Source: Skermanella mucosa
GTDB lineage: Bacteria > Pseudomonadota > Alphaproteobacteria > Azospirillales > Azospirillaceae
DNA length: 64,000 bases
Assembly: GCF_016765655.2 (NCBI RefSeq)
Contig: NZ_CP086107.1
Coordinates: forward strand, 434,001-498,000
Reading direction: 5' to 3'
Part shown: positions 1 through 64,000 of the stretch, one piece after another
How the letters are laid out: every line of letters starts with the position of its first letter
Numbering within the stretch: the stretch's first letter is position 1
The notes under the pieces: model-generated
Databases searched by the model: none
Told to the model about the DNA's origin: nothing
What the model saw: the letters and a program-made list of their open reading frames with translations, nothing else
Made by a program: the position numbers and the translations under genes

Positions 1-297
1 GCTGAACCGGATGCGCTCGGCTGCCGGACCGGGAGCGCGATCACGGACCTTGATCCGCTGGACCTCGACCGGCCCAATCCCGGTCTGGATCATGCGCTCC
101 GGTCCATGGCCATGCCGGACCAACCGGTCCCGGCCGTCGGCCAGCTTCAGGTCTTTGCTGGCAGCCAGGAAAGCCGCCACCTCGGCTTCGATGGCCTGCT
201 CCAACAACTGGCGGGCTCCCGATCGGAGAAGGGCCGTCAGGGGATCATCGATCTCTTCGGGCTGGCGAAGCCGGACAATGCTGGTATCTTCGTTCAT
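1..297 (-). CDS. IS256-family transposase, N-terminal part (cut by window edge)
   Basis: The minus-strand frame starts at an ATG at 297 and is open to the window edge. It gives about 99 residues nearly identical to the first part of the IS256-type transposase at 47708-48511, with the same opening (MNEDTSIVRLRQ against MTEDTSIVRLRQ) and the same VEVQRIKVRDRAPGP stretch. The catalytic DDE core would lie left of the window. The element's outer end is near 397, because similarity to the right-hand copy stops around the shared CCATAGCTC. Whether the rest is intact cannot be seen. Confidence 0.85.
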   Translation of the reverse strand, partial: MNEDTSIVRLRQPEEIDDPLTALLRSGARQLLEQAIEAEVAAFLAASKDLKLADGRDRLVRHGHGPERMIQTGIGPVEVQRIKVRDRAPGPAAERIRFS

Positions 298-457
298 GGC
301 GTAGCGCTCCCTCGTGGAGGTTCTGGCAGGCGTCAAGCACCTACCTCGTTACGCCACCTTCCTCACCTCGTCATCACCCAGTTTCCCCCATAGCTCTCGC
401 CACAGATTGCGTCCGTCAAGCTGGTGTAAATTGGGAGGAGGCCATCAGCACCGTAGG

Positions 458-1663
458 TCAGGTCTTGGTCAGCGCGGCGAGGGCTGCTTCATCACTGGCG
501 ACCATGCCGGTCATGGTCTCAAGCGTCAGGTAACGATGTTGTAGTTGCCACTCGTCGTTTTGCTCGAGAAGTACAGCACCAACAAGCCTGCGAACACTGG
601 CCTCGTTCGGGAAGATCCCGACGACATTGGTCCGGCGCTTTACTTCCTTGTTCAGGCGTTCGATCGGATTGGTCGAGTGCAATTTGCTACGATGGGGTTC
701 AGGATAGTCCATGTAGGCGAGCACGTCGTGTTCGGCATCGTCAAGCAGGGCGGCGACCTTGGGAAAGCGTGGGCGGAGCTGATCGGCGACGTGGCGCCAG
801 GCTTGTCCGGCAGTCTCGCGATCGGGCTGGACGAAGACCTGCCGGACAGCGGCCGAGACGACCGACTGCTGGCTTTTCGGCACATGGGCCAAGAGCGATC
901 TCATGAAATGAACCCGGCACCTCTGCCAAGTGGCGCTCAGGACCTGGGTGATAGCCGCCTTGAGACCTTCGTGGGCGTCGGAGATCACCAGCTTCACGCC
1001 CTTCAGACCGCGACGGACCAGCCCCCGCAGAAACTCGATCCAGAAGGTGGCGGCTTCCGACTGGCCCAGGCCGAGCCCGAGGATCTCGCGGCGGCCGTCC
1101 TGGTTGACACCGGTGGCGATTATCGCCGCGATCGACACGATGCGGCCATTCTGGCGGACCTTGATGTAGGTCGCATCGAGCCAGAGGTAGGGCCACTCGC
1201 CGTCCAGCGGCCGCTCGAGGAAGGACAGCACGCGGGTGTCGATGTCCTGGCACAGGGCCGAGACCTGCGACTTGGAGATGCCGGTCATGCCCAGCGCCTG
1301 GACCAGGTCATCGACCTTGCGGGTGGACACGCCCTGGATCCACGCTTCCTGGATCACGGCCGTCAGCGCCTTCTCGGCGGTCTTGCGGGGCTCCAGGAAG
1401 GCCGGAAAGTAGGTGCCCTGGCGCAGCTTCGGGATCTTCAGGTCGAGCGTGCCGAGCCGGGTTTCCAGCTGACGATCCCGATGTCCGTTGCGGTATGTGG
1501 TGCGCTCGTCGGACCGCTCATGGCGCCCGGCGCCGATCAGGCCGTCGACCTCGAACTCCATCAGTCGCTGGAGCGTGTGAGCGGCGATGGCGCGCAGGAA
1601 GTCGCCATCGGTACTGGCCTGGATCTGGTCGAGCAGAAGTGTCATCGTATCCTTGGTCATCAT
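458..1663 (-). CDS. IS256-family (mutator-type) transposase, full length
   Basis: About 401 residues starting MTKDTMTLLLDQIQ. This start is chosen because GAGAGG sits just upstream of the ATG at 1663, although the frame stays open further upstream. Family landmarks are visible: an N-terminal region with TTYRNGHRDR, the first catalytic Asp in YLWLDATYIKVR, the second in LVISDAHEGL, HF in CRVHFMRSLL, and the catalytic Glu in STNPIERLNKEVKRR. The protein cuts and joins the ends of its own element. No frame damage is seen, so it may be active. It is clearly diverged from the other IS256 type in the window (1-297 and 45251-48611). Confidence 0.93.
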   Translation of the reverse strand: MMTKDTMTLLLDQIQASTDGDFLRAIAAHTLQRLMEFEVDGLIGAGRHERSDERTTYRNGHRDRQLETRLGTLDLKIPKLRQGTYFPAFLEPRKTAEKALTAVIQEAWIQGVSTRKVDDLVQALGMTGISKSQVSALCQDIDTRVLSFLERPLDGEWPYLWLDATYIKVRQNGRIVSIAAIIATGVNQDGRREILGLGLGQSEAATFWIEFLRGLVRRGLKGVKLVISDAHEGLKAAITQVLSATWQRCRVHFMRSLLAHVPKSQQSVVSAAVRQVFVQPDRETAGQAWRHVADQLRPRFPKVAALLDDAEHDVLAYMDYPEPHRSKLHSTNPIERLNKEVKRRTNVVGIFPNEASVRRLVGAVLLEQNDEWQLQHRYLTLETMTGMVASDEAALAALTKT

Positions 1664-1754
1664 GCCTCTCTCGGGGTCTGGTCTCGTGTCGCAACTCGAC
1701 CTTACCTGAAGAGCGTGATGACCACCTCCACGTCGTTGCGGCCCCAGCGGCGGA

Positions 1755-1809
1755 GGGTTGAGGCGGCCCGGGCTCCGCTCTGCGAGCTCCACCCGGGCCG
1801 CCTCAACCC
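1755..1809. other. Perfect 18-bp inverted repeat (hairpin) upstream of the IS256 transposase
   Basis: The arm GGGTTGAGGCGGCCCGGG at 1755-1772 is repeated in inverted form at 1792-1809, with a 19-base spacer. It lies between the transposase start and the proposed IS end at 1830. Many insertion sequences carry such a structure to keep transcription from outside from reaching the transposase start; that role here is an inference. There is no T-run, so it is not a classic intrinsic terminator. Confidence 0.7.
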
Positions 1810-1830
1810 TTCAAGGGCCAATTTCCACCA

Positions 1831-1972
1831 CTCCGTTGGACGTTACCTCGCCAACAGGTCGATCTGGCGGCACTGGATAATCTCAAAACACTGCTGTCGG
1901 ACATCATCGGTCGAGTACCGTCGGCCGTTTCAGTGATAGGAGCAAGGCATCCCTCCCACCAGAGCCGAGGAG
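1831..1972 (+). other. Short gap between IS256 copy A and the serine-recombinase unit
   Basis: No complete gene. One plus-strand frame (about 1852-2049) reads like protein, with LPRQQVDLAALDNL and LLSDIIGRVPSAV, and could be the tail of a gene cut by IS256 copy A. It has no start and overlaps the next small ORF, so it is not called as a gene. GAGGAG at its end serves the following ORF. Confidence 0.35.
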
Positions 1973-2167
1973 ATGCCGATGCCACGCACGAACCTGCCGC
2001 TCCCAACCAGACAACTCAGCCTGTTTCCTCGGTCCTGCCCAGGACCTGATCGGACCAGCCTGCCCAAGGTGGCGCTCGACACGGCGGCGCGTCTGATGGC
2101 GCGGATGCTGCTGGCGGCGGCGGGCAACCCGGTCGGTGGGCGAATGGGAGGACAAACTGATGAGTGA
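1973..2167 (+). CDS. Small protein translationally coupled to a serine recombinase
   Basis: A 64-residue ORF ([14 protein letters not shown]...GGQTDE). ATG codons lie at 1973 and 1979 and GAGGAG immediately precedes them, which favours 1979 slightly. Its last codons overlap the recombinase start at 2160, so translation is probably coupled. The C-terminal half contains a predicted helix ([16 protein letters not shown]). There is no recognised domain. A second small ORF has the same arrangement in front of the recombinase at 46088, which supports a real gene belonging to this kind of element, perhaps a directionality or accessory factor (inference only). Confidence 0.6.
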
Positions 2168-4220
2168 CAAGATCCAGCCGCATCACCTTGAGCGCAAGGC
2201 GGTGCTTTATGTCCGTCAATCTTCACCTCACCAGGTTGCGCACAACCGCGAGAGCCGCGCGCTGCAGTACGCCATGAAGGATCGGTTGCGTGCCCTGGGA
2301 TGGTCGGAAGTCGAGATTGTCGATGAGGATCTTGGGCGCTCCGCGGCCGGAATGGTGGCGCGGACCGGCTTCGAACGGATGGTGGCCGACGTCTGCCTTG
2401 GCAAAGTCGGAGCGGTGGCGGCGCTTGAGGTGTCACGCTTCGCCCGCAACAGTCGCGACTGGCAACAACTGATCGAGATGTGCCGTGTTGTCGACACCCT
2501 GCTCGTCGATCAGGAGACCATCTACGCGCCGCGCCAGGGCAATGACCGGCTCCTGCTGGGTCTGAAGGGCAGCCTGAACGAGTACGAACTCGACCTCCTG
2601 CGTCAGCGCTCCCTGGCCGCACGCCACGAGATGGCGCGTCGCGGCGAGTTGGTCGTGATGGTCCCGATCGGATACATCAAGGCCGATGGCCACCGCCTGG
2701 AAAAGGATCCCGACCACCGCATCCGGGAAGCCATCGCCTTGGTCTTTTCAAAGTTCGCCGAACTCGGCAGCGTCCGTCAGGCCCTGCTATGGTTCCTCGA
2801 GCACAACCTCGATCTCCCGGCCCGGCGATCGGGTGCCGATGTCGTCTGGAAGCGTCCCTGTTATGGAACGCTCTACCGGATCCTGACGAACCCGGTTTAT
2901 GGTGGCGCCTATGCCTATGGCAAGACAGGGACCGTGGCGCTTCACGACGGACCGACCCCACGGCGCGGTACCCGGCGTAAAGCACGGGAGGACTGGTTGG
3001 CGCTGTATCCCGGCGCACACGAAGGTTATGTCGATTGGGAGCGATCCGAGGCGATCCGGGCGATGATCAAGGACAACACTCAGGGCGGTGAAGCCTGTGG
3101 CGCGGCCAAGCGCGGCGATGCCCTGCTCGCCGGTATTTTGCGCTGCCGACGGTGTGGCCGTAAACTGACCGTCCGCTATACCGGCAACGATCATGACATC
3201 CTGCGTTATGCCTGCAACCGCGGCTGGATGGACAGTGGCGAACCACGCTGCATCGCCTTCGGTGGATTGCCGGTGGATGCCGCCATCGGGGAACAGGTGC
3301 TGCAAGCCGTCGGCCCGGAGGCCGTGGAAGCGGCCCTGCGGATGGAGCGGCAGGAAGCTCAACGACGCGACGATGTCCGCGAGGCTCTCGAGCGCGACCT
3401 GACGGCCGCCCGATATGCCGCCGACCGAGCTTTTCGGCAATACGATGCCGCTGATCCGTTGAACCGGCAGGTCACGGCAGAGTTGGAAGTGCGCTGGAAC
3501 CGTGCCCTTGAGCGCGTTGTCGCCGTCGAGAACCGGATCGCGGCGCATGTTCAGACCGTGCCCCAACGCCCGTCGGTGACCTCCGATGAGTTCGCGACGC
3601 TGGCTGACGACCTGAAGACCGTGTGGCAGGACCCGTCTGCCGACGCGAGGCTGAAGAAACGGATCGTGCGGACCCTGGTTGAGGAGGTTGTCGTCGATGT
3701 CGACGATGACGCTGCCGAAATCGTCCTCGTGGTCCATTGGGCCGGAGGCGTCCACACTGAACTGCGTCTGCCGAGACGTCGACGTGGCCAGTCTACCGGG
3801 ACCTCCATCGAGATCGTCGAGGCCGTGCGCGTGCTGGTCCGGATTGCCGGCGACGACCTGATCGCCGGTCTGCTCAATCGAAACGGCCTCGTCACGGGTC
3901 GTGGCAACCGCTGGACGCGGGAACGCGTGACCGCGCTCAGGTCACATAACAGGATCCCAGTTCACCGCCCGGAGGTTGCCAGCGCGGACGGATGGATGAA
4001 CCTGACCAAAGCCGCGGCGTTCCTCGGCATCAGCACCAAAACACTGCGCCTGGCCGCCGAGGGCGGCGAGATAGAGGCCGAGCATCCCCTCGCCGATGGA
4101 CCATGGCTGTTCCGCAGAGTCATACTTGAGGGGAAAACCGGGCAGCGGATTACAGATCAGGCCCGCCAGCGCCACAGGCACCCCGCGGGACCATCGGATG
4201 AGCAGAAAATGCTATTCTGA
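2160..4220 (+). CDS. Large serine recombinase
   Basis: About 686 residues. The start at 2160 is chosen over an in-frame upstream codon because GGAGG lies 7 bases before it. Domains in order: resolvase/invertase catalytic domain (about 10-150) with the nucleophile Ser in YVRQSSPHQ and the Arg-rich [11 protein letters not shown]; recombinase domain (about 170-290, ending in [11 protein letters not shown]); zinc-ribbon-like CRRCGRK...YACNRG (about 330-365); a coiled-coil stretch (about 400-480); and a C-terminal MerR/excisionase-like helix-turn-helix ([20 protein letters not shown], about 615-635). It catalyses site-specific DNA integration, excision or transposition. It is preceded by a coupled small ORF. 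Its att sites or element ends could not be defined. Confidence 0.9.
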
Positions 4221-5000
4221 TCAATGACATAGCCGGGTGGGGTAGTATGAAACAGCATTGTAAAAGCCAAAGTAGCTGGCGAGCGACTTCCGGGCTTCGG
4301 CTACCGTATCGTAGGCCTTGAGGTATATCTCCTCGTACTTGACGGAACGCCAGAGCCGCTCCACGAACACATTGTCGCGCCATGCGCCCCGGCCGTCCAT
4401 GCTGATTGCTATGGCGTTGTCGGTGAGCAGGCTGGTGAACACCGTGCTGGTGAACTGGCTGCCTTGATCGGTGTTGAAGATCTCCGGCTTGCCGTGGCGA
4501 GCCAGGGCCTCTTCGACCGCCTCGACGCAGAACCCGGCCTCCATCGTGATTGACAGTCGCCAGGACAGAACGCGCCGGCTGAACCAGTCGATGACGGCGG
4601 CGAGGTAGACGAAGCCGCGCGCCATGGGAACGTAGGTCAGGTCCATGGCCCAGACCTGATTGGGACGCGTGACCGGCAGATTGCGCAGGAGATACGGATA
4701 GATCCTGTGCCCCGGCGCCGGTTTCGAGGTGTTGGGCTTACGGTAAACAGCCTGGATCCTCATCCGCTTCATCAGCGTGGCGACATGACGGCGGCCGGTT
4801 TGGAAGCCTTCGGCGGTCAGCAGATCACGCAGCATGCGGCTGCCTGCGAACGGATAATCGAGATGCAGTTCGTCCATCCGGCGCATCAGCGCAAGGTCGG
4901 CGGCCGACGCCGGCCGTGGCAGGTAATAGACGCTGCCCCGGCTGACGTTGAGCATCCTGGACTGTCTGGTGATCGGCAGATCATGGGAGCGGTCGATCAT
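4221..5000 (-). pseudogene. IS3-family transposase orfB, C-terminally truncated
   Basis: The start ATG at 5000 overlaps the orfA stop (CGATGA). The protein has HTH_21 (DELHLDYPFAGSRMLRDLL), the rve integrase core with catalytic Asp in VWAMDLTYVPM, the second Asp in IFNTDQGSQFTS, and Glu in NVFVERLWRSVKYEE. After YFGFYNA the family continues with about 15-20 more residues; here unrelated residues (VSYYPTRLCH) lead to a stop. The catalytic triad is therefore present but the tail was lost to the rearrangement at about 4250. Production in this family usually needs frameshifting from orfA. Confidence 0.85.
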
Positions 5001-5393
5001 CGCTTTGCGCTCAGCAAACCCGCTTTGCCGAGCGCGCCGGCCAAAAAATCGTTCTCCAGCGTCAGCTCTCCGATCTTGGCATGCAGCACCGTCAGATCCA
5101 CCGCCGGCCCCGGGCTGTCGCTGCGGCTGTCCGATCCAAAAACCCCGGCTGCACCGTCGAGAAGCTGTGCCTTCCATTGGGTGATCTGGTTGGGATGAAT
5201 GTCGAACTGCTGAGCCAGTTCGGCCAACGTCTTCTCGCCCTTGACGGCAGCCAAAGCCACCTTCGCCTCGAAAGCCGGTGTGTGGTTCCGGCGCGGTCGT
5301 CTGGTCATCGTTTCTCCTGTGCGGCACGCATATTGGCCGCTTTCAGGCAGAAACTCCACTTATCCCGATGTTCAGATTTCCCGAGCCAGCTCT
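4250..5393 (-). mobile_element. IS3-family element, truncated at its 3' end
   Basis: It carries orfA and orfB on the minus strand. The orfA-side end is set near 5393, because similarity to the second copy of this end (14962-15164) stops just after GAGCCAGCTC. The orfB-side end is lost at about 4250, where the DDE protein stops matching and sequence adjoining the serine recombinase begins. The orfA-side end has cut another gene, whose tail is at 5396-5482. Confidence 0.75.
4997..5308 (-). CDS. IS3-family transposase orfA
   Basis: 103 residues starting MTRRPRRNHTPAFEAKVALA, with AGGAGAAACG just before the ATG at 5308. It has the helix-turn-helix typical of IS3 OrfA (LAELAQQFDIHPNQITQWK, about 33-51) followed by a leucine-zipper-like region (LHAKIGELTLENDFLAGAL). 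It binds the element ends and fuses with OrfB through frameshifting. A nearly identical N-terminal fragment lies at 14962-15164. Confidence 0.88.
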   Translation of the reverse strand: MTRRPRRNHTPAFEAKVALAAVKGEKTLAELAQQFDIHPNQITQWKAQLLDGAAGVFGSDSRSDSPGPAVDLTVLHAKIGELTLENDFLAGALGKAGLLSAKR

Positions 5394-5395
5394 CC

Positions 5396-5482
5396 TTGCG
5401 CATTGCCGCCCGGATGTACCAGATCGCTGCCGAAGCGGAACGGAAGGAGTTGGGCGTCCTGCTCGATGACATATCAAAGTAG
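5396..5482 (+). pseudogene. Tail of a gene truncated by the IS3 element
   Basis: Immediately beyond the IS3 end a plus-strand frame reads LRIAARMYQIAAEAERKELG and VLLDDISK to a stop at 5482, followed 11 bases later by an intrinsic terminator. The helical, Glu/Ala-rich tail plus its own terminator indicate the 3' end of a small gene whose front was removed by the IS. The family is not recognised. Confidence 0.5.
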
Positions 5483-5493
5483 CGCATAGAAAA

Positions 5494-5520
5494 GCCCGCC
5501 TCACCTGCCATGAGACGGGC
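5494..5520 (+). terminator. Intrinsic terminator after the truncated gene
   Basis: GCCCG-C-CTCA pairs with TGAG-A-CGGGC around a 7-base loop. The stem is preceded by AAAA and followed by CTTCCT. It sits just downstream of the stop at 5482. Confidence 0.6.
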
Positions 5521-5524
5521 CTTC

Positions 5525-5936
5525 CTACTGCTCCGATGCCGAGTCTAACACTTCCCCGTGGCCATGCATGGGCTAACGCACTGATACGCCTTTTGTTCAC
5601 ATGAGAAGACCAGCCTCTGGGCAAGAAGCGGGTCTCTCAGTTCCAAGTTTCAGACATTCTTCCTGTGGGTTCGATGGAAGACACGCAATAAGAAACGATG
5701 GCGTTGCTCCTGCTGGTTGGCTCTGCCATCCCCAACGAGCCCCATCCTCCATCGTCGCCGCTCTCACCGGGTATATGCCGATCAGGCAGAAATGAGCCTA
5801 TGGAAGAACAGGCCAACTGCTCCCTCGTGGCGCAGCGACGGTCTAAAAGGGGGTGACGTCATAGGATGTTGGGGTTTTCCAGCTAAGTTCATAGCGGAGA
5901 GTAATTTCTTAGCTCCAAGGCTTTGAAAGAAGCAAT
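5525..5936. other. Intergenic, no gene recognised
   Basis: No frame with convincing coding character and no clear RNA gene. The right end is AT-richer and holds the likely promoter and ribosome-binding region (GAAAGAAGC) of the small ORF at 5937. Confidence 0.4.
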
Positions 5937-6119
5937 ATGACTGATGTCCCTCCAGAGTGGCTAGCAGAACAGCAGAACAAAATTCGCCAAGCCATCAAAG
6001 ACTTGGAGGAACATTCTCAAACCATTTCCGGTGACGAACAGGAAAAGGTTAAGCAGACAATCCAGAAACTGGCAGAAACCCTTCACGGTGATGAAGAAGC
6101 TGCGGGAAAACAGACGTAG
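5937..6119 (+). CDS. Small hypothetical protein, helical and charged
   Basis: 60 residues (MTDVPPEWLAEQQNKIRQAI...). Almost the whole chain is predicted amphipathic helix rich in Gln, Glu and Lys. A GAAAGAAGC ribosome-binding region precedes the ATG. No known domain is recognised. Its AT content is higher than in the flanking IS sequence, suggesting native accessory DNA between the insertions. Confidence 0.55.
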   Translation: MTDVPPEWLAEQQNKIRQAIKDLEEHSQTISGDEQEKVKQTIQKLAETLHGDEEAAGKQT

Positions 6120-6246
6120 CATTCTTGGGACAACAAAATGAATATAACTTCTGCTAAAAGTTGATATTTATCGCAGAATCATGAATGAGAGCTCATCGAG
6201 CGTTATACCTCATGAACATGACCTGTAAGTTTGAGTCCAATACCTA

Positions 6247-6282
6247 TCAATCACTCCCTACAATCGCGGTAAGGGTGATTGA
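6247..6282. promoter_or_regulatory. Dyad upstream of the 6298 gene, possible operator
   Basis: TCAATCA (6247-6253) is repeated inverted as TGATTGA (6276-6282), with inner CCCTA and TAAGGG continuing the symmetry. It ends 15 bases before the GTG start of the next gene, where a repressor site or a structured leader would lie. The function is inferred from position only. Confidence 0.4.
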
Positions 6283-6297
6283 AGAGGAAAAGGTGCT

Positions 6298-6507
6298 GTG
6301 GACCCCGACTCCAACCTTACCGCTACACTGAAGACATTTGCGACCAACGCTGAAGCCATGGGCTACCTTCAACACGAAGGATTTACGTTCCTAGGCGCTC
6401 CAGGTCGTTGGCTGCATGTCGAGGATGAAGGGCCGGCTTATGCCCGGATCGTCCCGACGAAGGGAGCCTTCCAGGTCCGCGTGTGCCGGATGAAAAAGCA
6501 GCTATAG
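6298..6507 (+). CDS. Small hypothetical protein (69 aa, GTG start)
   Basis: The GTG start at 6298 is preceded by GAAGAGGAAAAGG. Sequence such as AEAMGYLQHEGFTFLGAPGR followed by WLHVEDEGPAYARI looks like a compact alpha/beta protein. No family could be named. The gene is bracketed by a dyad on the 5' side and a GC-rich hairpin on the 3' side, which supports an independent transcription unit. Confidence 0.6.
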   Translation: MDPDSNLTATLKTFATNAEAMGYLQHEGFTFLGAPGRWLHVEDEGPAYARIVPTKGAFQVRVCRMKKQL

Positions 6508-6530
6508 GCATAGAAGCGCACGCGAAAAGA

Positions 6531-6560
6531 CCCGCCCCCAGGAGACGGATTGAGGGCGGG
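6531..6560 (+). terminator. GC-rich hairpin after the 69-aa gene
   Basis: CCCGCCC (6531-6537) pairs with GGGCGGG (6554-6560), followed by CCTTCTCTC. It starts 24 bases after the stop at 6507. Confidence 0.5.
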
Positions 6561-6614
6561 CCTTCTCTCGCTAGTCACACACTCGAAAGAACCGATCCCA
6601 TAACCGGGTTCGCC

Positions 6615-7178
6615 GGACGGGGGCAGAAGGTGCTGCTGATCGATGCGGACCCTCAGCACAGCGCGATCGACTGGACGGCTGCCCGAGACGCCTCGGAGTT
6701 GCAGTCCCTGTTCACGAGCGTCGCCATGCCGGCCGCGACGATCCACAAGGAGATCGATCGACTAGCCGAGCCCTACGACATCGTCGTGATCGACGGACCG
6801 CCACGTTTGACCGATCTGGCCCGGTCCGCCATCATGGCATCCGACCTGGTGCTGATCCCTGTCCAGCCGTCGCCCTACGACGTGTGGGCCACTGCCGAGG
6901 TGGTTAGCCTCGTCAAGGAAGCCTCGATCTACAAGCCTGCACTGAAATACGCTTTTACGATCAATCGTAAAGTCGTAAACACGTTAATCGGGCGAGACGT
7001 AACGGATGCCCTCGGCGAGTTCGAGGATGTCCCGGTACTGCCGGTGTCCATCGGGCAACGCGTGGCCTTTGCTGAGTCCGCTGGGGGTGGCAGGACGGTT
7101 ATGGAGACAGCCCCCGGCAGTGCAGCCGCGCGGGAGATCGACGCGCTGCTCGATGCTATCCAGGAGTTAGGAGCATGA
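6615..7178 (+). pseudogene. ParA-family ATPase lacking its P-loop
   Basis: The frame reads RGQKVLLIDADPQHSAIDW (Walker A-prime/switch I), then IVVIDGPPRLTDLARSA (Walker B) and LVLIPVQPSPYDVW, as in plasmid-type ParA proteins. The N-terminal KGGxGKTT P-loop that should precede RGQKVLL is absent: upstream in the same frame is sequence from the preceding terminator region. The gene is thus 5'-truncated by about 25-35 residues and should not bind ATP. The frame starting at GTG 6483 is open, so a chimeric protein might still be made. The next gene overlaps its end, as in par operons. Confidence 0.8.
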
Positions 7179-7249
7179 ACAAGAAAGTCACCTTTGGCGC
7201 TCGTCCAAAGCCGCTCAGCGTGGTCGATCTGAACCGCACCGGGATTCCC
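7175..7249 (+). pseudogene. 5' fragment of a ParA-linked small gene
   Basis: ATG at 7175 overlaps the parA stop. The frame reads MNKKVTFGARPKPLSVVDLN and RTGIP before the IS3 element begins. Small ribbon-helix-helix partition or accessory proteins commonly follow parA in this position; only the first 25 residues remain, so the assignment rests on position. Confidence 0.5.
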
Positions 7250-7268
7250 GGAGGCCGATTTGGTTGAG

Positions 7269-8200
7269 TCACGCCGCCCTGGCGACGTCCTCGGTTTGAG
7301 CATAGTAGCGTGCTTCGGCCTCGGCGGGTGGAATGTTGCCGATGGGTTCGAGCAGGCGCCGGTGGTTGAACCAGTTGACCCATTCCAAGGTGTCGAACTC
7401 GACGGCTTCCAAGTTGCGCCATGGCCCTCGGCGTCGGATCACCTCGGTCTTGTAGAGGCCGTTGATCGTCTCGGCCAAGGCGTTGTATCGCCTACGGCGT
7501 TAGCTGAAGCTCCATAGGAATCGCCGACGCTGCCGACCGACGGCTCGACACCGGCCTCGGCCAAGTGCTCGGTGTAGCGAATGCTGACATATTGCGACCC
7601 GCGGTCGGAATGGTGGATGAGGCCGCTGCCTTTGGCCGGACGGCGGTCGTGAAGCGCTTGCTCCAAGGCATCCAGGACAAATCCGGCGTGTGCGGTGCGC
7701 GAGACCCGCCAGCCGACAATCCGCCGGGCAAACGTGTCGATGACGAAGGCCACGTAAACGAAGCCTTGCCAAGTCGCCACAAACGTGAAATCCGCGACCC
7801 ACAAGGCGTTCGGGCAGGACGCCTGGAACTGGCGGTTCACCCGGTCGAGCGGACACGGTGCCGCCCGGTCGCTGATCGTCGTCCGCACCGTCTTGCCGCG
7901 TGTCACCCCCTTCAGCCCCATACGCCGCATCAGCCGGGCCACTGTGCAACGCGCCACGTCAAGGCCTTCCCGCCGCAACTGCCGCCAGACCTTCCGAACC
8001 CCGTAGACCTGGAAGTTCCCGTCCCAGATCCGCCGGATAGCCACGCTGAGTTCCGCATCGCTTCGCCAGCGGGCCGGCGCCTTTGACGGGTCAGTCCGCA
8101 GGGCGGCATGGGCGTGATAAGTTGACGGGGCGATCGGCAGCACTTTGCAGATCGGCTCGACCCCGTGGACGGCGCGCTGCTCGTCGATGAAGGCGATCAT
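7269..8200 (-). pseudogene. IS3-family transposase orfB, broken by a 26-bp insertion
   Basis: The ATG at 8200 overlaps the orfA stop (AAATGA). It reads [20 protein letters not shown], then HTH_21 (FQVYGVRKVWRQL), catalytic Asp in LWVADFTFVATW, and the second Asp in IHHSDRGSQYVS. After VGDSY the frame should continue DNALAETINGLYK; instead 26 extra bases (about 7487-7512 on the plus strand) shift the frame, and AETINGLYKTEVIRR resumes in the other frame down to 7269. The transposase is therefore inactive unless this is a sequencing artefact. Confidence 0.88.
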
Positions 8201-8526
8201 TTCCTGAACGGGCGGTCGAGCTCCGCCTGGGCGAAATACGCCGATGCCTTGCGAAGGATCTCGTTCGCCTGGCGCAGTTCCCGGACCTCGCGCTCCAGCG
8301 CCTTGATCCGCTCCTGCTCGTCCGTCGTCGGGCCGGGCCGTTTCCCCTGGTCGCGCTCGGCCTGCCGGACCCAGCCCCGCAGCGTCTCCGCCGTGCAGCC
8401 GATCTTCGCCGCGATCGAGCTGATCGCCGCCCACTGCGACGCGTGCTCGCCTTCGTGATCGAACACCATCCGAACCGCGCGTTCGCGGATTTCAGGGGCG
8501 TACTTGGGTGATGCCTGTTTCGTCAT
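8197..8526 (-). CDS. IS3-family transposase orfA (copy B)
   Basis: 109 residues beginning [20 protein letters not shown]. The helix-turn-helix spans about residues 30-55 ([20 protein letters not shown]), followed by a leucine-zipper stretch ([18 protein letters not shown]). The reading frame is intact; its partner orfB is broken. Confidence 0.9.
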
Positions 8527-8559
8527 GATGACCCCAGTCTCTCAAGAAATGGGGCCTCC

Positions 8560-8782
8560 GGTAAACCCGGCGCGGTTCACGGGCCGCATGGTCCCGGCTC
8601 TGGGCCGTGACGATTTCCTGTTGGACAAGAGCCACAAGCCGCCTGCCCTGCGCCAGGGTCAGGCCCAGAGCCGCGATGTCGCCCAGATCACCCAGGTCAC
8701 CGGGTCGGTCGATCACCATCACGTCGACGCTTCGGCTCGACCCATCGGCCCCGGTCTCCACCAGGCGCAAAACCCACCTCAT
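8560..8782 (-). pseudogene. ISKra4-type transposase, N-terminal fragment
   Basis: The frame reads MRWVLRLVETGADGSSRSVD, then IALGLTLAQGRRLVALVQQEI and DHAAREP, where the IS3 element cuts it. This layout matches the N-terminus of ISKra4-like transposases and resembles the fragment at 48612-48933. The element's outer end appears to reach about 8963, since its GGCGGCGGG-rich terminus is repeated at about 16832-16863. The catalytic part is missing. Confidence 0.65.
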
Positions 8783-9111
8783 CCTTGATCCCCGACCAGC
8801 CAAAAACTTGGCCGATCATACCCTGCACGCCACCGCACCCCCAAACTCTCGGCAGTCCCGTGGCCGGCGTAAAAGGACTTGGTTGAGCTCGTCATGCCGG
8901 CCCCATAACCAACCCGAGCTGCCCAGGCAACCCGACCCGCCGCCAACTTGACGATACCATTCAGGACTATCTCTTGGAGGTCGGACATCAGCGGATACTC
9001 AAAGCAGCGATACCGTTCTAGGCGTCGGGATTCCTCACCTCCGCCTTCATAGAAACTTAACCGATTGAGCCTATGACTCACGTATTATGCTCAGGCAAAG
9101 AGGATAGGCCG
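8783..9111. other. ISKra4 terminal region and upstream region of the 9112 gene
   Basis: The left part (to about 8963) is the untranslated end of the ISKra4 remnant. The remainder contains no convincing frame and should carry the promoter of the small gene at 9112, with GAGGA about 13 bases before its ATG. Confidence 0.45.
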
Positions 9112-9297
9112 ATGAACCGCAATGTCCTGACCGACGCTATAAAATCGATTGACGAAGCTGCCGCTGGGCCTTGCTCCCTGGACCAGGCACGGCGGCTTGC
9201 TGTTATTCGTGCTCAGCTATGGCTGCTGGCGAGAGAGACCAGCAAGGAAGAGGGTTCGATCGCCGCTCCGTTCTTGATTAAGCTTGCAGCAGAGTGA
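9112..9297 (+). CDS. Small hypothetical protein (61 aa)
   Basis: MNRNVLTDAIKSIDEAAAGP... is helical with a hydrophobic heptad (ARRLAVIRAQLWLLARETSK). The ATG at 9112 is preferred to the in-frame 9073 because GAGGATAGG lies before it. No domain is recognised. It is likely native accessory DNA between IS fragments. Confidence 0.5.
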   Translation: MNRNVLTDAIKSIDEAAAGPCSLDQARRLAVIRAQLWLLARETSKEEGSIAAPFLIKLAAE

Positions 9298-9443
9298 GAG
9301 GATGTTGAGGGGTTCTGTTGCAGCTTTTCGCGGGGCAGCGGATTGGATAGAAGGGCGTGCTTTGGGGCGAGGGAAGCGACCAAAGCATGCTGCTCTGCTG
9401 CAGGGAGGCAGTAGAGCAGAGTGCTGCTTCAGTTCCTTGTTCT
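9298..9443. other. 3' untranslated end of a diverged IS5-family element
   Basis: It lies downstream (minus strand) of the transposase remnant at 9444. It contains a local inverted repeat (CTGCTCTGCTGC with GCAGTAGAGCAG). No gene is seen. Confidence 0.35.
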
Positions 9444-9689
9444 TCAGGCGGCGCGGAAGGACTCCGGGCGTCCGAGGTCGAGCATGCGGTTGAGGATGCT
9501 GGCGGCAATGCGGATTTCGGTCTCCTGGGCCTGGCGGCCATGGGAGCGCAAGGTATCCCCGATGATCCGCTTGTATCGGCTCATCGCGCCCTCGGCCCCG
9601 GCCCTCGCGTTGTAGCCCGAGGTTTGCTGCCAAGCCATCCGGCCCTGCTCGGCAATGACTTGGATATGGCGGTCGCGCTGGGTCGGATT
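9444..9689 (-). pseudogene. IS5-family (IS903-like) transposase, C-terminal fragment
   Basis: The minus-strand frame reads PTQRDRHIQVIAEQGRMAWQ, then AEGAMSRYKRIIGDTLRSH and ILNRMLDLGRPESFRAA. It aligns with the C-terminus of the intact copies at 13273 and 54623 but is clearly diverged. The N-terminal two-thirds are missing: at 9690 the end of a different IS5 element abuts directly. Confidence 0.8.
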
Positions 9690-9708
9690 GAGAGTCTGTT
9701 TGTAGGTG

Positions 9709-10024
9709 TCAGGCGCCGATTTCCTGGGGCGCAAGGCGGACGAGGCGGCGGGAGAGGATCGAAATGAAGGCGATCTCGATGAAAGCGACGAGGTGAGCCT
9801 CTGTCCGCTCGAAGATGGTGTTCAACCGACGGTAGCGGCTGACCCACCCCAGCGAGCGCTCGACGACCCACCGAATACCCTCCGGAATGAAGGTTCCGCC
9901 GTGGCCGCCGGCGCTGGGTTGGATGGTGATGCCGAGCGCCCCGCCGGTCTTGGACAGCCGCTCGCCCCGATAGCTGAGATCGCCCAGGGCGGTCCCCTTG
10001 AAGCCGCGGCCGGCAAGCTGGTGC
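9709..10024 (-). pseudogene. IS5-family transposase, C-terminal half
   Basis: Encodes HQLAGRGFKGTALGDLSYRG through SILSRRLVRLAPQEIGA, matching the C-terminal third of the intact 287-aa transposase at 16998-17861 over its whole length. The frame runs on into IS21 sequence, giving a meaningless N-terminal extension. Confidence 0.9.
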
Positions 10025-10118
10025 TGTAGCGCGACAATCTGGATGGAGAGAGCGGCGATCAGGATAAGAATGCCTAAGGTCGCGGCGTCAGGATGATTGA
10101 CGCTGATCGGGCTGGATT

Positions 10119-12463
<2,345 letters not shown>

Positions 12464-12648
12464 TCATTGGCGTGAAGATCCTCGATCCTGGCCGCATTCA
12501 CCGCTTCCGTCAGCGACGTCCTTTTCCAGGAAAGGATGTCGGTGTCGCGGTCGTGACTACGGTCAGGCTACGCCCGCCCTCCGTCACGACCGCGACATTC
12601 CATTCCGACCCTGATTGACGCTCTTCCTATCCTGATTGTCGGGCCATA

Positions 12649-13202
12649 TGGTGCAGCACCGGGACGATGCCCTTGCCATCATGCCTATTGGCCGGCGAGA
12701 CGTTGATCGCCAGCGGGAAGCCATATTTATCGACCGCGAGATGGATCTTGATGCCCTTGATCTTCTTGCCGCCGTCGAAACCGCGCCCAAAGCAAGTCGG
12801 CGCCGAATGACAGGACCGGCTGTCGATGATGACGGCGCTGGGTACGGGTTTGTCGCCGCAAGCCTGCCGCCAAGCCAGGGTCAGGCGGTTGAGCAGGCGC
12901 CGCCACAGGCCGAGCCGGGTCCAGCGGGCGAACAGGGTGTAGAGCGTACCGAACGGGATATCGCAGAGCTGGCCGATGGCGCGCCACTGCATGCCGCAGA
13001 AGCAGACGCACCAGATCGCCATGATCGCCTTGCGCAGCGCCGCTCCGGACAGAGCTGCCGTCGGCCCGGAGCGGGTCGACCGGGTACCGTCCACCGCCAT
13101 GGCGGCGAGTTCCGCCAGCACCTCGTCCACGAAGGCGTCCACGTCGGCAAAGGCGTCCCAGGAGGCCGGAGACGTCTTGGCGGTTTTGACGGCGGTGCCC
13201 AT
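12649..13202 (-). pseudogene. IS5-family transposase, N-terminal half
   Basis: The start MGTAVKTAKTSPASWDAFAD at 13202 runs to NVSPANRHDGKGIVPVLH, where IS21 has inserted. The catalytic Asp of VIIDSRSCHSAPTC is present. It is equivalent to the first two-thirds of the intact gene at 16998. Confidence 0.9.
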
Positions 13203-13216
13203 ATAATGCTGGTCCG

Positions 13217-14328
13217 GTGGCTCTGGTGCATGGATGCCGACGAGCACAGATTTCTCCCTGGTTCGTTGACCATCAGGCAGCGTGGACGGAGTTCGGGCGT
13301 CCGAGGTCGAACATGCGGTTAAGAACGTTGATGGCGATCCTGGTTTCGACCTCCTGGGCCGGCCGGGTATGGGAGCGCAAGGTGTCGCCGATGATGCGCT
13401 TGTATCGACTCATCGTTCCCTCCACCCCGGCCCTCGCATTGTAGCCCGAGGTTTTTTGCCAGCCCATCCGGCCCTGCTCGGCAATGGCCTGGATATGGCA
13501 GTCGCGCTGGGTCGGGTCGGTCTCGGCCGCAGGGCTGGGCACAGCCGTCACACGCGGCGGCACGACCACCGCGGCCTCCGGAGAGTGCCCGGCAACGGTA
13601 GCGTAGACATTGTCCTGGTCGTAGGCGCCGTCGGCAATGACGGCCGCGACCGGTCCCTCGACCTGATCGAGCAAGGGGCCGAGTTCGGCGGCATCGTCGA
13701 CCTCCTTGCCGGTCAGGGTCGAGGCGACGATCGTGCCGGTCTTCGCATCCATAGCAAGGTGCAGCTTGCGCCAGGCCCGGCGGCGCTGGGTTCCATGCTT
13801 CTCGACCAGCCACTCGCCCGGCCCGCTGAGCTTCACCCCGGTACTGTCGACCAGCAGGTGCAGCGGACCGCTCGCCGCCCGGGGCTGAGGAGCCACCGCC
13901 AAGGCCCCGGCCCGCCGGCTCAACGTCGAATGGTCCGGTACCGGCAGGTCCAGCCCCATCAGCCCGAGCAGCGAGCCGACCAGCCCTTCGGTCTGCCGCA
14001 ACGGCTGGCGGAACACCGCTCTCAGGATCAGCGCTGTCTCGATCGCAAGGTCCGAGTAGCGCGCCTGGCCGCCCGGCGTGGTTCGCGGCGCCGCCCGCCA
14101 CGCCTCGATGGCCTCCGCGGTGAACCAGATTGTCAGCGAACCGCGCTGCCGCAGCTCGGCCTCGTAGTCTCGCCAATTCTTCACCTTGTAGCGGGTCTTC
14201 GGAATCCGGTGGCGACGGGCGGCATTGTACTTGTGCGGCATGGTCAGGCGGGGCGATCAGCAAGGGGTCCGCCTTCTATCCGACGACATCTGCCCGGGCA
14301 ACCGCGGCATCCCTGCACCAAAGCACCT
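13217..14328 (-). mobile_element. IS5-family (IS903-like) element, copy a
   Basis: The ends GTGGCTCTGGTGCATGGATG (left) and, inverted, GGTGCTTTGGTGCAGGGATG (right) form an imperfect repeat of about 20 bp. They bracket one intact transposase gene. It has inserted between the 5' end of the other IS5 type and an IS66 remnant, truncating both. Two near-identical copies lie at 53596-55647. Confidence 0.88.
13273..14241 (-). CDS. IS5-family (IS903-like) transposase, intact
   Basis: 322 residues starting MPHKYNAARRHRIPKTRYKV. DUF4372/DDE-type layout: N-terminal RQTEGLVGSLLGLMGLDLP and VPDHSTLSRRAG, catalytic Asp in HLLVDSTGVKL, Asp in AVIADGAYDQDNVY, and Glu in ARAGVEGTMSRYKRIIG. It is full length and undamaged. 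It differs from the copy at 54623 in only a few residues (for example VHAA against VRAA at the end). Confidence 0.93.
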   Translation of the reverse strand: MPHKYNAARRHRIPKTRYKVKNWRDYEAELRQRGSLTIWFTAEAIEAWRAAPRTTPGGQARYSDLAIETALILRAVFRQPLRQTEGLVGSLLGLMGLDLPVPDHSTLSRRAGALAVAPQPRAASGPLHLLVDSTGVKLSGPGEWLVEKHGTQRRRAWRKLHLAMDAKTGTIVASTLTGKEVDDAAELGPLLDQVEGPVAAVIADGAYDQDNVYATVAGHSPEAAVVVPPRVTAVPSPAAETDPTQRDCHIQAIAEQGRMGWQKTSGYNARAGVEGTMSRYKRIIGDTLRSHTRPAQEVETRIAINVLNRMFDLGRPNSVHAA

Positions 14329-14431
14329 TCAGCGCCTCGGCCACCAGCGCGACCAGGCCGTGGACCCCTTTGCGGAAATCGATCGGCTGCGTGGCGAGCA
14401 CGACCTTGAGGTCGGGACGCGGCGTGATCAT
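14329..14431 (-). pseudogene. IS66 TnpB, N-terminal fragment
   Basis: The ATG at 14431 overlaps the tnpA stop. The frame reads MITPRPDLKVVLATQPIDFR and KGVHGLVALVAEALKV, the canonical start of TnpB (IS66 Orf2), and is cut at 14328 by the IS5 element. Confidence 0.88.
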
Positions 14432-14877
14432 CCCCGCCCTCGGGCGGCCGCGACGACTGCCGCCGCGAGGCCGGGATCGACGGCGCCGTGGAACACCAGC
14501 CGCCCGCTGCGCAGATCCATCTCGATCCGGCCCGGCGCCGTCTCCCGGGGCGCCGGACGCCGGTCCCGCGGGGGAGCGGGCGCAGGCTCCTCGACCACGG
14601 TGACCGGGACGAACAGCGGCGTCTGCGCCGGGGTCGCTTCCGGGACGGCACCTGCCTCTCGGCGCCAGACCGTGAGCAGGCCGCGGTTCACCTCGTTCCG
14701 CCGCGCGACCTCGGAGATGTTGGCGCCCGGTACCGCGCTCTCCGCCACGATGCGCGCCTTCTCCTGTGCCGTCCACACGCGCCGTTGACGCCGTCCCGTG
14801 ATCACCTCGACCCGCCGATACGGCCTGTCTTCATCCATGGCTTCAAGCCTGGGATGAAGCCTGACGCCATCCTCCAT
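14428..14877 (-). CDS. IS66-family TnpA (Orf1)
   Basis: 149 residues. The helix-turn-helix region VWTAQEKARIVAESAVPGAN...VARRNEVNRGLLTVWRREAG (about 34-72) is the IS66/IS3 OrfA-like DNA-binding domain, followed by a Pro-rich linker and the conserved tail RIEMDLRSGRLVFHGAVDPG. The start at 14877 is the longest; 14838 (MDEDRPYRR) is also possible. Confidence 0.85.
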   Translation of the reverse strand: MEDGVRLHPRLEAMDEDRPYRRVEVITGRRQRRVWTAQEKARIVAESAVPGANISEVARRNEVNRGLLTVWRREAGAVPEATPAQTPLFVPVTVVEEPAPAPPRDRRPAPRETAPGRIEMDLRSGRLVFHGAVDPGLAAAVVAAARGRG

Positions 14878-14961
14878 CGCCCCCTCCGTGCCCCGTGAAC
14901 CCGCGCGTAATCTCGCTCACAGACCCGGTTCCGGGAAGAAGGGTGCTCTCGCATCGCTTAC

Positions 14962-15164
14962 TGTCGAACTGCTGAGCCAGTTCGGCCAACGTCTTCTCGC
15001 CCTTGACGGCAGCCAAAGCCACCTTCGCCTTGAAAGCCGGTGTGTGGTTCCGGCGCGGTCGTCTGGTCATCGTTTCTCCTGTGCGGCACGCATATTGGCC
15101 GCTTTCAGGCAGAAACTCCACTTATCCCGATGTTCAGATTTCCCGAGCCAGCTCTCTTCTATCC
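14962..15164 (-). pseudogene. IS3-family orfA fragment and IS end
   Basis: Nearly identical to 5190-5393: the same upstream sequence and the same MTRRPRRNHTPAFKAKVALA start. The frame stops matching after LAELAQQFD, where IS66 has inserted. Similarity at the other side ends after GAGCCAGCTCT, which fixes the IS3 end. Confidence 0.88.
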
Positions 15165-15217
15165 GCCATCATCTCCGAGGGCAACCGCGGCATCTGTGCA
15201 CCAATCCACCCGGCGCG
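15165..15217. repeat. Solo end of an IS5/IS903-like element
   Basis: The run TTCTATCC...GGGCAACCGCGGCATC...TGCACCAA resembles the right end of the IS5 copies (TTCTATCCGACGACATC...GGCATCCCTGCACCAA). No transposase is attached, so it is a relic. Confidence 0.5.
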
Positions 15218-15271
15218 GTTCAGTCGCCAGCTTCCTGGCTAAGGTTCGCTTGGCCTAAAGGCCGAATCGGT

Positions 15272-15298
15272 CCCCATGCTTCGGGCGAAAGCATGGGG
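15272..15298. terminator. Strong hairpin downstream of the DUF4214 gene
   Basis: CCCCATGCTT (15272-15281) pairs perfectly with AAGCATGGGG (15289-15298) around a 7-base loop; flanking bases extend the stem imperfectly. A second small hairpin (GGCCTAAAGGCC, near 15253) follows in the gene's direction. There is no T-run, so terminator function is probable rather than certain. Confidence 0.6.
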
Positions 15299-15342
15299 AT
15301 CGATCAGACCATGGGTCATTCACCTCTGCAGTGGACGGGTGA

Positions 15343-16623
15343 TCACAACCACAGGTAATCGGTCTGAGCAACAAACTCGGCGGATTTCGAGAACTCAGCC
15401 AGTGCATCCGCTCTTGTCATGCCATGGTCAAGAGCGTTCTTCCACATCGCGAAACCTCCCTCGTCTGGCGCGCGGTGAAGAACATTCTTGTACAGCAGTC
15501 TGACATAATCGTCGTTGCCGGGATTGCCATACAGATTTCGAAATTCAGCAGACTCAACGAAGCCGCCTGCGATATCGTTCAGGGTGTGTCCTGCGTTGAG
15601 ATGGTTCACCCATGCATTAGAGCCATTGGCATCAGGCATACGGTTGAGAGCAGCCAGATACAAGCGTCCAACTTGAGGCTCAAGCACATCGTCTTTGTAT
15701 TTGTTGACGTTTTCATTCGACTCGGAAAATCCAATCAGGGCTTCCGCACGACTGTTGCCGGCCGCCAGGTACTGCATCCAGCCGTTGTGGCCAGCAGAAT
15801 CGGGTGCACGATCTAGGACATTGGCGTAGAGCTGGGTGACGAAGGCAGCTTCCGAAAGGTTCTTTCCATAGCGGCCTCCGAATTCGTCGGATGCCACAAA
15901 CCCGTTGGCAATCTGTTCCAGGGACATTCCGCTCTTGGACACACGCACCCAGTGATTGAGGCCCTCATCGTCCGGAAGCCGGTCCAGAGCGGCAAGGTAC
16001 AGCCTCGAAATCGAGTGGATCTGGGCCGCGGTCGTGGAGCTTGCAACGTCGGCAAGCGTATAGGTACCATCGGTGAACTGGACGCGTTCGATATTATGGG
16101 CTTTTATCTCACCCTGGCGACCAGTGTTGTCGATGATATAGGTCGTGCCATCCTTGATGTGCGTGAAGTAGTCCCCTCTCCTCCCTGTGAGGCCTATTGT
16201 ATCTATGCCAAGTCCTCCATCGACGGTGTCTCCGCCGCCGTTCGGATAGATAATGTCGTTCCCGTCATATCCGATCAGGATATCGTAGTAATCACTCCCA
16301 CGTATCTCATCATTACCGGTAAACTGGCTCTGGAAGTGAGAAAAGTTGAGAGCATTTACATCGTTAGTGTTGGCTGTCAGAGAGATTCCGGAAATAGTTA
16401 AAACATTTGTCCCATTAGTTTCTGAGATTTTGATCTGGTTCAGCGTGACCCGGGAGGCAGCTTGGTTATATAAGCCCCATATTTCGACATATTGGGAATA
16501 GGAATTGACCCACTTTGCGTAGGTGTTGCTGTCGTAAATGATGTATGACACGAGAAAGGGATTGTACGATCCTCCGCCGGAGCCATCCATGGTCAGTGGG
16601 AGATTCGAGTTCAGATAAGCCAT
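15343..16623 (-). CDS. DUF4214-repeat, RTX-like secreted protein
   Basis: 426 residues with no N-terminal signal peptide. The N-terminal third is Asn/Ser/Gly-rich. A hemolysin-type calcium-binding segment follows (GNDEIRGSDYYDILIGYDGN, then GGGDTVDGGLGIDTIGL, about 105-145), then three DUF4214-type units, each with a RLYLAALDRLPDDEGLNHW-like motif (YANVLDRAPDSAGHNGW, RLYLAALNRMPDANGSNAW, YKNVLHRAPDEGGFAMW; about 205-415). The hydrophobic tail FVAQTDYLWL suits a type I secretion signal. Such proteins are exported by ABC/MFP/TolC systems, none of which is in the window. AGGAGC precedes the ATG. It is lower in GC than its neighbours and surrounded by IS debris, so likely acquired. Confidence 0.85.
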   Translation of the reverse strand: MAYLNSNLPLTMDGSGGGSYNPFLVSYIIYDSNTYAKWVNSYSQYVEIWGLYNQAASRVTLNQIKISETNGTNVLTISGISLTANTNDVNALNFSHFQSQFTGNDEIRGSDYYDILIGYDGNDIIYPNGGGDTVDGGLGIDTIGLTGRRGDYFTHIKDGTTYIIDNTGRQGEIKAHNIERVQFTDGTYTLADVASSTTAAQIHSISRLYLAALDRLPDDEGLNHWVRVSKSGMSLEQIANGFVASDEFGGRYGKNLSEAAFVTQLYANVLDRAPDSAGHNGWMQYLAAGNSRAEALIGFSESNENVNKYKDDVLEPQVGRLYLAALNRMPDANGSNAWVNHLNAGHTLNDIAGGFVESAEFRNLYGNPGNDDYVRLLYKNVLHRAPDEGGFAMWKNALDHGMTRADALAEFSKSAEFVAQTDYLWL

Positions 16624-16863
16624 GACATATGCTCCTGGAAAACTTTCTTCCGTTCGTGCTGCTTCGATGTTGCGCGCAGAGGAATTATGAATAGAAAGTT
16701 ACTCGCAAGAAACATATAAGTCGTCGGGATTTGTGCGAAATTAGTCGTACTCAGGGCCTTCTCGTTTTGGCCGACGGCGTCCATTCCGCCTATGAGAAAA
16801 TGCTTGTGAAGCCGACTGCATCTTCAGAGGGTACCGTCAAGTTGGCGGCGGGCTGGGTTGTCT
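16624..16863. other. Upstream region of the DUF4214 gene plus a solo ISKra4-type end
   Basis: The AT-rich left part should hold the DUF4214 gene's promoter. At about 16832-16863 the sequence GTcAAGTTGGCGGCGGG repeats the terminus of the ISKra4 remnant at about 8930-8963. No gene is seen. Confidence 0.5.
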
Positions 16864-17880
16864 GAGAACCTGTTCGCAGACAAGACGTACCCGCCAGTGC
16901 TGACTGGGATGCTACTTTGAGATGAATGGGTGCTGCGCACAGGAAGCTGATGGACTACGTCTGCGGTGGTCGTCAACAGCCACCGGACCAGCATTATATG
17001 GGCACCGCCGTCAAAACCGCCAAGACGTCTCCGGCCTCCTGGGACGCCTTTGCCGACGTGGACGCCTTCGTGGACGAGGTGCTGGCGGAACTCGCCGCCA
17101 TGGCGGTGGACGGTACCCGGTCGACCCGCTCCGGGCCGACGGCAGCTCTGTCCGGAGCGGCGCTGCGCAAGGCGATCATGGCGATCTGGTGCGTCTGCTT
17201 CTGCGGCATGCAGTGGCGCGCCATCGGCCAGCTCTGCGATATCCCGTTCGGTACGCTCTACACCCTGTTCGCCCGCTGGACCCGGCTCGGCCTGTGGCGG
17301 CGCCTGCTCAACCGCCTGACCCTGGCTTGGCGGCAGGCTTGCGGCGACAAACCCGTACCCAGCGCCGTCATCATCGACAGCCGGTCCTGTCATTCGGCGC
17401 CGACTTGCTTTGGGCGCGGTTTCGACGGCGGCAAGAAGATCAAGGGCATCAAGATCCATCTCGCGGTCGATAAATATGGCTTCCCGCTGGCGATCAACGT
17501 CTCGCCGGCCAATAGGCATGATGGCAAGGGCATCGTCCCGGTGCTGCACCAGCTTGCCGGCCGCGGCTTCAAGGGGACCGCCCTGGGCGATCTCAGCTAT
17601 CGGGGCGAGCGGCTGTCCAAGACCGGCGGGGCGCTCGGCATCACCATCCAACCCAGCGCCGGCGGCCACGGCGGAACCTTCATTCCGGAGGGTATTCGGT
17701 GGGTCGTCGAGCGCTCGCTGGGGTGGGTCAGCCGCTACCGTCGGTTGAACACCATCTTCGAGCGGACAGAGGCTCACCTCGTCGCTTTCATCGAGATCGC
17801 CTTCATTTCGATCCTCTCCCGCCGCCTCGTCCGCCTTGCGCCCCAGGAAATCGGCGCCTGACACCTACAAACAGACTCTC
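16864..17880 (+). mobile_element. IS5-family element (second group), intact copy
   Basis: The left end GAGAACCTGTTCGCAG (16864) and the inverted right end GAGAGTCTGTTTGTAG (17880) match at most positions. One complete transposase lies between. Length 1017 bp. No clear target duplication. It abuts an ISKra4 end on the left and a cut gene on the right. Confidence 0.8.
16998..17861 (+). CDS. IS5-family transposase, intact
   Basis: 287 residues from MGTAVKTAKTSPASWDAFAD to RLAPQEIGA. DUF4096-like N-terminal domain (LCDIPFGTLYTLFARWTRLG), catalytic Asp in SAVIIDSRSCHS, central IKIHLAVDKYGFPLAI, then RGERLSKTGGALGI and the C-terminal Glu in IRWVVERSLGWVSRYRRLN. An upstream in-frame start (16926) exists but the interrupted copy supports 16998. 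Confidence 0.92.
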   Translation: MGTAVKTAKTSPASWDAFADVDAFVDEVLAELAAMAVDGTRSTRSGPTAALSGAALRKAIMAIWCVCFCGMQWRAIGQLCDIPFGTLYTLFARWTRLGLWRRLLNRLTLAWRQACGDKPVPSAVIIDSRSCHSAPTCFGRGFDGGKKIKGIKIHLAVDKYGFPLAINVSPANRHDGKGIVPVLHQLAGRGFKGTALGDLSYRGERLSKTGGALGITIQPSAGGHGGTFIPEGIRWVVERSLGWVSRYRRLNTIFERTEAHLVAFIEIAFISILSRRLVRLAPQEIGA

Positions 17881-18045
17881 AGGAGAGCCGTCAGAGCTAC
17901 TTTCCGGAGTGCCCGCAGGCGGAAGTTCCGGAATTTCATCGGGCAGATCCTCCGGCACCTCATCAGGTGCGTTGTCGAGTGCCTGTCTCCGCGCAGAAAC
18001 GACAATCACTCTATTCTCCTTCGCCAAACATCGGAGTGCGACCAA
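17881..18045 (-). pseudogene. Possible 5' fragment of an unknown gene cut by IS5
   Basis: A minus-strand frame from a TTG at 18045 reads VALRCLAKENRVIVVSARRQ, then a Pro/Glu/Asp-rich stretch (DEVPEDLPDEIPELPPAG) that ends at the IS border. The acidic composition and position just downstream of dctD make a gene fragment possible, but there is no homology evidence. 18046-18114 shows nothing. Confidence 0.3.
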
Positions 18046-18114
18046 GCTCCGCCCGAGACTGCTTTATATCGGAAGACGTCAGTCATCTGGCACTTCGCTG
18101 GAAGGTGAAGTTCA

Positions 18115-19479
<1,365 letters not shown>

Positions 19480-21579
19480 GGCTTCGCTCCTTCGCTCTCG
19501 GCTGTGGCGGATGAATCGGCTGCGGGCAGGTCGATGATGAACTGAGCACCGCCACCGGGAACATTCCCGGCCTTCAGCGTACCGCCGAACTCGCTGACAA
19601 TGGCGGCCGAGATGACCAGCCCCAGGCCAAGTCCCTTACCGGCCTCTTTCGTGGTGAAGAAAGGTTCGAACAGGTGCGGGAGTGCCGCCTCGGAAATGCC
19701 GGTACCCGTATCGCAGACGCGAATCAGGACACGACCGTCCTGTCCAGTGATGGCGACGGCCAAGCGACGTTCCGAGACACCCGCCATCGCATCGATCGCA
19801 TTTCTGAACAGATTGACCAGAACCTGCTCCAGGCGATGAGGGTCGGCCATGACCTTCAGATCCTCCGGCACTTCCGACAGGTCCACCTCGACACCGTACC
19901 TGTGAAGCTGCTCGTTCAGCAGGAACAAGGCGTTGCCGATACAGCGGTGGAGCGGAACGGCGTCGGCGGGCGCCGGCGATTTGTGCGCGAATGTACGGAG
20001 CTGGCCGGTGATCCGACCCATGCGGTCGATCATTTCAACCATCAGCGCCAAGTTGTCCTCGACCTGAACCGGTTGGGCGCGCTGGAGGAAAACAGCGATA
20101 TTGGAAACTAGCAGGCGCAGTGTCGCCAGGGGCTGGTTGAGTTCGTGGGTGATGCCGGCGGCCATCTGGCCGAGCACCGCCAGCTTGCCGGCCTGGACCA
20201 GTTTCCCCTGGGCTTCGCGCAGGTCCCGTTCGGCTCGCCGTCGCTCCTCAATCTGCTGCAGAAGCCGAGTGTTGGTGCTGCGCAGATCCGCGGTGCGGGT
20301 CTCGACCCGGCGTTCGAGAAGGTCGTGGGCGCGCTGCAGATCCTTCCTGGCCGCGAGCTTCTGGCGCAAGGCATGCTGCCGCTGACGAAGATAAAGAGCC
20401 AGCAGCACGGCACAGCCATAGCCGAGCCCGGCCAGGGTGCTGGTCGTGCCCGCGGTTGCCCGAACCCGCTTCAGATCGGACAACATCGTGATGCGCCAGC
20501 CGGTTCCGGGCACATCCTTGCTCAGAGCCAGGAATTCGGGTGAACCAGGCGTCCCGTCGTCCAACGCGACAATCCGTGTGCCGCCAGCCAGTTCCCGTCG
20601 CTCCACGAAACGGATCGGCTCCAGCGCGACGCGGTCGTACTGGCGCGCAGCTTCCAGCTGGGCCAGCGTTTCGGCCGGCAGAGTGCCGGTTATCTTGAAC
20701 TTCCACTCCACCACTGAAGCCAGGATGATGACGCCATTGCCGTCCGTCACGAAGACACGCTCCTGGTCGGGCGCCCAGGTCGATTCGAGCCGGTCGAGGC
20801 TGATCTTGACGGCCGCCACGCCAAGCAGTTGACCGTTGGACCGGATGGCATGGGCAAAGTAATATCCGGGTTCACCGCTGGTCGTGCCGATGCCGTAAAA
20901 GCGACCGCTGCCGTAGAGCCGTGCATCGTGAAAATAGGGGCGATAGGACAGATCCATCCCGACGAAGCTGGCCGGCTCATTCCAGTTGCTGGCCGCTACG
21001 GTGCGTCCCCTCGCGTCAAGAATATAGATGGCACTTGACTGGGCACGCAAGTTGAGCTGCTCCAGGTGGTGGTTCACCCCGGCGATAAGAGTCGTTTCAT
21101 CCGGTCGGCGCAACAGGGCAATCACGGCTTCATTGAGCGGTAGAATAGTCGGCAGATAATCATACTTGCCGAGTTCGCCCTCCAGGGTGGTGGAATACAA
21201 GTTGAGACGATGGGCCATCTGCTGGCGCAATCCATCGATCGCGGTCCATTCGGCCCATCGATAGGCGAGGCCTAGTGTTAGGAAAAAGAGAGCAAGAGCC
21301 GCGATCAGAACGTGCAGACGCGAGACCGCAGATCTTATCGGCGGTCTTCTTCGCCCGGACACTCCCGCCTCCGAGGAAGATCCGGGATCGGCAGCATTGT
21401 GTTTGCGCGCATCCATCATAGCCGTCGTTTGCCTGTCCAACTCAACATAGCGTCCCACAGAGTATGCGGTAACTCGCGGCAAAGTACTGATGCTGCTCCG
21501 CCCACATGGCGCCGCGCAAAGAGCTTGGCCGACATGCTCCCGGGAAGAGCGCCTCTCCCTGAAACAAATAAGCGCTTCT

Positions 21580-21972
21580 TCACGGCACCGGTGGGATCGG
21601 CCGCGGCCGTCGGGCCTCGTCGATCGCCACGAAGGTGAAGGTCGCTTCCGTAACCTTGAAGCGGTCGTCCCCGTCCCGGCTACGCCGCCACGCTTCTATC
21701 CGGATGCTCATCGACGTCCGTCCGATCCGGACGATGTCGGCATACAGGCTGACCTCGTCGCCGACGAAAACCGGCGAGTGAAGAACCATGCTGTCTGCCG
21801 CGATGGTCGCACAGCGCCCGCAGCCCCGGCGCACGGCGGCGTTGCCTGCCGCCAGATCCATCTGAGCCATCAGCCACCCGCCGAAGATGTCGCCTGCGGG
21901 GTTGGTGTCCGCGGGCATGGCGATGGTGCGAATGACCGGTTCACCACTGGAAGAAGCAAGGGAATCCGACAT
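21580..21972 (-). CDS. Acyl-CoA thioesterase, YciA-like hotdog protein
   Basis: 130 residues of the hotdog fold: TIAMPADTNPAGDIFGGWLM contains the conserved N-P-x-G-D-I-F-G-G-W with the catalytic Asp, then SMVLHSPVFVGDEVSLYADI and ATFTFVAIDEARRPRPIPP. The family hydrolyses acyl-CoA esters in the cytoplasm. It lies 50 bases after the DUF1275 gene. In this context it might act on CoA esters around the PHB route (inference). Confidence 0.92.
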   Translation of the reverse strand: MSDSLASSSGEPVIRTIAMPADTNPAGDIFGGWLMAQMDLAAGNAAVRRGCGRCATIAADSMVLHSPVFVGDEVSLYADIVRIGRTSMSIRIEAWRRSRDGDDRFKVTEATFTFVAIDEARRPRPIPPVP

Positions 21973-22022
21973 GACAAGTCACCTTTGTTCCTTCAGCTTG
22001 ACGGGCAGGAGAAGCCATTGAC

Positions 22023-22625
22023 TCACGCAGCGGCTACCGGGCGCGATCGAAACATGATGAATGGTAGAAGGGTTGCCGGAATAAGAAGCGGCTCGTCCAT
22101 AAACCTGACAGCGACCGCCCCGGCGCCAGCTCCCGCTGCGTAAGCGAACCATACGAAGGCAAAGATCGAAGTCCCTTGCGGAGCCGGTCCTCCCTTGTTT
22201 GGCCACATCCACGCAACCAGCTCTTCTCCAAGTTTTTGTATATTGCCGGTAATGAATACCGTATTGAGAGCAACACCGTTGAAACGGTTTGCCGCTGAGT
22301 TCTGCATGCCCATGGCAAGGGCAAGGAGGACGGCTGCTACAGATTTCTCGATAAAACTGCACAGCACCAACAGCCCACTGGCAACAGACAGGGCAACCCA
22401 ACTCTTCAAACCAGCGCGCGCTTTGACCCGGGCGGCTACGACACCAGACAAGAAAGCCAGTATAATCACGCTATGAAACATAGCCATTCCGTACTGCCCG
22501 TTGGCAGCCTCAATCCCCAGGAAAATCGTATTTCCCGTCATCAAGCCTGCAAACGCATTGAAGTGCAGATAACCGACCGTATCCACATAGCCAGCTATCA
22601 ACGCGAGGAGTATTGCTTGAAGCAT
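22023..22625 (-). CDS. DUF1275 (YoaK-like) membrane protein
   Basis: About 200 residues; the ATG at 22625 is chosen because AGGAGG lies 6 bases upstream. About six hydrophobic segments are seen, beginning MLQAILLALIAGYVDTVGYL, with the family's FNAFAGLMTGNTIFLG and the second half repeat MGMQNSAANRFNGVALNTVF followed by ITGNIQKLGE. The two GN(T/I) motifs mark the duplicated half-domains. The family's transport substrate is not known. Confidence 0.88.
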   Translation of the reverse strand: MLQAILLALIAGYVDTVGYLHFNAFAGLMTGNTIFLGIEAANGQYGMAMFHSVIILAFLSGVVAARVKARAGLKSWVALSVASGLLVLCSFIEKSVAAVLLALAMGMQNSAANRFNGVALNTVFITGNIQKLGEELVAWMWPNKGGPAPQGTSIFAFVWFAYAAGAGAGAVAVRFMDEPLLIPATLLPFIMFRSRPVAAA

Positions 22626-22969
22626 CACGGCCTCCTGCTCAGGGGATGCAGTTTCGGAGTGGCAGATAATCCACTCGCCGATCACCTTGTATACGCACCA
22701 GAATGATGAGCGTATTATCTGTCGCCGCGGCGGGCCTTGTGGCTCGGGTCAGGTCGTTATGTCGCTCGGAAGCAACGACTTGACACGATCCCCGACATCG
22801 CCCCTCCGACCTCTCATCGATTTTGCCGTCACGCACCGTAGATCGCGTCAATCCGGCACCTATGCTGGTCTTCCGTCTTCCGTGCGGGTGTCTTCCGTGT
22901 GGGGCCGGAAGGGGGTCCCGGATTGCGCAATGTTTTGTCGGCTGCTGCGGTAAGGCTATGCAGCTTTCC
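22626..22969. other. Intergenic region, no gene
   Basis: About 340 bases between the SLC13 gene and the DUF1275 gene. Open frames here have no coding character. It must hold the promoter of the DUF1275-thioesterase pair; no clear promoter or terminator could be assigned. Confidence 0.4.
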
Positions 22970-24583
22970 TCAGAATTTCAGCCCGAGCGCGAGGCCGCCC
23001 AGGACATAGCAGAAGCCGGTGATCAGTATGATGCCGACGATGTTCAGGACGAAGCCGCCGCGCGCCATCTGCGCGATGGTCACCGCACCGGTCCCGAAAA
23101 CGATGGCGTTCGGCGGGGTGCCGACGGGGAGCATGAAGGCGCAGGTCGCGGCGAAGGCCGCCGGGATGAGCAGCGTCATCGGATCGGCCCCGATGCCGGC
23201 CGCGACACCGCCGAGCACGGGAATGAACGTCGCGGCGGTCGCGGTATTGCTGGTGACCTCGGTCAGGAACAGGACGATCGCGGCGACGGCGGCGACCAGC
23301 AGGATAATCGGAAGCGCGCCGAGGCCCATAACCTGCTGGCCGAACCAGTTGTCAAGTCCGGACGCGGCGACGGCGCCCGCCAGGCTCAGGCCGCCGCCGA
23401 AGAGCAGGAGCACGCCCCAGGGCAGCCCGTCCTCGGCATCCTTCCAGTCCAGCACCATCTCGGTCCGCCCGCGCGCGGGCAGAAAGAACAGCGCGATACC
23501 GGCGGCGATGGCGATGGCGGTGTCGTTCAGCTCGCCGAACGGCCCCAGTCTCTCGCCCATGCCCGGGATGCTGGCGAGGATGCCGGGCACAACCCACAGG
23601 AAGGCCGCCGCACCGAAGACGATCATCACCATCTTCTCCCCTTGGCTGATCGGGCCGAGGTTGTGAATTTGCTCGTCGACCATCTCGCGGCCGCCTGGAA
23701 TTTCGGCGAGGGTGAAGCGGTAGAGCACTCGCGTCATCAGCACCCAGCCGATCAGGATGAAGGTGAAGGCGAGCGGCACTCCGACCATCATCCATTCGAG
23801 AAAGCCGATCGTGCGCCCGAGTTCGTCGGCGGCGTAGCCGGCAACGATGGCGTTCGGCGGGCTGCCGAGCAAGGTGCCCAGGCCGCCCATCGTCGCCGAC
23901 CAGGCGATCGCCAGCATGAGGCAGACGCCGAACCGCCTGATGTTCTCGTCGAAGATGAAGTCGATGTGGCCGGGCCGGTGGTGGTCGTGCCCGGGCGCGG
24001 CCGTCTTCTGCGACGCGCCGCTGCGCTCCGCGACCAGGGTCAGCACGGAGAGGCCGATCGGCAGCATCATCAGCGTCGTCGCGGTGTTCGAGACCCACAT
24101 GGACAGGAAGCCGGTTGACAGCATCAGCCCGAGCACGATCCGGGTCGGCTCGACCCCCACCCGGCGCAGGGTCAGGAGTGCGATGCGTCGGTGCAGGTTC
24201 CATTTCTCCATAGCGATGGCGATCAGGAAGCCGCCGAGGAACAGGAAGACGATCGAACTGGCGTAGGGCGCGGTCGCCTCGGAGACGGTGCGCCCGGTCA
24301 GCATCGGGATCAGCACGATCGGCAGGAGCGAGGTGACCGAGAGCGGGATCGCCTCGGTCATCCACCATAGCGCCATCAACGTGGCGATCGTCGCAACCCA
24401 CCGCGCGTCCTGCGACAGTCCCTCGGCGGCGCCCAGGGCGAGCCACACCGCGAGGGCCGCGATCAGCCCGAAGGCGCGCAGGCCCCAAAGTATCTTGGCC
24501 GAGCGCCGGCCAGGGGCCGCTTCCTCAGCGTATTCCTCGTACTCGCCTTGGTGGGGCGGCGGTTTGGTCGGCGTCTTGGTCAT
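22970..24583 (-). CDS. SLC13/DASS-family carboxylate transporter
   Basis: 537 residues with about 11-12 membrane segments. The family signatures are TEAIPLSVTSLLPIVLIPML and, in the two symmetric halves, SNTATTLMMLPIG and SNTATAATFIPVLG; the motifs SPPNAIVAG and TPPNAIVFG complete the paired substrate/sodium sites. It imports di- or tricarboxylates (succinate, malate) with sodium across the inner membrane. GGGGGAAGAG precedes the ATG. It is one of three dicarboxylate-type uptake functions in the run, with DctA and the TAXI protein. The exact substrate is inferred from context. Confidence 0.93.
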   Translation of the reverse strand: MTKTPTKPPPHQGEYEEYAEEAAPGRRSAKILWGLRAFGLIAALAVWLALGAAEGLSQDARWVATIATLMALWWMTEAIPLSVTSLLPIVLIPMLTGRTVSEATAPYASSIVFLFLGGFLIAIAMEKWNLHRRIALLTLRRVGVEPTRIVLGLMLSTGFLSMWVSNTATTLMMLPIGLSVLTLVAERSGASQKTAAPGHDHHRPGHIDFIFDENIRRFGVCLMLAIAWSATMGGLGTLLGSPPNAIVAGYAADELGRTIGFLEWMMVGVPLAFTFILIGWVLMTRVLYRFTLAEIPGGREMVDEQIHNLGPISQGEKMVMIVFGAAAFLWVVPGILASIPGMGERLGPFGELNDTAIAIAAGIALFFLPARGRTEMVLDWKDAEDGLPWGVLLLFGGGLSLAGAVAASGLDNWFGQQVMGLGALPIILLVAAVAAIVLFLTEVTSNTATAATFIPVLGGVAAGIGADPMTLLIPAAFAATCAFMLPVGTPPNAIVFGTGAVTIAQMARGGFVLNIVGIILITGFCYVLGGLALGLKF

Positions 24584-24806
24584 CTGCTCTTCCCCCTGTT
24601 TATTTGGATTGAGTCACGACGGTCATACCGCGGCGGCTTCATCAGCTCTGAGCGGGCCGTCGCCGTTGCTTCTCTTGCCGAACAGATTGTGTCACCCGCT
24701 CTCGCACGGCGGGCCGACGTTTGGTCTGGCCTCATGGCTGGTACCATCCAAGTCGTAGGGTCCCCGGTCCGAGGAAAATGGCCAAGGGAGCTTCCCGTCC
24801 AGGGTC
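24584..24806. other. Gap between the TAXI and SLC13 genes
   Basis: No gene. It probably carries the SLC13 promoter. A search by eye for a GG-N10-GC sigma54 element on the minus strand found only off-spaced near matches. Confidence 0.4.
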
Positions 24807-25781
24807 TCAGTCCGAGATCGCAACCCCGGATACACCAATCTCCTGATAGTAACGAACAGCACCGGGATGGAACGGCAGGAAGGTGTTTCGCGTGAGGTTC
24901 GCCGGGATCGTCGATGCGGCCGCGGGATGGGTCGCCATCATCTCCTCATGAAAGCCGAATACCGCCTTGATGATGGCGTAGACCAGATCGTTGGGCAGGC
25001 TCGCGTGCGCCACCGCGAGATTATACAGGCCGACAGTCCGGTAACCGGTCATCAGCGACGGGTATGAACCGGGCCGGATGATCGATGGTTCAAGTTCCGG
25101 CATCGCCAGGTCAAGGGACGTGATCTGTTCGTCGGTCAGCGTGACATATGTCACCTTGCTCTTGGCCTCGATCTGGGCGAAGGCGGGAAACGGCACGCCG
25201 CTGGCGACGGCCAGGGCGTCGATCTCCTTCCGCTCCAGCTGTTCAGCGAGACTGGACCAGTCACCGTGGCTCAGCGTCGCCTGGATGTTCAGGGTTTCCA
25301 GGAACTTCGGGATGTACGTGCCTGAAGTCCCGCCCTGCGGGCCGACACCGACCCGCTTGCCGGCCAGATCCTTAACCGTCCGGATGCCGGACTCCTCGAG
25401 CGCCAGGAAATGGATCGGCGTGTCATACATTGGGAACAGCACGCGCATGGACTGGAACTTCCGGCCCTGCGTCCAGTCCCCGCTGCCGTTCCAGGCCTGC
25501 AACCCGCTTCCGGTCGTGATGAACCCGATCTGGATCTCGCCATTCTCCAGAAGCCTGATGTTTTCATTCGGCCCTTCCGTCGGCCGCGTCGAGACCCTGA
25601 TGCCGAGGGTGCGCGTCAGGATCTGTGCTAATCCATTGCCGTAATCGTAGTAGGTGCCTCCAGGAGACGCCGTTCCGATGACCAAAGTATTCGGCCAATG
25701 AGGTTCGGCGGAGTGCGCCGACATCGATCCCACAAGTAGACCAACACATACCGTCAATATTCCGAAGACGCGCGCTTTCAT
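24807..25781 (-). CDS. TAXI-family TRAP transporter solute-binding protein
   Basis: 324 residues with a Sec signal peptide (MKARVFGILTVCVGLLVGSM, cleaved after SAHSA). The mature part opens with LVIGTASPGGTYYDYGNGLA, the TAXI signature, and continues with TEGPNENIRLLENGEIQIGF and KRVGVGPQGGTSGTY. It binds a substrate (often dicarboxylates or glutamate-like acids) in the periplasm for a DctQM-type permease. No permease gene is adjacent, so it is orphan here or works with a permease elsewhere. GGGAGGGATCGTC precedes the ATG, and a MITE lies immediately upstream. Confidence 0.92.
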   Translation of the reverse strand: MKARVFGILTVCVGLLVGSMSAHSAEPHWPNTLVIGTASPGGTYYDYGNGLAQILTRTLGIRVSTRPTEGPNENIRLLENGEIQIGFITTGSGLQAWNGSGDWTQGRKFQSMRVLFPMYDTPIHFLALEESGIRTVKDLAGKRVGVGPQGGTSGTYIPKFLETLNIQATLSHGDWSSLAEQLERKEIDALAVASGVPFPAFAQIEAKSKVTYVTLTDEQITSLDLAMPELEPSIIRPGSYPSLMTGYRTVGLYNLAVAHASLPNDLVYAIIKAVFGFHEEMMATHPAAASTIPANLTRNTFLPFHPGAVRYYQEIGVSGVAISD

Positions 25782-25805
25782 GACGATCCCTCCCGGATTC
25801 TGTAA

Positions 25806-25903
25806 GAGCCCGTTTGATAATTCGGAAAACCTACATCATGTTGCAGTTTCATGCCTCAGGACCTACAACATGATGCGTCTTTAGACATTTATCAAACGGG
25901 CTC
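25806..25903. mobile_element. 98-bp MITE with IS427-type ends
   Basis: The perfect 15-bp terminal repeat GAGCCCGTTTGATAA occurs at 25806-25820 and inverted at 25889-25903. The element is flanked by a TAA duplication (25803-25805 and 25904-25906), as for IS5-family IS427-group elements. Inside, CATCATGTTG (25834-25843) is inverted as CAACATGATG (25866-25875), so the whole element can fold. It has no coding capacity. It sits 24 bases upstream of the TAXI start, so it occupies that gene's promoter region. Confidence 0.82.
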
Positions 25904-25966
25904 TAAGCCACGATTCTTGTAAGCCAGGCTCTTGTGTTAGTTCGCTGATCTGACGTCGCTCAGCTA

Positions 25967-27949
25967 TCACTTCTCCAGGACGTAGCTGCCCGGGGCATCC
26001 TGGAGGACGGGATACTGCCCGCTGCCCAGCGATGGCGGCTTTGCCTTCCTGCCGGAGCGCTTGGCCAGCCAGGCGAACCAGTCGGTCCACCAGCTTCCCT
26101 GGTGTGCCGCAGCACTCTCGCGCCATTCCTCCGCAGTGGCGGCCGGCTTGCCGGACGCGGTGATCCAGTAGGTGCCCTTGCCGCCCGGCGGATTGATGAT
26201 GCCGGCGATGTGGCCGCTGGATGCCAGCACGAAGCGGACGTTGCCCTTGACGAGTTGGGTGATGCGCCAGGCGGCGTCCCAGGGGACGATGTGGTCTTTC
26301 TCGGCGCCCACCGCGTAGGTTTCGAGATCAACAAGACCGAGGTCGATCGGCTGACCCTTGAGGGTCACCTTGCCGGGCTCGATCAGGTTGTTCTCGACGT
26401 AGGTGTTGCGCAGGTACCAGCTGTGGGCGGCGCGGCACATGCGGGTGCCGTCGCTGTTCCAGTACAGCAGGTCGAAGGCCGGCGGCTTCTCGCCCATCAG
26501 GTAGTTGTTGACGACGTTGGACCAGATCAGGTCGTTGGAGCGCAGCAGGTTGAACATATTGGACATCTCGCGGCTGTCGAGATAACCCCGCTCCATCATC
26601 TGCTGCTCGATGAAGTCGATCTTGTCCTCCCCCAGGAAGATCGCGGTGTCGCCAACCTTCGAGAAGTCCTGCATCGAGACCATGAACGTGGCCGAGTTGA
26701 ACCGCTTGTCGCCCTGTGTCGCCAGCCAGGCGAGCGTGGTGATCAGCAGCGTCCCGCCGATGCAGTAGCCCATGGCGTTGACGGTCGGGCTGCCGGTGAT
26801 GTCGCGCGCCACGTCGGATGCCGCCAGCGGCCCGAGGTCCATGTAGTCCTCGAACGCGATCTCGTCCATCGAGGCGTCCGGGTTCTTCCACGAGACGACG
26901 AAGACCGTGAAGCCCTGCTCGACCAGATGACGGACCATGCTGTTCTTCGGCTGGAGGTCGAGGATGTAGTACTTGTTGATCCAGGGCGGCATGATCATGA
27001 TCGGCACCGCGTGTACCGTCTTAGTGGTCGGCTCATACTGGATCAGCTCGATCAGGCGGTTGCGGTAGACCACCTTGCCCGGCGTCATGGCCATGTTGCG
27101 ACCCGGCGCGAACGCCGATGTGTCGACCATGGAGAGACGGCCCTCCTTCAGGTCGCTCAACAGGTTCTGCGCCCCGGTGGCGAGGCTGGACCCGCCGGTT
27201 TCCATGGCCTTGCGCAGTGCCGCGGGGTTGGACAGCAGCAGCAGGGTCGGGCTCATGGCGGCGACGAACTGCTGGAGATGGAAGTTGAGGCGCTGCCGCT
27301 CTGCATCGCTGCCGGCCTCGACGGACCGGCCATGCTCGATCAGCCAGTCCGAGGCCAGCAGGTACATCTCCTTGAGGGTCCGGTAGACCGGGTTCTCGTG
27401 CCATTCCGGGGCAGCGAAGCGCTTGTCGCCGCCCTTCTTCGCGTCGGCCGGCTCCGCCTCGGCCAATCCCCACCATCGCTGGCCGGCCTGGTTCCAGTTG
27501 GTGATCGCCGTCTGCCAGAGCCTGGCGTTGAGTTCGGTCGCAGAGCGCACGCTGGTGCCGGGGCGGGCCAGCGACTTAACCCAGATGGTGCGGAGCGCCC
27601 GGGCGATCTCCGCCCAATCCACCGGCACGACATCGCGCATCGGGTTGGCATTCCACATCTGGTCGATCGAGCGCAGCAGCGGGTCACGCGCCAGGATCTC
27701 GTTGAGCTGCCGGCTGCCGGCGGCCAGCATGTTGCCGGCCAGATCGTCCGGCGTCATCTGCCACCAGAGCTTGGCACTTCCGGTCCAGTCCTGGGCCTTG
27801 CCGAAGTTGGTCTCCATCCACGACATCCAGAGGCCGAGCGCCACATCGGGCCGCATCGGCATGTCGGTGGTGGCTGCCCCGGAGGCGGCGCCGGCGATGT
27901 CGCCCTGTAGTGTCTGGGAACGGCGTTCCTCGGTATGTTCGGTAACCAT
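25967..27949 (-). CDS. phaC: Class I poly(3-hydroxyalkanoate) synthase PhaC
   Basis: 660 residues. The N-terminal PhaC_N domain (about 100-270) is followed by the alpha/beta-hydrolase core. The lipase-like box GYCIGG gives the nucleophile Cys396; Asp552 (in GAEKDHIVPW) and His580 (in SSGHIAGIIN) complete the triad. Also typical are PPWINKYYILDLQPKNSMVR and FVVSWKNPDASM. It polymerises 3-hydroxybutyryl-CoA to PHB on the granule surface. The N-terminal extension of about 60-70 residues is longer than in Cupriavidus. AGAGGAAACG precedes the ATG. phaA and phaB lie upstream in the same run but are separated by the cytochrome bd genes, an unusual order. Confidence 0.96.
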   Translation of the reverse strand: MVTEHTEERRSQTLQGDIAGAASGAATTDMPMRPDVALGLWMSWMETNFGKAQDWTGSAKLWWQMTPDDLAGNMLAAGSRQLNEILARDPLLRSIDQMWNANPMRDVVPVDWAEIARALRTIWVKSLARPGTSVRSATELNARLWQTAITNWNQAGQRWWGLAEAEPADAKKGGDKRFAAPEWHENPVYRTLKEMYLLASDWLIEHGRSVEAGSDAERQRLNFHLQQFVAAMSPTLLLLSNPAALRKAMETGGSSLATGAQNLLSDLKEGRLSMVDTSAFAPGRNMAMTPGKVVYRNRLIELIQYEPTTKTVHAVPIMIMPPWINKYYILDLQPKNSMVRHLVEQGFTVFVVSWKNPDASMDEIAFEDYMDLGPLAASDVARDITGSPTVNAMGYCIGGTLLITTLAWLATQGDKRFNSATFMVSMQDFSKVGDTAIFLGEDKIDFIEQQMMERGYLDSREMSNMFNLLRSNDLIWSNVVNNYLMGEKPPAFDLLYWNSDGTRMCRAAHSWYLRNTYVENNLIEPGKVTLKGQPIDLGLVDLETYAVGAEKDHIVPWDAAWRITQLVKGNVRFVLASSGHIAGIINPPGGKGTYWITASGKPAATAEEWRESAAAHQGSWWTDWFAWLAKRSGRKAKPPSLGSGQYPVLQDAPGSYVLEK

Positions 27950-28022
27950 GGCGTTTCCTCTATCCCTGGTATCGTTGGCCGACCCCCGGACAGGGCCGGC
28001 AATGTTTTGGCGTTGGTTATGG

Positions 28023-29030
28023 TCAATGGTAGCCGGTCTCTCCGGTCACCTTGCCCCGGAAGACCCAGTAGCTGAACGCGGTGTAGGCCAGGATGGTCGG
28101 GATCAGGAACATCATGCCGATCAGCAGGAAGACCTGACTCTCCGGCGGCGAGGAGGCGTCCCAGATCGTGATGTGCGGCGGCACCACATAGGGCCAGACG
28201 CTGACGGCCAGCCCGACAAAGGACACCAGGAACAGCGCCATGGACCAGACGAAGGGCTGTACCTCCAGCCGCTCGGTCACTGAACGCCAGAGCATGTAGG
28301 TAATGCCGGCCGTGATCAGCGGAACGGGCGACAGGAACACGATGTTGGGCCAGGAAAACCAGCGGGCGGCGATTCCTTCATGGTTCAGCGGCGTCCAGAT
28401 GCTGACCAGCAGGATGAAACCGAGCACGACGATCAGCAGGGTCTTGGCGAGATGGTAGGCCCAGTTCTGCAGCGACCCTTCCGAGCGCCAGATCAGCCAG
28501 GTGCAGCCCAGCAGGGCATAGCCGGCAACCAGCGCTATCCCGCACACCACCGCGAACGGCGTCAGCCAATCGAACATGCCGCCGGCGAAGTCCCGGCCCT
28601 CGACCTGAAAGCCCTGGATGAAGGCACCGAGGGCGGCGCCCTGGACGAAGGTCGCGACCAGGGAACCGACGTTGAAGGCGATGTTCCACAGGAAGCGGCT
28701 CTTGTTGGCCTTGAAGCGGAACTCGAAGGCGACACCGCGGAAGATCAGCGCGATCAGCATCGCCAGCAGCGGCAGGTAAAGCGCCGGCAGCACGATCGCG
28801 TAGGCCAGCGGAAATGCCGCGAACAGCCCGGCCCCACCCAGCACCAGCCAGGTCTCGTTGAAGTCCCAGATCGGCGCCACCGAGTTCATCATGATGTCGC
28901 GATCCCGGTCGCTGGGCGCGAAGGGGAACAGAATGCCAAGCCCGAGATCGAAGCCGTCCCTCAGCACGTACATGAACACCGCGAAGCCGACGATGCCGGT
29001 CCAGATCAGAGTCAGTTGGGTTTCGACCAT
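28023..29030 (-). CDS. cydB: Cytochrome bd (CIO-type) ubiquinol oxidase subunit II
   Basis: 335 residues, about nine membrane segments, beginning MVETQLTLIWTGIVGFAVFM with YVLRDGFDLGLGIL, the CydB signature. Other family parts: SVAPIWDFNETWLVLGGAGL, RGVAFEFRFKANKSRFLWN and VWPYVVPPHITIWDAS. With CydA it forms a high-affinity quinol oxidase that does not pump protons. It lies 6 bases after the separated C-terminal piece of cydA. Confidence 0.95.
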   Translation of the reverse strand: MVETQLTLIWTGIVGFAVFMYVLRDGFDLGLGILFPFAPSDRDRDIMMNSVAPIWDFNETWLVLGGAGLFAAFPLAYAIVLPALYLPLLAMLIALIFRGVAFEFRFKANKSRFLWNIAFNVGSLVATFVQGAALGAFIQGFQVEGRDFAGGMFDWLTPFAVVCGIALVAGYALLGCTWLIWRSEGSLQNWAYHLAKTLLIVVLGFILLVSIWTPLNHEGIAARWFSWPNIVFLSPVPLITAGITYMLWRSVTERLEVQPFVWSMALFLVSFVGLAVSVWPYVVPPHITIWDASSPPESQVFLLIGMMFLIPTILAYTAFSYWVFRGKVTGETGYH

Positions 29031-29036
29031 GGTCGG

Positions 29037-29228
29037 TCACTCCGCCGGTTCGATACGTTCGTCGGGCAGCGAGAGCGGCCGCTTGGGGCGGCCGGCCTCG
29101 CTCCTGGCCTGGAAGGCGTCCTCGTGCGGCGAATGGACGGGGCCGAGCTTGAGCAGCCGGAAGATGTAGTAGGTGCCCGCGGTGAAGATCATCGCGTAGA
29201 CCACGATGAAGGTCACCAGCGAGGTCAT
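29037..29228 (-). CDS. Detached C-terminal segment of CydA (out of frame)
   Basis: 63 residues: MTSLVTFIVVYAMIFTAGTY followed by YIFRLLKLGP and a polar tail. The hydrophobic helix and RLLKLGP-like end match the last membrane segment normally fused to CydA. The ORF begins at an ATGA overlap with the cydA stop, in the -1 frame. One extra G in the G6 run at 29234-29239 would fuse both ORFs into a protein of about 470 residues, the usual CydA length. Alternatively it is translated separately as a small subunit by coupling. Confidence 0.8.
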   Translation of the reverse strand: MTSLVTFIVVYAMIFTAGTYYIFRLLKLGPVHSPHEDAFQARSEAGRPKRPLSLPDERIEPAE

Positions 29229-30442
29229 GGCAGCCCCCCGGTCAGCGCCGGAGTGACGCTGTCGGCGGTGCGCAGCAGACCGTAGACCGTGAAGGGCTGA
29301 CGTCCGACCTCGGTGGTGAACCAGCCGGCCAGCAAGGCGACGAACCCGACCGGCGTCAGCGCCATGCAGACCGCGAGGAACCCGCGGTCCTCATCGAGCC
29401 GGCGCTTGCGGCGGAGCCACAGGCTGTAGAGGCCGACACCCAGCATGACGAATCCCAGACCCACCATCAGGCGGAAGGTCCAGAACACGATTGGCACATA
29501 GGGCCGGTCGGCCGGCGGGACATCCTTCAGGCCGGGGACCTTGCCCTCCAGCTCGTGGGTCAGGATCAGGCTGGAAAGGTAGGGGATGGCGATCTCGTAG
29601 TGGTTCTCCTCGGCTTCCATGTCTGGCAGGCCGAACAGGATCAGGGGTGCGCGCGGCCCTCCTTTCCAGTGCCCCTCCATCGCGGCCACCTTGGTCGGCT
29701 GGTGGTGCAATGTGTTGAGGCCGTGCAGGTCGCCGAGCAGGATCTGGAGCGGCGCCAGGGCCGAGATCAGCCCGATCGCCATGGAGAAGGAAATTTTCGA
29801 GTGCTCGGGGAAACGCCCTTTGAGCAGGTACCACGCGCTGATGCCGGCGACCACGAAGGAGGTCGTCAGGAACGACGCGGTGACCATGTGCATCAGGCGG
29901 AAGGGGAACGACGGGTTGAAGATGATGGCCGCCCAGTCCGTCGGGAAGAACCGCCCGTCGCGGATCTCGAAGCCGGCCGGCGTGTGCATCCAGCTGTTGG
30001 CGGAAAGGATCCAGAAGGACGAGATCAGCGTGCCGAGCGCCACCATGGAGGCGGCAAAGAAATGCATGCCGCGCGGAACGCGGTCGCGCCCGAACAGCAG
30101 GATGCCGAGAAAAGCCGCCTCGAGGAAGAAGGCGGTGACGACCTCGTACTGGATCAGCGGTCCCAGGACATAGCCGATGATGTCCGACCAGCGGCTCCAG
30201 TTGGTGCCGAACTGGTAGGACATGACGATCCCGGAAACGACGCCCATGCCGAAGGAGATGGCGAAGATCTTGGTCCAGAACCCGGAAAGCTTGAAGTAGG
30301 CCTCCCGCCCGGTCGCAAGGTACAAGCCTTCCAGAACGACGATCCAGTTGGCGAGGCCGATCGTGAAGGCCGGAAAAAGAATGTGGAAGGAGACAATGAA
30401 CGCGAACTGGATACGGGATAGGAAGAGTGGATCATACTCCAT
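29225..30442 (-). CDS. cydA: Cytochrome bd (CIO-type) ubiquinol oxidase subunit I, frameshifted near its end
   Basis: 405 residues. Landmarks: the heme b595 ligand His in the N-terminal FIVSFHILFPAFTIG; GMGVVSGIVMSYQFGTNW; Met/His heme b558 ligands around FPFRLMHMVTAS; the GLNTLHHQPTKVAAMEGHW segment; and TEVGRQPFTVYGLLRTADSV. The Q-loop is short, as in cyanide-insensitive oxidases. The frame stops at LTGGLP in a run of six G, about 60 residues early, and the final helix follows in another frame. GGAGGGGACC precedes the ATG. It serves as terminal oxidase for quinol generated by the type II NADH dehydrogenase encoded nearby. Confidence 0.93.
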   Translation of the reverse strand: MEYDPLFLSRIQFAFIVSFHILFPAFTIGLANWIVVLEGLYLATGREAYFKLSGFWTKIFAISFGMGVVSGIVMSYQFGTNWSRWSDIIGYVLGPLIQYEVVTAFFLEAAFLGILLFGRDRVPRGMHFFAASMVALGTLISSFWILSANSWMHTPAGFEIRDGRFFPTDWAAIIFNPSFPFRLMHMVTASFLTTSFVVAGISAWYLLKGRFPEHSKISFSMAIGLISALAPLQILLGDLHGLNTLHHQPTKVAAMEGHWKGGPRAPLILFGLPDMEAEENHYEIAIPYLSSLILTHELEGKVPGLKDVPPADRPYVPIVFWTFRLMVGLGFVMLGVGLYSLWLRRKRRLDEDRGFLAVCMALTPVGFVALLAGWFTTEVGRQPFTVYGLLRTADSVTPALTGGLP

Positions 30443-30498
30443 CGCCGGCGGTCCCCTCCAATATTATGCATATTATTGTGGCCGACATTTCTTTAGAA

Positions 30499-30524
30499 CC
30501 GGGTCCCCGGCCAGGGGGACCCGG
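30499..30524 (-). terminator. GC-rich hairpin between phaB and cydA
   Basis: CCGGGTCCCC (30499-30508) pairs perfectly with GGGGACCCGG (30515-30524) around a 6-base loop. In the minus direction it follows the phaB stop by 24 bases, with GGTTCTAAAG beyond. The remaining sequence to 30443 is AT-rich (near-palindrome AATATTATGCATATTATT) and likely carries a cydA promoter. Confidence 0.6.
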
Positions 30525-30548
30525 ACTTATGCTTGTACCGGACGGCGC

Positions 30549-31271
30549 TCAGTACATGTGCTGGCCGCCGTTGATCGACAGGGTGGCGCCGGTGACGAAG
30601 CCGCCCTCGTCGGCCACCAGGAACAGGGTGCCGCGGGCGATCTCCGACGCCTTGCCGAGCCGGCCGACCGGCACCTTGGCGACGATCTTCTCCAGCACGT
30701 TCGGGGGAACGGCGCGCACCATGTCGGTGTCGATGTAGCCGGGTGCGATTGCGTTGACGGTGATCCCCTTGGCCGCACCCTCCTGGGCCAGCGCCTTGGT
30801 GAATCCGTGGATGCCCGACTTGGCCGCCGCGTAGTTGACCTGGCCGTACTGGCCGGCCTGGCCGTTGATCGAGCCGATGTTGACGATGCGGCCGAAGCCG
30901 CGCTCGCGCATGCCGTCGATCACGTTCCGGCACATGTTGAAGCAGGAGGTCAGGTTCGTCTGAATGACGTCGTTCCACTGCTCATAGCTCATGCGGTGAA
31001 GAACGCCGTCGCGGGTGATGCCGGCGTTGTTGACGACGATGTCCACGGGACCCAGTTCCGACGCGACCTTCGCGAGGCCTTCCTTGCAGGCATCATAGCT
31101 GCTGACGTCCCACTTGAAGACCGCGATGCCGGTACGCTCGGAGAACTCACGGGCCTTTTCGTCGTTGCCGGCGTAGATCGCGGCGACAGTGTATCCGGCG
31201 TCCTTCAAGCCGACCGAGATGGCCTCTCCGATGCCGCGCGTACCGCCGGTAACAACTGCGACTCTTGGCAT
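30549..31271 (-). CDS. phaB: Acetoacetyl-CoA reductase PhaB
   Basis: 240 residues, short-chain dehydrogenase fold. The NADP-binding motif TGGTRGIG is at residues 8-15, NNAGITRDGVLHRM follows, and the catalytic Ser/Tyr/Lys are in IVNIGSINGQAGQYGQVNYA AAKSG; the ending FVTGATLSINGGQHMY is typical of PhaB. It reduces acetoacetyl-CoA to (R)-3-hydroxybutyryl-CoA with NADPH, the direct precursor for PhaC. The start at 31271 is preferred because GAGAGGACA precedes it. It lies 34 bases after phaA. Confidence 0.96.
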   Translation of the reverse strand: MPRVAVVTGGTRGIGEAISVGLKDAGYTVAAIYAGNDEKAREFSERTGIAVFKWDVSSYDACKEGLAKVASELGPVDIVVNNAGITRDGVLHRMSYEQWNDVIQTNLTSCFNMCRNVIDGMRERGFGRIVNIGSINGQAGQYGQVNYAAAKSGIHGFTKALAQEGAAKGITVNAIAPGYIDTDMVRAVPPNVLEKIVAKVPVGRLGKASEIARGTLFLVADEGGFVTGATLSINGGQHMY

Positions 31272-31305
31272 TGTCCTCTCCCTTATGCGGATTGTTTCTT
31301 CACGT

Positions 31306-32481
31306 TCAGTCACGGGCGACGGTAAGAGCGATGCCCATGCCGCCGCCGATGCACAGGGTGGCGAGCCCCTTCTTGGCGTCGCGCTTCTGCATCTCGTGCA
31401 GCAGGGTGATCAGGACGCGGGCTCCCGAGGCGCCAATCGGATGCCCGAGTGCTATGGCGCCGCCGTTAACGTTCACCTTCGCCGGATCCCAACCCATGTC
31501 CTTGTTGACCGCGCAGGCCTGGGCGGCGAACGCCTCGTTCGCCTCGATCAGGTCCAGATCGTCTACCGACCAGCCGGCTTTCTTGAGTGCCAGGCGGCTG
31601 GCCGGGATCGGTCCGGAACCCATCACCGCGGGATCGACGCCGGCGGTCGCCCAGGACACGATGCGCGCCAGCGGCGTGATGCCGCGTTTCGCGGCGGCGT
31701 CCGCCCCCATCAGCACCAGGGCCGAAGCTCCGTCGTTGATGCCCGACGCGTTGCCCGCGGTCACCGTTCCTTCCTTGGAAAAAGCCGGCCGGAGTTTGGC
31801 CAACGCTTCCACGGTGACGCCGGGCTTGGGAAACTCGTCGGTATCGACGACGGTATCACCCTTGCGGGTCTTGATGGTAAGCGGAACGATTTCGTCCTTG
31901 AACCTGCCGGCCTTGATGGCGGCTTCTGCCTTGTTCTGCGATGCCGTTGCGAACTCGTCTTGCTGATCACGGGTGATCTGCCATTTCTGGGCCACGTTCT
32001 CGGCGGTGGTGCCCATGTGATAGCCGTTGAAGGCATCCCACAACCCGTCGCGGATCATGGTATCGATCAGCTGGGTGTCGCCCATCTTAGTGCCGCCCCG
32101 CAGATGCATGCAGTGGGGCGCCTGACTCATGCTTTCCTGGCCGCCGGCGACGACGATCTCGGCGTCGCCCGTCCGGATCGCCTGGAAGCCGAGCGCCACC
32201 GTGCGCAGGCCGGACCCGCACAGCTGGTTGATGCTGTAGGCGGTCTTTTCGACCGGAATGCCGGCGTTGACGGCCGCCTGGCGGGCGGGATTTTGCCCGG
32301 TTCCCGCCGTCAGCACCTGCCCCAGCACGACCTCCGAGACCTCATCCGGCTCGACGCCGGCGCGCCTCAACGCTTCCCGGATTGCCACCTCGCCCAGATA
32401 GTGGGCTGGCACCGTGCCCAGCGAGCCGTTGAATGCGCCGGTCGGGGTGCGGGCGGCTGAGGCTATAACAACTTCAGTCAT
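31306..32481 (-). CDS. phaA: Acetyl-CoA C-acetyltransferase (beta-ketothiolase) PhaA
   Basis: 391 residues, thiolase family. The acylated Cys88 lies in [16 protein letters not shown]; the C-terminal catalytic His and Cys are in [20 protein letters not shown] and [12 protein letters not shown]. It condenses two acetyl-CoA to acetoacetyl-CoA, the first step of PHB synthesis. The start [19 protein letters not shown] is at 32481. Its position upstream of phaB in the same direction supports the biosynthetic role over fatty-acid oxidation. Confidence 0.96.
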
Positions 32482-32575
32482 GCGTTTCCTCCGCTTCAAA
32501 ATTATGAACTTGCCTGATCCAGGCTTAGGTTCTCAGTTTTCCCGTGAGATCGAGACGGGCTTGTCGATGGGCCTG

Positions 32576-34015
32576 TCAGTGCAACTTCACGCTCGGTTCC
32601 GTGCGATGCGTAAGGCTTCGGGAGAGCGTTTCCAGCGCGACCCTTGCGGATCCGTGAAGGGCCATGAGGTGCATCTTGTAGAGCGACATGTACATGATGC
32701 GGGCGAAGTACCCTTCGATCATCATGTTGCCGCCGACCAGCTTGCCCATCAGGTTGCCCACCGTCGAGTACTCGCCCAGCGACACCAGGGATCCGAAGTC
32801 TCGGTAGACGAAGGGTTGTAGCGGCTTGCCTTCCAGCCGGCGGCGCAGCTGCTTCAGCAGGTGCGACGCCTGCTGATGAGCTGCCTGGGCGCGGGGCGGA
32901 ACCGGCGCCTTATGCCCCTCGCGCGGACACGACGCGCAGTCCCCCATGGCGAAGATGTCGGGGTCGCGGGTGGTCTGGAGTGTCGGTGTCACGATCAGCT
33001 GGTTGTTACGGGTGACCTCGAGCCCGTCCAGCTCACGGAGAAACTCGGGGCCCTTCACACCCGCCGCCCACACCACCAGCTCGGCGGGAATGAAGCCGCC
33101 ATCAGCCAGGGAGACGCCATCCCGGCGCACCTCGGTGACCTTTGCTCCGGTTCGCAGATCGACGCCGAGATCGGTCAGCAACTTGGCAGTGGCTTTCGAA
33201 ATGCGCTCAGGCAGCGCCGGCAGGATCCGCTCGGCACCCTCGATCAGGGTGATGCGGAAGTCCTTCTCGGGGTCGATCCGGTCGAGGCCAAAGGCGGCGA
33301 TCTGGCGGGTCGTGCGATGCAGTTGCGCCGCCAGTTCGGTGCCGGTGGCGCCGGCTCCAATGATCGCGACGTGGAGCTGCCCCGACCGCACCGGCTCGGG
33401 TTGAGCGTGGGCCCGGATGCAGGCGTTGACCAGACGCTTGTTGAAGCGTTCCGCCTGGCGCAGCGTATCCAGCGGGATCGCGAACTCCTTAACACCCGGC
33501 GTTCCGAAGTCGTTGCTGGTGCTGCCCACCGCCATCACCAGCGTGTCGTACCGGAACGACCGCGCCGGGGTGATCTCGTTGCCCTCGTCGTCGTAAGTGG
33601 GGGCCAGGCAGACCTCGCGCTTGCTCCGGTCCAGTCCGATCATCTCGCCGTAGCGGTAGCGGAAATGATGCCAGTGTGCCTGAGCCAGATAGTCAAGCGC
33701 GTGATTGTCCACATTCATGCTGCCGGCCGCCACCTCGTGCAGCAGCGGCTTCCAGAGGTGGGTGCGCGAACGCTCGATCAGCGTGATGCTAGCCCGATTG
33801 CGCTTGCCCAGCTTGTCTCCCAGCCCGGTCGCCAGTTCCAGGCCGGCGGCGCCCCCGCCGACGACCACGATGTGGTGCAGCATATCATTCCGGGGCTTGA
33901 CGCCGGAGCGGGGCTCCGTCGCCTCCGGCGCACCAGCTCGCTCAAGGGTTTCCGTCAGGCCGGATGTCTGCCGTGACGTAATTGTCGTGTCATCAGCCGC
34001 TGCCTTGTCTGCCAT
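32576..34015 (-). CDS. Type II NADH dehydrogenase (NDH-2-like flavoprotein)
   Basis: 479 residues from the ATG at 34015 (GGGGAG upstream). After a polar leader of about 45 residues come the FAD-binding HIVVVGGGAAGLELATGLG and the NAD-binding HVAIIGAGATGTELAAQLH Rossmann motifs, then DIFAMGDCASCP. The C-terminal VYRDFGSLVSLGEYSTVGNL and MYMSLYKMHLMALHG form the membrane-anchoring helices of NDH-2. It oxidises NADH and reduces quinone at the inner membrane without proton pumping. With cytochrome bd this would give a fast, poorly coupled NADH outlet beside the pyruvate dehydrogenase genes. Confidence 0.9.
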   Translation of the reverse strand: MADKAAADDTTITSRQTSGLTETLERAGAPEATEPRSGVKPRNDMLHHIVVVGGGAAGLELATGLGDKLGKRNRASITLIERSRTHLWKPLLHEVAAGSMNVDNHALDYLAQAHWHHFRYRYGEMIGLDRSKREVCLAPTYDDEGNEITPARSFRYDTLVMAVGSTSNDFGTPGVKEFAIPLDTLRQAERFNKRLVNACIRAHAQPEPVRSGQLHVAIIGAGATGTELAAQLHRTTRQIAAFGLDRIDPEKDFRITLIEGAERILPALPERISKATAKLLTDLGVDLRTGAKVTEVRRDGVSLADGGFIPAELVVWAAGVKGPEFLRELDGLEVTRNNQLIVTPTLQTTRDPDIFAMGDCASCPREGHKAPVPPRAQAAHQQASHLLKQLRRRLEGKPLQPFVYRDFGSLVSLGEYSTVGNLMGKLVGGNMMIEGYFARIMYMSLYKMHLMALHGSARVALETLSRSLTHRTEPSVKLH

Positions 34016-34065
34016 GGCCCGGCACTCCCCGCTGTTTTCGTCATGCGCTACCCTGCCCCGCTCCC

Positions 34066-34101
34066 GCACCACCGGATGCCTGCATCCATATCCGGTGGTG
34101 C
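34066..34101 (-). terminator. Perfect 12-bp hairpin between dctA and the NDH-2 gene
   Basis: GCACCACCGGAT (34066-34077) pairs with ATCCGGTGGTGC (34090-34101) around a 12-base loop that itself contains a small inverted repeat (GGATGC/GCATCC). It begins 14 bases after the dctA stop (minus strand). There is no T-run; it could be a terminator or an mRNA-stabilising end. Confidence 0.65.
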
Positions 34102-34114
34102 TGGAACCGGGGGA

Positions 34115-35515
34115 TCAGGCCCGTACCGGCGAAGGAGCCCCTGCCGTTCCTCTCCCTGTGCCGATCCCGACGCTTTCCTCCTCTTCGACCAGGACGCTCT
34201 CTGGGCTGTCGGCCTCGGCATCGGTCTCGTTGTTGAGGTGCCGGTGCATGCGCTCGGTGTCGAGCGCTCCCTCCCATTTCGCGACCACGATGGTGGCGAC
34301 ACCGTTGCCGATCAGGTTGGTCAGGGCTCTCGCTTCCGACATGAAGCGGTCGATGCCCAGGATCAGCGCGATGCTGGCGACCGGAATGGTGCCGACCGAG
34401 GCCAGCGTTGCCGCCAGCACGATGAAGCCGCTGCCGGTGACGCCGGCCGCCCCCTTGGAGGTCAGCAGCAGCACGCCGATGATGCCCAGCTGCTGCGCCA
34501 TCGTCAGGTCCGTGTTGGTCGCCTGGGCCAGGAAGATCGCGGCCATCGTCAGGTAGATGCAGGTGCCATCCAGGTTGAACGAGTAGCCGGTCGGGATCAC
34601 CAGCCCCACCACGGACTTGTCCGCCCCAAGCAGCTCCATCTTGGCGATCATGCGCGGCAGGACTGATTCAGAGGAGGATGTGCCGAGGACGATCAGCAGC
34701 TCCTCCTTGATGTACTTGATGAACTTCAGGATGCTGAAGCCGGCCAGACGGGCGACCCCGCCCAGCACCAGGAAGACGAAGATCAGGCAGGTGGCGTAGA
34801 AGGCAATCATCATTGAGCCGAGCGAGACCAGGCTGCCCACGCCGTACTTGCCGATGGTGAAGGCCATGGCGCCGAAGGCACCGATCGGGGCCACCTTCAT
34901 CACGATGCCGACGATCTTGAAGAAGACGTGGGCCGACTGGTCGATGATGCCCAGCAATGGCTTGCCGCGCTCACCCAGCGCGAACAGGGCGAAACCGAAC
35001 AGCAATGCAAAGAACAGCACCTGAAGGATCTCACCCTCGGCGAAGGCGCCGACCACCGTGCTCGGCACGATGTGCATGATGTACTCGATGGTGCCCTGCT
35101 CGGCCGCTTTCGAGGTATAGGCCGCGATCGCCTTGGTGTCGAGCGCGCTCACATCGACGTTCATGCCGACGCCGGGCTGCCACAGGTTGACGACGATCAG
35201 CCCGACGATCAGGGCCAGGGTGGTCATGACCTCGAAGTAGATCAGCGCCTTGACGCCGACCCGGCCGACCTTCTTCATGTCCTCCATGCTGGCGATGCCG
35301 TGCACCACGGTGCAGAAGATGATCGGGGCGATCAGCATCTTGATCAGCTTGATGAACAGGTCGCCCAGCCACTTCAGGCTCTCGCCGAACTGGGGATAGA
35401 AGTATCCGACCAGCACGCCGAGAACGATGGCGCACAGGACCTGGAAGTAAAGATGATGGTAGATCTTCTTGTGTGGCGCCGTTGCGGCCGAGGCCGCGCC
35501 TCCGGTGACTTCCAT
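34115..35515 (-). CDS. dctA: C4-dicarboxylate:cation symporter DctA
   Basis: 466 residues of the glutamate/dicarboxylate symporter family. Typical are [20 protein letters not shown], the serine-rich re-entrant loop [18 protein letters not shown], and [20 protein letters not shown] plus [20 protein letters not shown]. The C-terminal tail is long, acidic then Gly-rich. It imports succinate, fumarate and malate with protons or sodium. It lies 13 bases after maeB with GGGAGAGAACG before the ATG, so it is co-transcribed with the malic enzyme rather than standing alone opposite dctBD as in rhizobia. Confidence 0.96.
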
Positions 35516-35528
35516 AGCGTTCTCTCCC

Positions 35529-37829
35529 CTACTCGGCGGCTTTGGCCATAGGCACTTCGCCCAGTTCCACAGCCGCATCCACGGCTGTCAGGGCGGTCAT
35601 GTTGACGATGCGGCGGACGGTGCTGGTCGGGGTCAGGATGTGAACCGGCTGGGCCGCGCCCAGCAGGATCGGCCCGACCGTGACGCCCTGCCCGGCCACC
35701 GCCTTCAGGGCGTTGAAGGTGATGTTGGCGGCATCCAAGTTGGGCATGATCAGCAGGTTGGCCTCGCAGGTGAGGGTGCTGTCCGGCATGATCCGGTCCA
35801 GCGTGTGTTTGGCAAGAGCCGCATCGGCGTGCATCTCGCCATCCACCTCCAGGTCCGGAGCCATTCCCTGGATCAGTCCCAGGGCCTGGCGCATCTTGAT
35901 CGCCGAGGGCGTGTCGGCGCTGCCGAAGTTGGAGTGCGACAGCAGGGCGGCGCGTGGCGTCAGGCCGAATCGTTGGACCTCCTTCGCCGCCAGCAGCGTG
36001 AACTCGGCGATCTGCTCGGCCGTCGGATCAGGATTGATCGAGGTGTCGCAGATGAACAGAGTATGCCCCGGCAGCATCAGCAGGTTCATGGCGGCGAAGT
36101 TTCGGGTGCCCTCCTGCAGGCCGATAACATCGGCGACATATCCCAGGTGTGTGGCATAGGGGCCGGAGGTGCCGCACAGCAGTCCATCGGCCTTGCCCTG
36201 TCGCACCAGCGCCGCCCCGATCAGCGTCGAGTTCCGCCGCATCTCCGCGACCGCGAAGTTGCTGGTGAGACCACGGCGGCGGCGAAGCTGATAGTAAAGT
36301 TCCGCCGCCTCATTGATCATGGCGTCATCGTCGAAGTCGGCGACGTCGTAGTCCTTGCCCGCTTGAATATGCAGGCCCAGCTCACGCATTTTCTGCTCGA
36401 TTACGTGGGTTCTGCCGACCAGGATCGGGCGCGCCAGGTTCTCATCGACTACCACCTGGGCCGCCCGCAGCACCCGATCGTCCTCGCCTTCCGCGTAGCA
36501 GACGCGCTTTCTGAGCTCCGCCGCGGCGGCGAACACTGGCTGCATGACCGTGCCGGAGCGGTAGACGAAGCCGCCGAGCTGGTCGCGGTAGGCCTTCATG
36601 TCGGTGATCGGCCGGGTGGCGACGCCGGTCTTCATGGCCGCTTCCGCCACCGCCGGAGCCACCGTCGTGATCAGCCGCGGGTCGAACGGACGCGGGATCA
36701 GGTATTCCGGGCCGAACGGCTCCTGAGTGCCGTAGGCCGAGGTCACCACGTCGGACGGCTCGGCTTCCGCGATGGCGGCGATCGCCAGCGTGGCCGCCAT
36801 CTTCATTTCCTCGTTGATGGTGCTGGCGCCGACATCCAACGCCCCCCGGAAGATGAAGGGGAAGCACAGGACGTTGTTGACCTGGTTGGGATAGTCCGAC
36901 CGCCCGGTGGCGATCACGCAGTCCGGCCTGACCTCCCTTGCCAGTTCGGGACGGATCTCCGGTTCCGGGTTCGCCATCGCCAGGATCAGCGGCTTGTCTG
37001 CCATGCCCTTGACCATCTCGGGCTTCAGCACGCCGCCAGCCGACAAGCCTAGGAAGATGTCGGCGTCAGGCATGATGTCGGCCAGCGTTCTGGCCTGGGT
37101 CGGCTGCCCGTAACGCGCCTTGTTGTCGTCCATGTACTCGGTGCGTCCTTCGTAGACCACACCCTTGCTATCGGTGACGAAGACGCTCTCCTTGCGGAGT
37201 CCCAGATTGATCAGCAGGTCGAGGCAGGCGAGTGCCGCGGCACCGGCACCGGAGCAGACCAGCTTGACGTCCTCGATCTTTTTCCCGACGACCTTCAGGC
37301 CGTTGATGACGGCCGCCGCCGTGACGATGGCGGTGCCGTGCTGGTCATCGTGGAAGACCGGGATTTTCATGCGTTCGCGCAGCTTGGTCTCGATGTAGAA
37401 GCATTCCGGCGACTTGATGTCTTCCAGGTTGATGCCGCCGAAGGTCGGCTCCAGGCTGGCGATGATCTCGACCAGCTTCTCGGGATCTGTCTCGTCGATC
37501 TCGATGTCGAACACGTCGATCCCGGCGAACTTCTTGAACAGGCAACCCTTGCCTTCCATGACCGGCTTGCTGGCGAGCGCGCCGATGTTGCCCAGGCCCA
37601 GCACCGCGGTCCCGTTGCTGATCACCGCCACCAGGTTGCCGCGCGAGGTCAGGTTCAGCGCCTCCAGCGGGTCCTTGTTGATCGACATGCAGGGGATCGC
37701 GACGCCCGGAGAATAGGCCAGCGCCAGATCGCGCTGGTTGACCATGCTCTTGGTCGGAGTGATCGAGATCTTACCTGGATTGGGAAAACGGTGATAGTTC
37801 AGGGCGCTTTGGACCAGATGTTCGTCCAT
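35529..37829 (-). CDS. maeB: NADP-type malic enzyme with phosphotransacetylase-like C-terminal domain
   Basis: 766 residues, the usual length of bacterial MaeB. The malic N-terminal domain contains [15 protein letters not shown] and [38 protein letters not shown] binds the metal; the NADP fold has [19 protein letters not shown]. Residues from about 430 form the PTA-like domain ([30 protein letters not shown]), usually regulatory in this family, for example by acetyl-CoA. It converts malate to pyruvate, CO2 and NADPH in the cytoplasm. Placed between dctA and the pyruvate dehydrogenase genes, it links dicarboxylate uptake to acetyl-CoA supply. Confidence 0.95.
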
Positions 37830-37900
37830 TCTTTTGGTCTCCCTTTCGGAGGGGTTCTTTTGGCCCCTGTTCTTGTCAAATGTTTCGCTTGCTCAAGTCT

Positions 37901-39976
37901 TCACTTTCGCTTGGGCATGTAGAGGTCGGTGATGGTGCCCTCGAAGGCTTCGGCTGACATGGCGATGGTTTCGGAGAGTGTCGGGTGCGGGTGGATGGTC
38001 AGGCCGATGTCCTCGGCATCGGCTCCCATCTCGATCGCGAGTGCGGCTTCCGCGATCAGGTCGCCGGCGCTGGGACCGACGATGCCGCAGCCGAGGATGC
38101 GGTCGGTCGCCTCGTCGAACAGGATCTTGGTGATCCCCTCGTCGCGCCCCAGTGACAGCGACCGGCCGCTCGCGGCCCACGGGAAGACCCCCTTGCCGTA
38201 CTTTACGCCCTTGGCCTTCAGCTCGTTCTCGGTCGGTCCCACCCAGGCGACTTCCGGATCGGTATAGGCGACCGACGGGATCACCTTGGCGTCGAAGAAG
38301 CTGTTCTTGCCCGACGCGGCCTCGGCTGCCACCCTGCCCTCATGGACCGCCTTGTGCGCCAGCATCGGCTGACCGACGACGTCGCCGATCGCGAAGATAT
38401 GGGCCACGTTGGTCCGCATCTGCTTGTCCACCGGGATGTAGCCGCGCTCGTCCACGGCAACCCCGGCATTCTCCGCCCCGATCGTGCGCCCGTTCGGTCG
38501 CCGGCCCACAGCAACCAGGATGCGATCGAAAATGTCGGTCGCTGGCGCCTTGCCGCCTTCGAAATATGCTATCAGACCATCCGCCGTCGCCTCGACCTTG
38601 GTCACCTTGGTCTTCAGGTGGATGTTCTCGTACTTCTTCTGGATCCGCTTCATCAGCGGCGTCACGATGTCCTTGTCGGCGCCGGGGATGATCTGGTCCA
38701 TCAACTCGACTATGGTCACCTTGGATCCCAGCGCGTGATAGACCGTCGCCATCTCCAGCCCGATGATGCCGCCGCCCAGCACCAGCAGCCGCTTCGGGAT
38801 CCCGTCCAGTTCCAGCGCCCCGGTGCTGTCGATCACCCGCGGGTCCTGGTGCGGGATGAACGGCAGCGTCACCGGCTCCGACCCCGCGGCGATGATCGCC
38901 TGGTCGAAGGTCACAACTTTCCTTGACCCATCCTGCCCCTCCACCTCGACCTGGTTGAGCGAGATGAACCGGCCGAACCCGGAAACAACCGTCACCTTGC
39001 GCTGCTTGGCCAGGCCGGACAGGCCGCCGGTCAGCTTCTTGACGACACCGTCCTTCCAGCCGCGGAGCGCATCGATGTCGATGGTGGGATCGGTGAAGCG
39101 GATGCCGTGGCCGGACATGTCCTGGGTCTCGTCGATCACCTTGGCCGCGTGCAGCAGGGCTTTCGACGGGATGCAGCCGACATTCAGGCAGACACCGCCC
39201 AGCGTCGGCCAACGTTCGATCAGCACGACCTGCTTGCCGAGATCAGCCGCCCGGAAGGCGGCGGTGTAACCGCCGGGGCCGGCCCCCAGCACCAACACCT
39301 CGGCATGGATGTCACTCGCCACGGCGCTGGCCGGTTTGCCCGCCGGAGCACTGGCTGGAGCTGGCGGCGCCATGGTTATCGCAGCACCGTTGCCCTTGGC
39401 GGCTGCCTGGGTCCGGAGCGTCATGATGGTGTCGCCCTGGGACACCCGGTCGCCCACCTTGATCCTGATCGCGCCGACGGTGCCCGCCGCGGGCGCCGGG
39501 ATCTCCATCGTGGCTTTGTCGGATTCCAGCGTCATCAGGGGGTCTTCGGCGCCGATCTCGTCACCTTCCCTGACCAGGATCTCGATGACCGGCACGTCCT
39601 TGAAGTCACCGATATCGGGAACCTTGACCTCGATCGTGTCGTAGGTTCCCGCCGGCGAGCCGTAACCGGCCTGCGCATAGCCGGCCGAGGGGGCAGCGTC
39701 TTCCCTCAGGCGTTCCTTGGGCGGAATGGCAGCCCCACCCTCGGCTTCGAGCATGAGGATCAGGTCGCCCTCCGAGACGCGGTCGCCGGTCTTGACCTTG
39801 ACCTCGCCGACGGTGCCGGCCTGCGGGCACGGCACCTCCAGCGTCGCTTTGTCGGACTCCAGCGTCAGCAGCGGGTCTTCCACCGCCACCTTGTCGCCGG
39901 TCTTCACGTGGACCTCGATGATCGGCACCTCCTTAAAGTCGCCGATATCAGGGATGCGGATTTCCATCGTGCTCAT
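37901..39976 (-). CDS. lpdA: Dihydrolipoyl dehydrogenase (E3) with two N-terminal lipoyl domains
   Basis: 691 residues, far longer than a bare E3 of about 470. Two lipoyl domains come first, at about 1-80 and 113-190, each with the lipoylation site (LLTLESDKATLEV; LMTLESDKATMEI). The flavoprotein follows from about 225: FAD motif VLVLGAGPGGYTAAFRAADL, redox disulphide GGVCLNVGCIPSKALLH, NAD motif LLVLGGGIIGLEMATVYH, and the C-terminal His-Glu pair in IHPHPTLSETIAMSAEAFEG. It reoxidises dihydrolipoamide of the pyruvate dehydrogenase complex, forming NADH. One fused lipoyl domain is known in Cupriavidus-type complexes; two are unusual. Confidence 0.95.
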   Translation of the reverse strand: MSTMEIRIPDIGDFKEVPIIEVHVKTGDKVAVEDPLLTLESDKATLEVPCPQAGTVGEVKVKTGDRVSEGDLILMLEAEGGAAIPPKERLREDAAPSAGYAQAGYGSPAGTYDTIEVKVPDIGDFKDVPVIEILVREGDEIGAEDPLMTLESDKATMEIPAPAAGTVGAIRIKVGDRVSQGDTIMTLRTQAAAKGNGAAITMAPPAPASAPAGKPASAVASDIHAEVLVLGAGPGGYTAAFRAADLGKQVVLIERWPTLGGVCLNVGCIPSKALLHAAKVIDETQDMSGHGIRFTDPTIDIDALRGWKDGVVKKLTGGLSGLAKQRKVTVVSGFGRFISLNQVEVEGQDGSRKVVTFDQAIIAAGSEPVTLPFIPHQDPRVIDSTGALELDGIPKRLLVLGGGIIGLEMATVYHALGSKVTIVELMDQIIPGADKDIVTPLMKRIQKKYENIHLKTKVTKVEATADGLIAYFEGGKAPATDIFDRILVAVGRRPNGRTIGAENAGVAVDERGYIPVDKQMRTNVAHIFAIGDVVGQPMLAHKAVHEGRVAAEAASGKNSFFDAKVIPSVAYTDPEVAWVGPTENELKAKGVKYGKGVFPWAASGRSLSLGRDEGITKILFDEATDRILGCGIVGPSAGDLIAEAALAIEMGADAEDIGLTIHPHPTLSETIAMSAEAFEGTITDLYMPKRK

Positions 39977-40023
39977 GGGGCAGCTCTCCAGTCATGTGTT
40001 CGGGACGGCCGTCGGCTAAGCGG

Positions 40024-41352
40024 TCACAGGACCAGCCGGCGGACATCCTCCAGCACGTGGCAGAGATGCCGGGAGAACCGGGCGGCGAGTGCTCCGTCGA
40101 TGACCCGGTGGTCGTAGGACAGCGACACCGGGAGCATCAGCCGGGGCACGAACTCCTTGCCGTTCCACACGGGAGCCATCTTGGACCGCACCACCCCCAG
40201 GATCGCCACCTCCGGCGCGTTGACGATCGGCGTGAAGCCGGTGCCGCCGATGCCGCCCAGGCTCGAAATCGTGAAGCACGCCCCCTGCATGTCGGCGGCA
40301 CTCAGCTTGCCGTCGCGCGCCCGTTTGGAGGCCGAGCCCAGCTCCTGGCTCAGTTCATGGATACCCTTGCGGTCCACGTCCCGGATCACGGGAACCACCA
40401 GCCCTTCCGGAGTGTCGGCGGCGATACCGATGTGGTAGTATTTCTTGACGATCAGGCTGTCCTTCTCCGGCGACAGCGAGCTGTTGAACTCGGGAAACTC
40501 CCGCAGCGCCGAGACGGCCGCCTTCATCAGGAAGGCCAGCAGCGTCACCCGGTAACCCTTCTCCTTCGCGGACGAGTCCAGCTCCTTCCGGTAGGCGTCG
40601 ATCTCCGTGATGTCGGACTCGTCGTTGTGCGTGACGTGCGGCACGTTCAGCCAGGCCCGGTGCAGGTGCGGACCGGACAGCTTCTTGATGCGCGGCAGCG
40701 GCCTGGTCTCGATCGGCCCGAACTTGGAGAAGTCCACCGCCGGGATTTCCGGAATACCGGCTCCTCCCGAGGATCCCGGTGCTGCTGCCGGCGCGGCCGC
40801 CGGTCCTTTGAGGAAGTTCAGCACGTCGTCCTTGGTGATGCGTCCTTTCTCACCGCTGCCCTTCAGCCTGGTCAGATCGACGCCCAGCTCGCGCGCCACC
40901 CGGCGCACGCTGGGGCTCGCATGGACGTTGCCGAAGTCTGCAGTTCCCGTCGTGGCTCCCGCTCCCCGATCGGCGGAGGCCGTTGCCTGGGATGGAGCGG
41001 GGTTCGTGTTCGGCACCGCGACGGGCTTCGACTGCGGCGGCGGCTCCTGCTGATTGACCAGCGACGGCGGTTGGGTCATGGCACCGTCGCCGCCCTTGAA
41101 CATCAGGATCGGCGTGCCCTCGCTGACCTTGTCGCCGACCTTGACCAGGATCTTCTCCACGGTGCCGGAAGATGGTGCAGGCACTTCCATGGTCGCCTTG
41201 TCCGACTCCAGCGTCAGCAAGGGGTCTTCGGCGTTGATCGCGTCGCCTTCCTTGACCAGAATCTCGATGATCGGAACGTCCTTGAAGTCTCCGATGTCGG
41301 GCACGGTCACCTGTGTCGTGACGCCGACACGAGTTTCGGTCATGGCAGTCAT
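40024..41352 (-). CDS. aceF: Pyruvate dehydrogenase E2, dihydrolipoyl acetyltransferase
   Basis: 442 residues. One lipoyl domain (about 10-85, with LLTLESDKATMEVPAP), a Pro/Ala linker, the peripheral-subunit-binding domain (ASPSVRRVARELGVDLTRLK, about 145-180), an Ala/Pro linker and the catalytic domain ending with the active-site SLSYDHRVIDGALAARF. It transfers the acetyl group to CoA and forms the core of the complex. GGAGGAG precedes the ATG at 41352. A single lipoyl domain is the minimum; the E3 partner carries two more. Confidence 0.96.
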   Translation of the reverse strand: MTAMTETRVGVTTQVTVPDIGDFKDVPIIEILVKEGDAINAEDPLLTLESDKATMEVPAPSSGTVEKILVKVGDKVSEGTPILMFKGGDGAMTQPPSLVNQQEPPPQSKPVAVPNTNPAPSQATASADRGAGATTGTADFGNVHASPSVRRVARELGVDLTRLKGSGEKGRITKDDVLNFLKGPAAAPAAAPGSSGGAGIPEIPAVDFSKFGPIETRPLPRIKKLSGPHLHRAWLNVPHVTHNDESDITEIDAYRKELDSSAKEKGYRVTLLAFLMKAAVSALREFPEFNSSLSPEKDSLIVKKYYHIGIAADTPEGLVVPVIRDVDRKGIHELSQELGSASKRARDGKLSAADMQGACFTISSLGGIGGTGFTPIVNAPEVAILGVVRSKMAPVWNGKEFVPRLMLPVSLSYDHRVIDGALAARFSRHLCHVLEDVRRLVL

Positions 41353-41428
41353 CTGTTTTCTCCTCCCTCGTTGCATACGGCGGGTCGTGCCGCCGCATGC
41401 CTATTCATTGCTTGGCGTACCGGCCGGT

Positions 41429-44092
41429 TCAGACGGTCATCGGATTGGGCTTCGACGGATCGAGGCCGTACCTGTTGATGGCGTCGGCCACGACGGAGGC
41501 CTCGACAGCTCCTTCCTCGGCCAGCGACTTGAGTGCAGCAACGGTCACCCAGTGCCGGTCCACCTCGAAGAAATGCCGCAGCTTCTTGCGGTAGTCGGAC
41601 CGGCCGTAACCGTCGGTCCCAAGCACCCGGTAGCGGCCAGGCACCCAGGTGCAGATCTGGTCGGCGAACAGGCGGATATAGTCGGTAGCAGCCACCACCG
41701 GGCCAAGCCGATCGGTCAGGCACGTCTCGACATGGCTCCGGCGCGGCACTTCGGTCGGGTGCAGCAGGTTCCAGCGCTCGACATCGATCGCATCGCGCCG
41801 CAGTTCGGTGAAGCTGGGCACGCTCCAGATATCGGACGCGACGCCCCAATCATTCGCCAGCAGGTCGGCCGCAGCAATCACCTCCCGCAGGATCGTGCCG
41901 CTGCCCAGCAGCTGAACCCGCCTGGCCTCACTCTTGGCTCCCTGGCCCTGGCGGAACAGGTACATGCCCTTGAGGATATCGGCCTCGACACCGTCGGGCA
42001 TGGCCGGGTGCTCGTAGTTCTCGTTCATGACCGTGATGTAGTAGTAGACGTCCTCCTGCTCGGCATACATCCGGCGCAGACCGTCCTGAACGATGACGGC
42101 GACCTCGTACGAGAAGGTCGGGTCGTACGAGACGCAGTTGGGAATTACCGAGGAGAAGATGTGGCTGTGGCCGTCCTCGTGCTGCAAACCTTCCCCGTTC
42201 AGCGTGGTACGCCCGGCAGTGCCGCCGATTAGGAAGCCGCGCGCCCGCATGTCGCCGGCCGCCCAGGCAAGGTCGCCGACCCGCTGGAACCCAAACATCG
42301 AGTAGTAGATGTAGAACGGGATCATCGGCGTGTTGTTGGTGCTGTAGGAGGTCGCCGCCGCGATCCACGACGACATGGCGCCAGGTTCGTTGATGCCCTC
42401 CTGGAGGAGCTGACCGTTCTTGTCCTCGCGGTAGTACATCAGCTGCTTGGCGTCTTCCGGCTGGTAGAGCTGGCCGGTCTGAGAGAAGATGCCGAACTGC
42501 CGGAACATGCCTTCCATGCCGAACGTCCGGCTCTCGTCCGGGACAATCGGGACGATCCGCTTGCCGATCTGCTTGTCTCGTAGCAGCGTGTTGAGGATGC
42601 GCACGAACGCCATCGTAGTGGAAATCTCGCGCCCGTCGGTTGCCTTCAGCTGGGCCTCGAAGGTCGAGAGCGGCGGGATCTCCAGCGATTGCGACCTGAC
42701 CCGGCGCGCCGGCAGGCTGCCGCCGAGTGCCGCCCGGCGCTCGCGCAGGTAGGTCATCTCCGGGCTGTCCTCGGCTAGGCGGAGGAACGGCACCTCCTTG
42801 ATCTGCTCGTCGGTGACCGGCAAGCTGAAGCGGTCGCGGAACTCCTTGAGCACGGCCTCGCCCATCTTCTTCTGCTGGTGGGTGATGTTCTGGCCCTCGC
42901 CGGCCTCGCCCATGCCGTAACCCTTGACGGTCTTGGCCAGGATCACGGTCGGTTGGCCCTTGTGGGCGACTGCCGCGGAATAAGCTGCGTAGACTTTGCT
43001 GGGATCGTGGCCGCCGCGCGTCAGGCTCCAGATCTGCTCGTCCGACATGCCGGCGACACGAGCCTTCAGCTCGGGGTCCTTGCCGAAGAAGTGTTCGCGC
43101 ACATAAGCGCCGTTCTTGGACTTGAAATCCTGGAACTCGCCATCGACGCATTCCTCCATGCGCCGGAGCAGCCGGCCGTCGGTGTCGGCCGCGATCAGCG
43201 GGTCCCACGAGCTGCCCCACAGGACTTTGATGACGTTCCAGCCGGCGCCGCGGAAGTCACCTTCCAGTTCCTGGACGATCTTGCCGTTGCCGCGCACCGG
43301 GCCATCCAGGCGCTGGAGGTTGCAGTTGATCACGAAGACCAGGTTGTCCAGCTTCTCGCGCCCGGCCAGCGAGATCGCACCCAGGCTTTCCGGCTCGTCC
43401 ATCTCGCCGTCGCCCATGAAGGCCCAGACTTTGCGAGGCGCTGTGTCAGCCAGACCGCGATGGTGGAGATATTTCAGGAAGCGGGCCTGGTATATGGCCA
43501 TCAGCGGGCCCAGGCCCATCGACACTGTGGGGAACTGCCAGAAATCCGGCATCAGCCAGGGGTGCGGGTAGGAGGACAGCCCCTGACCATCGACCTCCTG
43601 GCGGAAGTCGAGAAGCTGCTCCTCGGTCAGCCGGCCCTCCAGGAAGGCGCGGGCGTAGATACCGGGTGACGAGTGGCCCTGGATGAAGACCAGATCGCCG
43701 CCGTGCTTCTCGGTCGGTGCGTGCCAGAAATGCTGAAAGCCAGTGTCGTACAGTGTAGCTGCCGATTGGAAGCTGGCGATGTGGCCGCCCAACTCCGAGG
43801 ACTCCTTGTTGGCGCGCAGCACGATGGCCAGCGCGTTCCAGCGGATCAGCGAGCGGATCTTGTGCTCGATCGCGCGGTTGCCCGGATGGCGGGGCTCGCG
43901 GTCAGGCGCTATGGTGTTGAGATAGGGTGTGGTGCCGGAATACGGCACCGGCGTGCCCTTGCGGCGCGCCTCGGTGAACAACTCGTCCAGGAGGAAGTGA
44001 GCCCGGTCCGGACCCTCGAACTCCAGCACGGAAGCAAGAGCTTCGCGCCACTCCTGGGTTTCCAACGGATCATTGTCGCTGATCTTGTTCAT
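41429..44092 (-). CDS. aceE: Pyruvate dehydrogenase E1, homodimeric AceE type
   Basis: 887 residues, the normal AceE length. The thiamine-diphosphate motif is VWAFMGDGEMDEPESLGAIS with NLVFVINCNLQRLDGPVRGN (about 228-270). Other conserved parts are HIASFQSAATLYDTGFQHFW, the His-containing loops VFIQGHSSPGIYARAFLEGR and TVKGYGMGEAGEGQNITHQQ, and GTAGRTTLNGEGLQHEDGHS. It decarboxylates pyruvate and acetylates E2 lipoate. Most alphaproteobacteria use the two-subunit PdhA/PdhB E1 instead, so this gene set resembles beta/gammaproteobacterial clusters. It is the first gene of the run, with a sigma54-like promoter about 100 bases upstream. Confidence 0.97.
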   Translation of the reverse strand: MNKISDNDPLETQEWREALASVLEFEGPDRAHFLLDELFTEARRKGTPVPYSGTTPYLNTIAPDREPRHPGNRAIEHKIRSLIRWNALAIVLRANKESSELGGHIASFQSAATLYDTGFQHFWHAPTEKHGGDLVFIQGHSSPGIYARAFLEGRLTEEQLLDFRQEVDGQGLSSYPHPWLMPDFWQFPTVSMGLGPLMAIYQARFLKYLHHRGLADTAPRKVWAFMGDGEMDEPESLGAISLAGREKLDNLVFVINCNLQRLDGPVRGNGKIVQELEGDFRGAGWNVIKVLWGSSWDPLIAADTDGRLLRRMEECVDGEFQDFKSKNGAYVREHFFGKDPELKARVAGMSDEQIWSLTRGGHDPSKVYAAYSAAVAHKGQPTVILAKTVKGYGMGEAGEGQNITHQQKKMGEAVLKEFRDRFSLPVTDEQIKEVPFLRLAEDSPEMTYLRERRAALGGSLPARRVRSQSLEIPPLSTFEAQLKATDGREISTTMAFVRILNTLLRDKQIGKRIVPIVPDESRTFGMEGMFRQFGIFSQTGQLYQPEDAKQLMYYREDKNGQLLQEGINEPGAMSSWIAAATSYSTNNTPMIPFYIYYSMFGFQRVGDLAWAAGDMRARGFLIGGTAGRTTLNGEGLQHEDGHSHIFSSVIPNCVSYDPTFSYEVAVIVQDGLRRMYAEQEDVYYYITVMNENYEHPAMPDGVEADILKGMYLFRQGQGAKSEARRVQLLGSGTILREVIAAADLLANDWGVASDIWSVPSFTELRRDAIDVERWNLLHPTEVPRRSHVETCLTDRLGPVVAATDYIRLFADQICTWVPGRYRVLGTDGYGRSDYRKKLRHFFEVDRHWVTVAALKSLAEEGAVEASVVADAINRYGLDPSKPNPMTV

Positions 44093-44190
44093 TGATTTCC
44101 TCCCTCGTTATCCCGGCCCCTTCTGGATAGGAGGCCGAAAGCTCTTCTTTATCGAGCACCCGTGAAACAGCGGGTTTGTGCGGGTTTACT

Positions 44191-44206
44191 GGCATGAACC
44201 GTGCCA
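44191..44206 (-). promoter_or_regulatory. Candidate sigma54 (-24/-12) promoter of the aceE run
   Basis: Read on the minus strand: TGGCACG-GTTC-ATGCC, against the consensus TGGCACG-N4-TTGCW. The GG (44205-44204) and GC (44193-44192) pairs have the required 10-base spacing. Transcription would start near 44180 and give a leader of about 90 bases. The site is also the core of a perfect dyad, ACTGGCA-N7-TGCCAGT (44188-44208), so the plus strand also carries a weaker match. Confidence 0.6.
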
Positions 44207-44298
44207 GTCCGCGCCCAACCAGAAAATAATAGCTAAGTTATTAAAGAGGAAGGATCTTTTGATTATTGATAAGCATGCAACAGAGACTTCATTCTGAT

Positions 44299-44332
44299 AT
44301 TCCGCACAAATGGGGCGATTTGCGTCCGGAAT
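44299..44332. promoter_or_regulatory. Imperfect dyad, candidate DctD/enhancer site upstream of aceE
   Basis: ATTCCGCACAAAT (44299-44311) is inverted as ATTTGcgtcCGGAAT (44318-44332) with a two-base offset. The half-site CCGCACA resembles DctD-binding sites described upstream of rhizobial dctA. It lies about 95-125 bases upstream of the -24 element, the usual place for an NtrC-type enhancer. 44209-44298 between it and the promoter is AT-rich without genes, suited to DNA bending. Confidence 0.45.
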
Positions 44333-44460
44333 CTCACACAGCTTGATGGACTTTGGTGCGTAATTTGCGTGGCAGGCGGTCTTCGGTCCTGGTGAGTGTC
44401 GCTCAGGGACGTTGGTGCAGAGATCAGCGGGCGGGCGGACTTCTCCCTTTCCCGCGGTGG

Positions 44461-45249
44461 TCAGGCAATCCGACGGGACACCGGCATGCCGAGGCCGGTC
44501 ATGATGTTGATCACCTTGCAGGCGACCTTGGGCTCGGTCCTCTGCGTTGGCAGGGTCCGGGCGTGGAGGCTGCGGCCGATCAGGACCTTGTAGCGCAGCA
44601 TCGCGACTTCGCCGAGGGAGCGGCGGCCGTAACCGACGGCGCGTTGCCGGCCCAGCCGACCCCGTTCCTTGATCAGCTGGATGTGGCGGTCGCGCTGAGT
44701 GGGTTCGGTGTCCGCCGTGGCGCTCGGCACTGCGGTCGATCTGGGCGGGATGACCACGGCGGCGTCGGGCGTATGGTCGGTGACGGACCGGTAGGTCGGC
44801 TCTCCGTCGTAAGCGCCGTCAGCGAACACCGCGGCGATCGGGCATTCGATCTGCTCGAGCAGCGGGCCGACCAGCGAGGCGGCGCCCTCCTCCGCGGTGG
44901 TCAGCAGTTCCGAGGCCAGGATCTCACCTCCGTCGGGATCCACCGCCAGGTGGAGCTTGCGCCAGCTCCGGCGCGGCTTGCCGCCGTGCTGCTCGTGGAG
45001 CCAGTCGCCGGCCCCGAACACCTTCAGCCCCGTGCTGTCGATCACGACGGGGGCCGGACCCTTCGTCTTCTTCAGGGCCGTCGCGACACCCAGGTCGGCG
45101 CTGCGACGCGAGAACGTGGCGTGGTCCGGAACCGACAACTCCAGGCCGAGCAGGTCCGCCATCGACCCGAGCAGGCCCTCGGTCTGGCGCCACGGCCGAC
45201 CGAATGCCAGCCTCAGCATCAGCCCGGTCTCGATGGCGAGGTCCGAGTA
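44461..45249 (-). pseudogene. IS5-family (IS903-like) transposase, N-terminally truncated
   Basis: The frame reads SDLAIETGLMLRLAFGRPWR, VPDHATFSRRSA, catalytic Asp in VVIDSTGLKVFGAG, Asp in AVFADGAYDGEPTY, and Glu in GRRSLGEVAMLRYKVLIG to a stop at 44461. About 70 N-terminal residues are missing because the IS256 element begins at 45251. It is a different lineage from the copies at 13273 and 54623. The element's 3' end lies somewhere in 44380-44460. Confidence 0.85.
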
Positions 45250-45282
45250 AGGAGCTATAGCGGAATTTGGGTGACGAGGTGT

Positions 45283-45744
45283 TCAGGCGGCGCTGTGTGA
45301 TGTCGGCACGCTGACCTCGATGCCGTCGCGGAATTTGACGCCTTGGATGATCTTGGGCAACTGGTTTTCGCCCTGAAGCCGTCGCCAGGTTCTGGATGCT
45401 GCCGAGATCAGCTTGAAGACCATGAGCTTGGCAGTGTCCTGGGAAAGCGCCCCCTTGGTGCGGACCGTCCGGTGCCGGACCGTGGCGAACACGCTTTCTA
45501 TAGGGTTTGTGGTCCGGACGTGATCCCAATGCTCGGCCGGGAAGCTGTAGAAGGCCAGCAGGGCATCACGATCTTTGGTCAGGCATTCGACGGCCCCGGA
45601 GTACTTAGCGCCGTACTTCTTCCCGAAGGTATCAAGGGCATGCTCCGCCGCCTTGAGGTCGGGCGCCATCCAGATCTCCCGCAGGTCCCGCTTCACCGCG
45701 GGCTGGATGGACTTCGCCACCTTGTTGAGAACATTAGAACTTTT
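45283..45744 (-). pseudogene. IS256-type transposase, C-terminal half
   Basis: The minus-strand frame reads HKSSNVLNKVAKSIQPAVKR through the catalytic Glu region WDHVRTTNPIESVFATVRHR and ends IEVSVPTSHSAA. The N-terminal half is at 47708-48511. The break falls between RCWQ and HKSSN, where the recombinase element has inserted. Confidence 0.9.
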
Positions 45745-45747
45745 ATG

Positions 45748-47704
45748 CACCATCCGGACGCAATCGATACCATCCGTCTCACTCTGGCGATCCCGTTCCG
45801 TAATACGCTCCGGGCCCGGGGTTGCCGGCGCCAGCCAAAGGCGGAGACCCCGTAAGGCAATGACGTCTGGGTTGAGAGGGCAATCACCATGCAAGGGATT
45901 GCCCGATGCGCCATGGCCAGCACTCCTCTGAGGCTCCGGTCTGGACCATCCGCTCTGTCGCCGTCCGGACCCGTGATGGACCTGAGCGGCTGGAGGAGGT
46001 CTATCGCCGCCTGCTGCTTGATCCGCCTGAGGCCGCCTCCGCCGACGGTTCACCCTGTTCTGCCACTCCAGCCATGAAGGATGCATTATGATCACCGCGT
46101 TTTACGCCCGGGTTTCCACCGACCGCCAAGGGCGCAACCAGACCATAGATAGCCAATTGACCGCCTTGCGGGCCTGGGCGACGACCAACGGCCACGATGT
46201 CGCCGAAGCTCACGTGTACTGCGACGAGGGAGTCAGCGGCTCCCGCCTGGATAGACCGGGACTTGATCGCCTACGTGATGCGGTGCGCGATGGCGTGGTC
46301 GCGACCGTCGTCGTGCTCAGCCCGGATCGATTGGCTCGCAAGTACGCCTACCAGGTGCTGCTGCTCGAAGAATTCCGCCGCGCCGGCTGCACCGTCGAGT
46401 TCCTGCATCGCCCCATTTCCGACGACCCGAACGATCAGCTTCTGCTCCAAATTCAGGGGGCGATCGCCGAGTACGAAAGGGCGGTGCTGGCGGAACGCTT
46501 CCGCCGCGGCAAGCTGCAGAAGGCTCGAGCCGGTCAGGTTCTGGCCGGCCGGGCCCCTTATGGCTACCGCTACGTCCACAAGCAGGACGGTGCGATGGGC
46601 CACCTGGTCATCGACGAAACCGAAGCTGATCTGGTCCGCCTTCTGTTCCGCTGGCTCACCGAGGAACGGATGACCTGCCGCCAGATCGCCAAGCGGCTGA
46701 ATGCCGGTCCGTGGTTCCCGCGAGCCGGGCAGCGTCCCTGGTCACCATCGACCATCCATCACATCCTGTCGGACTCGGCATGTGCCGGTACCGTCTACGC
46801 CAACCGCTATGTCAACGTTCCGGCTCACCGGCCACGCTCGCAACGGGGACGGCGCGAACCGACGTGCCGGCAGCTGCGGCCCAGGGAGGAATGGATCCCG
46901 ATCCCGGTGCCGGCGATCATTGATCAGGCGACTTGGGAGCGCGCGCAATCCCAGTTGGCTCGCAATGCCACTTTGTCCTTCCGTCACAACACCAAGTACA
47001 ATTACCTGCTTCGCTATCTTTTGACGTGCCAGACCTGCGGGCTTGCCATGTTCGGCGTCACTCATCGTCCCACCAAGACGCAGCCGCAGCGTCGCTATTA
47101 TTGCTGCCACGGCAAGGATTGCACTCTGAGCGCCCGACCGGCACCTTGCCCGCAGCGGATGGCCAGGGCCGATGATCTGGAGCGGGCGGTCTGGGAGCAC
47201 GTCGCTGCGCTCCTGAATGATCCGGCCCAACTGGCCGTGCAGTTCGGACAGGCTTGTGCCCGTGTCGAGGCCGGCTCCTCGCAGGAGCAAGCGGCCGAGC
47301 AGCACGTTCAGCAACGCCTGCGTCGGCTGTCCCAGGCCGATCAACGCCTGCTCGATGCGTACCAAGCCGGAGTTCTGGATCTGGCAGAACTCGCGGAGCG
47401 CCGCCGGCAGCTGGCCGAACAGCGCCATGCCCTGGCCTCGGAATTGGAACAGGGCCAACACCTACGCCAGCAACGGGTTCACACCCAAGAAGTGATGGCA
47501 TCCCTGACGGCCTTTTGTGATCGCATCCGAGACCGATTGCGGGAAGCTACGTTCGAAGATCGGCAGGTCATCCTGCAACTCGTCATCGAGCGGATCATTG
47601 TCGGTGAGAACAACCTGGAGATCAGACATGTCATCCCGCTGCATAGTCCGCCGCCAGGGCGTGACACGCCCGCAGATCCGGATATCCGATTGCGTCCGGA
47701 TGGT
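45748..47704 (+). mobile_element. Serine-recombinase element with 18-bp terminal inverted repeats
   Basis: ACCATCCGGACGCAATCG occurs at 45749-45766 and perfectly inverted at 47687-47704. ATG flanks both sides (45745-45747 and 47705-47707), a likely 3-bp target duplication; removing the element and one copy restores the IS256 frame at RCWQ-HKSSN. It carries only a small ORF and a large serine recombinase. Defined inverted repeats plus a short duplication are not the usual signature of large serine integrases. Confidence 0.75.
45906..46091 (+). CDS. Small protein coupled to the serine recombinase
   Basis: 61 residues: MRHGQHSSEAPVWTIRSVAV, RTRDGPERLEEVYRRLLLDP, then a polar tail PEAASADGSPCSATPAMKDAL. 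Its stop overlaps the recombinase ATG (TTATGA). The central part is a predicted amphipathic helix. No known domain. Size, place and coupling parallel the 64-aa ORF at 1973, suggesting a conserved two-gene module. 45767-45905 holds no other gene. Confidence 0.55.
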   Translation: MRHGQHSSEAPVWTIRSVAVRTRDGPERLEEVYRRLLLDPPEAASADGSPCSATPAMKDAL

Positions 47705-48076
47705 ATGTTGCCAGCAGCGCTGATGCCGGGTAGCGGGGAAGACCTCCTCCAACGCCTTCCAGAAGCCGAGCGCGCCGTCGGCGATTGCCAGTTCGGGGGC
47801 GATCACGAGGCCACGGGCCTGGATGTCGACCAGCAGCTCGCGCCAGCTCTGCGCGCTTTCGCGCATGCCGACCTGGAAGCCGACCAGTTCCTTTTTACCT
47901 TCCGGCGTGGCGCCGATGATCACCAGCATGCACTCGGCCGCCGGTTCCATGCGGGCCTGGAGGTAGACGCCGTCGGCCCAGACATAGACGTACCGGCGGG
48001 CCGACAGGTCGCGCCCCTGCCAGCGCGCGTAGTCGGCCGCCCAGTCCTCCTTCAGCCGGACGAGGACGGCGGGTGA
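46088..48076 (+). CDS. Large serine recombinase (frame runs beyond the element)
   Basis: Catalytic resolvase domain about 1-145: nucleophile Ser in ITAFYARVSTDRQG, then VYCDEGVSGSRLDRPGLDRL and VLSPDRLARKYAYQVLL. Recombinase domain about 165-270 (APYGYRYVHKQDGAMGHLVI...HHILSDSACAGTVYANRY); zinc ribbon about 310-355 (CQTCGLAMFG...YYCCHGKDCT); coiled coil about 395-465; C-terminal IRHVIPLHSPPPGRD. The natural domain ends near residue 535. The element contributes no stop, so translation continues through the right repeat into antisense IS256 sequence for about 120 meaningless residues. The catalytic part looks intact. Confidence 0.9.
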   Translation: MITAFYARVSTDRQGRNQTIDSQLTALRAWATTNGHDVAEAHVYCDEGVSGSRLDRPGLDRLRDAVRDGVVATVVVLSPDRLARKYAYQVLLLEEFRRAGCTVEFLHRPISDDPNDQLLLQIQGAIAEYERAVLAERFRRGKLQKARAGQVLAGRAPYGYRYVHKQDGAMGHLVIDETEADLVRLLFRWLTEERMTCRQIAKRLNAGPWFPRAGQRPWSPSTIHHILSDSACAGTVYANRYVNVPAHRPRSQRGRREPTCRQLRPREEWIPIPVPAIIDQATWERAQSQLARNATLSFRHNTKYNYLLRYLLTCQTCGLAMFGVTHRPTKTQPQRRYYCCHGKDCTLSARPAPCPQRMARADDLERAVWEHVAALLNDPAQLAVQFGQACARVEAGSSQEQAAEQHVQQRLRRLSQADQRLLDAYQAGVLDLAELAERRRQLAEQRHALASELEQGQHLRQQRVHTQEVMASLTAFCDRIRDRLREATFEDRQVILQLVIERIIVGENNLEIRHVIPLHSPPPGRDTPADPDIRLRPDGMLPAALMPGSGEDLLQRLPEAERAVGDCQFGGDHEATGLDVDQQLAPALRAFAHADLEADQFLFTFRRGADDHQHALGRRFHAGLEVDAVGPDIDVPAGRQVAPLPARVVGRPVLLQPDEDGG

Positions 48077-48511
48077 CAGGTTCGGCGCCTCCTTGCCAAG
48101 CAGAACACTCAGCGCCTCCTGGAAATCACCGGCCGAAACACCGCGCAGGTACAGGATCGGCAGCAGGGCGTCGAGACTGGTCGTCCGCCGAGCCCAGCGC
48201 GGCAGCAAGGCTGAGCTGAACCGGATCCGCTCGGCTGCCGGGCCGGGAGCGCGATCACGGACCTTGATCCGCTGGACCTCGACCGGCCCGATCCCGGTCT
48301 GGATCACCCGTTCCGGTCCATGGCCATGCCGGACCAGCCGGTCCCGGCCATCGGCCAGCTTCAGGTCTTTGCCGGCAGCCAGGAAAGCCGCCACCTCGGC
48401 TTCGATGGCCTGCTCCAGCAACTGGCGGGCTCCCGACCGCAGAAGGGCCGTCAGCGGATCATCGATTTCTTCGGGCTGGCGAAGCCGGACAATGCTGGTA
48501 TCTTCCGTCAT
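47708..48511 (-). pseudogene. IS256-type transposase, N-terminal half
   Basis: From MTEDTSIVRLRQPEEIDDPL (48511) through VLVRLKEDWAADYARWQGRD, catalytic Asp in YVWADGVYLQAR, and Asp in LAIADGALGFWKAL to ATRHQRCWQH, where the recombinase element interrupts. The C-terminal half is at 45283-45744. The protein is nearly identical to the fragment at 1-297. Confidence 0.9.
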
Positions 48512-48611
48512 GGCGTAGCGCTCCCTCGTGGAGGTTCTGGCAGACGTCAAGCACCTACCTCGTTACGCCACCTTCCTCACCTCGTCATCACCCAGTTTCC
48601 GCCATAGCTCC

Positions 48612-48933
48612 AGCCACAGCGGTAAAAGCGCGGGCTGGAGAGGGCGACATTGCCGAACACGGTGCGAAAGACGACCGGGTACTTTCCTTTGCTGCTCAAC
48701 TGACGATCGCAGGCCGGACAGCAGCGGTGCCTGTCGACAAAGGCAGCAGCCTGGGCGGTGACGATATGCTGCTGCAGGCACTTCTGCAGCGATTTACTTT
48801 CGCCGATCGACAAACCAATGGCTTCCAGCTGGTGGTGGCTCTTCACGAGACGCAGGATCTCGCAGTCGGTGAAAACCGTGCCATCGTCGCCGACGATCCG
48901 AAGTTGAAGGTGAACGTGCACGGCCGACGGCAT
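48612..48933 (-). pseudogene. ISKra4-type transposase, N-terminal fragment
   Basis: The frame reads MPSAVHVHLQLRIVGDDGTV, IGLSIGESKSLQKCLQQHIV, then CPACDRQLSSKGKYPVVFRT with a CxxC typical of ISKra4 N-termini, and SPRFYRCG, where the IS256 end cuts it. No catalytic domain remains. Confidence 0.7.
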
Positions 48934-49016
48934 GCTGGGGTCTTCCGGAAATTGCAGAGGATACAGCCACCAAACTACCCTCCTGCACTCACCCAGGCTA
49001 TCAACCTCCCACGGTT

Positions 49017-49160
49017 CCTGTTGCTCTCCTCGCCAACCGCTATTTTACGACCTTGGCCGATCTCGATCAGGCTCTGGGCGAGCGCTGCTGTGATCTCGCC
49101 GATGATGACAACAGGATCAAATCCTCAACACAGTTCCATTGGTGGCCAGCTTTCGTCTAA
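49017..49160 (+). pseudogene. IS630-type transposase, C-terminal fragment
   Basis: PVALLANRYFTTLADLDQAL, then GERCCDLADDDNRIKSSTQ and FHWWPAFV to a stop at 49160. Ending in FHWWP after a NRYF-LADLDQAL helix is typical of IS630-family transposases. Only about 47 residues remain. Confidence 0.65.
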
Positions 49161-49386
49161 AAGCCTAGAACTGGAAGCCTTTACCCGCCGTTGGTATGAC
49201 TGGCTGCAATCAACGGGCCGCGTGCCCGTTTCCGTGCCTTTGGCACGGGAGCGGACATGGGACCGAAGGCGGGGAACTGGTGGCGGAGTACTGCGGGACA
49301 GATCAGATAATGATTGGCGGTAGGCTCAAATCTCGGTGGTTTCGCGCCCCCGCGACCAGATAACTTCGAATACTCGAAGACTTGAG
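49161..49386. other. Region without a gene
   Basis: About 225 bases between the IS630 tail and the terminator at 49387. No convincing frame on either strand. A short repeat (GTGCCCGTTTCCGTGCCTTTGGCACGGGAGC) can fold locally. Confidence 0.35.
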
Positions 49387-49416
49387 AAAGGCCCGGAGTA
49401 AACCTCCGGGGCTTTC
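49387..49416. terminator. Intrinsic terminator
   Basis: AAAGGCCCGGAG (49387-49398) pairs with CTCCGGGGCTTTC (49404-49416) with one mismatch around a short loop, followed by TTGT. Its A-rich and T-rich shoulders let it work in both directions. No intact gene ends here, so the gene it served was probably lost to IS activity. Confidence 0.65.
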
Positions 49417-49666
49417 TTGTTCACCCCGGTCCATGTCGAGCCGGAGGAACTCGCCCTATATGGCGACAAAGCGGGCAACACACGCCAGTCTAAACCAAGG
49501 GTTGTTTTCAGGTGGCGTAGATCACCAAAATATATCAGATAAGTACCGATCAGTCGCATAATATCCTGAAGTACTACTTGCCAATCGAATTTGCCCGACC
49601 ACATGCAGTTGAGGCTTCTTAGACTAACCAACCGCCTGATAATGGCAACAGGAGGTGCAAAAGACA
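49417..49666. other. Upstream region of the solute-binding protein gene
   Basis: No gene. AT-richer than its surroundings, it probably carries the promoter of the gene at 49667. GGAGGT at 49651-49656 is its ribosome-binding site. Confidence 0.4.
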
Positions 49667-51559
49667 ATGCCTGCACTGTTCGGTCGGGTCTTGTTTTATC
49701 TGCTGCTCTCGTGTTGTATCGCCGCAGTATCACTCAACGCAGGTCGCGCCTACTCGGTTGACTTGGCCGAGCCTTTTGTCGTGGAAGGAACCGCCGGTTC
49801 AAGTGGCAGGGACGGAAGAACGCAGACACTGCGCGCCCTCACACTGCTGGACTCCCCCCGATATCCCGATGGCTTCAGTCATTTCAATTATGCGGATCCG
49901 AGTGCTCCGAAACGGGGAACGCTGCGCACTGCGGAGGTCGGCACATTCCACAATCTGGCGCCCCTCATCATACATCAAAGCAGCGTGCAGATATGGCTCG
50001 TCTATGATCAGCTTTTTACCTCTCCCCGCGACGACCCGCTATCATCCTATCCCCTGATTGCGCAAAGCGTCGAAATTGCGGAAGACAAGTCGTTCATCCT
50101 GTTTCACCTGGACCCCAGGGCACGCTGGCAGGATGGCAGGCCCGTCACGCCGGAAGATGTTGTTTTTACTTTCGACACCTTGATGAACCACGAAAAGGCT
50201 CTCCCCTATTATCGCATGGTGTACAGGGACGTAAAAGGTGCCGAAGCCATAAGTCCGCACCAGGTGAAATTTCATCTGCTCCCCGGCAGCAACAAAAATC
50301 TGCCTTTCCTGATCGCGAGCATGCATGTCCTGCCCAGGCATACCTACGCGATCACTGAGTTCGGCAAAATCTCGTTGGAGGCTCCCATCGGAAGCGGTCC
50401 ATACCGTGTGGGCCAGGTGCTTCCCGGCCGCCGGATCGTTTATGAACGCGTCCAGGATTATTGGGCTCAGGATCTGCCGACACGCCGCGGGCTTTACAAT
50501 TTCGACCAGTGGATAGTGGACTACTACCGCAATACGAACGCCAAGACCCAGGCGCTCATGGCCGGTCTTTCCGATGTCGTGGTCGAATTCAACCCCAGGC
50601 GCTGGATCGCCTATGACGATCTTCCGGACAAGGCGGAGCGTCAACTCATCAAGGTTCAGTCCAGGCTCCAGGGCGCACTGGGAAGCATGAACTTCGCGTT
50701 CAACCTGAGGCGGCCGCCTTTCGACAACAGGTTGGTCCGGGAAGCGATCACGCAACTCTTCGACTTCGAATGGATAAACCGTGTCCTCCTCGGCGGCTGG
50801 GCCGAGCGCAACGACAGCCAGTTTCCCAACTCCGAACTGGCTGCCCACAGCCGTCCGTCTGCCGCGGAACTTGAGCTGCTCCTGCCCTGGAATGGAAAGA
50901 TCAGGAATGAGACGCTTGAAGCGGAATTCACCCTTCCAACCAGCGACGGTCGCGGCTATCAGCGCCAGCAGCGCCGCAGGGCCCTGGAACTGTTCGCGCA
51001 GGCGGGCTATGTCCTACGTGACGGTGTATTGGTGAACGCAGCGGGCAAGCCGCTCGCGATCGAGATCCTCACCGGGAATGCGGATTTCGAAAATGTACTT
51101 CTGGCCTTCGTTGCCAGCCTCAGGAGAGCGGGGATTGATGCCCGGCTGAGGATCATCGACATGCCTCAGTTCGAAAGACGGACCAGGGCGGATTTCGATT
51201 TCGACATGACATTTCAGTTCTTCGGCACGACGAACCTTCCCGGGCCGGAGCAGGAATTCTATTGGGGATCAAGATTCGCCCATGAGCGCTATACAGTCAA
51301 TGTTCCAGGCATTGAGGATCCCGTGGTTGATGACTTGGTGAGCCGGATCGGGCGCGCTGCCTCCCGCGAGGAGCTGATCCCCGCGACCCGGGCCCTTGAT
51401 CGTGTCATTGCGTGGAACGGCTATCTGCTTCCGGGATGGTACATGGCCTTCGCCCACTACGCCTACTGGGACAGATTCGGCCGGGCCGATCATAGGGCAG
51501 GGCGGGAGGCCGCCCCGGAACTGGGATCACCCGCCATCGAGGCCTGGTGGATTAAGTGA
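49667..51559 (+). CDS. Extracellular solute-binding protein, peptide (YejA-like) ABC type
   Basis: About 630 residues. The ATG at 49667 is chosen for its spacing from GGAGGT; a GTG at 49655 is in frame. A Sec signal peptide lies at the N-terminus (FYLLLSCCIAAVSLNAGRAY). The mature part fits SBP_bac_5: YPDGFSHFNYADPSAPKRGT, WQDGRPVTPEDVVFTFDTLM, GPYRVGQVLPGRRIVYERVQ, FDFDMTFQFFGTTNLPGPEQ. YejA-type proteins deliver oligopeptides or peptide-like compounds to a YejBEF permease; no permease is adjacent. It is followed by a disrupted glycosyltransferase gene. Confidence 0.92.
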   Translation: MPALFGRVLFYLLLSCCIAAVSLNAGRAYSVDLAEPFVVEGTAGSSGRDGRTQTLRALTLLDSPRYPDGFSHFNYADPSAPKRGTLRTAEVGTFHNLAPLIIHQSSVQIWLVYDQLFTSPRDDPLSSYPLIAQSVEIAEDKSFILFHLDPRARWQDGRPVTPEDVVFTFDTLMNHEKALPYYRMVYRDVKGAEAISPHQVKFHLLPGSNKNLPFLIASMHVLPRHTYAITEFGKISLEAPIGSGPYRVGQVLPGRRIVYERVQDYWAQDLPTRRGLYNFDQWIVDYYRNTNAKTQALMAGLSDVVVEFNPRRWIAYDDLPDKAERQLIKVQSRLQGALGSMNFAFNLRRPPFDNRLVREAITQLFDFEWINRVLLGGWAERNDSQFPNSELAAHSRPSAAELELLLPWNGKIRNETLEAEFTLPTSDGRGYQRQQRRRALELFAQAGYVLRDGVLVNAAGKPLAIEILTGNADFENVLLAFVASLRRAGIDARLRIIDMPQFERRTRADFDFDMTFQFFGTTNLPGPEQEFYWGSRFAHERYTVNVPGIEDPVVDDLVSRIGRAASREELIPATRALDRVIAWNGYLLPGWYMAFAHYAYWDRFGRADHRAGREAAPELGSPAIEAWWIK

Positions 51560-51681
51560 GGCAGTGGCGTGTGAGATCGTCCAACTAAAACATCCATCTG
51601 GCATAAGCCGGATAAGACATCGCCAGAGCTGCCGACGAGCAACAACATCAATGTTAATGTTTTACCCATGACAGGTTCCTC

Positions 51682-53585
51682 ATGCGCCGCTTTCCGGAAA
51701 CTTCAGCTCTGTTCAAGCATGAATCCGTACTGGCGTCCGGGTTCGTCTTTTTAGCCATCCTTCTCAGGTCTCCGGCCCTGCTTTATTCTGTTCTCAACTA
51801 TGATGAGAGCATGTATCTCCTCATGGGGCTGGAGTTCGCGCGCGGGCATCTGCCTTACACGACCGTGTGCGACTTGAAGCCTTTCGGTTTGTTCGCGCTG
51901 GCGACGCCCTTCGCGGCTTCACCGTTCGACCCCGTCATCTCGAGCCGCATCGGGGCCAGCATCGTCGTCGGGCTGACCGCCTATCTGCTGTCCCGGATAT
52001 CGGGCCTGCTGTTCGACGATGAGCGGCGGCTGATCGGCATCAGCGCGGGCCTGGGCTATGTCGTCTTCAGCTTGGCCGATGGCGGCATGGCGTTCCAGGG
52101 AGAGATCTTCCACACGGCCTGCGCGGTTCTGGCGCTTCTGATGGCTCTTCGGGCGGTCCGGCGTCGGATGCCACCCCACCTGGGGACCATGATCGCCGCC
52201 GGACTTGTGCTCGGGATCGGCATCCAGATCAAGCAGTCCGTGCTGTTCGACATGCTGGCCTTCCTGGCCGGCTTCTTCATCCTGACGACCCCGAGCCGGC
52301 GGGACCTGCGCCGTCACGCCCTGGAAAACCTGCCGCCGCTGACCGCGTTGGCTCTCGCCGCTTCGATTCCGACACTGGGCGTGATGGCGCTCTATGCGGC
52401 TGCCGGCCACTGGGATGCCTGGGTCGCGGCCAACATCACGGCCCATTCCGTGTTCTATGCCGGCGACCGTGAATGGGCCTGGCACCCAGCCTTGTGGGCC
52501 GCGGCGGAGCAGGCGCCGCTTTGGATGGGCGCCGCGCTGGCGGCCGTCCTCGTGCGCCGGCTGACCTTCGACGGACGGGAGCTGGGGGCAGTGGCCTTTC
52601 TCGGCGTCTGGGTCATCGCCATCATCCTGTGCCAGCTGTTCCTGCGCATTGCTTCCGATCATTACTTCCTGCAGTTTCTGCCCCCGCTCTGCCTGGTAAC
52701 TACTCACCCCCCTGGCTTTAGCCGGTAACATGCTGAAACTATGCTGGTTTTCGGGTTCTGCAGCCATACCCCATAGTGAAGTAACGGCTCGCGGCTGGTC
52801 TCGCCACAAGTATTTGTTTTACTTGATCAGCTGATCCGCCGAAGAGCAGGGCAAATCGTTATTTGATACCGCTTATGCGGAGCGTCGCCCAAATCCAGCG
52901 GTATCAATGCGTTACCGGTTGTCAGGGAGGTGAGCAATCACTCTGCCTGCTGGGTGGGCTGGTCATCGGGCGCGGTCTGCTGATCCATTTGCCCGGCTGG
53001 CGTCCCGCGGGTGCAACCCTCGCCGTGCTGGTCGGGCTCACGCTGTTCGCGGTGGCCAAGAACCCGATCATGCACAGCTTCCACATCGTCATGGACCGGC
53101 TGGCCGGCGACACCTGGGCGGGCGACACCCCCCGGCGCGTCGCGGCCGATCTGAAGCCGGTGCTCGATTCCGGCGACGCGGTTTATGTGGTGGGCTTCCA
53201 GCCGGCGATCTACTATCTGACGGGTGCCGTAATCCCGACCCGGTTCGCGTTCACCGGCCTGCCGAGCGCCGGGGTGCCAGGACGCGACGGCTGCCCCTGG
53301 GTCGAGCAATCGGTTGAGCTGCAGCGCATCCTGGACAGCCGCCCGCGGTTCATCGTGATCGAGCGCGGGATCTTCTATGCCGAGCTGGGACCAGAGGTGC
53401 GCCGGATGCTGGACGAGCGCCTGGCCCGGGATTACCGGGTCCGCGTTCGATACGAACAGCATTTCGCCCATTTCATCTATCCGTTCGAACGCTTCGTCAT
53501 GAATGGCGGCGCACCGGCCGATCTGTACGAATTGCAGGATGGAGAGCATTCCGGCGCGGTTGCCGACCGGCCGGACGCGAATTGA
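51682..53585 (+). pseudogene. GT39-like membrane glycosyltransferase, interrupted by a MITE
   Basis: The first part (to 52695) has an N-terminal polar loop with the DE pair expected in this fold (VLNYDESMYLLMGLEFARGH) and repeated membrane segments. The second part (from 52950) continues LGGLVIGRGLLIHLPGWRPA, more membrane helices and a soluble C-terminal domain (FQPAIYYLTGAVIPTRFAFT). A 246-bp element separates them, adding stop codons; without it and one 8-bp duplication the two parts join in frame into 549 residues. Such proteins transfer sugars from lipid-phosphate donors to envelope acceptors. As it stands only a truncated N-terminal product can form. Confidence 0.85.
52696..52941. mobile_element. 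246-bp MITE with IS66-like ends
   Basis: Left end GTAACTACTCACCCCCCTGG and inverted right end GTGATTGCTCACCTCCCTGA share CTCACC-CCCTG. The 8-bp direct repeat TCTGCCTG flanks it (52688-52695 and 52942-52949). GTAA-type ends and an 8-bp duplication fit the IS66 family. There is no coding frame, so it needs a transposase in trans. A second internal dyad (GATACCGCT with AGCGGTATC, about 52865-52908) is present. Confidence 0.85.
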
Positions 53586-53595
53586 TTAGCGCACT

Positions 53596-54536
53596 GTGGC
53601 TCTGGTGCATGGATGCCGACGAGCACAGATTTCTCCCTGGTTCGTTGATCATCAGGCGGCGCGGACGGAGTTCGGGCGTCCGAGGTCGAACATGCGGTTA
53701 AGAACGTTGATGGCGATCCTGGTTTCGACCTCCTGGGCCGGCCGGGTATGGGAGCGCAAGGTATCGCCGATGATGCGCTTGTATCGACTCATCGTTCCCT
53801 CCACCCCGGCCCTCGCATTGTAGCCCGAGGTTTTTTGCCAGCCCATCCGGCCCTGCTCGGCAATGGCCTGGATATGGCAGTCGCGCTGGGTCGGGTCGGT
53901 CTCGGCCGCAGGGCTGGGCACAGCCGTCACACGCGGCGGCACGACCACCGCGGCCTCCGGAGAGTGCCCGGCAACGGTAGCGTAGACATTGTCCTGGTCG
54001 TAGGCGCCGTCGGCAATGACGGCCGCGACCGGTCCCTCGACCTGATCGAGCAAGGGGCCGAGTTCGGCGGCATCGTCGACCTCCTTGCCGGTCAGGGTCG
54101 AGGCGACGATCGTGCCGGTCTTCGCATCCATAGCAAGGTGCAGCTTGCGCCAGGCCCGGCGGCGCTGGGTTCCATGCTTCTCGACCAGCCACTCGCCCGG
54201 CCCGCTGAGCTTCACCCCGGTACTGTCGACCAGCAGGTGCAGCGGACCGCTCGCCGCCCGGGGCTGAGGAGCCACCGCCAAGGCCCCGGCCCGCCGGCTC
54301 AACGTCGAATGGTCCGGTACCGGCAGGTCCAGCCCCATCAGCCCGAGCAGCGAGCCGACCAGCCCTTCGGTCTGCCGCAACGGCTGGCGGAACACCGCTC
54401 TCAGGATCAGCGCTGTCTCGATCGCAAGGTCCGAGTAGCGCGCCTGGCCGCCCGGCGTGGTTCGCGGCGCCGCCCGCCACGCCTCGATGGCCTCCGCGGT
54501 GAACCAGATTGTCAGCGAACCGCGCTGCCGCAGCCC
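53596..54536 (-). mobile_element. IS5-family (IS903-like) element, copy b, 5'-truncated
   Basis: The end GTGGCTCTGGTGCATGGATG at 53596 is intact. The other end is lost at about 54536, where copy c begins in opposite orientation. The pair forms an almost perfect inverted repeat of about 940 bp around a short centre. Confidence 0.88.
53652..54533 (-). pseudogene. IS5-family transposase, copy b, lacking its N-terminus
   Basis: Identical in protein sequence to copy c from LRQRGSLTIWFTAEAIEAWR to the end (NSVRAA). The first about 30 codons are missing; upstream the frame enters copy c in antisense and has no meaning. Confidence 0.9.
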
Positions 54537-54537
54537 G

Positions 54538-55647
54538 GTGCTTTGGTGCAGGGATGCCGCGGTTGCCCGGGCAGATGTCGTCGGATAGAAGGCGGACCCC
54601 TTGCTGATCGCCCCGCCTGACCATGCCGCACAAGTACAATGCCGCCCGTCGCCACCGGATTCCGAAGACCCGCTACAAGGTGAAGAATTGGCGAGACTAC
54701 GAGGCCGGGCTGCGGCAGCGCGGTTCGCTGACAATCTGGTTCACCGCGGAGGCCATCGAGGCGTGGCGGGCGGCGCCGCGAACCACGCCGGGCGGCCAGG
54801 CGCGCTACTCGGACCTTGCGATCGAGACAGCGCTGATCCTGAGAGCGGTGTTCCGCCAGCCGTTGCGGCAGACCGAAGGGCTGGTCGGCTCGCTGCTCGG
54901 GCTGATGGGGCTGGACCTGCCGGTACCGGACCATTCGACGTTGAGCCGGCGGGCCGGGGCCTTGGCGGTGGCTCCTCAGCCCCGGGCGGCGAGCGGTCCG
55001 CTGCACCTGCTGGTCGACAGTACCGGGGTGAAGCTCAGCGGGCCGGGCGAGTGGCTGGTCGAGAAGCATGGAACCCAGCGCCGCCGGGCCTGGCGCAAGC
55101 TGCACCTTGCTATGGATGCGAAGACCGGCACGATCGTCGCCTCGACCCTGACCGGCAAGGAGGTCGACGATGCCGCCGAACTCGGCCCCTTGCTCGATCA
55201 GGTCGAGGGACCGGTCGCGGCCGTCATTGCCGACGGCGCCTACGACCAGGACAATGTCTACGCTACCGTTGCCGGGCACTCTCCGGAGGCCGCGGTGGTC
55301 GTGCCGCCGCGTGTGACGGCTGTGCCCAGCCCTGCGGCCGAGACCGACCCGACCCAGCGCGACTGCCATATCCAGGCCATTGCCGAGCAGGGCCGGATGG
55401 GCTGGCAAAAAACCTCGGGCTACAATGCGAGGGCCGGGGTGGAGGGAACGATGAGTCGATACAAGCGCATCATCGGCGATACCTTGCGCTCCCATACCCG
55501 GCCGGCCCAGGAGGTCGAAACCAGGATCGCCATCAACGTTCTTAACCGCATGTTCGACCTCGGACGCCCGAACTCCGTCCGCGCCGCCTGATGATCAACG
55601 AACCAGGGAGAAATCTGTGCTCGTCGGCATCCATGCACCAGAGCCAC
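54538..55647 (+). mobile_element. IS5-family (IS903-like) element, copy c, intact
   Basis: The ends GGTGCTTTGGTGCAGGGATG (54537/54538) and inverted GTGGCTCTGGTGCATGGATG (55647) bracket an intact transposase. It lies inside or against copy b on the left and cuts the 5' end of the T4SS-region gene on the right. Confidence 0.9.
54623..55591 (+). CDS. IS5-family (IS903-like) transposase, copy c, intact
   Basis: 322 residues, MPHKYNAARRHRIPKTRYKV to LGRPNSVRAA, with the same DDE landmarks as the copy at 13273 (DSTGVKL, ADGAYDQ, VEGTMSRYKRIIG). Full length and probably functional. Confidence 0.93.
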   Translation: MPHKYNAARRHRIPKTRYKVKNWRDYEAGLRQRGSLTIWFTAEAIEAWRAAPRTTPGGQARYSDLAIETALILRAVFRQPLRQTEGLVGSLLGLMGLDLPVPDHSTLSRRAGALAVAPQPRAASGPLHLLVDSTGVKLSGPGEWLVEKHGTQRRRAWRKLHLAMDAKTGTIVASTLTGKEVDDAAELGPLLDQVEGPVAAVIADGAYDQDNVYATVAGHSPEAAVVVPPRVTAVPSPAAETDPTQRDCHIQAIAEQGRMGWQKTSGYNARAGVEGTMSRYKRIIGDTLRSHTRPAQEVETRIAINVLNRMFDLGRPNSVRAA

Positions 55648-57084
55648 GACGTGCTGGTCGCCGACAACACCCTGGACGGCGACTGGCGCCAGGAAGCGAT
55701 CGACAACGTCTCGGTCCGCGATGTCGTCTACGCCGGCAACACGATCGTCGGCCGGGCCGGGTTCTCGGGCCTCACCCTGAAGGCGGGCAGCCGGGACAAC
55801 GTCGTCCGCGACAACCGGATCGACATCGACGCGCCGACCCAGCTCAGCGTCGGGGGATACGGCAACTCGCGCCTGGACCGGGAGTTCCCGGCGGAGTGGC
55901 AGGGCTTCGAGGCCAGGAACACCACGGTCACCGGCAACGCGATCGACGGCAGCGTGCGCCTGGTCTCGGCGGTGGACAACCGGATCACCGGCAACGCCAT
56001 CACCGGCCCGGTGAGCAGCGGCACCAACGACCGCATGCCGAACTCCATCAGAAGTTCGGGCAACACCGTGGACGGCGGCTCGCGCCTGGAACGGGGCGTG
56101 GACGGGGTCGGGGCGAACATCGGCGACACGGGATCGAACATCTCGGACTCGGTCGACCGGGGCGCCTACCGCTCCCAGCGACGCCTGGAGGATCTGCTGT
56201 CCGGCGACGGGATCACCCGCCAGGCCAACCGGGCGATCGACGGGGCGACCGGCGCCGTCACCGGCGCGATCGACAGGGTCATCGACGAGACGGCCGACAC
56301 GGTGATGCAGCCGGTCGAGGACCTGATCGACGGCATCGGCCAGACCCTGTCGTGCAACGTCGCCGGCGCCGCGGTCTCCGGCGCGGCCGGACTCGTCGGC
56401 GGGATCTTCGGCAGGGGCAGGGCCACGCTGGGCGCGCAGCTGGCGCAGCACATGACCCAGATCGCCGGGAACCTGTGCCTGGGCAAGCAGCTCGCGGCCC
56501 AGCGCCGGCAGCTCGAGGTGCAGCGCCGGATCCTCGACCTCGAACGGCGCAACATCGCGGCCGGCACGGCCGACAACGCGGCCGGCCTCGACGGCATGAT
56601 GGCGAGGACCCTGCCCGGCCTGGACCGGGCCGGGTTCCTGCTGCCCGAACCGCGGATCGAGGATGAGTATCGGCGGACGTATCCCGACATGTTCCCGCCC
56701 CTGCCGCCGGACGGACTGGTCGGGATCGAGGACGGGTTGCGCCGGCACGAACGCGACGCGCATCTCCGGTCGCTCGCCTTGCAGAACCGGGCGGTCCAGG
56801 AACAGGCCGGCACTCTCGGCCGGGCGATGGACCATGCGGCGGCCGGTCGTGCCGGTCCGGGCCTGCGCTCCGAACTCCAGGCCATGAACGCCATCCAGGG
56901 CGAGACGATCGCGTCGATCAACGTCCTGACCGCGGCCACGGTGGGTCACCAGCGGGCCGTGACCGAGGTGCGTCTGCGCGAGGAGGCCAGGAGAACCGCC
57001 GCCAACGCGACGGCGGAGGAGTTCATGAGCACGCTCGCCATCTGCGGCAACTGCAACATCAGCCGCCCGTTCCTGGGCGATTAG
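55633..57084 (+). CDS. Beta-helix/TrbJ (VirB5)-like fusion protein, 5'-truncated by IS5
   Basis: The frame enters from the IS element, whose last bases supply an in-frame ATG at 55633 (MHQSH); native sequence starts about 55648. Residues up to about 150 show beta-helix-like repeats (NTTVTGNAIDGSVRLVSAVD, NRITGNAITGPV, VVRDNRIDID). After a helical linker the C-terminal half resembles TrbJ/VirB5: YRRTYPDMFPPLPPDGLVGI, LALQNRAVQEQAGTLGRAMD, LTAATVGHQRAVTEVRLREE. VirB5-type proteins are minor pilus-tip components in the periplasm. The last residues EFMSTLAICGNCNISRPFLG reappear in the next gene. The signal peptide, if any, was lost with the 5' end. Confidence 0.65.
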   Translation: MHQSHDVLVADNTLDGDWRQEAIDNVSVRDVVYAGNTIVGRAGFSGLTLKAGSRDNVVRDNRIDIDAPTQLSVGGYGNSRLDREFPAEWQGFEARNTTVTGNAIDGSVRLVSAVDNRITGNAITGPVSSGTNDRMPNSIRSSGNTVDGGSRLERGVDGVGANIGDTGSNISDSVDRGAYRSQRRLEDLLSGDGITRQANRAIDGATGAVTGAIDRVIDETADTVMQPVEDLIDGIGQTLSCNVAGAAVSGAAGLVGGIFGRGRATLGAQLAQHMTQIAGNLCLGKQLAAQRRQLEVQRRILDLERRNIAAGTADNAAGLDGMMARTLPGLDRAGFLLPEPRIEDEYRRTYPDMFPPLPPDGLVGIEDGLRRHERDAHLRSLALQNRAVQEQAGTLGRAMDHAAAGRAGPGLRSELQAMNAIQGETIASINVLTAATVGHQRAVTEVRLREEARRTAANATAEEFMSTLAICGNCNISRPFLGD

Positions 57085-57099
57085 ACAGGAGGCACCATC

Positions 57100-57279
57100 A
57101 TGAAACACTTGACAACGGCTGCACTCGTTCTCGCGGGCCTGACGGTTGCCGCATGCTGGGACGAAGAGAAGGAAAAAAAGTCCTCAGAGTTCATGTCCAC
57201 TCTAACGAAGTGCGACAACTGTGAACTCAAGAAGCCGTTTTTGGGGTCTTCAAAAAAGGATGATGAGAATGCCCGCTGA
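57100..57279 (+). CDS. Small lipoprotein, VirB7-like position
   Basis: 59 residues, too short to stand out. MKHLTTAALVLAGLTVAACW is a lipoprotein signal with lipobox LTVAAC; the mature part starts CWDEEKEKK. The C-terminus SEFMSTLTKCDNCELKKPFL copies the tail of the upstream protein. AGGAGG lies 8 bases before the ATG. Its place between virB5-like and virB6 matches small outer-membrane lipoproteins (VirB7/Eex) of T4SS operons, VirB7 being the partner that stabilises VirB9. Base composition falls sharply from here on. Confidence 0.75.
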   Translation: MKHLTTAALVLAGLTVAACWDEEKEKKSSEFMSTLTKCDNCELKKPFLGSSKKDDENAR

Positions 57280-58429
57280 ATACGGCCATTTGAATGAAGC
57301 TGTCAGCGGTATGCTCGATAAGATCACTTCCGTTGGAGGTGTGATCGACGCTGCTCTGCAGCCAATCTACTTTATTGTTGGAGTTTTGCTCCTCGTATTT
57401 GCATGTATAAAGTTCATGTGGCAGCGGAGTTTATCGCCGCTCGCGATATTCGTAATTCGGTATATTCAACTGATGGTTCTCATCTTCGTATCAGGGCAAT
57501 GGATGCCATTGACTGACAACTATGTCTCGCAAATGGGCGATTTTGGCGCAAACGCCGCAGGATTCAATATACTCCAATTAGCTCCGAGCGCTGTAATAAT
57601 ACGCGCAATGGAGATTGCAAATCGGATGTATGCTGAAAACGTCTCTTGGATGCGGGTGATTTTTGGCAGTACCGAAGATACCGTTGCTCATATACTGCTG
57701 TTAATTGGTTGTGTTGGGACGATTTTGATGGCTATTTTCATGGCTGCGTGGATTATGCTGTTTTTCGTCGTATTTAAACTGGCGTCGGTTGTTGCCCTAG
57801 TCTTTTTGGCATTCCTGATATTTGAGGGCACGCGCTTCATGGCAGCGCCCGGCCTTGCCCGCATTTTGGCCTATGGTGTTCAGATGTTGGTGTTAGGCTT
57901 AACGACCGGATTGTTCTTCATGACTTTGGATGCGCTCGATCTCAGCGGGCACTTGAAAGTTGATCAAAGCCTTGCCTTGCTCGTAGTCATGTTTTTCTTC
58001 GGGCTGCTGTTCAAGTATACGACGGATATCGCCAAGGAGCAGGTCACCGGTGTGCCGACCCTGTCGCTGCATGACACCGGCCAGCTCGCAGGCCGTGCGG
58101 CAGCCACTGCCGCATCGATGGTCGGCCACATCGGAACGGTCGGGCTCGGTACGCTGGGAGCTTTGAGGCTGACCGGCGCTGCCACGGCCGGGAGATACGC
58201 CAGCATTCCCCCTTCGACCTCGGGCGCCGCCGCTTCGTCAGGCATGAGACACGCCGTTGAAGGGGGTGCCGCCGAAGCACCGGCCACCGTCGCCCGTTTG
58301 CTGAACCGGTCGCCGATAGACACCACATGGACCGAAGCCCGCGACCTCCCCCGGACGGCGGCACGCCTGCTGGAAGCGCGCCGCGCCCTGCCGCCGCCGC
58401 CGCGCCAGCTACCCCCACCCCGTTCATGA
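57269..58429 (+). CDS. virB6: T4SS inner-membrane channel protein VirB6/TrbL-like
   Basis: About 386 residues from the ATG at 57269, 9 bases after AAGGA; 57260 is also possible. It overlaps the lipoprotein end. Six or seven membrane segments are seen, e.g. IDAALQPIYFIVGVLLLVFA, ILLLIGCVGTILMAIFMAAW, LASVVALVFLAFLIFEGTRF and ALLVVMFFFGLLFKYTTDIA, then a cytoplasmic Ala/Pro-rich tail. It forms part of the inner-membrane translocation platform. The first 230 codons are AT-rich (22 G/C in the 60 bases 57361-57420) while the tail after about 58000 is GC-rich: a mosaic gene. Confidence 0.85.
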   Translation: MPAEYGHLNEAVSGMLDKITSVGGVIDAALQPIYFIVGVLLLVFACIKFMWQRSLSPLAIFVIRYIQLMVLIFVSGQWMPLTDNYVSQMGDFGANAAGFNILQLAPSAVIIRAMEIANRMYAENVSWMRVIFGSTEDTVAHILLLIGCVGTILMAIFMAAWIMLFFVVFKLASVVALVFLAFLIFEGTRFMAAPGLARILAYGVQMLVLGLTTGLFFMTLDALDLSGHLKVDQSLALLVVMFFFGLLFKYTTDIAKEQVTGVPTLSLHDTGQLAGRAAATAASMVGHIGTVGLGTLGALRLTGAATAGRYASIPPSTSGAAASSGMRHAVEGGAAEAPATVARLLNRSPIDTTWTEARDLPRTAARLLEARRALPPPPRQLPPPRS

Positions 58430-58441
58430 TCGGAGTTTCCC

Positions 58442-59122
58442 ATGTTCGGATTTCGCCGAAGCAAGTGGAAGGAAGAGGACGAGTACAAGCGGGCCCGCTG
58501 GGCTTACGAGGGCCAGGGTGCCGCCGCGACCAAGGCGGCGTGGTTCCTTGGCTTCGGCCTGATCGCCATGACGGGATTCGCCGCCCTGCAGACCTGGGAC
58601 AAGCACCTGTTGGCCAGCCTGGGCGACCTGAAGTTCGCGACCATCGAAACCTCCCGGACGACCGGCGACGTGGTCAGCGTGTCGATCACCGACGGCGAGC
58701 TGGTGGTCGACGAAACCAAGCGGCGCCAATTCCTTAAATGGTGGATCCCGCTCTGGCGGTCGGTCCCGGCCGACGCTGTGGCCTACAACCACAACTACCT
58801 GACGTCCCAGATCTATATGAGCGAACCGGTATACCACCGTGTCGCGGAGTACATGGCGGCGAATCCGGTGGACCAGTTCATCAGGGCGGGCAACGCCCGC
58901 ATGGTGCGCGTCCAGAACGTGACGCCCACCGGCACCGGAACGCGCTACCGGGTGGACTGGATCGAGAGCGTCTACCGCCATTCCCAGCTCGTCGCGCAGG
59001 TCCCGATGACGGCCGACATCGACCTGGAGCAGCACACGCCCCGCACCGAGGCGGAGGCCGAGGCCAATATCTTCGGCTTCGTGATCGAAGGCTTCTACTG
59101 GACTCCCTCTCCGGGAACCTGA
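58442..59122 (+). CDS. virB8: T4SS assembly protein VirB8/TrbF
   Basis: 226 residues: cytoplasmic N-terminus, one membrane segment (AAWFLGFGLIAMTGFAALQT, about 32-51), then the periplasmic VirB8 domain with WWIPLWRSVPADAVAYNHNY, YMAANPVDQF, TRYRVDWIESVYRHSQLV and the C-terminal ANIFGFVIEGFYWTPSPGT. It nucleates assembly of the inner-membrane complex with VirB6, VirB9 and VirB10. It starts 12 bases after virB6. Confidence 0.92.
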   Translation: MFGFRRSKWKEEDEYKRARWAYEGQGAAATKAAWFLGFGLIAMTGFAALQTWDKHLLASLGDLKFATIETSRTTGDVVSVSITDGELVVDETKRRQFLKWWIPLWRSVPADAVAYNHNYLTSQIYMSEPVYHRVAEYMAANPVDQFIRAGNARMVRVQNVTPTGTGTRYRVDWIESVYRHSQLVAQVPMTADIDLEQHTPRTEAEAEANIFGFVIEGFYWTPSPGT

Positions 59123-59187
59123 GCCACCTTTCCGAGTTCGCATGACTACACTAATACGGTAGTCAGACCGGAACAGGGATGGTATCG

Positions 59188-60054
59188 ATGAGACGCGCCG
59201 CCGTTCTTTTGCTGTCCTGCCTCTCGGGAGCCTGTTCGCCCTCACCGGGATACCACCCTCCCCTGCCCACTCTCCCGTCGGCCGCCGCGTCCCTGCCGGT
59301 CCCGGCGGCCAGACCGCCGCCGGAAACCTTGCCCAAGCTGCCTCCCGAAGACCCCGTCAGGGCGACCGTCACCGCGCTGAGGGACGGACTGGTGAAGCCG
59401 CGCCGGGAATGGTTCAAGGGAGTGACCTACGCCCCGCCCTACCATCCCAACCACAGCTACCTGGTCTACATTCCCGAAGGGGCCGTCTCGACGTTTGAAT
59501 TCACCCCCGGAGAGAAGCCGCGTCCGGCCTACTGCGGCGACGGCGGCGTGATCCTGTCGCAGTCATGGTCGCACCTGGGCACCGGGCCGTCGAAGGCGTG
59601 GGTCTGGCACGTCAAGGCCAAGATGACTGCACCGCGCCAGACCTGCACGGTCACGACCAGCCGCGGCATCTACCGCGTGGTCATCCAGCCGACGGCCAGC
59701 ACGCACACCCCCGCCGTCCACTGGTCCGATCCCTACGGGTTCCTGTCGCCCGCCGACCCCGCGGCGCCGGAGATGATCTGCCAGAAGGCCGACATCAACT
59801 ACGCCTTCGCCGGGGATCCCGGCGCCTTCGGCCTGCGCCCCGGCGACGTCTCCAACGACGGGATGCACACCTGCATCCAATTTCCCCAATCCGCCGGCTT
59901 CGCCACGCCGGCGGTCTGGCTGATCGAGGGTGACCAGGCACGTCCGGCCAGCCCGACCATGATCAACGGCGCTTACCTGGTCGACGGCGTCCCCGCCGTC
60001 CTCGAGTTGCGCACCGACACCGCGACACTGCGCATCGAAAGGTCCATCCCATGA
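59188..60054 (+). CDS. virB9: T4SS outer-membrane complex protein VirB9/TrbG
   Basis: 288 residues from the ATG at 59188 (59179 is also open). The signal peptide MRRAAVLLLSCLSGAC carries a lipobox, so it may itself be a lipoprotein like TrbG-type proteins. The VirB9 core has YLVYIPEGAVSTFEFTPGEK, TCTVTTSRGIYRVVIQPTAS and INYAFAGDPGAFGLRPGDVS, and the C-terminal NDGMHTCIQFPQSAGFATPA for contact with VirB7/VirB10. It overlaps virB10 by ATGA. Confidence 0.92.
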   Translation: MRRAAVLLLSCLSGACSPSPGYHPPLPTLPSAAASLPVPAARPPPETLPKLPPEDPVRATVTALRDGLVKPRREWFKGVTYAPPYHPNHSYLVYIPEGAVSTFEFTPGEKPRPAYCGDGGVILSQSWSHLGTGPSKAWVWHVKAKMTAPRQTCTVTTSRGIYRVVIQPTASTHTPAVHWSDPYGFLSPADPAAPEMICQKADINYAFAGDPGAFGLRPGDVSNDGMHTCIQFPQSAGFATPAVWLIEGDQARPASPTMINGAYLVDGVPAVLELRTDTATLRIERSIP

Positions 60055-61118
60055 CTTATGCCGAGCCACCGCGGCCGGTGGACGATCCCCGCCCGCCGGT
60101 CGAAACCCTGCGCAAATGGCCGTTCGTCCTGATGGGGATCGTCGCCGTGACGGTCCTCGGTGCCGTCACCATCGGCCCCTCGCTGCTGCGCGGGGAGCCG
60201 GAAAGCAGGCGGATCGAACCGGAGCCCCGGACAGGCCCGCCGCGCCCCCTGCAGGGCATGCCGCTGGACTACACCCAGGTGGTCCAGCAGCCGCCGCCTC
60301 CGGTACCGGAACCGGTGCCGCCGCCGGCCCCCGAACCGGCGGCCCAGGCCCCGGCCGCCCCGGCCATCGGAATGGAAGGGATGCGGCCGCAGGGCCCGAC
60401 CCGCGCCGAATTGCTCAAGGCGGCCCGCATGGCCGATCTCGCGGCGGTGCCGGTCGCCGCCGCCGGGACGGTCGAAGATACGGAACCGGGCGGCGGTCCC
60501 GCCGCGTCCGGCAGCAGGCTTTACAGCCGCCATTCGCTGACCGATCCGTTCCCCTGCCAGGTCAATGCCGGCGTCAGCATTCCCGCCATGACGGAGCAGC
60601 GCATCACCAGCGAGTCGCCGGGCACCGTCTCCGCCATCGTCACCCGGGATATCTGGAGCGCCGACAAGACCTGCCTGGCCATGCCCCGCGGGACGCGCTT
60701 CGTCGGCCGGTACCAGACCGCGGTTGCCGAAGGCCAGGCCCGCCTCGGCATCGTGTGGACCGGCCTGACCCGCCCGCCCCCGCGCAACGACACGATCGAC
60801 CTCGACGACACCGTGGCCGGCGATCCGGACGGCACGGCCGGGCTGAGCGGCGAGGTCAACGGCCACTTCTGGCGCAAGCTGGGCTACGTCGCCGCCGCCT
60901 CGATCCTCGACATCACGAAGACCGCCATCACGGCCAGCGGCGAAGGAGGTATGGGGGCGGCCATTGCCGGTATTTTCGCTAATCGCGCGACAAACCCTAT
61001 GGACGAGTGGGCGCGGAGACAGTTAGACATCCCGCCGGTTATAGAGGTGGAGCCCCGCGAGATCACCATCGTCCTCGCCCGGCATGTCCCTCTTGACGAG
61101 TTCAGAACCAGGAGATGA
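60051..61118 (+). CDS. virB10: T4SS energy-transducing core protein VirB10/TrbI
   Basis: 355 residues. A short Pro-rich cytoplasmic N-terminus, one membrane segment (WPFVLMGIVAVTVLGAVTIG, about 23-42), a long Pro-rich periplasmic linker (PPPPVPEPVPPPAPEPAAQA) and the C-terminal VirB10 beta-barrel domain (PCQVNAGVSIPAMTEQRITS, CLAMPRGTRFVGRYQTAVAE, GLTRPPPRNDTIDLDDTVAG). It spans both membranes and couples cytoplasmic ATPases to the outer-membrane pore. ATP-driven partners (VirB4, VirB11, VirD4) are not in the window. Confidence 0.93.
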   Translation: MTYAEPPRPVDDPRPPVETLRKWPFVLMGIVAVTVLGAVTIGPSLLRGEPESRRIEPEPRTGPPRPLQGMPLDYTQVVQQPPPPVPEPVPPPAPEPAAQAPAAPAIGMEGMRPQGPTRAELLKAARMADLAAVPVAAAGTVEDTEPGGGPAASGSRLYSRHSLTDPFPCQVNAGVSIPAMTEQRITSESPGTVSAIVTRDIWSADKTCLAMPRGTRFVGRYQTAVAEGQARLGIVWTGLTRPPPRNDTIDLDDTVAGDPDGTAGLSGEVNGHFWRKLGYVAAASILDITKTAITASGEGGMGAAIAGIFANRATNPMDEWARRQLDIPPVIEVEPREITIVLARHVPLDEFRTRR

Positions 61119-61124
61119 AGCTTC

Positions 61125-61466
61125 ATGCCCCAGCGCGATGATAAGATCGGCGTACACTTCGGAAAGATCTCATCGGCAGTCTGGGACAGGATAAAGGATC
61201 AGCCCGGGGCCATCGTCGAGAACGCGGTGCCCCTGCTGGTCCGGACATACCGAGCCGGCACCCCCATCAACTACCAGCCGGCGATGAAGGCCGGGTTGTC
61301 GAAGAAGCTCTGGCTGACCCCGGAGACGGTGCAGATGCTGAACACGCTCAGCGAGGAAACCGGGCATCGCCGGACAACCCTGATCCTGACCGCCCTCGAC
61401 CTGTATCTTGACGGCATCTACGAAAGCGCTGGGCCAAGGCAGATATCACAAGAACGCCGATGGTGA
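61125..61466 (+). CDS. Ribbon-helix-helix-type small protein at the end of the T4SS run
   Basis: 113 residues starting 6 bases after virB10. The C-terminal part SKKLWLTPETVQMLNTLSEE followed by TGHRRTTLILTALDLYLDG has the strand-helix-helix pattern of RHH DNA-binding proteins (about 65-105). The N-terminal half (MPQRDDKIGVHFGKISSAVW) matches nothing I recognise. It may regulate the T4SS operon or act as a relaxosome accessory protein; both are inferences. Confidence 0.7.
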   Translation: MPQRDDKIGVHFGKISSAVWDRIKDQPGAIVENAVPLLVRTYRAGTPINYQPAMKAGLSKKLWLTPETVQMLNTLSEETGHRRTTLILTALDLYLDGIYESAGPRQISQERRW

Positions 61467-61653
61467 TCCAGCCGCCCCAGGCGAAGAAAGCCGCCTCATA
61501 GGGCGCCAGGGCCCGGTCGATGGCTCCGAACACCATTTCGATGAGCAGCAACAGAGCCAAAGTGGACACATCGCGCTCCATCTCGATCCTCACAGCCGCC
61601 GGGAGCAGGTCTTTCCTCGATATTGGATCGATGCGATCTTGCCGCGGGTTCAT
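61348..61653 (-). CDS. Possible small two-helix membrane protein (uncertain)
   Basis: A minus-strand frame of 101 residues with two hydrophobic stretches (VSTLALLLLIEMVFGAID and FFAWGGWITIGVLVISALAQ) that alternate sensibly with charged loops. It overlaps the tail of the RHH gene by about 119 bases and has a weak ribosome-binding site. The membrane pattern favours a real gene or the remnant of one; the overlap argues against it. Confidence 0.4.
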   Translation of the reverse strand: MNPRQDRIDPISRKDLLPAAVRIEMERDVSTLALLLLIEMVFGAIDRALAPYEAAFFAWGGWITIGVLVISALAQRFRRCRQDTGRGRSGSGLSGDARFPR

Positions 61654-61907
61654 CCGGCGCGCAAGGCGCTGAACCCGTTCGGGAACTCGGCGGTGCCGTG
61701 AAGTTCCTGCCGTACCGCCGCCCGGTTATTGGGCACAGCATTGGAACGGAGCGACTCAGGACGGTGTCCACCAGCGCCGGAGATCTCCTGGTCGAGGTCA
61801 TCGGGCTGCCCAAGGCGGCCGACCACAGGGCGCTGCGCAGGGCCGGCCACAGCCGTGTCTTCGCGCGCCCGCTCTTTCTCTCCTGCCCTGGCGCTGTGCG
61901 GCGGTGA
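61654..61907. other. Gap with one doubtful small ORF
   Basis: A plus-strand frame with a GTG start near 61698 (KFLPYRRPVIGHSIGTERLR, about 69 residues) is open to 61907. It has no recognisable family and no good ribosome-binding site, so it is not called as a gene. Confidence 0.3.
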
Positions 61908-63260
61908 TCAATCCCTGTCGGAGTTGGTCAGATCAACCACTACTGGGCAGTGGTCGGACAGGTGCCGGTAGGCGGCCGGCATCGCGGACCTGCTTAGCGG
62001 CGCGCATCGGGCGACCGCGCAGTACCCCGACACGCGAACTGTCTCCGGTCGCAGTTCGGTCATCGCCCGGGTCGCCACGATATGGTCCAGCCATCCTCCT
62101 GTGCCCTCGAAGTATTCGGTGCACTGCATCTCGGGCTTGAGGTGCCGGAACGCCACGGACTGGCGCCCGAGAACGGCCTCGACATCGGCGATCTCCCGAC
62201 GGTCCGAGATCCCGCCATCCATGCCCATGGTATTCCAGTCACCGAGGATGACGATGTCCTGATCGGTGCGTGCCAGCTGGGCGGCGACATAGGCCACCCG
62301 GTCGCGAGCCCGTTCCCGGTGGCCCAGATCGCGCTCCGATCGGCCGGAGTCGGCGTGGACGACGATCAAGTGGAAATCGGGGCCGCCGCCAAGGCTGCTG
62401 ACACGGGCATGGTAGCCGGGCCGGAGGTTGCCGGCACACGGGCTGTTGGGAGAGCGGGCGGCGCCGTTGAGACGCCATTCGTCCCGGGCATCCGCGACAT
62501 GCATGGTCCCGGCATTCCAGAGGAACCCGACGTGCTGCGCGGTGGCGCCGCCGCACTGCTGGAATCCGGCGCGCCACGGATGGCCGGTCAGGTCGCCCAG
62601 GCGGCCGAGCAGCGCCTCCAGCGAGGCTTGCGCCTGCCGGGTGTCCAGCATTTCCTCGACCGCGACCAGATCGGTATCCAGCCACGTTATCGCGCAGGCC
62701 AGCCACTCTATGTCGGTCGGCGTGGCCCTGTCCTGCCCGGGAGCGCCGCCGATAGGAAACCAGCGGATGTTCCAAGTCGCGATACGACGGCTTCGCGGTT
62801 CCGCCTTGGGCAGCCGACCGCCGGCCTGGACGACGTCAAGGCAGCCGGTCCGGCTCGCCCACACCCGCGCTTCCTGATCCTGGAGGGCAGGCCGTTTGCC
62901 GGGCACGTTGGGAGGCGGCACGACACGACCGATGTAGCGGGGCACGATCCAGCCGGTCCGGCCGTCCGGCAGGCGAACGTTGAGCCAGTGCTTGTCCGCG
63001 GTAGCACCGATCACCTCCGCGCCGCTGCCATCGGCGATGCGTCCGGTCATGCTCGGGCGCGGTCCCGCATGCAGCGGCACGCCATGGGCATGCTCGGCGT
63101 TCAGCTCGATCGTATCCCCGACCTGCTGCGCCTCCGCGACCGGTATCAATGCCAGGACGACCAGTATCGCCGCCATGGCGTTGCGGAGGAGGAACGGCAA
63201 GGATACGGACCTGAAGGACTGCACTGGGTGAACCTCGTTTGATGTCGGAAAAAATCTCAT
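61908..63260 (-). CDS. Secreted SH3-domain endonuclease/exonuclease/phosphatase-family protein
   Basis: About 450 residues from the ATG at 63260. A signal sequence (LLRNAMAAILVVLALIPVAEAQ) ends near residue 50, followed by a bacterial SH3 domain (about 55-115; LNAEHAHGVPLHAGPRPSMT, KHWLNVRLPDGRTGWIVPRY) and the EEP/DNase I-like domain: IATWNIRWFP, the catalytic Glu in LVAVEEMLDT, HLIVVHADSG, VILGDWNTMGMDG and the terminal LSDHCPVVVDL. The motif set is complete, so a phosphodiesterase or nuclease is likely, acting outside the cytoplasm. It faces the T4SS genes tail to tail. Confidence 0.88.
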   Translation of the reverse strand: MRFFPTSNEVHPVQSFRSVSLPFLLRNAMAAILVVLALIPVAEAQQVGDTIELNAEHAHGVPLHAGPRPSMTGRIADGSGAEVIGATADKHWLNVRLPDGRTGWIVPRYIGRVVPPPNVPGKRPALQDQEARVWASRTGCLDVVQAGGRLPKAEPRSRRIATWNIRWFPIGGAPGQDRATPTDIEWLACAITWLDTDLVAVEEMLDTRQAQASLEALLGRLGDLTGHPWRAGFQQCGGATAQHVGFLWNAGTMHVADARDEWRLNGAARSPNSPCAGNLRPGYHARVSSLGGGPDFHLIVVHADSGRSERDLGHRERARDRVAYVAAQLARTDQDIVILGDWNTMGMDGGISDRREIADVEAVLGRQSVAFRHLKPEMQCTEYFEGTGGWLDHIVATRAMTELRPETVRVSGYCAVARCAPLSRSAMPAAYRHLSDHCPVVVDLTNSDRD

Positions 63261-63366
63261 CGCGACCGGTATAGGATCGTTGTCGGCACACAGGCCGACG
63301 GTTCCTTTGCCTGCCGACAAGCCACGTGTTCCTGCGCCACACGGGAAAGATGGCCGGGAAGGCTCC

Positions 63367-64000
63367 TTACCGGCACTCGATCCTGCCGTCGAGATAGGAC
63401 ACCCGTGTTCCCGGAGCGCAGTTCAGCAGCCCAGTCGCCGGTGGCGCCGCGGGTCGATTCTGTCCGGATCGGACTGGAACCTCAACGGGCTGACCGGTGA
63501 TCGCGGCTCGTGCCTGCAATCCCGATAGAACGTCGGCGAAGCTGACAGGCTCGGATCCTGCCTCCTCGGCCGAAGGTTCAGCCGCGGCTGCCCCGGTCGC
63601 CCGAGCGAGCGAGTCCTGGGTGCCGACGCAGATGTTCTTGCCGTTCCACCGTATTGGAGCCGTTCCCGGCGGGCAGTCATCGGCACCGGCTCCGGCCCGC
63701 CGGTCCAGGTTGGAAGCCTCCCCGCCATCGGCAGGTCCCGGCCGCATCCCGATCGCCGGTTCGAGAGGCATTGGCGGTGGCGCCGGCGCTGCCGTCCGCA
63801 GTTTCGCCGGCTTGGCCGCCGCCAGGTCCTGGGAATCGGTCCTCCTCGCCCGGAATGTCGTTATGTCGGCTGCGGACACGTCGGAAGGATAGCACAAGGG
63901 GGACCGGCCGCCCGGGCGGCTGTAGGCGCTCGATCCACCACACCGGTGACCGTTTCCCTTCGAGTTGTAGGGGCACGGACAATTGCCGCTGTAGCCCGCG
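63367..64000 (-). CDS. Secreted-type protein with Cys-rich GNCPCPYN motif (cut by window edge)
   Basis: The minus-strand frame is open to the right edge; codons beyond the TTG at 63897 read YSGNCPCPYNSKGNGHRCGG, then SSAYSRPGGRSPLCYPSDVS, a compact Cys-rich motif that I associate with some secreted bacterial nuclease-related proteins. Then follow a Pro/Ala-rich linker and two further Cys-containing parts (ADDCPPGTAPIRWNGKNICV; GLLNCAPGTRVSYLDGRIEC) at the C-terminus. The start lies outside the window. Its partner gene is the secreted EEP protein downstream. 63261-63366 holds nothing but a short spacer. Confidence 0.65.
   Translation of the reverse strand, partial: AGYSGNCPCPYNSKGNGHRCGGSSAYSRPGGRSPLCYPSDVSAADITTFRARRTDSQDLAAAKPAKLRTAAPAPPPMPLEPAIGMRPGPADGGEASNLDRRAGAGADDCPPGTAPIRWNGKNICVGTQDSLARATGAAAAEPSAEEAGSEPVSFADVLSGLQARAAITGQPVEVPVRSGQNRPAAPPATGLLNCAPGTRVSYLDGRIECR

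Follow-up and report, generated by a model that had tools for sequence, protein, structure and literature searches.

Does the dicarboxylate regulator DctD, acting at a sigma54 promoter, switch on pyruvate dehydrogenase? The question is raised by a locus of Skermanella mucosa, contained in a stretch of 64,000 nucleotides that we refer to as the window, in which the pyruvate dehydrogenase genes head a minus-strand run that continues into malic enzyme, a C4-dicarboxylate transporter and enzymes of PHB synthesis. The best-known role of DctD is to switch on dicarboxylate transporters (available part of PMC4676750). Were it to control this run as well, the supply of acetyl-CoA would depend directly on malate or succinate outside the cell rather than on pyruvate-sensing regulators. 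This would bear on how root and nodule bacteria split plant dicarboxylates among respiration, nitrogen fixation and storage, and it would point to a natural dicarboxylate-induced PHB module.

The gene run and the promoter element before aceE

The genes of the locus, listed from aceE downstream, are the following.

41429..44092, minus strand: aceE, homodimeric pyruvate dehydrogenase E1 (TIGR00759, 1520 bits)
40024..41376, minus strand: aceF, dihydrolipoyllysine-residue acetyltransferase, E2 (TIGR01348)
37901..39976, minus strand: lpd, dihydrolipoyl dehydrogenase, E3 (TIGR01350, partial TIGR01348/NF008814); its N-terminal stretch resembles the lipoyl part of E2
35529..37829, minus strand: maeB, NADP malic enzyme carrying a fused phosphotransacetylase-like domain (NF009501, 1174.7 bits, cut-off 1178)
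34115..35578, minus strand: dctA, C4-dicarboxylate transporter (NF002461; longest ORF, start overlapping maeB)
32576..34072, minus strand: ndh-like pyridine nucleotide-disulphide oxidoreductase (below every equivalog cut-off)
31306..32499, minus strand: phaA-type acetyl-CoA acyltransferase, a thiolase (TIGR01930 over cut-off, PhaA equivalog below)
30549..31313, minus strand: phaB-type acetoacetyl-CoA reductase (TIGR01829 over cut-off)
29225..30442, minus strand: cydA-like cytochrome bd oxidase subunit I (PF01654)
28023..29030, minus strand: cydB, cytochrome bd oxidase subunit II (profile match)
25967..27949, minus strand: phaC, class I PHA synthase (TIGR01838)
24807..25781, minus strand: TAXI-type TRAP solute-binding protein
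22970..24583, minus strand: DASS-family sodium-coupled anion symporter
22023..22685, minus strand: DUF1275 protein
19326..21482, minus strand: dctB, sensor kinase with a dCache domain
18115..19479, minus strand: dctD, NtrC-type activator with receiver, AAA+ (GAFTGA) and Fis HTH domains

Upstream of aceE we have located four features.

44323..44340, minus strand: UAS1, DctD-type dyad TGTGTGAGATTCCGGACG (7-4-7), scoring 16.6 with the 15-dctA matrix described below
44291..44308, minus strand: UAS2, DctD-type dyad TGTGCGGAATATCAGAAT (7-4-7), scoring 9.4 with the same matrix
44207..44290, minus strand: spacer between UAS2 and the promoter, by composition 62% A+T and possibly bent
44192..44206, minus strand: sigma54 -24/-12 element TGGCACGGTTCATGC, with exact GG-N10-GC and 10/12 of the consensus, and a counterpart in the sibling genome G003

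An insertion element with a DDE transposase begins at ~44407-44412, ~70 bp above UAS1, so that the DNA from 44093 to ~44406 is native and the promoter element and both dyads lie within it. The region beside the upstream end of the operon, 44407-48550, holds transposase ORFs (DDE and Mutator) and a serine recombinase ORF.

The sigma54 element has a single mismatch to TGGCACG-N4-TTGC, matches 10/12 positions in a 16-base score and reads ATGC instead of the consensus TTGC in its -12 part; its 15 bases stop 100 bp ahead of the aceE ATG (44092), and the minus strand from 44206 to 44190 reads TGGCACGGTTCATGCCA. Sites of at least this quality are rare by chance. In 4,866,328 strand-bases from 115 loci, counted with GG and GC fixed and with the aceE upstream regions excluded, we found 190 sites of ≥10/12, or one per 25.6 kb of strand, so that ~0.016 are expected per 400 bp. 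A looser pattern allowing three mismatches was dropped as uninformative, since it fell below chance in the window (180 found vs 241 expected, no enrichment over the 64 kb). With its exact spacing, its rarity and its retention in the sibling, the sigma54 promoter that had been proposed 100 bp before aceE is very probably real.

Tandem dyads of the DctD type

At rhizobial dctA promoters DctD binds tandem sites. Upstream of the aceE promoter a single imperfect dyad had been described, and its symmetry is genuine, but it is better parsed as two tandem dyads of 18 bp each, 32 bp apart, which occupy the stretch 85-134 bp before the -24 element, counted from its first base, and are centered ~125 and ~93 bp above the element. 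The half-sites CCGCACA and TCCGGAC derive from both of these adjacent dyads, the right half of one having been paired with the left half of the next.

Our main matrix is palindromic, has the consensus tGTGCGgAtaTcCGCACa, and has as its whole training set 15 dctD-adjacent dctA promoters with a ≥10/12 sigma54 site. These come from 19 dctA loci, 14 of them hand-picked from 60 listed matches, after exclusion of L250, L254, L256 and L257, which have no dctD nearby; plasmid DctD matches H1 and H4 supplied dctA promoters for the training. With this matrix UAS1 is the top single site in the 64 kb window and UAS1 plus UAS2, at 26.0, the top pair, the next separate pair scoring 13.5; none of 500 dinucleotide shuffles reached 26.0, and the best of 76 other aceE upstream regions reached 5.6. 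Of 28 aceE-type promoters, which include L075 (no run) and Br_G466 (where the contig ends and a run is not visible), 20 outscore all 76 controls, the promoters being scored over the 200 bp above the sigma54 site, unlike the controls (L-numbered loci without maeB or dctA downstream), for which the region from -300 to -101 of aceE was used. Compared with their own shuffles 24 of the 28 give p≤0.03. The failures are L075, Br_G466, Br_G488, whose dyads are weak (p 0.27), and the Cupriavidus locus L166, which has a 12/12 sigma54 promoter and no dyad match (p 0.83). In the sibling G003 the second dyad is weak (1.4) and the dyad distances equal those of the window.

A second, stricter matrix was built from eight rhizobial dctA promoters only. 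The window pair is again the top pair in the 64 kb (11.0, next separate pair 4.4) and its score was reached by one of 3000 random Markov sequences; the top single site is then at 14902 and not UAS1. Among 12 run promoters scored in this way the window and the Methylobacterium loci L051 and L052 exceed 5, and nine fall below 1. When the spacing was left free (19-79), the best pair lay 31-33 bp apart in 13/15 training dctA promoters, in 12/28 aceE-type promoters and in 7/76 controls. Because of these matrix and spacing results we regard the aceE promoter of the window, on the strength of its sequence, as a good one of the DctD type, of which Bradyrhizobium and Variovorax carry diverged forms.

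A third and weaker DctD-like dyad, TGTGCGGGTTTACTGGCA in the plus-strand reading, lies at 44177-44194 (7.9 with the 15-dctA matrix) and shares bases with the promoter, on its -12 side, and with the predicted start. It may be a chance match or else a repressing site of low affinity.

Conservation in other lineages

The closest comparison is with the sibling Skermanella genome G003, where aceE is 93% identical and TGGCATGGTTCGTGC is found at -112 of aceE vs -114 in the window, the -24/-12 element differing at two of its 15 positions. Genes matching aceE at E≤1e-100 occur in only 4/82 genomes of the family, three of which (the window genome, G003 and Azospirillum G014) have the run, the fourth (G069) carrying an aceE that is 57% identical. 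Because the window type of aceE is so rare in the family we sought other lineages, comparing runs by tblastn of the window proteins. The aceE loci assembled comprise the 80 best among at least 594, together with Bradyrhizobium loci from 195 genomes of a larger group, 36 of which have aceE at E≤1e-100; from these we used every single-piece locus of the 71-77% type (19) and two of the 53-57% type. With such selective sampling the table of 115 loci is not random, and the identity and length cut-offs by which neighbors were named are our own choice.

The genes aceE-aceF-lpd-maeB-dctA-ndh-phaAB recur as runs, in variable order and often together with cydAB and dctBD, in Azospirillum, Bradyrhizobium, Microvirga, Variovorax and Cupriavidus, and in part in Methylobacterium. 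G003 has aceE-aceF-lpd-maeB-dctA-ndh-phaB-phaC, with no dctB or dctD match in the ~36 kb after aceE although the promoter is present, and G014 has phaA-phaB-aceE-aceF-lpd-maeB-dctA-ndh-dctB-dctD. A Variovorax paradoxus plasmid (L165) carries aceE through phaB followed by dctBD, Variovorax boronicumulans (L130) the run as far as dctA, where the locus ends, and a Cupriavidus oxalaticus plasmid (L166) a run that includes phaC, cydAB and dctB. Microvirga plasmids L162-L164 also carry the run, whereas in Methylobacterium L051 and L052 only maeB follows the aceE genes. In the 18 Bradyrhizobium runs dctA and the pha genes mostly precede maeB. All told, the downstream part of the run includes dctB and/or dctD in the window, G014, L165, L166 and, as dctD, in 17/18 of the Bradyrhizobium runs. 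The plasmids with DctD matches H1-H4 have no aceE run, as judged by annotation for H2 and H3 and by tblastn for H1 and H4.

Taking as run loci the 31/115 with maeB or dctA within 20 kb after aceE, a ≥10/12 sigma54 site lies ≤400 bp from aceE in 25/31 of them vs 2/84 of the others (Fisher 1.8e-17, a value to be read with the loci not being independent, 18 of the 25 positives being Bradyrhizobium, and the sample not being random). The two positives without a run are Br_G466, where the contig ends, and L075. Counted by lineage, such a site is present in 6/9 run lineages, Azospirillum being included since the run begins there with phaA and the site lies ahead of that gene; we place no weight on a Fisher test at this level, which assumed 40 lineages lacking the run. 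A comparable -24/-12 element recurs in relatives; none was found near aceE in the three negative lineages, namely Microvirga (L162-L164), a MAG from the betaproteobacteria (L074) and Filomicrobium (L069), in which dctBD is located on the upstream side of aceE.

An exact IHF consensus is present before the run promoters of Variovorax, Cupriavidus and Azospirillum and before the chromosomal dctA, and absent from the upstream region in the window and from G003, Methylobacterium, Bradyrhizobium and S. meliloti. Because of this patchy occurrence we claim no role for IHF.

Two observations concern loci outside this pattern. Microvirga L162-L164 contain at least two repeated units like ATCAGCGYACCCRCGTCT at about -67 to -20 of aceE, perhaps sites of another regulator. 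Among the matches listed, two from Nocardioides (actinobacteria), L062 and L072, have aceE genes 73% and 72% identical to that of the window, so that this type of E1 is spread over distant phyla; mis-binning was dropped as an explanation, since neither is marked as a MAG.

Activators, rival readings and known systems

The assignment of DctBD is based on a dCache kinase adjoining a receiver-AAA+(GAFTGA)-Fis regulator whose recognition helix, PRKTLYD, is close to PRKTFYD of S. meliloti DctD. The dctBD genes (18115-21482) had been described as members of the aceE run. They are indeed on the same strand, but the start of dctB is 22.6 kb downstream of that of aceE, beyond four gaps of 185, 223, 284 and 540 bp between phaC and dctB, the 540 bp gap directly preceding dctB. 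The genome has one copy of rpoN and 17 strong Sigma54_activat domains, two of which belong to DctDs. The second DctD is chromosomal, 77% identical to that of the window and similar in its recognition helix, and its gene sits after a dctA with its own sigma54 site and the exact IHF consensus noted above. In five Skermanella genomes the chromosomal dctA is directly followed by dctD with no room for dctB between them, and a short match to the tail of dctB remains in two of the five (L171:9370-9627, which is G000 C1:1908370-1908627; L273-L276). The chromosomal DctD thus seems to be without a neighboring kinase and may rely on the DctB of the window or on the kinase encoded at C1:49505-51322, which is 40% identical.

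We consider control of the aceE promoter by a protein of the DctD family likely, and control by the DctD of the window plausible, the argument for the latter being linkage. A main activator of other origin, either the chromosomal paralogue or one of the 15 other strong family members, is in our judgment improbable. The number of candidates and the similarity of the two DctDs speak for it, as does G003, which has the promoter and a single DctD (E≤1e-90) of the chromosomal type; on the other hand, four further lineages show linkage of dctBD to the run, and the upstream motif is of the dctA type. Exact-pattern searches upstream of aceE gave neither the NifA motif TGT-N10-ACA nor the NtrC motif TGCAC-N5-7-GTGCA. 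Moreover, activation by the chromosomal paralogue would still amount to DctD-family control.

The -24/-12 element might also be a chance look-alike, with aceE transcribed from a sigma70 promoter and pyruvate control exerted by a PdhR-like or LysR-type factor at TGGCATGAACCGTGCCA, a palindrome at 44190-44206 that encloses the element and whose plus strand itself scores 9/12 as a sigma54 site. We judge this quite improbable, even with the Microvirga runs lacking a sigma54 site near aceE. In the alignment with G003 the palindrome TGGCA-N7-TGCCA is missing, and in Methylobacterium L051/L052 it is not kept either, while both retain -24/-12; the palindrome is therefore unlikely to be a functional site, and its reading as the target of a pyruvate regulator was set aside. 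A scan of 26000-44460 gave three sigma70-like sites vs 2.3 expected by chance, none of them on the minus strand before aceE, and the sigma54 site is associated with the run. That the promoter was once functional and an outward promoter of the insertion element (~44410) now drives aceE is very remote, since, for all the proximity of the element to UAS1, both dyads and the -24/-12 element are in native DNA and the scan to 44460 found no minus-strand sigma70-like site at its end.

The reading that we prefer, and hold to be probably correct, is that transcription of the aceE-led run starts from the sigma54 promoter, with a DctD-family protein at the two tandem dyads as its activator. The DctD control of the pyruvate dehydrogenase run suggested in the preliminary description thus gains support from the conserved element, from the dctBD linkage and from a dctA-trained matrix that picks out the pair. 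The DNA itself shows the promoter element and the tandem motif, how far the two are conserved, and the linkage to dctBD; from these we infer DctD binding, induction by dicarboxylates, a single transcript and possible read-through into dctBD.

As regards the transcript, the gaps from aceE to phaC measure -50 to 194 bp. There are 18 terminator-like sites in 26000-44460 vs 8.9 expected; those on the minus strand are all inside genes, and the plus-strand calls include stems in the gaps phaB-cydA (10 pairs), lpd-maeB, aceE-aceF and cydB-phaC. The perfect-looking, G+C-rich 10-pair stem in the phaB-cydA gap (30499-30524) is possibly an attenuator or terminator within the run. We infer that aceE to phaB form one unit, which may extend to phaC.

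In the mechanism we propose, DctB would sense external C4-dicarboxylate and phosphorylated DctD would bind UAS1 and UAS2, loop across the A+T-rich spacer and open the sigma54 promoter. DctA would then provide uptake, MaeB the conversion of malate to pyruvate, AceEF-Lpd that of pyruvate to acetyl-CoA, the Ndh-like protein disposal of NADH, and PhaA and PhaB the first steps towards PHB, with expression possibly reaching CydAB and PhaC; read-through into dctBD would give positive feedback. The recurrent layouts in other genera suggest one switch for uptake, pyruvate dehydrogenase and carbon storage. More tentatively, and with the case for and against nearly in balance, we propose a transferable, self-amplifying module in which sigma54 and DctBD switch the whole dicarboxylate-to-PHB pathway as a unit, with the sensor at its tail, and which has passed from one to the other of the alpha- and betaproteobacteria, carried at times by megaplasmids of root and nodule bacteria. 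Two findings, the phaB-cydA stem and the low values that the stricter matrix gives for other runs, have lowered our confidence both in this module and in the preferred reading of the promoter.

In the available portions of the literature DctD appears in a list of seven S. meliloti activators and belongs to the three whose targets were known (PMC3616915); its likely targets are transport genes (PMC4676750), and it is listed for dicarboxylate transport (PMC3162934). In S. meliloti and E. coli, induction of the pyruvate dehydrogenase genes is stated to require pyruvate (PMC4268860). The main text of a study of the two RpoN proteins of Bradyrhizobium DOA9 mentions neither aceE nor pyruvate (PMC13207237), and in the accessible part of a Xylella study aceE is named only as repressed under nitrogen starvation (PMC3224663). 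The novelty that had been surmised holds in so far as the open-access literature, without most subscription papers, yielded no earlier report of a DctD- or sigma54-controlled pyruvate dehydrogenase. The aceE-led run would add a new set of targets to a mechanism that is already known.

The nearest known system is the S. meliloti dctA promoter with DctBD, which likewise combines a sigma54 element with two 18-bp dyads of the GTGCGG type; in strain 2011 the starts of TGTGCGGAAATCCGCACA and of a weaker site are 92 and 125 bp, respectively, above the -24 element. There, however, a transporter gene lies beside dctBD, whereas in the window the target is a central-metabolism run with dctBD far downstream. 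AcoR with sigma54 controls acetoin dehydrogenase and so also governs a complex of the 2-oxoacid dehydrogenase type, but the substrate is acetoin and the sensor and sites are unrelated. PdhR is a pyruvate-responsive repressor of a sigma70 promoter and in these respects differs from the system proposed here. Its target within pdhR-aceEF-lpd is nevertheless the same, aceE-aceF-lpd (available part of PMC10572922). In Desulfovibrio vulgaris the DVU2827 and DVU2275 regulons place genes for the conversion of pyruvate to acetyl-CoA under sigma54, and direct control of this kind over pyruvate metabolism genes, by way of pyruvate formate-lyase operons, was called new there; the enzyme is pyruvate formate-lyase, the activators are single-component, and DctD is unnamed in the portion of the paper at hand (PMC4641369). 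As in the window run, the operon linked to DVU2827 also includes C4-dicarboxylate transporter genes (same portion of PMC4641369).
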